Virus record (IMG/VR): IMGVR_UViG_3300020421_000035
Coordinates: 1 to 46,818 of that record
DNA: 46,818 nucleotides
From: a virus
Direction: 5' to 3' (one strand)
Shown here: positions 1 to 46,818 of the stretch, one piece after another
How positions within the stretch are numbered: position 1 is the first letter of the stretch
How the letters are laid out: every line of letters begins with the position of its first letter
Program-made: the position numbers and the translations under genes
Notes under the pieces: model-generated
Told to the model about the DNA's origin: nothing
Database searches by the model: none
Seen by the model: the letters and a program-made list of their open reading frames with translations, nothing else

Positions 1-2
1 AG

Positions 3-3000
3 ACAAAATGTTATAGAGACATTGGTCTTATCTTAGACGCTTATGTTTATCACCTCAAGTTTGGTGGTAATGAAAAAATTGTTAATGCTGCACAACTATA
101 CTATAGAAACAATGAATATCCATATGGTGAAAAACTATATTACATTTCTGATCAATTAACAGAAACAGTTGCTACACTTGAATATGCAAAAAATCTAATG
201 ATTATTGCAATGAAGAACCAAGGAGCTGTTACAGATCCAAATGTTCTAGTTGATTCAGTAAGTCCTGTTTGTGCAGAAGTTGAGAGTGCTCTAAACACAT
301 ATCATGATATCGTTGATACTATTTTAACTGAAGGAAAAGGACTTGTAGAGACAACAAAACAAAATCCCAATAGAAGCGGTAATTGGACTCCTACTCTAAC
401 ATATTCAAATTACAATATTTTGATGGATCCTCTGCTTCCACAACAGGAATGCAGCACAGTAATTGCTTCTCTTAATTCTTTATATACTAATTTGGATGAT
501 GTACTTAGAGAAGAATCTGTAACAAGATCACTTCCAGATTATGTTGATGGTGAAACTAAAGAATTTGAATTATATTGGGATGATGGTTCTGTTGTAAATT
601 CAGAAGATGATGAAAATCTATTCTTGACTTTAAATGCTGTTTTACAAAGACCCAAGTTTACTCAAGGTTATCCTCTAGAGGATTCATATTTTATTGATAG
701 AACTGTAATTCCAAACTTAATTAAATTTGATGTTGCTCCCATTTGGGATCAAGACATTGGTGCAAAAACTATTGGTGAACCAACGGCAGTTGAAAAAGTA
801 GTTGGTATTGGAGTTGGTAATTACAAACGACTTACTATTGATTATAATCTAGTCAATGATGTTAGGAATGGTCCTTTCTTAATTTTAGATGTAGAAGATT
901 ACACGGTACAAAGTATTGAAGCAGAAGATGCTCTATACGTATTCTTGGATGGAGTTCTACAAAGAAAAGGATATTCTTATTCAGTAGCTGGTCCTAACAT
1001 TACTTTCAATGTTCCTATTAAAAAGGAAATGAAGATTGACATTAGATATCTTTACGGCAGAGATGTTGGACAAGTATTAAACATCTATGATTATTCTCCA
1101 GATACGTATTTTGCACAAGGTAAATTTACATTTGACAGTTCCCAATCAATTCTCGATGAATACTTTACGTATTCTTGGATGGGAGATGCTATTGGTTCTG
1201 CTATTCATGTGTGGCAAATAAAACCTGATGGAACATATAATGTAATTGGTGAACTTTCAAATGGACAAAAATCAAGTGGAACTGCACAATTCAATCTTAA
1301 GTGTCAAAACCCTGTTCCCATCGACGGTTTGGACTATACATTTGCTGTAAAAGGTAAGTATACTAGAACTTATACAATTACTAATAGTGATATTTCTAAT
1401 GTTTCTATTGTATTCAAGAAAGACGAATATAATAGAAAACTTCTTAGAGATGACAGTGCTCTTTGGTATGGAACTTTCTTCAGAAAAACATACAAACAAC
1501 CTTTTGTATATCTGTCTAGTGGTGACAAAATTCGTGTAGACGGAGAAGAAGGATTTAGAAATATTAAACAGTTGCCTGAGGTAGCTACCAGTAAGGATGG
1601 TAGAGATGGAGAGCAAACTACTGATGATATTTTTGGTACAATATCAGTTGAAAGATACACTGGAATCACGAGAGGTGAAGGTCTATCCGTAGTTGCTACT
1701 ATTGAGAATGGATCTGTTACCGAATTAACATGGAACCAGCGTAGTTATGATCCTATTACACAACCTACTGCATATCAGTATTATACACCACCTGTTCTTA
1801 AGTTTGAATCTTTAGACGGTAATGGTGGTGGTGCTAGAGCAAATGTTCTAGTAAGTAAGGGTCAAGTAATCAGTGTTGATTTGATTGATGGTGGTAACGG
1901 ATATACTACTGCTCCTAAAGTTATTACAACTAGGCAGTTTGATATTCTATCTGAAAGAGAAATTGGTGTATCACTAATTAACTTGAGGATGAGTCCAATC
2001 GTAGAGAACGCTGGAATCAATATAACCTCTACCATTGATATTCTTGGTAATAGATTAGCTGGTGTCGCTTCTTACTCTTCTGTAGATTTAAGGAGTCCAA
2101 CAGAAGTTGATCCTGATATTGAAGCAGAAATTCAAACAGGACAAACTGGATTACCAACATCTAATGTAGTTGGTGATGGATTTGATATGCCAGGTGATTC
2201 CGATCAACCTGGAGTTGTTGAACTTGGTTTCTTTATTGAGTCACAACCTATTGAAAATGGATTACTTATTCAACATAATGCATCTGTTGTTTCTGCAGAA
2301 ATTCAAGATATTATTACTGTTAATTCTATCTCAACAGTAAGTAAAGCAATTACAACCACCATTCAGAATCTAATTCCTAATGATGCGTTGTCTAACATCA
2401 ACTACTTTGAGAATGCTGCATATCTTGATCTTGACTTTAATATTGGTGATTATATCGCTTATATTCCCGATACATCTAAATTCTATGGAACTGGTTTCCT
2501 ATTGATTGGAGATGAGGTTGTATCTTACAACAGGAAGCTCTCTGATAGGTTTATTAATATTATTAGAGCAAGAAGAGGAACTACTGAAAAGAATTGGACC
2601 GCAGGAACATTCTTACGTCAGATTCCAGAACTTGTATCTGTTGCTCCTGTTGGTGTTGCTCAGATTGAATCTGCATCTCAGTTGGTAACTGTAAGTGGCG
2701 GTGCAGTAACTGGAAGAACTGAGCAAAGATCTAACTACCAAATTGTAGTCGATAAGCAAACTGTAATTGTTTCTACGGAAATTGAAGTTGATCTACAACA
2801 ACAGTTATTTGTAGATTCTATATCTGAAGTAACAACTAGAGTTTCATCTAATATAGAAACTCCTTTAAATGATGTTATATCAACTCAAACAGTTCATAAC
2901 CAAACAATTGTTCGGAATGAATTGCAAACAGTTCAAACTGAATTTGTATTACAAAAAAATCAGTTAGAAGTTCTACTGTTTACACCTCCAGGTGGTGTCG

Positions 3001-3611
3001 TTGATGGTTATCAAGAAGAAATCTTCTTAGCAGACCCAGTTCCTGTCAGATCTGGTAATACAACTGGTGGACATAATAGTGAAGTCGATCTTATTGAGAT
3101 TAATGATGGTTATCATGTTGCAAGAAGAAATTCAACCGAGGTTCTTATCGTAAACTTGGTTGCTGGAAGAACTATTGAATACATTGGAAATTACACTAAA
3201 ACCAATGCAGGATATACTATCAGTCACTTTGATGGTATCTTTGATGATGGTTCAGCTAATGTATCTGGATTAACACTTCTAGAACTTGATATTTACTTTA
3301 GATCTTTAACTATTGAAGATTTTAATAAAAGAGGAGATTCTAGTTACACATTATCTGGTGATAAATTTAATATCCTACCACCATCTATCCAGAATCCTGT
3401 TGCTATTAGTTCCTCCGCAGGGACAATTGGTGGAAACATCATTGTTCAAGATACAACTTATTTCCCTGATGATGGATACTTGTTTACTACTGGTGGAACT
3501 GTTATTAAGTATACTGGCAAAACATCTACATCATTCACTGGATGTACCTTGATTAGAGGTACAAACTCAATTGCTAACGGTCATGAGTTAGTTCCGTTTG
3601 CAATTTTCTAA
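3..3611 (+). CDS. Large baseplate/tail structural protein, gp7 position, 5' end outside window
   Basis: The reading frame is open to the first bases of the window, so this is the C-terminal 1202 residues of a longer protein; the ATG at 198 is internal. By T4 gene order (gp6-gp7-gp8) it sits where the baseplate wedge protein gp7 belongs, but I see no sequence signature that proves gp7 identity. The first ~65 visible residues form a helical CxRDI module (TKCYRDIGLILDAY, then FGGNEKIVNAA), also found in the giant protein at 19418-29359. Two short C-x2-V-x-SAL type helical segments follow. A Gly-rich GNGYTTAP repeat lies at about nt 1816-1932. Near nt 2463-2640 and at the C-terminus (nt 3430-3605) there are two copies of a beta module ending in an RRGT or RGTN turn. 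Virion structural role is confident; exact subunit is inferred from synteny. Confidence 0.8.
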   Translation, partial: TKCYRDIGLILDAYVYHLKFGGNEKIVNAAQLYYRNNEYPYGEKLYYISDQLTETVATLEYAKNLMIIAMKNQGAVTDPNVLVDSVSPVCAEVESALNTYHDIVDTILTEGKGLVETTKQNPNRSGNWTPTLTYSNYNILMDPLLPQQECSTVIASLNSLYTNLDDVLREESVTRSLPDYVDGETKEFELYWDDGSVVNSEDDENLFLTLNAVLQRPKFTQGYPLEDSYFIDRTVIPNLIKFDVAPIWDQDIGAKTIGEPTAVEKVVGIGVGNYKRLTIDYNLVNDVRNGPFLILDVEDYTVQSIEAEDALYVFLDGVLQRKGYSYSVAGPNITFNVPIKKEMKIDIRYLYGRDVGQVLNIYDYSPDTYFAQGKFTFDSSQSILDEYFTYSWMGDAIGSAIHVWQIKPDGTYNVIGELSNGQKSSGTAQFNLKCQNPVPIDGLDYTFAVKGKYTRTYTITNSDISNVSIVFKKDEYNRKLLRDDSALWYGTFFRKTYKQPFVYLSSGDKIRVDGEEGFRNIKQLPEVATSKDGRDGEQTTDDIFGTISVERYTGITRGEGLSVVATIENGSVTELTWNQRSYDPITQPTAYQYYTPPVLKFESLDGNGGGARANVLVSKGQVISVDLIDGGNGYTTAPKVITTRQFDILSEREIGVSLINLRMSPIVENAGINITSTIDILGNRLAGVASYSSVDLRSPTEVDPDIEAEIQTGQTGLPTSNVVGDGFDMPGDSDQPGVVELGFFIESQPIENGLLIQHNASVVSAEIQDIITVNSISTVSKAITTTIQNLIPNDALSNINYFENAAYLDLDFNIGDYIAYIPDTSKFYGTGFLLIGDEVVSYNRKLSDRFINIIRARRGTTEKNWTAGTFLRQIPELVSVAPVGVAQIESASQLVTVSGGAVTGRTEQRSNYQIVVDKQTVIVSTEIEVDLQQQLFVDSISEVTTRVSSNIETPLNDVISTQTVHNQTIVRNELQTVQTEFVLQKNQLEVLLFTPPGGVVDGYQEEIFLADPVPVRSGNTTGGHNSEVDLIEINDGYHVARRNSTEVLIVNLVAGRTIEYIGNYTKTNAGYTISHFDGIFDDGSANVSGLTLLELDIYFRSLTIEDFNKRGDSSYTLSGDKFNILPPSIQNPVAISSSAGTIGGNIIVQDTTYFPDDGYLFTTGGTVIKYTGKTSTSFTGCTLIRGTNSIANGHELVPFAIF

Positions 3612-3631
3612 ATAGAGTATAAATATAAATA
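3608..3631 (+). promoter_or_regulatory. Tandem late promoter upstream of gp8
   Basis: CTAAATA (3608-3614) overlaps the preceding stop codon, and two overlapping perfect copies of the T4 late promoter octamer TATAAATA follow at 3618-3625 and 3624-3631. The gp8 start is 37-44 bases downstream of the octamers. The octamer is the sequence read by the T4 late sigma factor gp55; use in this phage is inferred. Confidence 0.75.
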
Positions 3632-3667
3632 ACTCAGGCACAAACCCTACGTCGGAACAGAAAACAA

Positions 3668-5497
3668 ATGGCTGCTATTATCTCTGATAAGTTTCGCATC
3701 TTTAACGCGAAGCAATTTCTAGAATCCCTCACTGAAGGTCCTAACGATACCAGTGCGGAACGCTCTCGAATGTATTTCTTTGTGGGTCGTCCACAACCTT
3801 GGAAAGCGTATCTAGAAGTTCACTCTAAAAATTCCACGGCGTTTGCCGTAGGCAACGAAGTTTATATTGGAACATATGGTTCCACTACATTCCGCGCCAC
3901 CGTTTCTGCAGTTTATGATAGTGCCCTTCTTCTGACCGACGTTTTTGGTAGCAACGGTGTTAACTCTGCCCCTCCTATTAATTCTCCTCTAAAGGGTAGA
4001 ACTGGTGGTGCTGGTGGATCCGACACAGGTGCCGAAGCAGTATCTGGCGTATATCGTTACGCTACAGAAGACGTTCCACCCCTTCCTCTTGACAATCAGA
4101 GAGAAAAGAGAGCACTATATGACGAGTTGATCGCTGCTAAGCGTATTACTGACGCATTTGCACGTACTGTTATCCGTCGTTACAACTGGGATCAAGTTGC
4201 TAACCCTAAGTTCGACATGTGGAAGCCTGACTACTCTGCTACTCCAGGTGGCGGTGGTCAAATTGGTAAGCAAACTGCAACAGGTCAAAACACAATTGCT
4301 GATGCTAAGTTCTATGTAATGAACTCTCAGTATGAAGTATTCAAGTGTCTTTACAACGGTGAAGATCCTTCTAACAGCACTGGACAGAACGCAACTGAAG
4401 AACCAAGCACAGGTGGTGCTAACTATGCTTCTGCTACTGGTATCTACACTGAAACAACTGGTGCTGGTTACATTTGGAAGTATATGTACACCATCCCAAC
4501 TGATGATGTACTGAAGTTCCTTTCTTCGGACTTCATGCCAATCGTTCTTCCTTCTAATCCTTCTAGACAAGCAACTGTAGCTCTTGCTACTGATGGTTCT
4601 TGTGATGTTGCTTTGATCGAGAACGCTGGTTCTGGTCTTCCCGCATCACAAACTCTATACACTAGTGTTAAGGGTGATGGAACAGGTGCTGTTGTAGAAT
4701 TTGTAACTAATGGTTCTGGTACTATTACATCTGCACAGATTGCAACAGGTTTAAGTGGTTCAGGTTATACCTATGCTAATGTTCTCTTCACCAATGGTAA
4801 TCTCTTCTCTGATGCTGGTCTAACCACTGCAGTCGCAACTGGTGCTTCTGCTGTTGGTGCTATCGAAATTGTACTACCTCCTGCAGGTGGTCATGGTTCT
4901 GACCATGAGGTAGAACTCAATGGTAAGCGTGTTATGACTAACATCCGCCTTACTTATTCTGAAGGTCAGGGTGACTTCCCTGTTGATAACGACTTCCGTC
5001 GTATTGGCATCATTGCTGATCCATATGACTTTGGAACAACAACATTTGCAACTAGTGACACTCGTTCTGGTCTAAGAGCGTTGAAGATTACTGGTGCTAA
5101 TGCAGATTACTCTGTTGATGAAAAAATTCAACAAACTGTAACTGGTGGTACTGCATATGGTACAGTTGTTTCCTGGACACTAGACAGTGGTTCTACAACT
5201 GCTGGTGTTCTTAAGTACATCCAAACCAATGACGAGCACACAGATCAGGGTGTTGTAAGATCTTTTGAATCTAATGGTTCCAATGCTGTTAGTGGTGAAA
5301 CTTCTACTGCTTCTGGTAATGTTGACACTTCTTACACTACTGCTGGATCTCCACTACTAGGTTCCACTTTCGCAAGTGGTCTTGCTAATCCAGAAATCGA
5401 AAATAACTCTGGTAGCGTCATCTATGTTGAGAACAGACGACTAATCACTCGTGCGCCTGACCAGATTGAAGACATCAAACTAGTCATCGAGTTCTGA
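3668..5497 (+). CDS. 8: Baseplate wedge subunit gp8, enlarged by insertions
   Basis: Recognised as T4 gp8, a dimeric wedge subunit of the contractile-tail baseplate. Matching landmarks in order: N-terminal ISDKFRIFNAKQF, the GRPQPW motif near residue 41, YEVFKCLYNG near 223, GAGYIWKYMYTIPTDDV near 266, the DNDFRRIGIIADP stretch near 443 and the C-terminal IYVENRRLITRAPDQIEDI, which parallels T4's MIYMENRPPI...DQTEEINI ending. At 609 residues it is nearly twice T4 gp8 (334). The extra length includes a Gly-rich GSGYT-type repeat region at about nt 4612-4795 and a second low-complexity Thr/Ser/Gly insert just before the conserved C-terminus. The start at 3668 follows late promoters and precedes the conserved N-terminal motif. 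Confidence 0.92.
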   Translation: MAAIISDKFRIFNAKQFLESLTEGPNDTSAERSRMYFFVGRPQPWKAYLEVHSKNSTAFAVGNEVYIGTYGSTTFRATVSAVYDSALLLTDVFGSNGVNSAPPINSPLKGRTGGAGGSDTGAEAVSGVYRYATEDVPPLPLDNQREKRALYDELIAAKRITDAFARTVIRRYNWDQVANPKFDMWKPDYSATPGGGGQIGKQTATGQNTIADAKFYVMNSQYEVFKCLYNGEDPSNSTGQNATEEPSTGGANYASATGIYTETTGAGYIWKYMYTIPTDDVLKFLSSDFMPIVLPSNPSRQATVALATDGSCDVALIENAGSGLPASQTLYTSVKGDGTGAVVEFVTNGSGTITSAQIATGLSGSGYTYANVLFTNGNLFSDAGLTTAVATGASAVGAIEIVLPPAGGHGSDHEVELNGKRVMTNIRLTYSEGQGDFPVDNDFRRIGIIADPYDFGTTTFATSDTRSGLRALKITGANADYSVDEKIQQTVTGGTAYGTVVSWTLDSGSTTAGVLKYIQTNDEHTDQGVVRSFESNGSNAVSGETSTASGNVDTSYTTAGSPLLGSTFASGLANPEIENNSGSVIYVENRRLITRAPDQIEDIKLVIEF

Positions 5498-5515
5498 TCA
5501 CAAATAAATAACTTC

Positions 5516-5548
5516 AAATCCCTTGAGAAACCTCAGGGGATTTTTTTT
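5516..5548 (+). terminator. Rho-independent terminator after gp8
   Basis: A 12-base-pair stem (left arm AAATCCCTTGAG at 5516-5527, right arm CTCAGGGGATTT at 5532-5543, one G-U pair) with a 4-base loop is followed by a run of T to 5548. It ends the gp8 transcript. Confidence 0.85.
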
Positions 5549-5553
5549 ATCTC

Positions 5554-5561
5554 TATAAATA
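5554..5561 (+). promoter_or_regulatory. Late promoter TATAAATA
   Basis: A perfect T4-type late octamer lies directly after the terminator and 37 bases before the ATG at 5598, so the giant gene downstream forms its own late transcription unit. Confidence 0.75.
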
Positions 5562-5597
5562 CTAAGGACAAAGAATGCTAGTATTTGGCGGAAAACG

Positions 5598-8500
5598 ATG
5601 CCACAGAAGACAAACCTTAATGTAAGCCCTTACTATGAGGACTTTGATGCGAATAAGAATTTCTATAAAATTCTTTTCCGTCCTGGTTACTCTATTCAAG
5701 GTAGAGAATTAACACAACTACAATCGATTCTTCAGAATCAGGTTGAGAGTTTTGGTAAGTATGCCTTTAAGCAAGGTGAACTAGTAATTCCTGGTGAGGT
5801 TGGTCTTAACACAAAATTAGATTACGTTAAACTATCATCTGTTTCTGAAGTTGCTGTCAACGAAGGAAATGATATTGTATATAAAAAATATGATATCTCC
5901 CAATTAATCGGACAACAGTTGATTGGTTTAACTTCTGGAGTTAAAGCTACGATTCTTGCTACGAAATTGGCAACAGAAGCTACTTCAGACACACTATATG
6001 TAAATTACATTAACAGTGGTAGTTCTAACACAGAACCTACATTCCGTCAAGGTGAAACATTAGAAGTTGTTGATGGTGTCAACACACCACTTCTAGTTGT
6101 TGGTACTGACGGTAGTGTTCTACCCACTAGTATTCAAGTAACAAATCCAGACACTGATGAAACTACTTCATTAGAAAGTCCTGCAATGGGATTTGGTTCT
6201 GCCGTTAAGGTAGAAGAAGGTATTTACTTTGTTAATGGTTATTTTGTTCGCTGTGACCAAGAACTATTGGTCATTGAGGAATATTACGACAAACCATCTG
6301 CAAAGGTTGGTTTTACTATTAAAGAAGAGATTGTATCTCCAGAAGAAGATGTATCTCTATATGATAATGCAATTGGTTCTTCTAACTACACTGCACCTGG
6401 AGCACATCGACTTAAAATCTCTTTGAGTTTGAAAGAGTTTGCTCTAAATGCAATTACAGATAAAAACTTTATTCAATTACTAACCATTTCAAAGGGACAA
6501 GTAAAGAGTAAAGTATCTTCTACAGATTTTAGTGTTATTGAGCAAACTCTAGCACGTAGAACCTTTGATGAATCAGGTGATTATGTTGTAGATACATTTG
6601 ATGTTGATGTTAGGGAGTGGGCACAAAAAGATGGAAACAGAGGTTTCTATGGTCTAGATGACTTTGGTCTTTACAATAATTTAACCGCTGATGAAGCATC
6701 CAGAAAAATGGTTGCTAGTATCGGTCCTGGTAAAGCATATATCAAAGGATATGAAATCGTTACCAAAGAAACTAAGTATCTAGAAATTAATAAAGCAAGA
6801 GAAAGCTTATCTTCTGATAATGTAACTCTAAAAACTAGAGGTCTGCCATCTTACAGTATTACTAATGTATATGGTAGTGTTCCTTTGAATAAAGAAGGAT
6901 CTGACTTAACTGCATATCCTGATGTATTTTTATATTCCACATTTAATGATGGTTCTATTGGTTTAAATGATACTGAATTATCTTCAGATCACAAACAAAC
7001 TGTCAATAGGAGAGGTATTTCTTTTGATCCTACCGATGGTGTTAAAACTATCACCCTACAAATTACAAGTACAACTCAACTTATTGGTGCTGTATCTGAT
7101 GCAACTTTCCAAACTACATTTGGAACTTTGTATTATATCAAGACAAGAAGTGATTTAGGATCTCCAACATCAATTGGATCTTTTAAAACACTAGCATTCT
7201 CAACAACACCAAAACCTGAAGTCAACTCTTCTGATTCAGTTCAGTATTTGGAATTGACTATTTCTGGTAGTAAAGATGAACTAGAACTTTTGTTACTTGA
7301 GTATGATCTATCTGATCCTGCATACTTAAGAAAGATTTTCTTATCAGAAGCAGAAGCTGCAACAGATTCTGATGAATTTGGATTTATTGTTGACTATTCA
7401 CCAACAATTACTCCTGTCATTGGTAAAGCAAAACCTAGTAATTTTGTACTACAAGATAGAGGTTCTGGTTTTAACTCTGATTCTGACATTGTTCTTTCTA
7501 GAGGAAGATTAGCTGCAGGAACTTCTGCATACAATGCAACGTTTGGATTCTCTTATTTTGATCCACAGTTTTACACCAAAATTATTTTAGAAAGTATTCC
7601 TGCTGGATATGATGCAGGTAAATATGTTTTTGGTGTTGAAAGCGGAGCATATGGCGTTGTAGAAGGAACACCTGCAGGTGTCTATACTACCAGTAACCTA
7701 TTGTTTGTTACAACATTATCTGGTAGATTCTTGTCTGGTGAAACAATTAGAGATGAAGATGGCAATACTGTAAGAATTGCTAGAGAAAATACTATCTCTC
7801 ATTTTATTGTTGCAAATAGAGGACTAGGATATGCAGATGGTGTATCTCTATTAATCAATGGTCTTGAATATGATTCCTCTAAGATTAATATCGAGAAAAC
7901 TCCAGATGGTAAACTTTATAAAGCATCCGTAGCTAGCAGATCTGCTGTTAATATTGAGTATGCACAACCACCTGCAGTTACTGCAAAGAATCCAGATGCT
8001 GCTGGACCAGCAAGTGCTGGTGCAAGTATTGTACCAATTTTGTTTAGAGATACAGTAACTACTTACACTCCACAGAATGTAAAATCTATTGGTTGTAGTT
8101 TTGGTGCAGGCAAAGAAAATAAATTTACTGCCGATGTTGTAGTTGATAGTCAGAAATATTCTGAAATTAAAACCGTAACAGATTACACTTTCTTTGGATC
8201 AAAAGGATCTGTATTCTTGGAATCCACAAGTTTCAGTGCTGATGCATCCCAAGCTATCCAACAGGGTGACTTAGTTCAGTTCTCTGATGATGATAACAAT
8301 TTAGTTCGTGCAATTGTACAATATGGTACAAAACAAGAAGGTGCGTATAAGTCAAGAATCTATCTAGATACTGCTTTACCAGGAGCAGTAACAAATGCAA
8401 GTATTGTAAGATTGCGTCCCAAGGTATCCAATTCTACAAGTGGCACACTACTATATCCAACTGGAAGCAAGCAAGTTTCTAGAATTTCTGCTGGTAACGA

Positions 8501-11500
8501 TGATACTAAGATCAAGTATTTCTTCCGTAGAGATTTTGTAACTACAGCATCTAGTGGTGGTGGTATTATTACGTTTGCAGCGCAGTTACCATTTGGCACA
8601 CAAAGATTTGCACTGTTTAGTGAAGAAAATTATATTATTACTGTTCTAGATCCTGGTGATGCACCTGATATTGTAAAGGGCGACATCATCTATATTGCAG
8701 ATGATGTTGTGGAAGTTAGTTCTTCTACAGATACAGCTAGTGGTCTTACTTCTGGTAGTATTAGTTTACAGTTACCATCAACATATTTTGGAACTATTCC
8801 TACTAATGGAACGTTCCCTAAACTTAAGTTGACAGCAACGTTAGAAGTATCTAATGCAAAACCAAGATTAAAAACTGTAGTTAAGAATAAGAGAATTACA
8901 GTTACATCTGCTGGTGACCGTGTTGTACCCCTAAGAGGTACTGATTACGATACAGAGGTTGTAGAAATTCTATCATACTCTGATGCATTTAAACTCAAGT
9001 ATGTCTACGAAGGAACTTCATCTCAACCACCACAAATTGATACTGCTGGAAACCTAATTTCTGGAACGGATGTAACCAGCAGATATTCGTTTGATAGTGG
9101 ACAGAGAGATACAATCTATGATGTTTCTCGTATTGTTCTAAAACCTGGATTTGAGGCAACTACAGGTCAACTTGTTATTGCTTTCGATTACTTTGAGCAT
9201 TCTCAGGGTGACTTCTGTACTATTGATAGTTATCTACATGAAGCAGGAATTCCAGAAGATGAAATTCCATCTTTTGACTCTTCTGTTCTAGGTATTACAG
9301 AACTTAAAAATGTTATTGACTTTAGACCAAAAGTAGATAGTAAAGCAATTATTCCTGGTTTCCTTGACACATCATCTTTAGAAGTTACAGAAGGATCTTT
9401 TGCTGGTGCTGGTGCCGTTATTACTAGCACTCCTGCTCCAGATAGAAATCTAGAGTTTACATTCTCCTTTAGTCAGAAGCAGTATCTAGATCGTATTGAT
9501 GGTATCTTCTTAGATAAGAGAGGAAACTTTATCGTTAAGGAAGGTAACTCTTCTCTTAATCCATCCAAACCAGATCCTATCGAGGATGCTGTACCTCTAT
9601 TCTATGCTTACGTTCCCGCATTTACTACTACCAGTAAAGATGTAAGGGTTACTCCAGTTGATAACCGTCGTTACACAATGCGTGACATCGGTAAACTAGA
9701 GAAACGTATTGAACGTCTTGAGTATTATACCACACTTAGCATCCTAGAGCAGCAAGCTCTTAATATGCAAGTTAAGGATGAAATTGGACTTGATAGATTT
9801 AAATCTGGATTTTTTGTTGATAATTTTGAAGCACATAAAGTAGGTAATCTCAGATCTCTAGATTATAGATGTGCTATTGATTCGCAACAATCTGTACTAA
9901 GACCACAATCAAAAGAAGATTGTATTACTTTAACAGAAGTAAATATCAGAGAAGATCAAAGAACTGTTTCTGGATATAAGAAAACTGGTAACATGATTAC
10001 GTTGCCATATAAGCATCTTTCTTTATTAGGTAATAGTTTTGCTTCTTCTAAAGTAAATCCAAATCCATTTGTTGTTCTTCAATATGTTGGTGATAGTGGA
10101 CTTTCACCTTCAATTGATCAATGGTATGATCAGAGTGTTGAACCTGTAGTTGTAGATACTAACACTGATTTATTTAATATTTTCTTAGCAAAAGAAGATG
10201 TAAAAGAAAGTTTATCTAGTTTACATAACTCTTTTGTTATTAACTGGGTTGGTGCATCTAGTTCGTTTACAACTATTAATTCTCTTGGTGAAGTAAATAG
10301 TCGTTCTGCAAATACTACTGTATCTTCTGCATCTGTAGGAAGTTCTTCAAACATTAGTCCACAGAATAATGAAGTTGGTAAAGGTCTACAGACAAAGAGT
10401 GTTGGGAATAGTATCGTAGGAACGTCTCTATCATTCTTTGCTAGAAGTGTTCCTGTCAAGTTTAATATTGGCAGAATGAAACCAAATACAAGAGTTTATG
10501 TCTTCCTTGAAGGAAGAGATATTTCTCGTTGGGTAAATCCTGATTTAAGATTTACTGGCATTGCTGGTAATTCTCTATCTGCTTTTAATGGATCTATTGT
10601 TACAGATGAATATGGTAATGCAAGTGGACTAATTGTTCTACCTGCAGGTCTACCACCACTAGAAAATGCAACTTGGTCTGGAGATGTTGATACTGTACCA
10701 TACGACACATCTGCTGAAGAGTTAAATTTCACATCAGGTACACTAACATTCAGATTTACTTCTAGTGCAACTAATGAAGATAAACTTGGAGTAGATACTT
10801 ACACTGAAGTTAAGTATTATGCTACTGGTATTTTACCAGAAAATCCACCAAGCATTGTATCTACAAAACCATCCATCTTCAAATCAAATGAAGGTGTACA
10901 GTTGATTGAGAGTAATACTGATAATCCAGTAAGACCTAATCCACTAGCTCAAACATTTAAGGTTGAAAATCTAGAGGGTGGTTGTTTCATTACTGGTGTT
11001 GATCTGTACTTTAGCAAAAAGAGTACAAACGTACCAATTAAAACATATATTACTAATGTCGATGCAGAAAAACCTGCTAAGAACATTATTCCTGGTTCTG
11101 AGAAAACTTTATCTCCAACTACAATCCTCAAGTGTTTTGCTAGTGGAAACATGTCAGTTCTCAAAGGAGAAAGTGTGACTGGTGCATCTTCTGCTGCTTC
11201 TGGTCCTATTCTCAAAATCTTTGATAAGAACAATGTAGAACTAGTAGCTACTGCATCTGGTAGATATAGTTTGACTAATGAACAAGTTTACACTGTAGTT
11301 CTTAGTAACCACAATGGCAGATCCTTCAACCAAAATGAAGATCTAATTATTCCATCAGTAACTCTTGCTAATGCAACTGATGGTACTGATTTTGTTCTTG
11401 CTGTTGCAAAAGACAGTGGTAAACTATCAGATATTAGAATTACAAATACTGGATTAAATTATGACAGTGCAATTTTAACTATCGAAAGTCCTCAACTTCC

Positions 11501-13685
11501 TGGTGGTTCTAATGCTACTGCAAGTATTGAAGTGTCTGGTGGTAGAATTTACAATGCTGAAATCTCACTATCTGGTTTTGGATATACAGAGGCACCTTCA
11601 GTTGTCATCAAAGGCGTCGGAAATGGCGCTGGAGGGTGCGAAATTCAAACCTTTATCGAGATAGACACACCAGCGGTTAGAATGGGTGTAGCGGTCGATT
11701 CAGGCGATGCTACGGAATCTACTACACCAACACATTTTGCTTTCGATCACCCTGTATATCTACAGAATGATACAGAGTATGCCTTGGTAGTTGAGACAGA
11801 TTCTATTGATTATGAACTATGGTCTTCTAAACTTGGTGAAACTGATATTGCTACAAGCACAGTCATCACAACTCAACCATCTCTAGGTTCTGTATATCGT
11901 TCACAAAATACTGAAAGTTGGACTGAAGATATCTTTGAAGATCTTAAGTTCACTATGTACCGTGCTGAGTTTAATACTACAAGACCTGCAGAACTTCTAT
12001 TGAAGAATACTAGTTTGGGTTATGAGTTGTTAAACAATAACCCATTTGAAACGAATGCTAGTGCAAACACAAATTCAACATCTAAGTTGTTTAAAAATAA
12101 CAACTCTATCTTGAAAGTACAGCATAGAGATAATGGTTTTGAGACAACTGGAAAGTCCTATGTTTTCTATAGAACTGCTAGAGAGACAGGAGGTATTACT
12201 GAGAGTATCCTTAATAATACATTATTCAAAGTAAGTAACTCTGGTGTTGATGTATATAATGTTTCCTCTGCTGGACAAGCTGCTGGAAATGGTGTTGGTG
12301 GTGGCGATAATGTTTATGCTACTTTCAATAGAAAGTTTGAAACTCTATATCCACAAGTTTCTTATCTATCGTTTACAGGAACTACCTTATCAACAGAAGT
12401 CAAAACTACAAATGTTGTACCAGTAGATTCAAGCACAACTAACTATGTTTCATATTCACAAGATGATTACGAAAGAACGTTCTTGAATGAACCACATTTC
12501 TTTACTAATCAGAAAATGATTGCTTCTGACATTAATGAAACACTCAATAGTTTGTCAGATTCCTTAAGATATAAGATGTCTCTATCATCTAATGTATCTC
12601 ATTTGAGTCCAATGATCGATCTTTCTACTGCTACTGTTAAAACAGTAAGTAATAGAATTGAAAATGCTATGGGTCAAGAAGATAGATTTGGTAGAAGAGA
12701 TCAGATTATTGAGTTCTATCCAGTTTATGCTTTTAAACTTGCAGGACAAAATGCTACTGAAATTCAAGATAATCAAACTATCAAAGGTGTAACTACTAAA
12801 ACTACTGGAACTATTGCAAGAGTTGATGGAGATACTGTTTATGTAAGAGTCAAAACATCACAGTTCTTCCAAAAAGGAGAAACTGTAACTCTAGGAAATC
12901 AATTATCTTTAACTAGTGTTATCGTTGATTCCACTCCTTCGCAAGTTTTAACAACTATTGATGATGCTGCAACAATTGTAGCACGTAATCCAAATATTAT
13001 GTTGGATACATACGACAATGTTATTACAGGTAAGGCAACTATCTGGAATAGTAAAACACAGAAATTAACTCTAAGGGTTGATGTTCATCCTATCAATAAT
13101 AGCTTTACTGATAAGATTATTGATAATGTTTTCTACAATAGAAACGCTGTTACAGCAGATCAACTACCAGATATCTTCCGTGTAGGAGATTTTGTTAAGT
13201 ATCCAAACCAACCAGATATCGAGAATGCATATCTTGAGGTTGGAAAAGTAACTTACACTAATGGTTTAGATTTTGTTGCTGAAGATACATCTAAGAATGG
13301 ATCTGCCGTAGCTAAGTATGTAACTAAAGAAGTTGCTATTTCTAATCCAGCAACTGCAATTAATGTTCACCTCTTGGCAAATCTTAAGGACATTTCTAAT
13401 GTTGAAGTGTATTACAAGTACAAGAGAGCATCTAGTCAAGAAAACTTTGACGACATTGATTGGATCTACTTTAATGAAAAAGGAGAACCTGATGTATTTG
13501 AAATTGCAACCAGTGAAAATACTATTTCTGGAATTGTAGAAAGACAATCTGCATATCAAGATCTTGAATATAGTGTAGAAGATTTACCTGAATATTCTTC
13601 ATTCGCAATTAAAATTGTAATGAAAGGAGTAGATCCAGCATACGTTCCTAAGATTCAGGATATCCGAGCAGTAGCAGCATTCTAA
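5598..13685 (+). CDS. Giant virion structural protein, DUF4815-type N-terminus
   Basis: A 2695-residue protein. Residues ~15-65 carry the DUF4815 signature (YKILFRPGYSIQGRELTQLQ then ILQNQVESFGKYAF), typical of large baseplate/tail-fibre proteins of cyanophages. A second conserved block near residues 1350-1395 (RRYTMRDIGKLEKRIERLEY) forms a coiled coil. The middle holds beta-rich segments, including Gly-rich GxGYTEAP repeats at nt ~11440-11650. The C-terminal third contains a conserved helical stretch (FTNQKMIASDINETLNSL) and ends with an IDWIYFNEKGEPD motif. Position after gp8 corresponds to T4 gp9/gp10 (fibre socket and tail pin), but I cannot assign either from sequence. The start has an SD-like GGCGGA upstream. 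A patch at nt 11605-11720 is noticeably richer in GC than its surroundings. Confidence 0.85.
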   Translation: MPQKTNLNVSPYYEDFDANKNFYKILFRPGYSIQGRELTQLQSILQNQVESFGKYAFKQGELVIPGEVGLNTKLDYVKLSSVSEVAVNEGNDIVYKKYDISQLIGQQLIGLTSGVKATILATKLATEATSDTLYVNYINSGSSNTEPTFRQGETLEVVDGVNTPLLVVGTDGSVLPTSIQVTNPDTDETTSLESPAMGFGSAVKVEEGIYFVNGYFVRCDQELLVIEEYYDKPSAKVGFTIKEEIVSPEEDVSLYDNAIGSSNYTAPGAHRLKISLSLKEFALNAITDKNFIQLLTISKGQVKSKVSSTDFSVIEQTLARRTFDESGDYVVDTFDVDVREWAQKDGNRGFYGLDDFGLYNNLTADEASRKMVASIGPGKAYIKGYEIVTKETKYLEINKARESLSSDNVTLKTRGLPSYSITNVYGSVPLNKEGSDLTAYPDVFLYSTFNDGSIGLNDTELSSDHKQTVNRRGISFDPTDGVKTITLQITSTTQLIGAVSDATFQTTFGTLYYIKTRSDLGSPTSIGSFKTLAFSTTPKPEVNSSDSVQYLELTISGSKDELELLLLEYDLSDPAYLRKIFLSEAEAATDSDEFGFIVDYSPTITPVIGKAKPSNFVLQDRGSGFNSDSDIVLSRGRLAAGTSAYNATFGFSYFDPQFYTKIILESIPAGYDAGKYVFGVESGAYGVVEGTPAGVYTTSNLLFVTTLSGRFLSGETIRDEDGNTVRIARENTISHFIVANRGLGYADGVSLLINGLEYDSSKINIEKTPDGKLYKASVASRSAVNIEYAQPPAVTAKNPDAAGPASAGASIVPILFRDTVTTYTPQNVKSIGCSFGAGKENKFTADVVVDSQKYSEIKTVTDYTFFGSKGSVFLESTSFSADASQAIQQGDLVQFSDDDNNLVRAIVQYGTKQEGAYKSRIYLDTALPGAVTNASIVRLRPKVSNSTSGTLLYPTGSKQVSRISAGNDDTKIKYFFRRDFVTTASSGGGIITFAAQLPFGTQRFALFSEENYIITVLDPGDAPDIVKGDIIYIADDVVEVSSSTDTASGLTSGSISLQLPSTYFGTIPTNGTFPKLKLTATLEVSNAKPRLKTVVKNKRITVTSAGDRVVPLRGTDYDTEVVEILSYSDAFKLKYVYEGTSSQPPQIDTAGNLISGTDVTSRYSFDSGQRDTIYDVSRIVLKPGFEATTGQLVIAFDYFEHSQGDFCTIDSYLHEAGIPEDEIPSFDSSVLGITELKNVIDFRPKVDSKAIIPGFLDTSSLEVTEGSFAGAGAVITSTPAPDRNLEFTFSFSQKQYLDRIDGIFLDKRGNFIVKEGNSSLNPSKPDPIEDAVPLFYAYVPAFTTTSKDVRVTPVDNRRYTMRDIGKLEKRIERLEYYTTLSILEQQALNMQVKDEIGLDRFKSGFFVDNFEAHKVGNLRSLDYRCAIDSQQSVLRPQSKEDCITLTEVNIREDQRTVSGYKKTGNMITLPYKHLSLLGNSFASSKVNPNPFVVLQYVGDSGLSPSIDQWYDQSVEPVVVDTNTDLFNIFLAKEDVKESLSSLHNSFVINWVGASSSFTTINSLGEVNSRSANTTVSSASVGSSSNISPQNNEVGKGLQTKSVGNSIVGTSLSFFARSVPVKFNIGRMKPNTRVYVFLEGRDISRWVNPDLRFTGIAGNSLSAFNGSIVTDEYGNASGLIVLPAGLPPLENATWSGDVDTVPYDTSAEELNFTSGTLTFRFTSSATNEDKLGVDTYTEVKYYATGILPENPPSIVSTKPSIFKSNEGVQLIESNTDNPVRPNPLAQTFKVENLEGGCFITGVDLYFSKKSTNVPIKTYITNVDAEKPAKNIIPGSEKTLSPTTILKCFASGNMSVLKGESVTGASSAASGPILKIFDKNNVELVATASGRYSLTNEQVYTVVLSNHNGRSFNQNEDLIIPSVTLANATDGTDFVLAVAKDSGKLSDIRITNTGLNYDSAILTIESPQLPGGSNATASIEVSGGRIYNAEISLSGFGYTEAPSVVIKGVGNGAGGCEIQTFIEIDTPAVRMGVAVDSGDATESTTPTHFAFDHPVYLQNDTEYALVVETDSIDYELWSSKLGETDIATSTVITTQPSLGSVYRSQNTESWTEDIFEDLKFTMYRAEFNTTRPAELLLKNTSLGYELLNNNPFETNASANTNSTSKLFKNNNSILKVQHRDNGFETTGKSYVFYRTARETGGITESILNNTLFKVSNSGVDVYNVSSAGQAAGNGVGGGDNVYATFNRKFETLYPQVSYLSFTGTTLSTEVKTTNVVPVDSSTTNYVSYSQDDYERTFLNEPHFFTNQKMIASDINETLNSLSDSLRYKMSLSSNVSHLSPMIDLSTATVKTVSNRIENAMGQEDRFGRRDQIIEFYPVYAFKLAGQNATEIQDNQTIKGVTTKTTGTIARVDGDTVYVRVKTSQFFQKGETVTLGNQLSLTSVIVDSTPSQVLTTIDDAATIVARNPNIMLDTYDNVITGKATIWNSKTQKLTLRVDVHPINNSFTDKIIDNVFYNRNAVTADQLPDIFRVGDFVKYPNQPDIENAYLEVGKVTYTNGLDFVAEDTSKNGSAVAKYVTKEVAISNPATAINVHLLANLKDISNVEVYYKYKRASSQENFDDIDWIYFNEKGEPDVFEIATSENTISGIVERQSAYQDLEYSVEDLPEYSSFAIKIVMKGVDPAYVPKIQDIRAVAAF

Positions 13686-13694
13686 TTTCCGCGT

Positions 13695-13901
13695 ATGGAC
13701 CACATTAAAGTAGAAGGGCACGATGGTCTCGTAAGAGACAAAAACACAGGTGCCATCATCAATTTGAACGATTCTGCAATATCTGCAAGGAGAAAGTCAA
13801 AACAGTTGAGTTCCGCGTTGGACGACATAAATATGTTGAAGAATGAAATCTCTGAAATCAAATCACTACTTAGAGAGTTAGCAAAAAATGCCCGCAATTA
13901 A
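13695..13901 (+). CDS. Small coiled-coil protein, conserved hypothetical
   Basis: A 68-residue protein. The N-terminal 25 residues look like a docking peptide (MDHIKVEGHDGLVRDKNTGA); the rest is a heptad-like helix (DDINMLKNEISEIKSLLREL). It starts 9 bases after the giant upstream gene and overlaps the next gene by 14 bases, so it is probably translationally coupled to it. The pattern resembles small cyanophage proteins that lie next to fibre genes. It could be a baseplate connector or an assembly chaperone; no function can be assigned. Confidence 0.75.
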   Translation: MDHIKVEGHDGLVRDKNTGAIINLNDSAISARRKSKQLSSALDDINMLKNEISEIKSLLRELAKNARN

Positions 13902-16900
13902 CGTCGCAAGAACTGATACCTTTGAAAAGCAAAGGCAGAAGATTAACCAAATTGGTGATCAAATTTTTAGCATCTCTCAAGGTGGTAGTGATCTTGCAAC
14001 AGGAAATCTAAAAATTGGAAATGGAACAAGAATTGCTCCATCATTAGCGTTTTCAACTGAAGAAACTCTTGGTTTGTATAGACCAGAGATTGGAACGCTT
14101 GGATTTATTGCATCTCAGAAAAAACTTTTTAATATTTCTGAAGCAGATATTGTTGCTTTCAGAGATTTTAAAGTACAACAATCAATCCTTCAAACAGCTG
14201 GTCTTACTATTACAGATAGTGGATCAAATTATGATGTTGGCATCTATGGAGATATTTCTCTTACTGGAGGAACTGGTGCTGGTGCTACTGCAAGTATTAC
14301 TGTCGTAGAGTTTGAAGGAACAGTAACTAATCTTGGTGCAAATTATAGTCCTGGAAGTTATGCTAGTGTGACTCCTATTGGTGGTAATGGTAGTGGTGCT
14401 TTAATTAGTTTTGAAGTAGAAGGAGTAGATGGAAATATCTCTGATCAGGGTAGTGCCTATGCACCAGGACAATACTCTGGTGTTTCTCTTACTGGGGGAA
14501 ATGGTTCTGGTGCTATAGCAGATATTGATATTATTGGAGATACTACTATTACTGGTAATATTTCTAATGCTGGTAGTGGATATGAAGATGGAACTTATTC
14601 TGGCGTACAGTTAACTGGTGGAAATGGATCAGCTGCAGAAGCAACTATTACTGTTGCTAGTAATATTGTAGACAGTGTTCAGATTGTATCAAGTGGTCTT
14701 GGGTATCAAGTTAACGACGTATTAAGTGCTGATCCAACATTTGATGGAATTGGAAATGGATCTAACTTTGCATTTACAGTTGCTACAGTAACTAATACTG
14801 GTTATGTTTCTAATGTAGTAATTTTAGATTCTGGACAAAACTATCAAGTTGGTGATGTATTAAGTGCTGCTGATGCTAATCTTGGTGGTGGCGGTGGTTC
14901 TGGATTCGAGTATACTGTAATTACTTCTCCAGGAATTATTCAAAATTTAGAATTTACTGATAGAGGTACTGGTTATCAAACAGGAGATGTATTAACACTT
15001 GGTTCTGGTGTGACTGGTCTCACAGCTCAATTAAAAGGACAAGTATTTGATGTTGCAACCACTGTAACTTCTGGTTCAACTAGTTTAACAGTTGCTGATA
15101 CTACAGGAATTGTTGCTGGAATGGATGTTGTTGGTGGTGGAGAATCAGATGTTGGAACACTTGCTGCAGGAACTACTGTTCAATCTGTTAATAGTGGAAC
15201 ATCTATTACTTTATCTGCTGCAGCAACTGGTACTGGAGCAATTACATTATCATTTACATCACAGGGAACATTAGAAGAAGTTTCTGTAACCTCTGTTGTT
15301 GGGATTGGGATTGGTGATGCAGTCACTGTTACTGGAGGAACTGGTGCTATTGCCATTGGCACTACTGTTAGTGGTATTGATTCAAACAATAATACTATTA
15401 CGTTATCACAACAACCCACAACTGCTGGTACAGCAACCATAACACTTGCCCCTGTTTACGGATCAGCTACGACAGATTTTGAATTTACTATTGGCGATCT
15501 TGGTATTGTAAGTGAAATTTCTGTTACTAACGGAGGAAATGGATATACAGATGCTGATCTATTGAGTGCAGAATCTTCTCAATTAACACAACCAATTGTA
15601 TTACCAGTAACTACCGTTTCTATTGATAAAATATCATTCTCTCCTGCTCCAGCAGATTCTACATTCTCTATTGGAACTGTGTTGAGGAAGGTAGATGGTA
15701 CTGTACAGGGAATCAATATCCAAACTCAACCAACAGTAACTCCAACAACAACTGGACCATTAGCATCTACACTTGATAGTAATTCTTTATCAATTACAGT
15801 TTCAAGTACAGCAGGAATTAGTGCAGGAGATATTGTATCTGGTGATGGTCTTGATGTTGGTCAACTTGCGGATAGCACTACAGTTGCTAATGTTGTAAAT
15901 GGCACAACTATTACTTTATCAACAGAACCTGCAATTTCTGGTGGAGCAAATCTTACATTTGCAACAGATGAATCTGGCACGTTCAATAACGTAGCTTCTA
16001 CATCTCCAAATGGAAGTGGAGCAACTTTTGATGTCATTAGATCTTCTGATGGTCAGGTACAGCAAGTTGATTTTGTACAAGGTGGAACATTTTATCAAGA
16101 TCTAGATGTAATCACAATAGCTGGTAATTTAATTGGTGGAACTTCACCAGCACATGATATTACTGTTCAGGTAAGTGCTGTTGTTACAAATGTAGATCAA
16201 CCAATACACAAGTTACTTAATTCTGGTGGCAATACTGATTTTGTTTATGCTACTTACGGAGCAGATTTATCTGCTGGAGATCAATTATACGTTGTTGGAA
16301 ATACATCAACATTATACACAGTAAATACATCTACTGGTCTACAAAATAGATGGTTTATTGATACTGGTTCTGGTGCTGTAATGACACCAAACCTGACATT
16401 ATATTCTAAATCTACTTATCAATTTGATTTAACTGATTCTAGTAACGCAGGACATCAATTTCTTTTATCTGAATTTAGAGATGGTCCTTACGCACCAAGT
16501 AACGCAACAGGAATCTCTGCAACCTTAGATGATACTAGCACAAACATTACTGTGTCTGATGCTTCCAACTTACTTGTCGGAATGGAAGCTGTTGTCACTT
16601 CTGGCAGTGGTGCCCTAAATCCATCTACTTTAATTACAAATATTGTAGGAAATGTCGTAACTCTAAGTGAGGCACCTGCTACTTCTGGATTTGCTACATT
16701 AGAATTTAAAGGAACAGAATACACAAATGGAGTTGTTAGGTCTGGATCTACATTAACTATCTCAGTTATCGACACCACACCAAATTTATATTACACTTGT
16801 GAAGTTCATCCAAATATGGGTGGTGAAGATAATGATGAGGCAACCATTACTATTGATTTAAACAATCCTAAGGTTTTTGGTTCAGGACTACAAATTACTG

Positions 16901-18870
16901 CAGATAGTGTAGTAGAAACTGATGTCATTCTATCTGATATTGAGAGTGGAACTCTAACCGCAGTCGCAATGTCTGCCCCAACAGGAACGTTTACAACTTT
17001 AAATTCTACAGGTATATCAACACTATCTTCTATTAATGCTAATTCACTGTCAGTTGCTGCAATTAATGGAAACACTATTACAGTAACGACATCAGGAACA
17101 TTACAATTAAATGGTGATATTGCTGTTGGATCTACAGCACCAATCACATTGTCTTCATCATCAGGAGACATTACAACATCAGGAGTTATAAAAACTTTCA
17201 ATAAATTGAATGTCAATAATAGTTTGACTATTACAAATAATGATATTGCTTCTGCTACTAATTTAGATATTAAACTAACACCAGCAACTGGAAGAGTTAC
17301 TAAAGTTGATTCTGTAAGTGCAATTACGATTCCTGCTGGTAATACTAATGAAAGACCTCCATCTGGAGTTGTTGAAAATGGTTCTATTAGATTCAATACT
17401 GACAGTAGTCAATATGAAGGATATAGTGCATCTACAAATTCTTGGGCATCTCTAGGTGGTGTTCGTGATATTGATGGTAATACCTATATTCTAGCAGAAC
17501 TTACCGCTGGATCAAACGACAATATTCTATACTTCTACAATGACGGAAGTAATACTCTGCAGTTAAATTCTGATTCCTTAGATTTTAGAACTGCTAAGAA
17601 CATATCATCAACAAAATTAGGTCTCCCATCATATTCTTCATGGACTGCTAACACTGCAGTTGCAACTGGAGATTATCTAAGATATAAAAACAATGTATAT
17701 GAAGTAACTAGCAATCCTGGTGGAACGACTGCTTCTTCTGGTAATGCTCCAACTCATACTACTGGAGCAGAAAACAATGGATCAGCACAACTTACATGGT
17801 CTGCCAGTGCTGTATCTCCTCTAACAATTTCTGAAGTAGAAGAACTTAGAGTTGGTCCAGATAAAGATTGTCCTTTAATTATTGGTCAAGAATTAAAATT
17901 AGATGACAATACAATCTCCACACAGATTCAAGATTTGGTATTAAAACCAAATGCAGGAAAACAAACTATTGTTGATTCTGTAACTCACTTTAGAATTCCT
18001 GCTGGTACTGATAACGAAAAATCAATCGCTGCAGCTGGTGCTGGTTCTATTCGTTTCAACACTACAATCCAACAGTTTGAAGGATATAGTGGTACTAACT
18101 GGTCATCTCTTGGCGGTGTTAGAGACGTTGATGGCAATACTTATATTATTCCAGAAACTGCTCCTGCAGCAAATGAAAACATTCTGTATTTCTACAATAA
18201 TAATGTTAACACGTTACAATTATCAGCTACCTCTTTAGATTTTACTGGAATTGATAACATCACGACTAGTGGAGGAAATTCACTAGCATTGAATACAGAA
18301 ATTGTTACCTTTAATTCTGTAGATACAACTATTGATAACAGTGATTCTACATCCACATTCATTAGTGGTACGAAGCAATATTTAGATCTTGGTTTATCAT
18401 CTGGACTTAATACTGATCCTATTCTTAGATTGGATGATCAAGGTGATGTTTATTTGAACACAACCTTTGGGTCTGGATCATTTAATGGAGTTAAGATTTT
18501 TGACGGTGAACTAAAAGAATTTGAATTAGCTGACTACAAACTTAAAACTTCTACATTCACACTAGATAAAGGTGGTTTAGAATCTTCTGCTGTGGTTCTT
18601 TATCCAAGTGGCACATCTAAAGGGTGTGAGATAACTGTGGTATCTAAATCGGATTCTGGAAAAAGATCTATGTCAAAATACTCTGTTATAGATAATGGTA
18701 CTGACATTTTCCATAATGAGTATGCTTCATTGAATACTTCAAGTGATCAGTATACAGCAACGTTTGACTATACTGCTTCTACAGAACCTAGAATTACCTT
18801 AACTCTAAGTGATGATCATAATGTTGCAGATATTATTAACTTCACCGTACTAGTTCAGGAAATTAAGTAA
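13888..18870 (+). CDS. Modular tail-fibre/baseplate protein with cupredoxin-like domain
   Basis: A 1660-residue virion protein. Residues 1-95 form an N-terminal element with TFEKQRQKINQIGDQIF, probably the attachment end. Residues ~106-360 are tandem Gly-rich beta repeats of about 45 residues (GSGYEDGTYSGVQLTGGNGS). Four copies of a ~65-residue beta module lie at residues ~390-458, 460-521, 626-691 and 877-941. A cupredoxin-like domain spans ~815-990 (His856; Cys971, His974, Met977) and is interrupted by the fourth module copy. The C-terminal third has a duplicated block with GGVRDIDGNTYI or GGVRDVDGNTYI, with a W/Y/PTH module between the copies (nt 17641-17810). The ATG at 13888 overlaps the upstream coiled-coil gene. 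Fibre role is inferred from architecture and position. Confidence 0.82.
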   Translation: MPAINVARTDTFEKQRQKINQIGDQIFSISQGGSDLATGNLKIGNGTRIAPSLAFSTEETLGLYRPEIGTLGFIASQKKLFNISEADIVAFRDFKVQQSILQTAGLTITDSGSNYDVGIYGDISLTGGTGAGATASITVVEFEGTVTNLGANYSPGSYASVTPIGGNGSGALISFEVEGVDGNISDQGSAYAPGQYSGVSLTGGNGSGAIADIDIIGDTTITGNISNAGSGYEDGTYSGVQLTGGNGSAAEATITVASNIVDSVQIVSSGLGYQVNDVLSADPTFDGIGNGSNFAFTVATVTNTGYVSNVVILDSGQNYQVGDVLSAADANLGGGGGSGFEYTVITSPGIIQNLEFTDRGTGYQTGDVLTLGSGVTGLTAQLKGQVFDVATTVTSGSTSLTVADTTGIVAGMDVVGGGESDVGTLAAGTTVQSVNSGTSITLSAAATGTGAITLSFTSQGTLEEVSVTSVVGIGIGDAVTVTGGTGAIAIGTTVSGIDSNNNTITLSQQPTTAGTATITLAPVYGSATTDFEFTIGDLGIVSEISVTNGGNGYTDADLLSAESSQLTQPIVLPVTTVSIDKISFSPAPADSTFSIGTVLRKVDGTVQGINIQTQPTVTPTTTGPLASTLDSNSLSITVSSTAGISAGDIVSGDGLDVGQLADSTTVANVVNGTTITLSTEPAISGGANLTFATDESGTFNNVASTSPNGSGATFDVIRSSDGQVQQVDFVQGGTFYQDLDVITIAGNLIGGTSPAHDITVQVSAVVTNVDQPIHKLLNSGGNTDFVYATYGADLSAGDQLYVVGNTSTLYTVNTSTGLQNRWFIDTGSGAVMTPNLTLYSKSTYQFDLTDSSNAGHQFLLSEFRDGPYAPSNATGISATLDDTSTNITVSDASNLLVGMEAVVTSGSGALNPSTLITNIVGNVVTLSEAPATSGFATLEFKGTEYTNGVVRSGSTLTISVIDTTPNLYYTCEVHPNMGGEDNDEATITIDLNNPKVFGSGLQITADSVVETDVILSDIESGTLTAVAMSAPTGTFTTLNSTGISTLSSINANSLSVAAINGNTITVTTSGTLQLNGDIAVGSTAPITLSSSSGDITTSGVIKTFNKLNVNNSLTITNNDIASATNLDIKLTPATGRVTKVDSVSAITIPAGNTNERPPSGVVENGSIRFNTDSSQYEGYSASTNSWASLGGVRDIDGNTYILAELTAGSNDNILYFYNDGSNTLQLNSDSLDFRTAKNISSTKLGLPSYSSWTANTAVATGDYLRYKNNVYEVTSNPGGTTASSGNAPTHTTGAENNGSAQLTWSASAVSPLTISEVEELRVGPDKDCPLIIGQELKLDDNTISTQIQDLVLKPNAGKQTIVDSVTHFRIPAGTDNEKSIAAAGAGSIRFNTTIQQFEGYSGTNWSSLGGVRDVDGNTYIIPETAPAANENILYFYNNNVNTLQLSATSLDFTGIDNITTSGGNSLALNTEIVTFNSVDTTIDNSDSTSTFISGTKQYLDLGLSSGLNTDPILRLDDQGDVYLNTTFGSGSFNGVKIFDGELKEFELADYKLKTSTFTLDKGGLESSAVVLYPSGTSKGCEITVVSKSDSGKRSMSKYSVIDNGTDIFHNEYASLNTSSDQYTATFDYTASTEPRITLTLSDDHNVADIINFTVLVQEIK
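14203..14950 (+). repeat. Coding tandem Gly-rich GSGY repeats
   Basis: At least five degenerate repeats of about 40-50 codons, each with an SGSNY/GANYS/GSAYA/GSGYE type turn, a G-x-Y-SGV strand and a TGGNGSGA turn. Similar repeats occur in five other virion genes of this window. Confidence 0.8.
15055..16710 (+). repeat. Four dispersed copies of a ~65-codon beta module
   Basis: Copies at about nt 15055-15260, 15268-15450, 15765-15960 and 16516-16710. Each begins with a short S-x-(S/N)-(L/I)-T-V strand, then a G(I/L)-x-x-G-(D/M) turn, a T-x-V/I-x-x-(V/I) strand and a closing TITLS...P/A..SG-A-x-L-x-F strand. The first three are free-standing; the fourth lies inside the cupredoxin-like domain. 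Confidence 0.75.
16330..16855 (+). other. Cupredoxin-like domain encoded inside the fibre gene
   Basis: The segment reads as two halves of a cupredoxin sandwich: an N-half with GHQFLL (His856) and a C-half with LYYTCEVHPNMGG (Cys971, His974, Met977). C-x2-H-x2-M matches the copper-binding loop spacing of amicyanin rather than plastocyanin. The ~85 residues between halves contain a copy of the protein's own repeated beta module. Similar 'YYxCxxHxxMGG' endings are common in marine phage and bacterial secreted proteins. Confidence 0.65.
17266..18260 (+). repeat. Duplicated ~110-codon block in the fibre C-terminal third
   Basis: Copy 1 at about nt 17266-17600 and copy 2 at about 17930-18260 share, in order, a K-L/LKP..G..T.VDSV strand, IPAG, GSIRFNT, a Q-x-EGYS turn, SLGGVRD(I/V)DGNTYI, NILYFYN and NTLQL..(D/T)SLDF. 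They are separated by a divergent ~330-base spacer carrying the W/Y/PTH module. Confidence 0.8.
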
Positions 18871-19371
18871 ATGGCAACGAATCTAAACAAATTTGAATCT
18901 CTTGGTGGATTTTCTGTAGACGAAACAGTCCACATTGATGAGCAGCATAATGCTATGTCTCTCAATTCTATTGAGATGAAAAATCAGTTTTTCTCTGACA
19001 GTAAAACAACAAATTATATTTTACGAGGTGTTAATACAGCTACACTTCAGTTAGATGATGTTGGAACTCAAATTGTAATAGACAATAGCACTGTTAATTT
19101 TATTACAGGTCATTTTCTTGGGGTCAATCCATCAGGAGTTGTATATTCTGGTAAGATTGAAAGTGCAGTTTATTGTGATGGACTTGGCGCAACATCAGTC
19201 CTTTCTAGTATGTTGACCATTATCAAACATGATGTTCCATCCAATGAATCATGGACAATTGACCCATTCACAGCAACTAATCGTTTCAGTTATTCTACAG
19301 TAAGATCTGGAACTGTAGAGACAATTAAATGGGCAGTATCTACTGAAGTTATCAGTATTGCTTGGGCGTGA
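18871..19371 (+). CDS. Virion-associated hypothetical protein
   Basis: A 166-residue protein whose ATG directly follows the stop codon of the fibre gene. It is beta-rich with no membrane segment, signal peptide or known catalytic motif; the only landmark is the N-terminal NKFESLGGFSVDETVHIDEQ and a central GTQIVIDNSTVNFITGHFLG. Its position between two fibre genes, inside one late unit, suggests a minor structural protein or fibre tip/adaptor. I do not recognise a named family. Confidence 0.7.
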   Translation: MATNLNKFESLGGFSVDETVHIDEQHNAMSLNSIEMKNQFFSDSKTTNYILRGVNTATLQLDDVGTQIVIDNSTVNFITGHFLGVNPSGVVYSGKIESAVYCDGLGATSVLSSMLTIIKHDVPSNESWTIDPFTATNRFSYSTVRSGTVETIKWAVSTEVISIAWA

Positions 19372-19374
19372 TTG

Positions 19375-19381
19375 CTAAATA
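19375..19381 (+). promoter_or_regulatory. Late promoter CTAAATA
   Basis: CTAAATA lies in a 46-base gap, 37 bases before the ATG at 19418, the same spacing as the promoters at 3624 and 5554. A purine-rich CAGGGA sits close to the start codon. Confidence 0.65.
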
Positions 19382-19417
19382 TAATATAGGAAAAAAGTCA
19401 AGAGCACAGGGAACACC

Positions 19418-22400
19418 ATGAGTTTTCATATTAATTCCGATAAAGAAAAAATTAGGGGCGTCAACCCTAAACTTATCGGTGATAATGAGACAACCATCAG
19501 AGTTGGCGCGGGTGCTGACGAACGAGAAATATTACGTTTGGAGCTAGATGCCCAAAGCGGATTGCCTCGTGTAGGTATTAATAGAACTGGTCAAAGAATT
19601 AACAACATTGACATTGATGCAGGTGGTTCTGGATACACATTAGCGCCTACTGTTGTTATTGATCCACCACCAGCTGGCGGAACTCAAGCTCTTGCTTCAG
19701 CATTTATTTTTAATGGTGCTGTTGTTTCTATCGCAGTTAATGATCCTGGCAACGGATATACAACTGTTCCAAATATTGTATTTACTGGTGGTAATGGTGC
19801 TGGTGCTGCGGCAACTGCAGTCCTTGACTCTGTTGACTTTGAACTTGATATCAATGGTGCTATCAGAACCTCCACATCTATTATTTCAGATACTGCGAGA
19901 ATTCTCAACCTAGACATTGAGAACTTTATTACTCCAGATTTGAACATGAGGGCACCAAACCTCAAAACATATATGAATGGAACTGGTACGCCATGGGCTG
20001 CCAATGTTATTGTATCTAAAGGTGCTTATAGATACTCAGCATCAAATGTATATGAAGCAAAAAATACAGGAACTACTGGGACATCTTCTCCTACTCATAA
20101 GAATGGAATTGAAGTAAATGGAACTGTAAACTTTAAGCATATTGGTTTTAGAGTTAATGATCCAAATGATTATAAGTTCCTTGAAACTGGTAACGCTGGT
20201 GAGTTTCCTCGTTCTATCACACCTATTCTAGGTGATAGATCTGACAAGATTGCAACTACAGAATACGTCCTCAACCTAGCAACGAATGACGTTGGTGGTC
20301 GTGTTTATGTTTCACAGCAGATTGGTTCTGACCTTAACGATGGTCGTTCTGCTGTAAACCCAGTCCGTACTATTAAAAAAGCAGCACAGATTGCTTGGTC
20401 TACTCCTGGCGTTAAAGAAACACTTATTATTTCTGGTGGTGACTACGTAGAAGATAACCCAATTTCACTACCACCTGATTGTTCAGTTGTTGGTGATAAC
20501 CTACGTTTGGTAATTATCAGACCAGCTAACCTTGGAAAACACATCTTCAAGTTTGGTGATAAAAACTATGTTACTGGTGTAACATATAGAGATAAAGTTG
20601 ATGCTAATGGCGACTCAATTGGAACTTGGGACTTTGCCATGGTCTTTGACGACAAGCAAAGAGTCCTTATTGATAATGAAGTAAATGGAGATTTTGGTGT
20701 AGAGTTTCCAATTGGTCATCAAGTTTTTGGACCAGAACAATTCCGTATCGCATTCCAAAATAACACAGGACTATCCCTACTTCAATCTGGTGTTGAAGCT
20801 GTAGGTCTAAACACTGGTGCTAGAGCAAATGTAATTGGAGTTACTTACAATTCTGAAACGGGTGCTAACGCATATGTTAGTGGTACTATTGATGTACAAA
20901 TAAAATCTGGTGCTCTAATTGAAGGTGATCAATATAGTTACGTTACATCTGCTGCTACTGGTGGAGCATTATCGTTAACTATTTCATCCACATCTGGTTC
21001 TAACACACTAAGATTTACTACAAATCCAACAACTGATATTCCAGTAAGTGCTGTTGTATTTTTAGATGACACTGATGATAGTAGTTTTACATCAGGTTAC
21101 TATCAAGTAGCTAGTATTGATACTGCAAATGCACCAACTTATTGGGATGTTGCATTTAATCCAATTCTAGGTGCTCCTAGTTGGGATACCACTCAATCAG
21201 AAACAATTTTAATTAACTCTGCTACGACAGTATCTAATACAATTGATACTGTAAGTTTAAAGTCAATCAGAGCTGAGGGTGAAGTTGTTTCTTATGATGA
21301 AGATATAACATCAACTCTACCTATTGCTAGGGTTGACTTCTCTCTACAAGGAGATCCAAGCATTGCAACTGGTGGTTTCCAAGATTCTCAGTTTGGTAAC
21401 GCAGAAGACATTGGTGGTATCGTATTCTACACAAGTGCTCTTGTAGGTAGAACTAATACTCATGAATTTAAAGAAGGACAGGAAATTATCATTACTGGAA
21501 TGCCAACGGTATCTCCAGATTTGTCTTTCCTTAATGGCAAACAAAGAATTTACAAGGTTCTAGAAGATGCTGATGGTCGTTCAAGAAGATTTGTAATTCC
21601 TAAAAAATTACCATCACTAACAACAGCAAACTTTGATCCTGGTCAATTTGCAACTGTACAGTCATATTCTAAATCTGTTACATTAACACTACTCAACTCT
21701 CCAAACAAGTTTCCTCTTGCTCAACCTGTTGAAAGAAGGTTCCAAGATGCTTGTCAGTTAATTAGAAATAACAGAGATTATATTGCAGAAGAAGTAGTTG
21801 GTATTATTAACGAGCAATTCTCAAAAGATTATTTCTCTGTATATAATATTGATACCGTCAACAATACTTTTGACATCTTCCTAGGTACAACAGATCATGT
21901 TAACACATATGTTAGCGGTGGTACAGTAACATTTGGTGGAACTTCTTATGCCATTAGCGATTTTCTGTATGATAATGCTGTAAATGGCGTAGCTACAATC
22001 ACAACGACAAATGCTGCTGTTAGTGCATTGTCTGAAGATGATACTGTTAAACTAGCAGACATTCTAATTGAGTGTTCAGCTGGTCAAAAAATTTATCCAG
22101 CATATAGTTCCCCAACTTCTGGAAACAATATTAACACTGATGGTGATGAGCAGTGTAAGCAAGATGTTATTCACTTCCTCAATGCTTTAGTAAGAGACCT
22201 TGAATTTGGATCTAACCATAACATTATTGAAGCTGCTGGTAAGTATATTGTTGGTGGTAAGATTGCTTTCATTGAAGATGAAATTATTCAAAATGTACGT
22301 GCTATTGAATATGCTAGAGAACTAGCAATTTATGCAATGTGCAACTGGAGGATTAAGAACAGAACTACTGGTGATCCTTCATACGTTACAAAACACGCTA

Positions 22401-25400
22401 CAAGCACAAGATATGTTGATCCTACTATCATCTCTGCAACAGCAGGAAGTCCTGCTTGTGATGATGTAAGATCTGCTATTGACACTCTATCATTCCTTTG
22501 GGTAGATGTTATTTCAAATAATGCATCTGGAACATATATTGATGCTGCATATTTGATTGCTAGAAACGCTGATGTAATTGCGGATCAAGCACTTATTGAT
22601 ACAGAAGTTGTATATCCAACACTTAATCTTTCTGATGTACATCAGAGAAAATGTCGTAGAGATATTAAAATTGTATTACGAGGACTAGCGAGAGACTTAG
22701 TTCTTGGTGGAAACCACGGTATTGTTTCTACCGCAGAATCATATTTCAGTGGAACTGTTCTTTCTGGTATTCCAGAAGCACAGAGAGCAGAAACAATCTA
22801 TGCTTTCCAAAGAGTAAAACTCTATGCCATCCAGGCAATGCGTAACTGGTCTGATGGAAACGTTTTACAAACAACTCCAACAGGATCTACATATGTTCCT
22901 ACTACTGGAGCTATGACAGTAGTCATTCCAGATCCAGCAGTATTACCTGTAGCAAATTCAGACAGGATTGCTTTCGTTGAGGGAGCAATTACATATAGTT
23001 GTGCTGCTGGCGGCGGTGGAAACGATGCAAGTCCATATAGAACTGACCTTAACTTCGGTCAAAGTTTCCTAATCACTAACGTAACTTCTAGTGGTGGTAA
23101 CACTACTATTAGTTTAAATGTTGGCGTAGCAGGAGCGAATACTGACTCACATACATTTGTAAGTGCTCTTGCTAATGGCACCAAGGTTATCTACGGTCCT
23201 GTTACATTATCATCTCCAATTCCTAAGTTTGAAGATTGGAGTATCTTAAATGGAGTTGGCGCTGCTCCAATTGGTATCTTCACTCCAACCACCGCTACTT
23301 ACGATCCAGCAAATGGTGATTTTACGTTTACCACCGCGACGGCACATGGTTTATCGGCATCAAACACAATTCGTTTCCAACCAGAATCACTAACGTTTAC
23401 TTGTGATATGGATAACAATGCTACAGAGCATAAGTATCCAAAAGATGGTCAACCTGCATATGGTAATAGTCTTCCAATTGTTTCAACAACAACAAATACA
23501 GTTACTGTTAATGTTGGTGCTTCAGGTCCTAACGTACAGTTTACACCATCTGCTGCAACTTACGATCCTGCAACAGGATCACTAGTATTAGAAATTGGTA
23601 ATCATACTTTAGATGTTGGAGAAGGTATTGTTATTGCTGACAATTCTCTAACATTTACTTGTACCTCTGATGGTAATGTTTCTAACGAGACATATCCAAG
23701 ACCAAGTGATCCTGCATCTGGCAAATCTATTCCAATTACAGGAAAAACATCTACTTCAATTACAGTTAATGTTGGTGCATCTCCTGCTGGACAGCAATAT
23801 GATCATACATTTGTAAGTGCAGCAGCTAATGCAGTTTCACATCTTCCACAATCAACTCATTCATTTGTAAGTGCAAGTACAGATGCAGTAAGTGCTTATT
23901 CTTCTAGCACTACAGCAATTTGTGCTGGCGTAGAATCTAGTATTGACACAGCATTAGAATTGTTTGAGGACATTTTAGATGGAACAACTATTCCTGGTTC
24001 CACAACTCAAACGTTTGGAACTTTGTATGATACTAGTGCTATTGTTTCATACCCAGATAGTTTCATTACTGATTTCCAAAATCAGAGAATGGCGATTCGT
24101 GGTAGATATGATGACTTCCCAATTATTGAAGCTTCACCATATACACAGAACGCATCTGTTATCTCATTCAGAGGTGGTGGTGGTGCTCTAATTGATGGTA
24201 CAAAAGTTAAGCAACCTAACTGTCCATTCCCTGGTCTAGAACCAGATGGAAGCGCATCCTTCCCTAACCAAGGTAAGTCGATGGTTGCTGCAGCATTCAC
24301 GATTGTATCCTTTGGTGGTACAGGTTATAAGGTCATCGAAGATGGTTATACACAGTTAGTTTCTGTCTTTGTTATCTTCTGTCAAGATGGTGTTCTCTGT
24401 GAAACTGGTGGATATGCATCTATTACCAACTCTGCTACTAACTTCGGTACATTTGCTCTAAGAGGAACTGGATTTAGAAGAGAATGTTATGAGTTTGACA
24501 CAGGTACAATTAATGTAGTATCTCAAACTCCAACTGGTAGAACTACTCTTACTGTTGGTGGTATTGGTAGAGAACCACTTGAGCACTATATTGTTAAGAT
24601 TGATGGATATACAAATGCAGATCCAGCAAAAGAGTTCTTTATTGATGCTGTATCTGGTGTTACTGTTGGACCTCCTTTCTCTGCAACTCTCGTTATTGAT
24701 GATGGTGTTGGTAATGGACTAAGTTTAATTGAAACCTCAACTGGTAATACTGTTTCTGGTTTAACAGCACTACAGCAAGCACTTACTCCAGCAGCTGCAT
24801 CTAATGCAACAATCAAGTTACATAGACCATCTATTGTTAACTCTTCCTCCCACACTTGGGAATTTGCTGGTTCTGGTAATAACTACCTTGCACTACCTGA
24901 GAACGGTGGTACTAAAGTAGAGGCAAACGAGCAAGTATCTCAAGATTATGGTCGTGTATATGTCTCTGGTACTGACGAATTAGGTGACTTTAAAGTTGGT
25001 ACATTCGCAAGAATCGAAAACAGAACTGGTAACATCACCTTTACGGGTACGGTTACCATCTCTGAAGTTGAATTCTTGAAACTGAAAGGTGGAGACGTTG
25101 TTGTTACTGGTTTCGATGCATCCAACACACTTGGTGGTGCTAACACTAGTGACTCTAAACTACCTACACAGAAGGCAGTTAAGGACTTCATTACAAACAA
25201 CCTAGGTCCATACATTAACAAACCTTTCTCAACCAACGCTGTTCCTAGAGCACTGGTTGAACTGACTGACTCTGGTAAAATTTCTATTGACCAGATTCCT
25301 GCTCTAAGACCTTTCCAAGTATTCACTGTTGCAACCCAAGCAGACAGATTGAAGATTGAAGGTGCTCTTGCTGGTGATATCGCTATCCAACAGGATACAT

Positions 25401-28400
25401 CACAGTCATTCATCTTAAACAATGACCTAGAAAGTTTATTCTTAGGATTCCAAGTTGATCCCAGTTTAACATTTAATATTAATGATGTATACACTGGTAC
25501 TCCTTCTACAGGTAGAATTCAAGCTACTGAATATAGAGAGGGCGTACTTCGCCAAATTCTTATTACTGATGGTGGTTCGGGATACACTGTTCCTCCTACC
25601 GTATCAATTTCTGGTGGTAACCCAGCATCTGGTGCTGTTGCAGCAACTGCAACTTGTACCATTGCAAATGGTGAAGTTGTTACTATTACCATTGACGAAA
25701 ACCTTGGTCTAGTTGGTGGTAGTGGATATACAACACAACCTGTAATTACTATTCAAGCACCTCCAGGAGCTGGTACTCAAGCACAAGCAGATGGTTTTAT
25801 TGAGAGTAGATTGTATGGTGATATTGTTAACAATATCAAGATGCTTGATACTGACACATTTGATGATAGTACCGCTGCACCAAACACAAATACTATCAAT
25901 ATTTCTAGAGTTGTCAACACATCCTCTACTAATAATGCTAACTGGGTATCTCTATCATCCAACCAAATTGCTGCTTCCGATATCACATCAGGTGTTATTG
26001 AAACAGATAGATTAGCATCAGGTGGTGCTGCTAACTCGTTCACTTTCTTAAGAGGTGACCAAAACTTTGCTCCTGCTGTACAATCTATTAAAGGTGCAGA
26101 GACAAGATACTTTGCAAGATTAGCGTCTCAAGCATCAAACGGTGCTAATGCGTTTATCTTTACTAGTAATTCAGATGCTTTGATTGGTCACTCAGTTGTA
26201 GCAAACGTTGCTGGTATTGCAGCAAATACAAACATCAATGGAGTTACTACTGTTGGTGGATTGACAACTGTTTCTCTTAACAATCCTATTACAGCAACTA
26301 TTGCATTAGGAACAGTTATTGAATTTGAAAGAGGTGCTTCTCCTCTAACATTTGATTCTTCAAATACAGTTGGTAACTTTATTGACAGTGTTGTAATTGC
26401 TAATCCTGGTAGTGGTTATACAGATGGTCAATATTTTGATATTGGTCTTGATGGAGGAACAGGAGTTGATTTAAGAGCTAACCTCATTATTTCTGGAGGA
26501 GCAGTTACTGATGCTACCGTAACAAATGCTGGTTCTGGTTACAATGCAGATTTCCAGATTACACCTAATCCAAGTGCTATTGGTGGTGGATCTAACCTAG
26601 TTCTTCTTGGTAAGGTCAGCACTGTTAATAAACAGTTTGCTAATGTTGCAGTTGATATTCAAAGAGTTTCTGATCTAACAATTTCCGCTGATCTCTTCGG
26701 AACAATTGGTGTTGCAAGATTTAAGAAATCACAGTTCAATATTGGACAAGAAGGAAACGGTTCTATTACAATTAAAACAGGTCCCGATAGTGGACTTGAT
26801 GCTGACTTACTAGATGGTCAGCAAGGTTCTTACTACCTCAATGGTGCATTCTTCGTTGATAGTAGTATCAATCCAGACAAACTTGCAAGTGGTACTTACA
26901 GTATTGATATTAGTGGTAAATCTACTAATACACTTCGTGTTGACACTGGTATTAGTAACCCAACTTCCAACCCAGCTCCTAGTGGTTCTGTTCAAGGTTT
27001 AACACTAAACACAGTATTCAATAGTTCCAATGGTCTATTGTCAGCATTCCCAAGTGTAGATACTGGTACTTCTAACTCAGCTAAACACTTAGTTATGACT
27101 CTCCGTAATGGTGAGTCTGGTATTGATGCTACATTTGGTGGTGTAAGACAACTTGCATTTGCCAATGACGATAGAATTTATCTACGTGGTTCTGGTGATG
27201 GTGTAACAAACTATGGATCTTGGTATGAAATTTGGAACTCAGGTAACCAAGGTATTGATTCTGGATTAGATGCTGACAAACTTGATAATAAAGAAGGTAT
27301 TTGGTATCAAGATGGTTGGAATATTCAGAAAAATGAAATTTTTGATACACGACTCCCAACATGGAGAAGTTCTACTAAATTTAGAAACAAGATTGAAGTT
27401 AAATCTTACTCTGGATCAGATGTTTCATATAGAATTCTAGTAAGACAAGTTCTTGATACTGGTGCTGGTGGAGATTTCTCACCAGGATCTCAAATTAATA
27501 TTTACAATATCAACAAACAAGATATTGGTGATTTCTTCATTGATAACGCTCCACAGTTAAATGATCAAAATGATTCTACTAATAGCTATACAATGCTTAT
27601 CGGTAGACTTGCTTCAGGTGGTAATCTCGAACAGGCAGTATTCCTTGGTGTTGCTGGTGATGAAAGACGTTTTGAAAACTATGAAATTTTTGATAGTAAT
27701 ACAGTTCAGTTTGCTGAACTTGGAAACAATTCTGGTTCTGGATTCTTAAGACTTGGTAGATATGATGGCAACTTTGCCACAAATCCATACATCTACTTTA
27801 ACTCTTCTCAAGCACAAGCAGTAGACAATAACAACGATCCTTCCTATAACTCTGCTATTATTGCCGATGGTGGTAATGCAACAGAAGGATCTGGTTCTTT
27901 AGAATTTAAAGTTGTAGATGAAAATGCATTAACTGTTAACAGTAACATTCTTTGGAACGCAGGTAATGTTGCCTTTAACTCTTCTAATGTAGTTTCTACA
28001 GCTTCACTGAAATCTGCTGTAGTGAGAGATACCAATGGCGATTTTTCTGCTGGTACAATCAGTGCAAATCTAACTGGTGCTGCATCACTCAACGTATTGA
28101 AGACGGGTGATACTATGACTGGTGGTTTAACAATCACTGGCAATAATAATCTTAACATTCAAGGAACTGGTACTTTAAGTGTTGGTGGAAATACAACTAT
28201 CACAGCAGACCTTACCGTTGATAGCGGAACACTATATGTTAACTCGACTAATAACAGAGTTCTCATTGGTTCAACTACTGAATCAAATCCTGCCATCTTT
28301 AACGTTTATGACGATGCTGGTAATAGTAACTTCGCGACTAACTCAGCACTATCTTCTCAGATAACACTTTATCAATCAAGTGTATTCAGACAAAAAAATA

Positions 28401-29359
28401 ACGGTGAATCTGGTATCATACTACAACATGGAAACTCTTCTCCTGCTCAATGGGGTATTTCAGCACATAGAACAGGTGCTAATGTTGGTGAATTAATTGT
28501 CAGAACCAGAACAGCTAACGCTACTTCTGCTGAGAGATTAAAAATTAGTAATGGTGGTAACGTCCTTCCTGGTGCAACTAACGATCAAGAAATTGGTTCA
28601 GGTTCTCTCAAGTGGGCAAATGTTCATACTCATATTGTTACTGTTAAGGATAGCACTAGAATTGGAGATGGAACTGCTAACGCTGAAGCAGATATTCATC
28701 TCAGAGGTGGTGGTACTGGAAACGGTGGTGGTAGAGGATTCCGTTTAGGATCTAACATTGGCGGTGGTGCTGATGTATTTGAAATCTACTCATCTCAAAC
28801 TAATGGTAGTGATGATTGGAAGAGTTTAGCAGCTGGATCTCCAGCACTTGCTATTAAAGGTTCCAACAATAGAGTTGCTATTAATACAAATCAATTCCAA
28901 GGAGTTGATACAACAGTTTCTCCAAATGTTACTAGAAATTATCAACTTAACATTGATGGTGATGTCAACTTCAACGGAACATTATACCAAGACAATGCAG
29001 AATTTGTAACTTCCAGATGGACAGAATCTCCAAATGGTAACAACATTTATAGAGCATCATTTGTTGGTATTAACTTTATTCAATCTGGAACCAAAGAACC
29101 ACAATTCCCATTAGAAGTTTATGGTGGATCTAATATCCTAGGATCTTCCTTCACGAATGAAGTTAACTCCCATACTCTTTATGCTAATGGAGATCCACAG
29201 TGGTTGGATACTTACGGAGTATTCAAAGCAAATAGAAATACTTGTTCGGAAAATATTACAATTCCACAGAATACTAATTGTATGACTGCTGGACCTGTAT
29301 CCATAAATAACAATGTAATTATTACAATCGCTGACGGAGCTTCTTGGAGTATAGTATAA
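19418..29359 (+). CDS. Giant (3313-residue) tail-fibre-like virion protein
   Basis: The largest gene in the window. Order of modules: Gly-rich GSGYT repeats (residues ~66-138); a W/Y/PTH module (nt 19990-20150); a beta-helix entry (YVSQQIGSDLNDGRSAVNP then RTIKKAAQ, residues ~298-325), as in pectin-lyase-fold fibre proteins; two CxRDI helical modules (nt 21731-22390 and 22540-22860); three TFTC/YPR beta repeats (nt 22900-23820); a conserved block around FPGLEPDGSASFPNQGKSMV (nt ~24160-24610); a phage-fibre LPTQKAVKDFI repeat; more GSGYT repeats (25555-25800, 26392-26610); two GLDAD-x-LD segments; and a C-terminus ending GASWSIV after IPQNTNCMTAGP, a common cyanophage fibre ending. It probably forms a long fibre or baseplate appendage; the exact organelle is unknown. 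Confidence 0.85.
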   Translation: MSFHINSDKEKIRGVNPKLIGDNETTIRVGAGADEREILRLELDAQSGLPRVGINRTGQRINNIDIDAGGSGYTLAPTVVIDPPPAGGTQALASAFIFNGAVVSIAVNDPGNGYTTVPNIVFTGGNGAGAAATAVLDSVDFELDINGAIRTSTSIISDTARILNLDIENFITPDLNMRAPNLKTYMNGTGTPWAANVIVSKGAYRYSASNVYEAKNTGTTGTSSPTHKNGIEVNGTVNFKHIGFRVNDPNDYKFLETGNAGEFPRSITPILGDRSDKIATTEYVLNLATNDVGGRVYVSQQIGSDLNDGRSAVNPVRTIKKAAQIAWSTPGVKETLIISGGDYVEDNPISLPPDCSVVGDNLRLVIIRPANLGKHIFKFGDKNYVTGVTYRDKVDANGDSIGTWDFAMVFDDKQRVLIDNEVNGDFGVEFPIGHQVFGPEQFRIAFQNNTGLSLLQSGVEAVGLNTGARANVIGVTYNSETGANAYVSGTIDVQIKSGALIEGDQYSYVTSAATGGALSLTISSTSGSNTLRFTTNPTTDIPVSAVVFLDDTDDSSFTSGYYQVASIDTANAPTYWDVAFNPILGAPSWDTTQSETILINSATTVSNTIDTVSLKSIRAEGEVVSYDEDITSTLPIARVDFSLQGDPSIATGGFQDSQFGNAEDIGGIVFYTSALVGRTNTHEFKEGQEIIITGMPTVSPDLSFLNGKQRIYKVLEDADGRSRRFVIPKKLPSLTTANFDPGQFATVQSYSKSVTLTLLNSPNKFPLAQPVERRFQDACQLIRNNRDYIAEEVVGIINEQFSKDYFSVYNIDTVNNTFDIFLGTTDHVNTYVSGGTVTFGGTSYAISDFLYDNAVNGVATITTTNAAVSALSEDDTVKLADILIECSAGQKIYPAYSSPTSGNNINTDGDEQCKQDVIHFLNALVRDLEFGSNHNIIEAAGKYIVGGKIAFIEDEIIQNVRAIEYARELAIYAMCNWRIKNRTTGDPSYVTKHATSTRYVDPTIISATAGSPACDDVRSAIDTLSFLWVDVISNNASGTYIDAAYLIARNADVIADQALIDTEVVYPTLNLSDVHQRKCRRDIKIVLRGLARDLVLGGNHGIVSTAESYFSGTVLSGIPEAQRAETIYAFQRVKLYAIQAMRNWSDGNVLQTTPTGSTYVPTTGAMTVVIPDPAVLPVANSDRIAFVEGAITYSCAAGGGGNDASPYRTDLNFGQSFLITNVTSSGGNTTISLNVGVAGANTDSHTFVSALANGTKVIYGPVTLSSPIPKFEDWSILNGVGAAPIGIFTPTTATYDPANGDFTFTTATAHGLSASNTIRFQPESLTFTCDMDNNATEHKYPKDGQPAYGNSLPIVSTTTNTVTVNVGASGPNVQFTPSAATYDPATGSLVLEIGNHTLDVGEGIVIADNSLTFTCTSDGNVSNETYPRPSDPASGKSIPITGKTSTSITVNVGASPAGQQYDHTFVSAAANAVSHLPQSTHSFVSASTDAVSAYSSSTTAICAGVESSIDTALELFEDILDGTTIPGSTTQTFGTLYDTSAIVSYPDSFITDFQNQRMAIRGRYDDFPIIEASPYTQNASVISFRGGGGALIDGTKVKQPNCPFPGLEPDGSASFPNQGKSMVAAAFTIVSFGGTGYKVIEDGYTQLVSVFVIFCQDGVLCETGGYASITNSATNFGTFALRGTGFRRECYEFDTGTINVVSQTPTGRTTLTVGGIGREPLEHYIVKIDGYTNADPAKEFFIDAVSGVTVGPPFSATLVIDDGVGNGLSLIETSTGNTVSGLTALQQALTPAAASNATIKLHRPSIVNSSSHTWEFAGSGNNYLALPENGGTKVEANEQVSQDYGRVYVSGTDELGDFKVGTFARIENRTGNITFTGTVTISEVEFLKLKGGDVVVTGFDASNTLGGANTSDSKLPTQKAVKDFITNNLGPYINKPFSTNAVPRALVELTDSGKISIDQIPALRPFQVFTVATQADRLKIEGALAGDIAIQQDTSQSFILNNDLESLFLGFQVDPSLTFNINDVYTGTPSTGRIQATEYREGVLRQILITDGGSGYTVPPTVSISGGNPASGAVAATATCTIANGEVVTITIDENLGLVGGSGYTTQPVITIQAPPGAGTQAQADGFIESRLYGDIVNNIKMLDTDTFDDSTAAPNTNTINISRVVNTSSTNNANWVSLSSNQIAASDITSGVIETDRLASGGAANSFTFLRGDQNFAPAVQSIKGAETRYFARLASQASNGANAFIFTSNSDALIGHSVVANVAGIAANTNINGVTTVGGLTTVSLNNPITATIALGTVIEFERGASPLTFDSSNTVGNFIDSVVIANPGSGYTDGQYFDIGLDGGTGVDLRANLIISGGAVTDATVTNAGSGYNADFQITPNPSAIGGGSNLVLLGKVSTVNKQFANVAVDIQRVSDLTISADLFGTIGVARFKKSQFNIGQEGNGSITIKTGPDSGLDADLLDGQQGSYYLNGAFFVDSSINPDKLASGTYSIDISGKSTNTLRVDTGISNPTSNPAPSGSVQGLTLNTVFNSSNGLLSAFPSVDTGTSNSAKHLVMTLRNGESGIDATFGGVRQLAFANDDRIYLRGSGDGVTNYGSWYEIWNSGNQGIDSGLDADKLDNKEGIWYQDGWNIQKNEIFDTRLPTWRSSTKFRNKIEVKSYSGSDVSYRILVRQVLDTGAGGDFSPGSQINIYNINKQDIGDFFIDNAPQLNDQNDSTNSYTMLIGRLASGGNLEQAVFLGVAGDERRFENYEIFDSNTVQFAELGNNSGSGFLRLGRYDGNFATNPYIYFNSSQAQAVDNNNDPSYNSAIIADGGNATEGSGSLEFKVVDENALTVNSNILWNAGNVAFNSSNVVSTASLKSAVVRDTNGDFSAGTISANLTGAASLNVLKTGDTMTGGLTITGNNNLNIQGTGTLSVGGNTTITADLTVDSGTLYVNSTNNRVLIGSTTESNPAIFNVYDDAGNSNFATNSALSSQITLYQSSVFRQKNNGESGIILQHGNSSPAQWGISAHRTGANVGELIVRTRTANATSAERLKISNGGNVLPGATNDQEIGSGSLKWANVHTHIVTVKDSTRIGDGTANAEADIHLRGGGTGNGGGRGFRLGSNIGGGADVFEIYSSQTNGSDDWKSLAAGSPALAIKGSNNRVAINTNQFQGVDTTVSPNVTRNYQLNIDGDVNFNGTLYQDNAEFVTSRWTESPNGNNIYRASFVGINFIQSGTKEPQFPLEVYGGSNILGSSFTNEVNSHTLYANGDPQWLDTYGVFKANRNTCSENITIPQNTNCMTAGPVSINNNVIITIADGASWSIV
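21731..22860 (+). repeat. Two CxRDI helical modules
   Basis: Each copy has a helix with DA-x-x-LI-x-x-N-x-D-x-IA, then a K-x-x-x-DI/DV helix with DL-x-x-G-x-NH-x-I and a final A-x-x-(Y/V)-x-x-x-L/Y-A-I-x-AM-x-NW helix. In the first copy a beta-rich insert of about 120 residues separates the halves. A third copy starts the window (nt 3-230). Confidence 0.75.
22900..23820 (+). repeat. Three TFTC/YPR beta repeats in the giant fibre gene
   Basis: Copies at about nt 22900-23205, 23283-23525 and 23540-23820. Copies 2 and 3 share TYDPA-x-G, SLTFTC, a DxN turn, YP(K/R), G-x-(S/P)-(L/I)PI and TVNVGAS, and are followed by HTFVSA segments; copy 1 is more diverged (ITYSCAAGG, SPYRTD). Each keeps one Cys in the same strand. 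Confidence 0.78.
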
Positions 29360-29360
29360 A

Positions 29361-30455
29361 ATGAGTCAACTATCAGTTCACGATATTCGCGGTATATCTG
29401 CTTATAACAACAAAATTAGAGTTCCTGCAGGTCATCAATTAGATATTGAGGGACTACTAAAACTTCCCCAATGGACAGAAGGATCAAAACCTTCAAATCC
29501 AGATGTTGGACTACAGGGGTGGAATACGGAACTTGAAGTATTAGAATTTTATGATGGTACTGACTGGAAAGTTTTATCAAGTTCTGCTATTGGAACACAA
29601 GAATCTCCAGCAGCTTCTGCTAAAGATCTTGTAGCAAATGGTCAAACAACAGACGGTGTTTATTGGATCAAGGCAAGTTCTTCAGCACCTGCTCAGCAAA
29701 TTTATTGTATTTTAGATCCAGCATATGATGGTGGTGGATGGATGATTGTAGCAAATAATTCTGCTTCAAATGTTTTGTATACATCATCACACATTTGTAG
29801 ATTTACCGCATATACATCTTATGTCGGTACTTCTGGATCCAATTCATATTCTCCAAGTAATAATTTTAGTATTAATTGTACTGATATGCAGTTCAATAAA
29901 TGCGTTTGGGTTATCACAAATTCAAACTCAAACTTTATTGGTTCTGGTGGTAGTAATGTAACTGGTTATATTAACTACACATGGAATAATCAAATTACTG
30001 TTCCTACCGAACAACAGTATTGGTCTGCTGATAATGGAAACAATGGATTTTCTATGGGATCAACTGTAAGTTGGCCAGGTTTTGGTGCAAAGAGAATGAA
30101 TTCTAGTTATGGTGGTTATGGTCAAAACAGTAGTCAGAACTATGGTTTTGGTACACTCCACAGTAGCTCATATTCAACGAACAGAGGATCAGGAACTCAA
30201 TACAAAGTATATGGAAGTGGTGGAGCATATTATCCTGTAACAGTTGCTTTCCAAGGTTCTAATGGTACTAGTGGAAATGTGATCGCATACTATGCTTATA
30301 GTTGGACAGATTCTAGAACTGGTAATGGTAGCACATACAGTAATACAGGATTTGATGACTGGCAAGATGGATCTGGTCTTGGAGATCAGTGGAACGTGGA
30401 AGGTGGAGACAAGTCAACCACTCGTGGTAAACCAAGTTTTATCATGATTAAGTAA
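29361..30455 (+). CDS. Adhesin-like protein with fibrinogen-type motif
   Basis: A 364-residue protein starting one base after the giant fibre gene. The N-terminal ~85 residues (HDIRGISAYNNKIRVPAGHQ, then FYDGTDWKVL) form an element seen in other cyanophage fibre proteins. Residues ~98-130 contain DGVYWIK...IYCILD...DGGGWMIVANN, which matches the start of fibrinogen-C-like domains (VYWI, YC.mD, GGGWT). The rest is rich in Gly, Ser, Asn, Tyr and Trp and ends GKPSFIMIK. This suggests a fibre tip that binds surface glycans; host binding is an inference. It is the first of three related genes (see 31330 and 32336). Confidence 0.78.
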   Translation: MSQLSVHDIRGISAYNNKIRVPAGHQLDIEGLLKLPQWTEGSKPSNPDVGLQGWNTELEVLEFYDGTDWKVLSSSAIGTQESPAASAKDLVANGQTTDGVYWIKASSSAPAQQIYCILDPAYDGGGWMIVANNSASNVLYTSSHICRFTAYTSYVGTSGSNSYSPSNNFSINCTDMQFNKCVWVITNSNSNFIGSGGSNVTGYINYTWNNQITVPTEQQYWSADNGNNGFSMGSTVSWPGFGAKRMNSSYGGYGQNSSQNYGFGTLHSSSYSTNRGSGTQYKVYGSGGAYYPVTVAFQGSNGTSGNVIAYYAYSWTDSRTGNGSTYSNTGFDDWQDGSGLGDQWNVEGGDKSTTRGKPSFIMIK

Positions 30456-30474
30456 TCACAAAAATTATAGAACA

Positions 30475-30738
30475 ATGACTCAACCATTTGCTGACTATGA
30501 TGCGTTATATGAAGGACGCATGGAATCTCTCAAGAAAAAGAGAGAAGAAAAATTTAAACAACTAGACGGGGATTTTTTCAAAGCTCTAGAAGTTAATGAT
30601 AAAGCTTCCCAAACAAGGATTGCAAACAAGAAAAATAAATTTAGAGATTTTCCACAAGAGATGGAAGGTAAAACATTTTCATCAAGAGATGCTATAATTA
30701 ATTATGAACCAGAGTGCTTTAAAAATGAGACAATGTGA
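30475..30738 (+). CDS. Small charged protein resembling tail assembly chaperone
   Basis: An 87-residue highly charged helical protein. The central pattern (KREEKFKQLDGDFFKALEVND, then KKNKFRDFPQ) resembles phage tail assembly chaperone proteins, in which a LD-x-x-F-x-x-A-E helix is followed by a K-x-x-x-RD-(L/I/F)-P motif. It lies between an adhesin and an oxygenase gene, fitting a role in folding fibre tips. The match is by eye, so the family assignment is moderate. The last 14 bases overlap the next gene. Confidence 0.7.
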   Translation: MTQPFADYDALYEGRMESLKKKREEKFKQLDGDFFKALEVNDKASQTRIANKKNKFRDFPQEMEGKTFSSRDAIINYEPECFKNETM

Positions 30739-31300
30739 ATATACAACAAGCACAGGAAAAAAGATTTATGTTTTCCGTGATGTATATAACTACGATAGGC
30801 AATTAAATTTACTTGATTGGTGTGTTAGACAAAACTATAGATTCAGACCATCTACAGAAGGTGTATTGATTGGTCTTAAAAGCGATTTGGTTTTGAGCGC
30901 ACATCCAGGATTAGAACTTCCACAACTAGCAGAACAATTTTCTTTAAATGATGAGAAGTTAAAACCAATAGTAGATATTATTGGAAACGAAAGAGAGTTG
31001 AAAGCACATTGGATTAACGCCAACATTTCAAAAACATCTCCACATTTTCATCCAGATAGTTTTAAAAAAGGATCTTTGTCCATGCTTTACTATGCAAATG
31101 TAAAGTGGGACCTTTCTTGGGATGGTTATACAGTATGGGCGTCAGATGATTTAAACAATATCGAGCATGTAGAATTTCCAGAACCAGGTAAAATTGTTAT
31201 CTTTGATTCTAGTATACCACACAAACCAACAGCTGCTGGACCAGAAGCACCATCATTTAGATATACAATGAATACAGTTTGGGAACCGCTAAATAGTTAA
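30725..31300 (+). CDS. 2OG-Fe(II) oxygenase (hydroxylase-like)
   Basis: A 191-residue protein with the jelly-roll dioxygenase signature: the iron ligands H-x-D at His109/Asp111 (SPHFHPDS), the distal His166 (SSIPHKP) and Arg179 (SFRYTMNTVWEP) for the 2-oxoglutarate carboxylate. A typical SLSMLYYAN strand follows the HxD. The residue order fits prolyl-hydroxylase-like enzymes frequent in cyanophages. I chose the ATG at 30725, preceded by an AGAG box; an in-frame ATG at 30704 would add seven residues but lacks one. The substrate is unknown. Its position inside the adhesin cassette, overlapping the chaperone-like gene, suggests it could modify virion proteins, though nucleic acid or host protein substrates remain possible. 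Confidence 0.85.
   Translation: MRQCEYTTSTGKKIYVFRDVYNYDRQLNLLDWCVRQNYRFRPSTEGVLIGLKSDLVLSAHPGLELPQLAEQFSLNDEKLKPIVDIIGNERELKAHWINANISKTSPHFHPDSFKKGSLSMLYYANVKWDLSWDGYTVWASDDLNNIEHVEFPEPGKIVIFDSSIPHKPTAAGPEAPSFRYTMNTVWEPLNS
31289..31295 (+). promoter_or_regulatory. Candidate late promoter CTAAATA
   Basis: CTAAATA overlaps the last codons of the oxygenase gene, 41 bases before the ATG at 31330, a position like other late motifs here. Because the DNA is AT-rich and the site is partly coding, support is moderate. Confidence 0.5.
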
Positions 31301-31329
31301 ACATAACATGTCCAAAGAAGTAGATAGTC

Positions 31330-32322
31330 ATGGCAGGAATTTTAAAACTGGATGAACTTCACAACTCCTTAGGCAATAACTGTGCTAGTTTAACTAATAC
31401 AGGTATTGCTCTCAGAGTAGCAAATTATGCTGGCGAGGGTTCATATCCATCTTTAACATCAGCGGAAGCTGGTTTTATGATTTACGATTCTGTCTTAAAA
31501 ACCATGGTTTTTTGGGACGGCACTGAGTGGTTCCAACTTAAAAAGCAAGGAAACCAAGACGGGTCTACTCCAACAAATGCCATCGAAGATTTTGCTGTTT
31601 GGTATTCCGATGGACCATCTGCAGGAGAATACTGGATCAAACCAACTGGTTATGGTGGAGCAGCAGAACTTGTTGCTATCGATGTTGATGGGTCTGCACA
31701 ATTTAGTGGCATTAATGATCAGGGAATCTGGATCAGAATCAGATATTCTCAATCATATTACTCTCGTGGAGATGCATGGCGTGGTCAATCTGGACTATCA
31801 AACCCAGCTAATCAATCCTCAACAGCATACTCTGGAGATTTTGCTTTTGATCAATCAAATGGACTAATTCAAGCATTGCTTGATATCGGTCTAGAAACGA
31901 GACAAGTATTTGAATCTTGGGGTGCTGGTTCTGTTGGTTGGACATATGGTTCTGGTTATATGGAATCAAGAGGATTTGATAACGTAAACTATACCAGGTG
32001 GAATGGTTCTCAGAACATTGTTGGTAAGAGTTATACAAGAGTTGCTGGCATGTCTCACAGTGTTACCTCTATTAATGGTCCTTGGGACAACCCAACTTCT
32101 AGAAACACTGACGACACTGATAGAAACGACTCTAATACATGGAGAGTAGGTAGATTCTACTTTAGATATACTGGTAGTTCTGCTACTGCTCCACTTCCTA
32201 TTAGAGGTATTTGGAATGCTGACGTTGACGGAGGTTCTGAGCAAAGATATTTCCCATTCAGAGATGCAGCTGGTGGTTGGACTGGTAATGGCGAAAGTGA
32301 TATTTACATCAAAGTTCTATAA
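31330..32322 (+). CDS. Adhesin-like protein, second of three
   Basis: A 330-residue protein. The N-terminal ~75 residues (YPSLTSAEAGFMIYDSVLKT, then FWDGTEWFQLKKQG) match those of the neighbouring adhesin-like genes: a short beta element ending in WDGT-x-W. The region after residue ~100 (GEYWIKP, DQGIWIRIRYSQ) keeps an EYWIKP strand like DGVYWIK of the first adhesin but has lost the YC/GGGW motif. The distal part is Trp/Tyr/Asn/Gly-rich. A purine-rich AAGAAG precedes the start. Likely an exchangeable receptor-binding tip; no named family recognised. Confidence 0.72.
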   Translation: MAGILKLDELHNSLGNNCASLTNTGIALRVANYAGEGSYPSLTSAEAGFMIYDSVLKTMVFWDGTEWFQLKKQGNQDGSTPTNAIEDFAVWYSDGPSAGEYWIKPTGYGGAAELVAIDVDGSAQFSGINDQGIWIRIRYSQSYYSRGDAWRGQSGLSNPANQSSTAYSGDFAFDQSNGLIQALLDIGLETRQVFESWGAGSVGWTYGSGYMESRGFDNVNYTRWNGSQNIVGKSYTRVAGMSHSVTSINGPWDNPTSRNTDDTDRNDSNTWRVGRFYFRYTGSSATAPLPIRGIWNADVDGGSEQRYFPFRDAAGGWTGNGESDIYIKVL

Positions 32323-32335
32323 GTTTTAAAAGAAA

Positions 32336-33421
32336 ATGTCTCAAATTAACGTCGGCACAGCAAACGCCAATATTCTAAAACTTGGATCCTATAACGGAAT
32401 TGATAATTTTCCTACAGGTTTGTCTACAGGTGATGCAGGATCTATGGTATTTGATAGTTCTACTGGACAACTTGCTTTCTGGGATGGAACTGATTGGAAA
32501 CTAGTAAAAGGTGGTGGAACTGCAGACGGTCTTACAGCAGATGGAGCATTTTCTGTACTATCTGATGTTGCCGATAAAGGATATACAGGTATTCAAACTC
32601 TGTATACAACCTTTAACGAAACTGTATCACCTGTACAAGTTCAAGTTAACTTTAGTGTTCCAAATGGTCCATGGTACATGGTTAGTTTTGTGATGCCATC
32701 TGGATACCGTTGGGATTCTGATAATATGAACGGCACTGTTGCTGCTGGTGTTTACAGTAATACCAATAGCACACATAGTTCTACAACCAGACCTAGGAGA
32801 ACAGGAACTGTTCCTAATATGGGAACACGTCAAGTTGGAGAAATTTATACAGTATCTCAAATTGAAAGTGTAAGCAATTCTTCTGGAAGAGGATGGTATG
32901 TTGGAGGAGCTGGTTATAATACAGGGTGGAGATCTATTGAATATTACAACCATGGAACTCAAAGCAATTTTACATTGGCAGAAATTACAGCACTGAGAAA
33001 TATTGTAACTCAATTATCTTCATATACTCCACATTGTGGATTGGAAATTGACGCTCAGGGTCTTGGTTCTGCTACTAACTGGAGATCAGATTACACAGGT
33101 AATATTGGCGGTCATGGCAACTGGTTGAGAAGTGGAGGTGATTATATGAGATCGACTCCATCAGAAAACGCATCCGATGAAAGAGGAGTAGCGTTCTTCT
33201 GGACACACAACACCTATGAAGTACAACTATTTGGTGGTGGATCGCTTGATTATTCTGTTAGTGGAGGAACACCATCTGGACTTCCAACTGGATTTATTCT
33301 CCCAGATGCAGTTAAACTCAGTGGAACCACTGGTGGAGGATCGATGTTTGGTACTCCATATATGGACTTCTCAGGATTTGAAAATAGAAGAAACAATAGA
33401 AACTACTTCTTATGTAAGTAG
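32336..33421 (+). CDS. Adhesin-like protein, third of three
   Basis: A 361-residue protein. The N-terminus (NFPTGLSTGDAGSMVFDSST, then AFWDGTDWKLVKGGG) repeats the shared element of the two preceding adhesin-like genes. The remaining ~290 residues contain GPWYMVSFVMPSGYRWD and many Gly/Asn/Ser/Trp residues and share no obvious sequence with the other two distal domains. Start follows an AAAGAA box 14 bases after the previous stop. Probably a fibre tip or decoration that recognises a surface glycan, by inference from architecture. Confidence 0.72.
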   Translation: MSQINVGTANANILKLGSYNGIDNFPTGLSTGDAGSMVFDSSTGQLAFWDGTDWKLVKGGGTADGLTADGAFSVLSDVADKGYTGIQTLYTTFNETVSPVQVQVNFSVPNGPWYMVSFVMPSGYRWDSDNMNGTVAAGVYSNTNSTHSSTTRPRRTGTVPNMGTRQVGEIYTVSQIESVSNSSGRGWYVGGAGYNTGWRSIEYYNHGTQSNFTLAEITALRNIVTQLSSYTPHCGLEIDAQGLGSATNWRSDYTGNIGGHGNWLRSGGDYMRSTPSENASDERGVAFFWTHNTYEVQLFGGGSLDYSVSGGTPSGLPTGFILPDAVKLSGTTGGGSMFGTPYMDFSGFENRRNNRNYFLCK

Positions 33422-33428
33422 ATAAATA
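33421..33428 (+). promoter_or_regulatory. Candidate late promoter GATAAATA
   Basis: GATAAATA overlaps the stop codon of the third adhesin gene and lies 29-36 bases before the ATG at 33457. Confidence 0.55.
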
Positions 33429-33456
33429 ACCATATACACAATCACCTGTGATAACC

Positions 33457-33648
33457 ATGGATCCAGCACAACTAAAGAAAAACTTTGAAGAGCAAATTGC
33501 TACTACAGTAAAGCAAATTGGAGAACTTGAAGCAAATCTTGTTAAAGCAAAAGAGTATAAGATTAAATTAGAAGGAGGTTTAGAAACTCTAAATCTCTTA
33601 GAAGAGAAACCAGAAGTAGAAGAACCAGCAGAAACTCCTGCAGAATAA
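33457..33648 (+). CDS. Small coiled-coil protein
   Basis: A 63-residue protein. Residues ~5-48 form one amphipathic coiled coil (KKNFEEQIATTVKQIGELEA, with a heptad of I/L/V), followed by an acidic Pro/Glu tail (EEKPEVEEPAETPAE). I chose the ATG at 33457 over an in-frame GTG three codons upstream. Size and shape recall small trimeric fibre chaperones such as T4 gp57A, but there is no sequence match that I can claim. It closes the adhesin cassette just before a terminator. Confidence 0.7.
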   Translation: MDPAQLKKNFEEQIATTVKQIGELEANLVKAKEYKIKLEGGLETLNLLEEKPEVEEPAETPAE

Positions 33649-33653
33649 ATACT

Positions 33654-33691
33654 AAATCCCTTCTTCCTAAATAGGTATGAAGGGATTTTTT
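33654..33691 (+). terminator. Rho-independent terminator with late promoter in its loop
   Basis: A perfect 10-base-pair stem (AAATCCCTTC at 33654-33663, GAAGGGATTT at 33679-33688) closes a 15-base loop and runs into T residues. The loop contains CTAAATA. Confidence 0.85.
33667..33673 (+). promoter_or_regulatory. Late promoter CTAAATA inside terminator loop
   Basis: CTAAATA sits in the loop of the hairpin at 33654-33691, 26 bases before the last base before gp13's ATG at 33699. A transcript starting about 12 bases downstream would lack the left arm of the hairpin and so escape termination. Confidence 0.6.
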
Positions 33692-33698
33692 GTGTGTA

Positions 33699-34511
33699 AT
33701 GGCATCTCCAAACTCAAGAGCTGATCTCATCACATATTGCAAAAGGCAATTGGGTGAACCTGTATTGCAAGTTAACGTCGATGACGAACAGGTAAATAAT
33801 GTAATTGATGATACCTTTCAGTTCTTTCAAGAGAACTGTTATAACGGTATGGAGCGTGCTTTTTTATACCACGAATTAACTGATGACGATAAAACTAGGT
33901 TTGCAGCTAGTGTATCCACAACTAAAACAGATGGATCTGATACTGTAACTTGGAAAGAGACAACAAATTACATACCTATACCATCCCATGTAACTGGTAT
34001 TAGTAAAGTATTTGGTCTTGTTAGTAACTCAATCCGTTCAAATCTATTTGGTATTGAGTATCAAATGTTCTTGAATGATCTATATGCATTTGGATCACTT
34101 GATATCCTCAACTATTATATGACTAAGCAGTATCTAGAAACTCTAGATATGGTTCTGAACAATGGTTCATTCCAACAGTTCAGATTTACAGCGCGTCGTG
34201 ATCGTCTTTACATGGATCTAGATAAAGATTTTTTAAAGAAAGAATCTAATATCCTCATTGAATGTCATCGCATGATTGACCCCAATGATGCTACAGAGAT
34301 GTACAATGATTTATTTGTTAAGAGATATGCCACAGCTTTGTTAAAGAAGCAGTGGGGTCAGAACCTGATTAAGTATAACAACGTTCAGTTGCCTGGTGGC
34401 ATCACCCTCAACGGAAGAGAGTTATACACAGACGCACTAGCAGAAATTGAGAAAATCGAAAGCGAAGTTCTCAGTAAGTATGCAATTCCACCTATGGATA
34501 TGATCGGATAA
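33699..34511 (+). CDS. 13: Neck protein gp13
   Basis: A 270-residue homologue of T4 gp13, which together with gp14 forms the head-tail neck that seals the filled capsid. Landmarks: N-terminal MASPNSRADLITYCKRQLGE, the acidic NVDDEQVNNVIDDTFQFF helix, a conserved NDLYAFGSLDILNYYMTKQY stretch near residue 125 and the C-terminal GGITLNGRELYTDALAEIE. I chose ATG 33699 rather than an upstream in-frame TTG because it begins the conserved N-terminus. The stop is one base before gp14, giving tight coupling. Confidence 0.92.
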   Translation: MASPNSRADLITYCKRQLGEPVLQVNVDDEQVNNVIDDTFQFFQENCYNGMERAFLYHELTDDDKTRFAASVSTTKTDGSDTVTWKETTNYIPIPSHVTGISKVFGLVSNSIRSNLFGIEYQMFLNDLYAFGSLDILNYYMTKQYLETLDMVLNNGSFQQFRFTARRDRLYMDLDKDFLKKESNILIECHRMIDPNDATEMYNDLFVKRYATALLKKQWGQNLIKYNNVQLPGGITLNGRELYTDALAEIEKIESEVLSKYAIPPMDMIG

Positions 34512-34512
34512 A

Positions 34513-35637
34513 ATGCCTACAAGTCCCTACTTTCCAACTTACTACGCAGGTCACAGTGGCGAACAAGGTCTCGTTCAGGATCTTGTGGATGAGCAAATCA
34601 AACTGTTTGGTACAGATATTTACTATATCCCCAAGATCGTCCTAGCAGACAGCACTCTGGATGAAGTTAGATACACTAAGTATCAAGAACAATTCCAAGT
34701 TGAGATGCTGTTACAGAATGTTATGGGTTTTGGTGACAATGCTGAATTTATTTCTAAGTTCGGTTTAAGAATTACAGATGAAGTTATCTTCCGTGTCTCT
34801 ACTAGAAGATGGGATGAAGAGGTAGCTGATCATAATCCTACACTGGAAGTTGATAGCAGACCTAATGAGGGAGACTTATTGTACTTCCCATTAACACAAG
34901 ATATTTACGAAATTAAATTTGTAGGAAAAGAAGAACCATTCTATCAGTTTGGTAAGATTCAATTCTATGCTATCACTGCTGAGATCTATGAGGTTGGTAG
35001 TGATGACTTTGATACTGGTGTTGCAGAGATTGATAGTATTGAGCAACTAGTTGACAATGCTATTAAATTATTCATGGATCCTGGTGGCACTGGAGATTTC
35101 GTTGTAGGTGAGGAAGTTGTTGGTGATGAGTTCTTAGCAAAAGCAACATCTACTATTACAGGTGATGCTCTAACAAGTATCACAATTACAGACGGTGGAT
35201 CCCATTATAAACAGGGAACACCACCATCAGTAACTATTACAGGAGGAGGTGGTACAGGTGCAACAGCGACTGCAACAGTTAGTAGCACTGGCATCGTCAA
35301 TAGTATTAATGTCGATAGTGCAGGTAGTGGTTATACTTCCGCTCCTACTGTTACTATTGACTACAGTCCTAAAGACAACAGAGCAGAAGTCAAGTCATGG
35401 GATAGCACAACCAGATCTCTCCAAGTATTCAATAGAACAGGAACCTTTACAACTGACGAAGTAGTAACAGGTCTAACCTCAGGTGCTAAGTGGAGTCCTG
35501 AAACATTTGACACTCTAAATAATGTCAGCAGCAACTATGATCAAAACAGACAGATCGAAAATGATGCTGATAACATTGTGGATTGGACTGAGAAAAATCC
35601 ATTTGGTGAGTTTGGTAATTTTACGGGTAGTATCTAA
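34513..35637 (+). CDS. 14: Neck protein gp14 with inserted Gly-rich repeat
   Basis: Homologue of T4 gp14, the second neck protein. Conserved N-terminal MPTSPYFPTYYAGHSGEQGL and a C-terminal DADNIVDWTEKNPFGEFG motif are clear. At 374 residues it is longer than T4 gp14 (256). Residues ~217-283 (nt 35161-35360) carry two GSGYT-type Gly-rich repeats (GGSHYKQGTPPSVTITGGGG and AGSGYTSAPTVTIDY), a module of the fibre proteins that T4 gp14 does not have. The stop overlaps the gp15 ATG by one base (TAATG). Confidence 0.92.
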   Translation: MPTSPYFPTYYAGHSGEQGLVQDLVDEQIKLFGTDIYYIPKIVLADSTLDEVRYTKYQEQFQVEMLLQNVMGFGDNAEFISKFGLRITDEVIFRVSTRRWDEEVADHNPTLEVDSRPNEGDLLYFPLTQDIYEIKFVGKEEPFYQFGKIQFYAITAEIYEVGSDDFDTGVAEIDSIEQLVDNAIKLFMDPGGTGDFVVGEEVVGDEFLAKATSTITGDALTSITITDGGSHYKQGTPPSVTITGGGGTGATATATVSSTGIVNSINVDSAGSGYTSAPTVTIDYSPKDNRAEVKSWDSTTRSLQVFNRTGTFTTDEVVTGLTSGAKWSPETFDTLNNVSSNYDQNRQIENDADNIVDWTEKNPFGEFGNFTGSI

Positions 35638-36437
35638 TGTTAGGTAATTATTTTTACAATCAAATTGTTCGCAAGAACATTGTAGCGTTTGGTACGCTCT
35701 TCAATAATATTACAATGAAGAGTACAGATCCTAGTGATGGAAGTGTTTTAGAAGAGATCAAAGTTCCTCTGGCATATGGTCCTAAGCAAAAATTTCTTGT
35801 TCGTATAGAAGAAAATCAATCGAATAGTAAAGTAGCTATCACAATACCACGTCTCTATTTTGAGATGACTAGTATTGATTATGATGCTACTCGTAAAACA
35901 TCACCAATTCAAAAATATAAAACTATCATTAATAATGATGGTAGTGAAGTAAGAGTTCAGTATGTTCCTGTTCCTTATAATTTAAGTTTTGAACTAGGAG
36001 TTATTGCTAAGTCACAAGACGATGCATTACAAATTACTGAACAAATCTTGCCATACTTCCAACCATCATTTTCTGTGACTCTTAATATGATTCCAGATAT
36101 GAATGAGAAACGTGATGTTGCTATTGTTTTAAACAATATCAGTTACGAAGATGAGTGGGACGATAGTTTTTATGAACGTAGATACATTGTATACACACTC
36201 AACTTCACAATGAAGTCATACATCTACGGTCCTTACAACACTGCAGACGTTATCAAGAAAGCAATCATTCACGAAACGATTGGCGATCTTTCAGTCAACC
36301 GCAGAACTATTACACGTACATACACACCCAAAGCAGTAGTAGACATCAATACAGATGGAGTCATCGATGTAAATGATGACGCACTAGTAGATGCTGGTGA
36401 TGACTTTGGATTTAATGAAGGAATTGAGTTCTTATGA
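35637..36437 (+). CDS. 15: Tail completion and sheath stabiliser gp15
   Basis: A 266-residue homologue of T4 gp15 (272 residues), the hexamer that caps the tail tube and sheath and joins tail to head. Landmarks: N-terminal MLGNYFYNQIVRKNIVAFG, KVPLAYGPKQKFLVRI near 45, PRLYFEMTSIDYDATRK near 80, VPVPYNLSFELGVIAKSQDD and the YIVYTLNFTMKSYIYGP stretch near 195. Order, length and spacing match T4. Its last four bases overlap gp16 (ATGA). Confidence 0.94.
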   Translation: MLGNYFYNQIVRKNIVAFGTLFNNITMKSTDPSDGSVLEEIKVPLAYGPKQKFLVRIEENQSNSKVAITIPRLYFEMTSIDYDATRKTSPIQKYKTIINNDGSEVRVQYVPVPYNLSFELGVIAKSQDDALQITEQILPYFQPSFSVTLNMIPDMNEKRDVAIVLNNISYEDEWDDSFYERRYIVYTLNFTMKSYIYGPYNTADVIKKAIIHETIGDLSVNRRTITRTYTPKAVVDINTDGVIDVNDDALVDAGDDFGFNEGIEFL

Positions 36438-36841
36438 GTAACCTAGAAGATAATATGGAGGAGATGTTGAACATCAGTGTTGATGTTGAATCTCAACCTA
36501 TTAAACCAAAACCTCCTGAGAAGAACCAGGATGACCGTACAAAGGATTATGAGTACACAAGGGCAGAACTATACTCTTTGATTGATAACGGTCAGGAGGC
36601 GGTCAGAGGTGCCTTAGAGGTCGCTCAGGAATCTGGGCACCCTAGAGCGTATGAAGTTGCTGTAGCGGCAATGAAGCACGTTGCAGACATGACTGAGAAG
36701 TTACAGGACTTACATAAGAAGATGAAAGACCTAGATGAAGACAAGAAAGGTCCATCTAAAGTTACTAACAATGCAATGTTTGTAGGGTCTACATCAGAAC
36801 TACAAAAAATGCTTAAAGATATGGGTGGGGGAAAACGCTAA
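36434..36841 (+). CDS. 16: Small terminase subunit gp16
   Basis: A 135-residue homologue of T4 gp16 (164 residues), the ring-forming DNA-recognition subunit of the packaging motor. The central helix pair (ELYSLIDNGQEAVRGALEVA then HPRAYEVAVAAMKHVADMTE) is the conserved core; the C-terminal NNAMFVGSTSELQKMLKDM is the conserved tail of this family in cyanophages. Unlike T4, where gp17 follows at once, about 4.2 kb of accessory genes lie between this gene and the large subunit. Confidence 0.92.
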   Translation: MSNLEDNMEEMLNISVDVESQPIKPKPPEKNQDDRTKDYEYTRAELYSLIDNGQEAVRGALEVAQESGHPRAYEVAVAAMKHVADMTEKLQDLHKKMKDLDEDKKGPSKVTNNAMFVGSTSELQKMLKDMGGGKR

Positions 36842-36844
36842 ATA
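36838..36844 (+). promoter_or_regulatory. Late promoter CTAAATA
   Basis: CTAAATA overlaps the gp16 stop codon and lies 25-31 bases before the ATG at 36869. Confidence 0.6.
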
Positions 36845-36868
36845 TAATCGTAAACCCTGTCGTTTATC

Positions 36869-37315
36869 ATGAGAACATACGGAGAAATTAAAAATCTTGC
36901 CGATCATGTTTTAGCAGAGCAGAAAGAGAAAGCAAAGCAAGAGACACGCTATTGCCAACTCTGCAAAAAAGATGAGACAAGAGATGAATGTTCTTATGGC
37001 GAAAAAGCTTGGGATAGATTTGCAGTCCCAGGTAAATCCGTAAAACGAGAGGAAACGGAATTAGAAGAAGGTGCAGCCTGGACAAAGAAGGCTGGCAAAT
37101 CAAAAGAAGGTGGACTTAACGAGAAAGGACGAAAATCATATGAGAAGGCTAATCCAGGATCTGACCTTAAAGCACCAAGCAAAAAGGTTGGAAATCCCCG
37201 TAGGGCATCGTTCTGCGCTCGAATGAAAGGAATGAAAAAGAAATTAACTTCAAAGAAAACTGCCAGCGATCCCGATAGCAGGATCAACAAATCACTACGT
37301 GCGTGGAATTGCTAA
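36869..37315 (+). CDS. Basic protein resembling DUF6321, conserved in cyanophages
   Basis: A 148-residue Lys/Arg-rich protein. Residues ~28-42 have a Cys cluster (YCQLCKKDETRDECSYG) that may bind metal. The C-terminal half has the conserved pattern GAAWTKKAGKSKEGGLNEKG, then RRASFCARMKGMKKKLTSKK and finally DPDSRINKSLRAWNC, which I associate with DUF6321. Function is unknown; the charge suggests nucleic acid binding. It opens the accessory island and follows a late promoter. Confidence 0.8.
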   Translation: MRTYGEIKNLADHVLAEQKEKAKQETRYCQLCKKDETRDECSYGEKAWDRFAVPGKSVKREETELEEGAAWTKKAGKSKEGGLNEKGRKSYEKANPGSDLKAPSKKVGNPRRASFCARMKGMKKKLTSKKTASDPDSRINKSLRAWNC

Positions 37316-37321
37316 CATTAC

Positions 37322-37352
37322 TTGTAAAATAATTATTAAATTGATGTATAAT
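37322..37352 (+). promoter_or_regulatory. Host-type sigma-70-like promoter before petE/petF group
   Basis: TTGTAA (37322-37327) and a perfect TATAAT (37347-37352) are separated by 19 bases in the 62-base gap before the ATG at 37378. No TAAATA late motif is present here, so this group may be transcribed earlier, by the host sigma factor. A second TATAAT at 37366-37371 is too close to the start codon. Confidence 0.5.
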
Positions 37353-37377
37353 AGTATTTTCAATCTATAATTATAGT

Positions 37378-37542
37378 ATGAGTTTTGAGAATGAAATGCG
37401 TTTTAACGACACGGATCTCGATCGTCTAACGATTGCTTGCAAGCTCTACCAAGAGCGAACAGGTAGTGAATGGATGTGGGATCAATATAATGCCTTGATT
37501 ATTAAACTCAAAGCATACAAAGAAAATTATTCAACTGACTAA
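37378..37542 (+). CDS. Small hypothetical protein, 54 residues
   Basis: A 54-residue acidic helical protein (MSFENEMRFNDTDLDRLTIA, then YQERTGSEWMWDQYNALI). It ends with a TAATG overlap onto the plastocyanin gene, so the two are likely co-translated. The F-x-x-x-DLDRL...CxxYQ...GSEWMWDxY pattern looks like a conserved cyanophage protein, but I know no function. Confidence 0.72.
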   Translation: MSFENEMRFNDTDLDRLTIACKLYQERTGSEWMWDQYNALIIKLKAYKENYSTD

Positions 37543-37865
37543 TGAAATTTTTATTTGCGTTCATAGCAACGTTATTTTTTGCTGCGCCTGTATGGGCAGT
37601 AGATGTGAAAATGGGTGCTGGTGGAAACCTAGCATTTGAACCTAATGAGATTACAATCTCAGCAGGTGACACACTACACTTTGTAAATGAGGCACTACCT
37701 CCTCACAATATTATTGTTGAAGCACGTCCCGATCTTTCGAGAGAGGCATTGCTTTTTGCACCTGGTGAGTCACAAGATATTCTATTCGCTGACGCTGGCG
37801 ACTATGAATTCTTCTGTGGTCCACATCAGGGTGCAGGTATGACTGGTATTATTCACGTTCAATAG
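37542..37865 (+). CDS. petE: Plastocyanin
   Basis: A 107-residue blue copper protein. Residues 1-19 form a Sec signal peptide (hydrophobic LFAFIATLFFAA, cleavage after PVWA), which would deliver it to the thylakoid lumen. The type-1 copper ligands are all present: His55 (PPHNI), Cys92, His95 and Met100 in FFCGPHQGAGM. Plastocyanin carries electrons from cytochrome b6f to photosystem I or cytochrome oxidase. The mature form (88 residues) is a little shorter than the usual ~97-99 of cyanobacteria. It sits directly before ferredoxin, with which it brackets photosystem I. Such genes are known in T4-like cyanophages. Confidence 0.93.
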   Translation: MKFLFAFIATLFFAAPVWAVDVKMGAGGNLAFEPNEITISAGDTLHFVNEALPPHNIIVEARPDLSREALLFAPGESQDILFADAGDYEFFCGPHQGAGMTGIIHVQ

Positions 37866-37877
37866 ATTAAACAAAAC

Positions 37878-38165
37878 ATGTATACGATTACTTGGAAAAC
37901 GAGCGAAGGCGAAAGCACATTTGAGTGCGATGAAGATACAAACATTTTAGATGCCGCAGAAGAGGCAGGGGTCGATGGTCCATATTCTTGTAGAGCAGGA
38001 GCATGTTCTACATGTGCAGGAAAATTAGAATCAGGAACAGTAGATCAAGAAGAGCAATCATTTCTTGACGATGATCAAATGGAAGAAGGATTTATTTTGA
38101 CTTGTGTTGCAAAACCTACAAGTGATTGTGTAGTTCTTACAGAACAAGAAGAAAAACTATATTGA
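37878..38165 (+). CDS. petF: [2Fe-2S] ferredoxin, plant/cyanobacterial type
   Basis: A 95-residue soluble ferredoxin. The cluster ligands are Cys38, Cys43, Cys46 and Cys76 ([10 protein letters not shown]...LTCVA), the standard C-x4-C-x2-C-x29-C arrangement. N-terminal beta strands, the acidic surface and the C-terminal EEKLY are typical of photosynthetic ferredoxin, which takes electrons from photosystem I to FNR, nitrogen/sulfur assimilation or bilin reductases. Cyanophage ferredoxins are known. The gene lies 12 bases after plastocyanin and 11 bases before the Gnd-like gene, consistent with one operon. Confidence 0.94.
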
Positions 38166-38176
38166 GGAGTTATATA

Positions 38177-38644
38177 ATGAAAGTTGGAATGATTGGTCTT
38201 GGTCGTACTGGTGAAGGTATGTCTCGCCGTATGATTGAAAAAGGAATTGAAGTTTGGGGTTACAGTAGTACCAACTATGAGAATGCCTGTGGACAATATG
38301 AAGCAGGACATCTTAGTGGGTGTGTAACCTCACTAGAATATCTTGTTCAAGCAGTTAAGTCCGATGGTAAAAAATTTACCAGTGCTGGTAAAGTTCCTGG
38401 CATCTTTCAGATCACACTTCCAGAAGTAAAAGTAGAAGACACACTTGATGAGTTGCTACCATTACTTGAAGAGGGTGATATCATTATTGATTATAGCAAC
38501 AGAGACATATCAAAATGTAGGGAGCTTGAGAAATATTGTTCCAAGTTGGGCATCTCATATATCTTCTCTGGAGTATATGGAGCACCTTATGCTATTGATG
38601 CTTGCTCTAAAATCTTTCAATCACTATCTCCAGGTGTAATCTAA
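38177..38644 (+). CDS. 6-Phosphogluconate dehydrogenase-like Rossmann domain only
   Basis: A 155-residue protein matching only the NAD(P)-binding half of 6-phosphogluconate dehydrogenase (Gnd). The N-terminal KVGMIGLGRTGEGMSRRMIE holds the GxGxxG motif (Gly7, Gly9, Gly12); QITLPEVKVEDTLDELLPLL and GDIIIDYSNRDISKC follow family order. The family's substrate-site CGVSGG is replaced by SGVYGAPYAID, and the protein ends a few residues later, so the all-helical C-terminal domain with the catalytic Lys/Asn is missing. Full-length relatives are ~300 residues or more. The ATG at 38177 has a good AGGAG box; an upstream in-frame start at 38126 would overlap petF. No remnant of the second half is seen downstream. 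Either a degraded gnd or a reused nucleotide-binding domain. Confidence 0.8.
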   Translation: MKVGMIGLGRTGEGMSRRMIEKGIEVWGYSSTNYENACGQYEAGHLSGCVTSLEYLVQAVKSDGKKFTSAGKVPGIFQITLPEVKVEDTLDELLPLLEEGDIIIDYSNRDISKCRELEKYCSKLGISYIFSGVYGAPYAIDACSKIFQSLSPGVI

Positions 38645-38865
38645 TGAATAATGTAGAGGCACCAACTGATGAGAAGGTAGACAAATGGGGGTTTACTATT
38701 AAACCAAAAATTAGTGATGACTTACTAATGCTCAGATGTCTACACAATGCTCCATGTGGATCTGACAAGAAACAAGTTGATCGCCTTTGTCGTGTTATTG
38801 AAGCAAAACTAGCATCTCCTACAGGACCATATCATCTATTCCCACAACCCCCGCCAGAATTATGA
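38644..38865 (+). CDS. Hypothetical protein, 73 residues
   Basis: Begins at a TAATG overlap with the Gnd-like gene. The protein (WGFTIKPKISDDLLMLRCLH near residue 15, ending GPYHLFPQPPPEL) is soluble with two or three Cys and no motif I recognise. It ends in an ATGA overlap with the next small gene, which supports real translation. Confidence 0.65.
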   Translation: MNNVEAPTDEKVDKWGFTIKPKISDDLLMLRCLHNAPCGSDKKQVDRLCRVIEAKLASPTGPYHLFPQPPPEL

Positions 38866-38993
38866 CCTTCGCACATGTCTTACTTTTCGGATCACTACCA
38901 TTCATATGTGCCACCGCATATTTCGGGTACAGAAAAGGTGAGAATGTCTACTATGAAAGTGACAAATATGACGGAAATGGAACAGCGCATTAA
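38862..38993 (+). CDS. Small single-pass membrane protein, 43 residues
   Basis: Start lies in an ATGA overlap with the upstream gene. Residues ~4-22 (AHVLLFGSLPFICATAYFG) form one transmembrane helix, followed by a basic RKGE and a polar Tyr/Asp tail ending DGNGTAH. The overlap favours this frame over a longer open frame from 38875 covering the same DNA. Function unknown. Confidence 0.6.
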   Translation: MTFAHVLLFGSLPFICATAYFGYRKGENVYYESDKYDGNGTAH

Positions 38994-38994
38994 G

Positions 38995-39183
38995 ATGAGA
39001 TATGCTTTTGCCATGTCATCATTTTCTAGAATGTTTACACCAAATAAAATTACTCATGAAATGAGATCTTTATGCAGGTTATGGTCTGAAGACATAGATA
39101 GAGTACCACCACCGCTATCTGATCTCTATCAGGTAGATAGGTATTTCTTGGAGATTTGGAAAAAACGATATGAGATTAAATGA
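38995..39183 (+). CDS. Hypothetical protein, ~62 residues
   Basis: The conserved-looking part reads SSFSRMFTPNKITHEMRSLC then LWSEDIDRVPPPLSDLYQVD and ends WKKRYEIK. I place the start at ATG 38995, one base after the preceding stop; in-frame ATGs at 38977, 38968, 38953 and as far up as 38875 are possible but overlap the membrane-protein gene. No membrane segment or known domain. The end overlaps the next gene by 14 bases. Confidence 0.6.
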   Translation: MRYAFAMSSFSRMFTPNKITHEMRSLCRLWSEDIDRVPPPLSDLYQVDRYFLEIWKKRYEIK

Positions 39184-39346
39184 AAAATTAAAGCACCAAA
39201 TTTATATGTTGAAACTCGAAAATAAACACCTCAGAGAGAGGTTAAAAGAATTAAATAGTGGGTGGGTACATCCTGACTCTTGCCTACACAACGAGGATCC
39301 ATGGGTAAAATGGTGTGGACAAAAGCAATTGCAATTTTGGGATTAA
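39170..39346 (+). CDS. Small coiled-coil protein, 58 residues
   Basis: Starts inside the last codons of the preceding gene. Residues 1-30 are a heptad-like helix (MRLNEKLKHQIYMLKLENKH), followed by a Trp/Cys-containing tail (WVHPDSC, WVKWCGQKQLQFWD). Four Trp residues in the last 30 residues are unusual for random AT-rich sequence and support a real gene. No function known. Confidence 0.55.
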   Translation: MRLNEKLKHQIYMLKLENKHLRERLKELNSGWVHPDSCLHNEDPWVKWCGQKQLQFWD

Positions 39347-39393
39347 TAGTGTATTCTATTACATGGGGATTAGACAATGCTTACTATCATTAA
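39301..39393 (+). CDS. Putative 30-residue membrane peptide
   Basis: Overlaps the previous gene in another frame. The peptide (KAIAILGLIVYSITWGLDNA as its core) is one transmembrane helix ending in DNAYYH. It sits just before the next gene. The evidence is limited to hydrophobicity and packing. Confidence 0.4.
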   Translation: MGKMVWTKAIAILGLIVYSITWGLDNAYYH

Positions 39394-39403
39394 GTAAAAA
39401 ATT

Positions 39404-39604
39404 ATGAGATACGAAATTATCAGCGCACTACGTTTGGAAGCTGAAGGCAACATTAGAAAAGCAAAGGTAAATATTGAGATCTATCTCAAAAATCCTGTAG
39501 GTATTGGTGAGCACCCTGATGTGCTTGCTGCTATCCAAGATCAACTTGACGTTATTGCTCATGAGCAAGAGCGTATAGATGTATTAGAAAAATATTTTAA
39601 GTAA
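39404..39604 (+). CDS. Small helical hypothetical protein, conserved type
   Basis: A 66-residue all-helical protein (MRYEIISALRLEAEGNIRKA then GIGEHPDVLAAIQDQLDVIA). The EA-x-G-x-I...AK-x-NI...GIGEHPDV pattern is one I associate with a small conserved protein of T4-like cyanophages of unknown function. The stop overlaps the next start (TAATG). Confidence 0.72.
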   Translation: MRYEIISALRLEAEGNIRKAKVNIEIYLKNPVGIGEHPDVLAAIQDQLDVIAHEQERIDVLEKYFK

Positions 39605-39753
39605 TGTTATTACATTTCGCTAGATTTTGTGGAACAGTATTAAACAACCCATGGGGATGTGGACTAATGGCATGGTGCCTGGTCTTCGTCCCCATTCTTG
39701 GTATGTGGGCAGTTCACAAATATGGTTGGCAACATTGGGAACCGTTTAAATGA
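39604..39753 (+). CDS. Small membrane protein, 49 residues
   Basis: Starts at a TAATG junction. A hydrophobic segment at residues ~18-37 (WGCGLMAWCLVFVPILGMWA) follows a short N-terminal helix; the tail is HKYGWQHWEPFK. Ends in an ATGA overlap with the next gene. Both junctions support real expression; function unknown. Confidence 0.6.
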   Translation: MLLHFARFCGTVLNNPWGCGLMAWCLVFVPILGMWAVHKYGWQHWEPFK

Positions 39754-39920
39754 ACTTTGAATTAGATATGGATGACTATGCAATCATCCTCAATGCATTA
39801 CACTACTATAAAAAAGTTGAGAAGAGAGGAAACTTCAAGCAGTATAATGAAGAGCGTGTCAATCAACTAAGAGATAAGATGGCATATCAATTAATCCCTA
39901 GTCCTGATAGTAAAAGATGA
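39750..39920 (+). CDS. Small helical hypothetical protein, 56 residues
   Basis: ATGA overlaps at both ends. The protein is charged and helical (DYAIILNALHYYKKVEKRGN then YNEERVNQLRDKMAYQLIP) with no recognised domain. Confidence 0.62.
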   Translation: MNFELDMDDYAIILNALHYYKKVEKRGNFKQYNEERVNQLRDKMAYQLIPSPDSKR

Positions 39921-40126
39921 ATTTATTACTACGTCCTCTTGATAATTCTAACGATCCTGTGTGGTCTGTAATCATCATGGTAATAATGGCACTAGGTCTC
40001 GCGCTGTTCGTAGTTGTATACATACTAAGACAAGCATTTGCAGAGTTAGAAGATGGGAGCAATGACACCACCGAGCAGGAAGAGCTGCTACAACTTCAGA
40101 GTAACGGAGATCAATCGTGTACTTGA
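39917..40126 (+). CDS. Small single-pass membrane protein, 69 residues
   Basis: Starts at an ATGA overlap. Residues ~15-40 (VWSVIIMVIMALGLALFVVV) make one clear transmembrane helix, followed by a conserved-looking LRQAFAELEDG and an acidic Gln/Glu tail. The LRPLD..NDPVW start and LRQAF after the helix resemble a family seen in other cyanophages. The 3' end overlaps the nuclease gene by 74 bases, which is long for this genome. Confidence 0.68.
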   Translation: MNLLLRPLDNSNDPVWSVIIMVIMALGLALFVVVYILRQAFAELEDGSNDTTEQEELLQLQSNGDQSCT

Positions 40127-40514
40127 TGGTGATACTATTGATGTCACAATTGATCTTGGGTTTGACTTATACAAGAAAGAAAGAGTTAGAGTTGCAGGAG
40201 TTGATACGCCAGAAAAAAGGACCAAAAACTTAGAGGAGAAGGCACTTGGAATCGACGCAACCAACTGGCTCAAGGCAAAACTCGAAAGCACTTTGGCTGG
40301 TGATGATGAGTTGTCTGTTAGGACTGAACTTGTTGGTGGCGTCGGTAAATATGGTCGTCTTCTTGGCTGGTTATACATTGGGGACGCAAGTGTGTCTCTC
40401 AATGAACAAATGATTGAAGAAGGGTATGCTCACGCATACGATGGTGGCACTAAAGATATGAACTTAGAAGCACTAAAAGAAATTAGGAGAGCACATGGAA
40501 CGCTTGTCGATTGA
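40053..40514 (+). CDS. Thermonuclease (SNase)-like nuclease
   Basis: A 153-residue staphylococcal-nuclease fold protein, a calcium-dependent phosphodiesterase acting on DNA or RNA. The core is complete: VLDGDTIDV with Asp25/Asp27, ERVRVAGVDTPE with Arg46, Asp51 and Glu54, and KYGRLLGWLY with Arg102, matching SNase Arg35, Asp40, Glu43 and Arg87. There is no signal peptide, so it would act in the infected cell, perhaps in host DNA or RNA breakdown. Starts at 40053 or 40062 are both possible; the first beta strand needs one of them, hence the long overlap with the upstream gene. Confidence 0.88.
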   Translation: MGAMTPPSRKSCYNFRVTEINRVLDGDTIDVTIDLGFDLYKKERVRVAGVDTPEKRTKNLEEKALGIDATNWLKAKLESTLAGDDELSVRTELVGGVGKYGRLLGWLYIGDASVSLNEQMIEEGYAHAYDGGTKDMNLEALKEIRRAHGTLVD

Positions 40515-40520
40515 TCTATA

Positions 40521-40730
40521 ATGGATATACCAAACGAAGACGAATACGACTTTATAATGTATATCCAAATCGATGAGATTCGTATGCTATACGATCACAT
40601 ATGTTATTCAATAAAAATGTGGCCTGGGTCTCCTGCAAGACCAGCAGAAGAACAAGAGTATCTTGTACAACTTAAAAATAGATTGTTTGCAATGCTTGCA
40701 GATTACACTTTTTCAAATATGGATATTTAA
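40521..40730 (+). CDS. Hypothetical protein, 69 residues
   Basis: A soluble acidic helical protein (EYDFIMYIQIDEIRMLYDHI then PARPAEEQEYLVQLKNRLFA). It sits 6 bases after the nuclease gene and 3 bases before the next. No motif recognised. Confidence 0.62.
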   Translation: MDIPNEDEYDFIMYIQIDEIRMLYDHICYSIKMWPGSPARPAEEQEYLVQLKNRLFAMLADYTFSNMDI

Positions 40731-40733
40731 TTT

Positions 40734-41027
40734 ATGACTAACGAATTTTCAGATTTAAAGTTAGAGCGAAAGGAATGTGAAAAGTGTGGTGCCACTTGGA
40801 TCAATGGGACTCATGTCTGGCGTGGTACAGGTGGTTCATCTGACTCCAGTGAATTAGATCTTGCTGGTCTTGTTTGTAATAAGTATGGGAATGATCAGTG
40901 TATCAATCCCAAGAAAGGACAAGACGGTGGTCAAACTTGGGAATATCGTGCAGGATATATTGATGGTATGATCAAAGGAAAAAAAGATGCCATCAATGAA
41001 ATGAATGATAAATTTGGAGATCTCTAA
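40734..41027 (+). CDS. Cys-rich putative zinc-binding protein
   Basis: A 97-residue protein. CEKCG near residue 15 and a second pair (LVCNKYGNDQCINP) about 30 residues later form a plausible C-x2-C...C-x7-C zinc site. The C-terminus contains AGYIDGMIKGKKDAINEMN. The stop overlaps the late promoter of the large terminase. Function unknown. Confidence 0.7.
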   Translation: MTNEFSDLKLERKECEKCGATWINGTHVWRGTGGSSDSSELDLAGLVCNKYGNDQCINPKKGQDGGQTWEYRAGYIDGMIKGKKDAINEMNDKFGDL

Positions 41028-41030
41028 ATA
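41024..41030 (+). promoter_or_regulatory. Late promoter CTAAATA before large terminase
   Basis: CTAAATA overlaps the upstream stop codon and lies 22-29 bases before the GTG start at 41053. This is the first late motif seen after 36844, so gp17 gets its own late start after the island. Confidence 0.65.
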
Positions 41031-41052
41031 CTAGTAGTGAACTAGATTTGTT

Positions 41053-42702
41053 GTGGCAACTAATGATGTATATTTGGGCAATCCCAATTTAAAGAAAGCG
41101 GGAACCCCTATACAGTTTACTAAAAAACAAATTGACGAATGGATCAAGTGTAAACAAGATCCAATTTATTTTGCAATGAATTATATCAAGATCATCTCGC
41201 TAGATGAGGGTTTAGTTCCCTTTAGCATGTATGGTTTTCAAAAAGAAATTTTGCGCGACTTTCATGAGAACAGATTCAACATCGCAAAGCTCCCAAGACA
41301 AACAGGCAAATCTACTACGGTTGTCGCTTATCTTCTTTACTATGCAATCTTTTATGATAGTGTTAACATTGGTATTCTTGCAAACAAGGCATCTACCGCT
41401 AGGGAACTGCTAGGAAGATTACAACTTGCTTATGAAAACTTGCCTAAGTGGATGCAGCATGGTATCCTTGTATGGAACAAAGGTAATGTTGAGTTAGAGA
41501 ATGGCAGTAAGATATTGGCAGCTTCTACATCTGCAAGTGCTGTCCGAGGCATGTCGTTTAACATTCTCTTCCTCGATGAGTTCGCATTCGTTCCAAACCA
41601 TGTTGCGGAGCAATTCTTTGCCTCTGTTTATCCTACTATTACTTCTGGTAAATCAACGAAGGTAATTATCATCTCAACGCCTAACGGCATGAATCACTTC
41701 TACAAGATGTGGGAGGATGCTAGGCGTGGTAAGAATGATTATATCACTAATGAAGTCCACTGGTCACAGGTCCCTGGAAGGGATGCCAAGTGGAAAGAAG
41801 AGACAATTAAGAACACATCTCCCAGACAATTCGCACAGGAGTTTGAATGCGACTTCCTTGGATCTGCTGATACATTAATCAGTCCAGCGAAACTCCAAAC
41901 TATACCATTCGCTGATCCAATTAAGAGCAATGCAGGACTTGACATTTACGAGAGAGCAGAAAAAGATCACGAATATATTATTACTGTCGATGTTGCCAGG
42001 GGAATTGGTGGCGACTACAGTGCTTTTGTCGTGTTTGATATCACCACGATGCCGTATAAGATCGTTGCGAAGTACAGAAATAATGAGATTAAACCTGTAC
42101 TGTTTCCGTCCGTCATCTTTCAGGTAGCAAAAGAATATAACAACCCATACATTTTGGTAGAAGTAAATGACATTGGAGATTCAATTGCTGCTACTCTTAA
42201 TTACGATCTTGAATATCCTAACGTTCTTATGTGTGCGATGCGTGGAAGAGCAGGGCAAGTTGTGGGTCAAGGATTCTCAGGATCAAAAACCCAACTAGGT
42301 GTCAAGATGAGTGTAACGGTCAAGAAGATCGGTTGCTCTAATCTCAAAGCTATTATCGAAGAAGATAAATTAGTATTCAATGACTTTAATATTTTCCAAG
42401 AGCTAACTACATTTGTACAAAAGAAACAAGCGTGGGAAGCAGACGAGGGATATCATGATGACCTTGTAATGTGTATGGTATTATTCGCATGGTTAGTCAT
42501 GCAAGAATACTTCAAAGAGATGACAGATCAGGACATTAGAAGAAGGATCTACGATGAACAAAGAAATCAAATTGAACAGGATATGGCTCCTTTTGGTTTT
42601 GTTGATGATGGTATGGGCGACGACACCTTTCTGGACGCAGATGGTGATCTGTGGGCGTATGGAGATAAGCAAGAAGAAGTCGGGTATATGTGGAACTACT
42701 GA
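41053..42702 (+). CDS. 17: Large terminase subunit gp17 (ATPase/nuclease)
   Basis: A 549-residue packaging motor subunit. The ATPase domain has Walker A RQTGKST at 82-88 and Walker B ILFLDE with Asp175/Glu176; a SAVRGMSFN coupling segment precedes Walker B. The RNase-H-like nuclease domain has Asp313 (ITVDVARG), Asp373/Asp376 (EVNDIGDS) and Asp469/Asp470 (GYHDDLVM). It translocates DNA into the prohead and cuts the concatemer. It starts with GTG; the following ATNDVYLGNPNLKKAG is the usual N-terminus of cyanophage gp17, so the start is well placed. Somewhat shorter than T4 gp17 (610). Stop overlaps the next gene (TGATG). Confidence 0.96.
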   Translation: MATNDVYLGNPNLKKAGTPIQFTKKQIDEWIKCKQDPIYFAMNYIKIISLDEGLVPFSMYGFQKEILRDFHENRFNIAKLPRQTGKSTTVVAYLLYYAIFYDSVNIGILANKASTARELLGRLQLAYENLPKWMQHGILVWNKGNVELENGSKILAASTSASAVRGMSFNILFLDEFAFVPNHVAEQFFASVYPTITSGKSTKVIIISTPNGMNHFYKMWEDARRGKNDYITNEVHWSQVPGRDAKWKEETIKNTSPRQFAQEFECDFLGSADTLISPAKLQTIPFADPIKSNAGLDIYERAEKDHEYIITVDVARGIGGDYSAFVVFDITTMPYKIVAKYRNNEIKPVLFPSVIFQVAKEYNNPYILVEVNDIGDSIAATLNYDLEYPNVLMCAMRGRAGQVVGQGFSGSKTQLGVKMSVTVKKIGCSNLKAIIEEDKLVFNDFNIFQELTTFVQKKQAWEADEGYHDDLVMCMVLFAWLVMQEYFKEMTDQDIRRRIYDEQRNQIEQDMAPFGFVDDGMGDDTFLDADGDLWAYGDKQEEVGYMWNY

Positions 42703-42932
42703 TGGATATTGGAGACCAGTTTTCACTAGAACATTTACTTTTTAGAGAAAGAAAATGCAGGTCATGTAGTAAAAATAAAAATTTAATAGAAGATTTTTAC
42801 ATGACTCGTAAATCTAAAAAAGGTCATCCATCTGCATATGCATATGAATGTAAGGACTGTACAGTTAAAAGGGTGATGACATCTAGAAAAAAGAGAGATC
42901 CATTTGCTGACTGGGGATATCCTGACTGGTAG
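42702..42932 (+). CDS. Small zinc-finger protein
   Basis: A 76-residue protein starting at a TGATG overlap with gp17. Two Cys pairs, CRSC (RKCRSCSKNKNLIEDFYMT) and CKDC (YECKDCTVKRV), about 32 residues apart, make a zinc finger of the sort common beside HNH/endonuclease-VII proteins in phages. There is no HNH catalytic core here. The tail is basic and ends FADWGYPDW. A nucleic acid binding role is likely but unproven. Confidence 0.75.
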   Translation: MDIGDQFSLEHLLFRERKCRSCSKNKNLIEDFYMTRKSKKGHPSAYAYECKDCTVKRVMTSRKKRDPFADWGYPDW

Positions 42933-42968
42933 TTCATGCACAGTTCACCACCTTAGAGAAGTCAAAAA

Positions 42969-42986
42969 ATCTAAATAGATTTAGAT
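42969..42986 (+). promoter_or_regulatory. Late promoter within a perfect inverted repeat, upstream of gp18
   Basis: ATCTAAAT (42969-42976) and ATTTAGAT (42979-42986) form a perfect inverted repeat around a 2-base centre; CTAAATA (42971-42977) lies in its left half. An AATTTTT tract follows. The sheath ATG is 38 bases downstream of the motif. Confidence 0.6.
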
Positions 42987-43015
42987 AATTTTTGGAGTAT
43001 CCAAGGAGAAAAAAC

Positions 43016-45004
43016 ATGGCAAGTCAAGTCTCGCCTGGTGTTGTTATTAGAGAACGTGATTTATCAAATGCAGTAGTTGTAGGTGCATCATCTATTACAG
43101 CAGCATTTGCTTCCAGTTTTAGAACTGGACCAGTAGGCACAATTACACAAATTAATTCCGAGAGAGAACTAATCGATACTTTCGGTTCTCCCGCAGAGGG
43201 AAACGCAGAAGATTGGTTAATCGCTGCAGAATTCCTAAACTACGGTGGTCGTTTAGCAGTCGTTCGCGCTGTAACAGATGTTAAAAACGCCACTGCTTCT
43301 GGAACAGGTGTTCTAGTAAAATCAAAAGCAGATTTCGATGCTGGCGTAGGTTCCACTGAGAAGTTTATCGCACGTTCAGCAGGTGCTGATGGCAGTAACT
43401 TAAAGGTTATTGTTGTAGACCGTGGCGCAGATCAAATTGTCACACTTGACGCTGCCTTTGCCTCTGTTCCTTCAGTAGGTGATGCAATCACTGTTGGTGG
43501 TAAAGCAGGTAAAGTTTATTCCGCAGCTGCTGATGGTTTATCAGTTGCAGTTGTTCTAGACGATCCTACCACACTCATCGCAGCAGCAGATGTTATCACT
43601 GGTGCTGGTGCAGCAAGTGCTGATTTGAATGTAACATCAGTACAAGGTTGGTATAACAATACCGAAATTGGAACGACAGGTTTAAAACTATCTGCAATTG
43701 CTCCACGTCCTGGTACTTCTGTTTGGGCATCTGAGCGTCATCTAAAATTTGATGAACTTCACATTGCTGTTTTAGACGAAAGCACAAACACAATCGTAGA
43801 AAGATTGACATATCTTTCCAAAGTATCTGATGCAAGAACTGCAGAAGGTGCTTCTAATTTCTATAAGGATTCTATTAACGAATTCGCTTCCACAATCTTT
43901 ACTGGTGCAACACTAAGTGGCGCTGATGTTGCTGCTTATGGTGCTGGTGCTTGGGGCAACACTGCTTCTTCATACAGTGCTACTGCTGCATCTCCTGTAA
44001 CTTTAGGTCTCTCTACTGTTAGAGAGTATGACTTAACTGATGGTGCTGACGATTATGAGTACACAGTTGGTCAAATTAGTTCTGCATATAACGAATTCTT
44101 AGATACAGAAGATGTATCGATTGACTTTGTTCTAGGTGGTGGTTCTATCACATGGGCAACTGGCGAATCTGGTTATGCTGATGCTCAAGCAGCAACTCTT
44201 GGTAAGTATGCTTCTGTTATTGCACTTGCAACTTCTAGAACTGATTGCTTAGCATTTGTTTCTCCTTATGTTGGTAACCAAGTTGCTACATCTGGAAACG
44301 TAGCATTAAGTTCTGCAGATCAAAGAGATAAAACTATTGCATTCTTCGATGGTCTTACCTCTACTTCTTATGCAGTATTCGATAGTGGTATCAAGTATAC
44401 CTATGATCGTTTCAACGATAAGTATCGCTACATTGCATGTAACGGAGACGTTGCTGGTTTATGTGTAAGAACTTCACTTGCACTTGCTGACTGGTATTCT
44501 CCTGCAGGTGTTAATAAAGGTGGTCTACGTAATGTAGTCAAACTCGCATACAATCCTGGTTCTGCAGATAGAGACGATCTTTATACTTCAAGAATTAACC
44601 CAATCGTTTCTCTTGCTGGATCTGGTCCTGTTCTATTCGGTGATAAGACAGCATTGTCTTCCCCATCTGCTTTCGATAGAATCAATGTTCGCCGTCTATT
44701 CCTCAACATTGAAAAGAGATCTAGACAACTTGCTAGAGGCGTACTATTTGAGCAAAATGATTCGCTCACCCGTGGTGGTTTCACTTCTGCTATTAATGGG
44801 TTCCTTGCCCAAATTAAAGCTGACAGAGGACTAACAGATTTCTTCGTCGTCTGTGACGAAAGCAATAACACTGCTTCAGTTATTGATGCTAACGAGTTCG
44901 TTGCTGAACTTTATCTACAACCCACTCGCTCAATCAATTATGTAACAGTTACATTAACTGCTACAAGAACTGGAGTTTCTTTCAGTGAAGTTATTGGTAG
45001 ATAA
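43016..45004 (+). CDS. 18: Tail sheath protein gp18
   Basis: A 662-residue homologue of T4 gp18 (659 residues), the contractile sheath subunit. Landmarks: N-terminal SQVSPGVVIRERDLSNAVV, the TGPVGTITQINSERELIDTF strand, the SSADQRDKTIAFFDGL region and the C-terminal domain NVRRLFLNIEKRSRQLARGV, then SINYVTVTLTATRTGVSF. The ATG at 43016 follows a strong AAGGAGA box; a TTG 24 bases upstream in frame is not needed. Gene order gp17-gp18-gp19 agrees with T4. Confidence 0.95.
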   Translation: MASQVSPGVVIRERDLSNAVVVGASSITAAFASSFRTGPVGTITQINSERELIDTFGSPAEGNAEDWLIAAEFLNYGGRLAVVRAVTDVKNATASGTGVLVKSKADFDAGVGSTEKFIARSAGADGSNLKVIVVDRGADQIVTLDAAFASVPSVGDAITVGGKAGKVYSAAADGLSVAVVLDDPTTLIAAADVITGAGAASADLNVTSVQGWYNNTEIGTTGLKLSAIAPRPGTSVWASERHLKFDELHIAVLDESTNTIVERLTYLSKVSDARTAEGASNFYKDSINEFASTIFTGATLSGADVAAYGAGAWGNTASSYSATAASPVTLGLSTVREYDLTDGADDYEYTVGQISSAYNEFLDTEDVSIDFVLGGGSITWATGESGYADAQAATLGKYASVIALATSRTDCLAFVSPYVGNQVATSGNVALSSADQRDKTIAFFDGLTSTSYAVFDSGIKYTYDRFNDKYRYIACNGDVAGLCVRTSLALADWYSPAGVNKGGLRNVVKLAYNPGSADRDDLYTSRINPIVSLAGSGPVLFGDKTALSSPSAFDRINVRRLFLNIEKRSRQLARGVLFEQNDSLTRGGFTSAINGFLAQIKADRGLTDFFVVCDESNNTASVIDANEFVAELYLQPTRSINYVTVTLTATRTGVSFSEVIGR

Positions 45005-45042
45005 ATTAAAAATAATCAGATAAACGTAACGAGGTAAAAAAA

Positions 45043-45657
45043 ATGCCACTTTCATCAGGTATCGACGGATTTCTAAAACAAATTAAACAGGGCGTTAAGC
45101 CCAATATGTTTGAGGTAGATATCCAATTCCCATCAGGTGCAGGACCAACGGGAGGGGACTTGGAACTTACAAATTTACTTTGTAAGTCCACTAACCTTCC
45201 TGGATCCAACTTAGGTGTTATCGAAGTTCCCTTTAGAGGAAGAACTGTAAAAATTGCGGGAGACCGTACATTCGATAACTGGAGTGCAACATTCTTCAAT
45301 GACAAGGATTTCAAAGTCCGTGGTTTCTTTGAAGAATGGTCACAGTTCATCAACACTCATCAGGAGAACACTGCTCCTAGATTCATTCCTGAATTTGGTG
45401 AGTCAGGTTATATGGCAACCATTAAGGTTCATCAACTTGAGAAAAATGATATCAAACCTGGTGGTTCTATTATTAGAACCTACGAGTTGATGCACTCTTT
45501 CCCAACTTCTGTATCTTCTATTGATCTTGCTTATGATAGCAATGATCAAATTGAAGAGTTCACAGTTGAGTTCCAAATGTCTTACTGGACAACTTCTGGT
45601 GCTACTGCTCCTGCTGCTGCCGCAGCTGCTGCTCAACCACCTACAACACTCACATAA
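45043..45657 (+). CDS. 19: Tail tube protein gp19
   Basis: A 204-residue homologue of T4 gp19 (163 residues), which stacks into the inner tail tube. Landmarks: MPLSSGIDGFLKQIKQGVKP, CKSTNLPGSNLGVIEVPFRG, DRTFDNWSATFFNDKDFKVR and YELMHSFPTSVSSIDLAYDS. A low-complexity Ala/Pro/Thr tail after residue ~185 accounts for some of the extra length. Good ACGAGG box before the start. No clear late motif lies in the 38-base gap, so it may be read mainly from the gp18 promoter. Confidence 0.95.
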   Translation: MPLSSGIDGFLKQIKQGVKPNMFEVDIQFPSGAGPTGGDLELTNLLCKSTNLPGSNLGVIEVPFRGRTVKIAGDRTFDNWSATFFNDKDFKVRGFFEEWSQFINTHQENTAPRFIPEFGESGYMATIKVHQLEKNDIKPGGSIIRTYELMHSFPTSVSSIDLAYDSNDQIEEFTVEFQMSYWTTSGATAPAAAAAAAQPPTTLT

Positions 45658-45675
45658 TCAGGAAATTCTCAACCT

Positions 45676-45683
45676 GATAAATA
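45676..45683 (+). promoter_or_regulatory. Late promoter GATAAATA before gp20
   Basis: GATAAATA lies in the 57-base gap between gp19 and gp20, 31-38 bases before the ATG at 45715. Confidence 0.6.
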
Positions 45684-45714
45684 GTTGGAAGCGCACTTAT
45701 TTGAATAGGTAATC

Positions 45715-46818
45715 ATGAGTCAGTTATTTGGCTTCCAAATTAATCGCAAGGAGGGTCAGAAGGGTCAGTCCCCTGTCCCTCCTAATGCTGATGAGGCAAT
45801 TGCTGTAGCAGCAGGCGGATATTATGGGACATATGTAGATACGGATAATCAAGCTCGTAATGAGTTTGAGATGATTCGCCGTTATCGTGACATGGCGCTA
45901 CACCCTGAGGTTGATAGTGCAGTTGACGAAGTTGTTAACGAATTTATTGTAAGTGATGTTTACGATTCTCCAGTAGAAATTAATCTAGATAATTTAGATA
46001 CTGGGATGAATATTAAAAAGAAAGTTAGAGATGAATTTAAACACATTTTAAAACTTTTAAACTTTGATAATCGCGCACATGAGATTGTCAGATCTTGGTA
46101 TATTGACGGACGTTTATATTATCATAAGGTTATTGATTTAGATAATCCAAAGAAAGGTATTACGGAACTTCGATACGTTGATCCCATGAAGATCAAGAAG
46201 GTCCGACAAAAAATTGAAAACAAACCGAAAGATTCTCTAGCTCGCCAAGCAATTAAGGGCACTGCACTTGAGTATGAATACGGAACGTTTGTTGATTACT
46301 ATCTGTATAATCCAAAAGGATTTTATAAAGGTGGTGTATTAGGACCAGTTGGTGACATGTCATTGTCTCAAGGTGTCAAGATGGCACCTGACTCAATCAC
46401 ATTTTGTCCTTCTGGATTACAAGATTTAAACAAAAGAATGACTCTTGGTTTCCTACACAAGGCAATTAAGACACTCAATCAACTTAGAATGATTGAAGAT
46501 TCAATTGTTATCTACAGATTGTCTCGTGCTCCTGAGCGTAGAATTTTCTACATTGATGTTGGTAATCTACCTAAGGTCAAAGCAGAGCAATACTTGCGCG
46601 ATGTTATGAGTCGCTATCGTAACAAACTAGTGTATGACGCAAACACTGGTGAGATGCGTGACGACAAAAAGCACATGAGTATGCTAGAGGATTTTTGGTT
46701 GCCTCGTAGAGAGGGTGGACGTGGTACTGAAATTACTACGCTGCCTGGAGGACAGAACCTTGGAGAACTTAAGGACGTTGAGTATTTTAAAAAGAAACTT
46801 TATAACTCTCTCAATCTT
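45715..46818 (+). CDS. 20: Portal vertex protein gp20, 3' end outside window
   Basis: The first 368 codons of the portal protein; the frame is open to the last base. Landmarks: N-terminal MSQLFGFQINRKEGQ, FEMIRRYRDMALHPEVDSAV, VNEFIVSDVYDSPVEINLD, SWYIDGRLYYHKVIDL, RIFYIDVGNLPKVKAEQYLR and MLEDFWLPRREGGRGTEITT, all characteristic of T4-like gp20. It forms the dodecameric ring at the capsid vertex that binds the terminase and the neck. T4 gp20 has 524 residues, so roughly 150 or more residues lie beyond the window. Confidence 0.96.
   Translation, partial: MSQLFGFQINRKEGQKGQSPVPPNADEAIAVAAGGYYGTYVDTDNQARNEFEMIRRYRDMALHPEVDSAVDEVVNEFIVSDVYDSPVEINLDNLDTGMNIKKKVRDEFKHILKLLNFDNRAHEIVRSWYIDGRLYYHKVIDLDNPKKGITELRYVDPMKIKKVRQKIENKPKDSLARQAIKGTALEYEYGTFVDYYLYNPKGFYKGGVLGPVGDMSLSQGVKMAPDSITFCPSGLQDLNKRMTLGFLHKAIKTLNQLRMIEDSIVIYRLSRAPERRIFYIDVGNLPKVKAEQYLRDVMSRYRNKLVYDANTGEMRDDKKHMSMLEDFWLPRREGGRGTEITTLPGGQNLGELKDVEYFKKKLYNSLNL

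Follow-up and report, generated by a model that had tools for sequence, protein, structure and literature searches.

A repeat-split cupredoxin-like domain with a predicted copper site in a virion structural protein of a T4-like cyanophage

Cupredoxins are electron carriers. The cyanophage analysed here encodes a plastocyanin (petE; 37542..37865, + strand), a different kind of cupredoxin that is considered for comparison only; it is a member of PF00127 (E = 2.6e-19) and has a C-x2-H-x4-M loop. An earlier note on this DNA had pointed to another cupredoxin-type domain, located inside a tail-fibre protein, and had correctly contrasted its C-x2-H-x2-M loop with that of the phage's own plastocyanin. 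In the literature searched, mostly open-access papers, no cupredoxin or plastocyanin-like domains were found in phage tails; the cupredoxin fold is known, but that search gave no earlier description of it as a module of phage tail proteins. New here are the split of the domain by an insert and the reciprocal retention of its ligand site.

The window, i.e. the whole stretch of DNA that was analysed (46,818 nucleotides, a 46.8-kb IMG/VR virus record), comes from a T4-like cyanophage, in which genes for the baseplate wedge, neck, terminase, tail sheath and plastocyanin were recognised. The domain lies in a 1660-aa ORF (13888..18870, + strand) that is an orthologue of phrog_6005 (S-PM2d086, Syn1_099) and matches the phrog_6005 profile over its full length (E = 0, 1797 bits). 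The ORF is placed between phrog_473 and phrog_5449, in the same order as in S-PM2 and others, and is surrounded by genes for small structural proteins and for a 3313-aa tail fibre protein (phrog_5342; 19418..29359, + strand). The label 'tail-fibre protein' in the earlier note is a putative one; PHROGs describes phrog_6005 as a 'virion structural protein' in the category head and packaging/virion structural. The C-terminal part of the 1660-aa protein is similar to the baseplate wedge phrog_32294. At least 46 cyanophage records contain most of the split domain, with 35-54% identity.

Three other features of the window were observed. A glycine-rich repeat of the neck protein (phrog_460, 34513-35637) is also present in the 1660-aa protein at residues 209-280 (E = 5e-8), and the profile of this repeat recurs among several baseplate and fibre PHROGs. 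The region 29361-33421 comprises genes for three proteins (364, 330 and 361 aa) with N-termini that are alike and C-terminal parts rich in Gly, Ser, Asn and Trp, which resemble a set of paralogous adhesins or fibre tips. A 172-aa ORF at 38126-38644 resembles the N-terminal part of 6-phosphogluconate dehydrogenase and is shorter than that enzyme; it is perhaps truncated or frameshifted.

The cupredoxin-like domain covers approximately residues 808-990 of the 1660-aa protein and is interrupted by a 67-residue insert (residues 875-941; 16510..16710, + strand; insert HMM i-E 2.2e-21). We built a profile (A3 HMM) from 62 unsplit marine-viral domains and compared it with 390 frames of the window. 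The 1660-aa ORF alone was matched, in two stretches, ~808-878 (i-E 1.6e-8) and 941-982 (i-E 1e-9), and, in the reverse view, an unsplit relative aligned to the phrog_6005 profile in two stretches as well. The first half of the domain (~residues 808-873; 16309..16506, + strand), which the AlphaFold strands also support, includes His856, the predicted first copper-ligand position (16453..16455, + strand). The second half (residues 941-982; 16708..16833, + strand) carries the ligand loop LYYTCEVHPNMGG, in which C971-x2-H974-x2-M977 (16798..16818, + strand) has the spacing of amicyanin. These four positions and the loop had been given in the earlier note and are exact in the translated ORF, where the codons start at 16453 (H856), 16798 (C971), 16807 (H974) and 16816 (M977). 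C971 is the sole Cys of the domain, and a disulphide role for it was ruled out on that ground. No second cupredoxin copy was detected in the 1660-aa protein of the window with the A3 HMM, and its split site is canonical.

Sequences homologous to the insert occur three times upstream in the same protein, at residues 389-457 (15052..15258, i-E 1.1e-16), 464-520 (15277..15447, i-E 1.1e-9) and 625-692 (15760..15963, i-E 1.8e-17), all on the + strand. In the S-WAM2 orthologue the domain has no insert and is continuous from profile position 66 to 145. It appears that one copy of a beta-rich repeat, also present upstream, interrupts a cupredoxin-fold module.

The window domain does not match the curated cupredoxin profiles PF00127 and PF13473 even at E = 10, and a single-sequence PDB search with it returned no match. 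Both blank searches would fit a motif that arose by chance in a beta-rich fibre domain unrelated to cupredoxins, and because of them the assignment requires evidence from profiles and structure. One unsplit relative matched PF00127 at 7e-4, narrowly under the cut-off. A profile of the orthologues (A2) gave chance matches only against PDB, probably because the insert dominates the alignment. With the A3 profile, 15 PDB sequences were reached, and every one was a cupredoxin or a copper enzyme (E 0.06-0.7 each). We predicted the structure with AlphaFold from an alignment of own-locus homologues, with a pLDDT of 91.8 and a pTM of 0.85 for the window domain, and 92.7 and 0.86, respectively, for an unsplit relative. 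In a Foldseek search with the window model, PDB ranks 1-20 were all cupredoxin-fold proteins, namely laccases, copper nitrite reductases, rusticyanin and AcoP (best E = 0.011, none below E = 1e-3); the weak E values are probably due to the insert. For the unsplit relative, rusticyanin and copper nitrite reductase were top-ranked, with E down to 3.4e-4. Against predicted viral structures, the window model matched cyanophage proteins: orthologues, tail fibres and gp9 connectors.

The predicted fold of the window domain is a Greek-key beta-sandwich of cupredoxin type. According to DSSP on the model, H856 stands directly before strand 858-861 and C971 closes strand 967-971, as in cupredoxins, so that the ordered ligand set His...Cys-x2-His-x2-4-Met has the expected strand placement in the model. 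The predicted sandwich, the A3 HMM halves and the Foldseek neighbours together bear out the proposal of a cupredoxin-type domain with a full ligand set and an insert. Chance resemblance is countered by the profile, structure and conservation evidence, and the two-half A3 HMM match together with the cupredoxin neighbours in Foldseek refutes it in practice; we regard it as hardly credible.

In the A2 alignment of 65 orthologues, the first His is present in 54, the loop Cys and His in 54 each, and the last ligand position is Met in 28 and Glu in 27. When 80 distinct orthologues were classified, 33 had H-C-H-M, 17 had lost the site and the other 30 had H-C-H-E, in which the loop is longer. The first His was present in all 63 orthologues with the loop Cys and His, and in three of the other 17; among these orthologues the ligands are retained or lost largely as a set. 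The earlier note had left open whether the domain binds copper or is a copper-free descendant, and the ligand patterns that would be expected for both occur among the orthologues (33/80 and 17/80, respectively). A copper-free structural descendant, i.e. a plain beta-sandwich in which the four residues are relics in the window phage, is in agreement with the 17 of 80 orthologues that have the fold without the site, with S-WAM2, which has neither site nor insert nor N-terminal copy of the domain (see below), and with the difference at the site between the window phage and its nearest relative (L154, 79% identical), which has the long-loop Glu variant in place of the canonical site. Relics, however, are not expected to persist as a complete set, and the first His is invariant in the 62 unsplit relatives, which makes this explanation rather unlikely.

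In the H-C-H-E variant (L003, L008, L016, L164 and 26 other orthologues) the spacing from Cys to His is 3-4 residues greater and Met is replaced by Glu, and this variant may represent a different metal site. A soft metal other than blue type-1 copper (Fe, Zn, Ni or Cu(I) only) could be considered, the long-loop H-C-H-E set being maybe a second chemistry: Glu replaces Met in 30 of 80 orthologues with a loop 3-4 residues longer, and a phage fibre protein, T4 gp37, binds iron in its fibre according to earlier work cited in PMC11705849. The window loop C-x2-H-x2-M, on the other hand, is the amicyanin copper loop, and non-copper relatives were absent among the structural neighbours ranked 1-20. We consider another metal improbable in the window domain.

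Differences between orthologues with and without a canonical split site were observed in the N-terminal part of the protein. Among isolates, all six that had lost the split site carried a further cupredoxin domain at the N-terminus, unsplit and with the four ligands complete, whereas all seven with a canonical split site had no N-terminal cupredoxin domain. Of 67 orthologues, 18 combined a canonical split site with the lack of an intact N-terminal copy, 41 combined an altered or lost split site with an intact N-terminal copy, one had both sites intact and seven had neither in canonical form. In other words, an intact N-terminal copy accompanied 41 of 48 altered or lost split sites and one of 19 canonical ones. 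In two orthologues with a canonical split site (L184 and L162) the N-terminal copy was present, with its ligands gone. Among the seven without a canonical site, four keep a long-loop H-C-H-E or H-C-H-M set. Some phages can therefore do without the site, since these seven lack a canonical one and S-WAM2 has none at all.

The raw Fisher test of this reciprocal pattern gave p = 2e-9 (67 orthologues). On the domain tree, approximately seven kept/lost changes of the split site were reconstructed, of which well-supported branches force only two. A test of correlated evolution, run on the domain tree with the ligand columns removed, gave a likelihood ratio of 21.0 (4 df, p = 3e-4) from only 6-8 tree changes per trait, and the two-site state was the least stable. 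A sister-pair test of the association was not significant, with too few contrasts on well-supported branches. The near-exclusive retention suggests that selection maintains a single functional metal site in each protein, an unusual form of evolutionary book-keeping with one metal site per polypeptide. If the four residues were relics, the loss of one copy should not track the presence of another.

Members of the family were sought with a degenerate DNA pattern for YYxCxxHxxMGG, in which the loop was fixed and the first His was left out. The pattern was found in at least 120 viral stretches or contigs. A His was located 25-75 residues upstream of the loop in 111 of 111 translated domains long enough to judge, and across the 62-sequence alignment A3 the first His was invariant, though outside the search pattern. 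The unsplit module was present in 369 of 50,697 phage records; most of these were cyanophages, and a small number were phages of Pelagibacter and Methylophilales. With these 369 records, and at least 120 viral contigs found by the motif alone, the earlier note's view that such a virion protein would be unusual is not supported; the domain is widespread. In P-SSM4 gp9 the module forms the C-terminus after a T4 gp9/10 N-terminal domain, and in a SAR11-assigned contig it is located behind the N-terminal domain of a T7 tail fibre. The cupredoxin domain was seen in T7-type tail fibre genes of several SAR11-assigned contigs (L252, L261, L284 and others, filed as Pelagibacteraceae), which are probably prophage or co-binned phage DNA.

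The S-SCSM1 protein gp231 (long tail fibre proximal subunit) is a relative with all four ligands and carries the record label 'virion protein'. For S-SCSM1, 45 proteins were detected by mass spectrometry in CsCl-purified virions (PMC9602691), and in our reading the label refers to that detection. The sole family member of S-CREM2, ORF130, was also detected by mass spectrometry; its ligand loop is degenerate, and S-CREM2 was dropped as proteomic evidence for the site in the virion since ORF130 shows the fold only. Marine gammaproteobacteria and archaea also have the module, in proteins that resemble lipoproteins and contain cadherin or collagen repeats. At loci such as L239 and L272, such repeats are joined to the cupredoxin domain. 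Occurring in phage tail proteins and in cellular lipoproteins, the module is therefore a surface module common to viruses and cells. The family has no Pfam model.

Taken together, we favour, with some confidence, a copper-binding cupredoxin-fold module of structural or adhesive function on the tail or baseplate, carried by the phrog_6005 protein. The complete type-1 ligand set and the amicyanin-length loop would most likely bind a single copper ion in each copy of the polypeptide in the virion, and the metal would probably lock the end of the beta-sandwich, resulting in a rigid structural or adhesive module. We infer the identity of copper, its binding in the particle and this role: a bound metal should matter to the protein because the site is retained as a set and in a single copy per protein wherever it is located, and copper is favoured because of the loop and the fold. 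Since cupredoxins carry electrons and the same phage encodes petE, a part in redox chemistry or electron transfer, on the host surface or inside the infected cell and together with the phage plastocyanin, might be envisaged. The domain, however, is located within a 1660-aa structural protein in which no redox partner domain was recognised, its relatives are on fibres, baseplate connectors and adhesin-like surface lipoproteins, and its loop spacing is of amicyanin and not plastocyanin type. Stabilisation or adhesion is for these reasons likelier than electron transfer, which we consider distinctly improbable.

A broader proposal, which we put forward as doubtful, is that marine phage tails commonly carry copper via this unnamed cupredoxin family, with selection for a single functional site per protein and with copper taking part in adsorption to the host surface; such tails would be for copper what the iron-bearing fibres of T4 are for iron. 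Should the site be loaded, ocean viruses of a very abundant class would carry a transition metal on the tail by means of a known copper fold, infection would include a metal-dependent step and virions could be a possible copper ligand in seawater. Whatever the function, because the family is absent from Pfam, annotation could be extended to many phage genes now labelled 'hypothetical' or 'structural' and to surface lipoproteins of marine archaea and SAR86.

Comparison with known systems places the window domain as follows. The HxH iron-binding fibres of the T4 gp37 type are an example of a metal-loaded phage fibre, with a possible tie to metal-poor seawater, but they bind iron via HxH motifs, which are absent from the 1660-aa protein; as this protein has no two His spaced by two, iron binding of this kind was rejected. 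PetE (phrog_515) belongs to the same superfamily and is encoded by the same phage. Unlike the window domain, it stands alone as a 107-aa protein, which has a signal-like segment at the N-terminus, a C-x2-H-x4-M loop and a role in auxiliary metabolism, and the window domain does not have the defining features of a plastocyanin (C-x2-H-x4-M, a free secreted protein, PF00127). Amicyanin, rusticyanin and the domains of copper nitrite reductase resemble it in the predicted fold and in the ligand order His1...Cys-x2-His-x2-Met, and amicyanin also in the length of the loop. In contrast to these cupredoxins, the window domain is part of a phage structural protein, is split by a repeat and is below detection by PF00127 and PF13473, and its copper site is predicted. 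Its homologues are the unsplit modules of cyanophage gp9, T7-type tail fibres and long tail fibre proximal subunits (phrog_677, phrog_30742, phrog_693), which have no insert and no Pfam name and are located in other, mostly shorter proteins; the full ligand set is present in those of P-SSM4 gp9, S-SCSM1 gp231 and the SAR11 contig L252.
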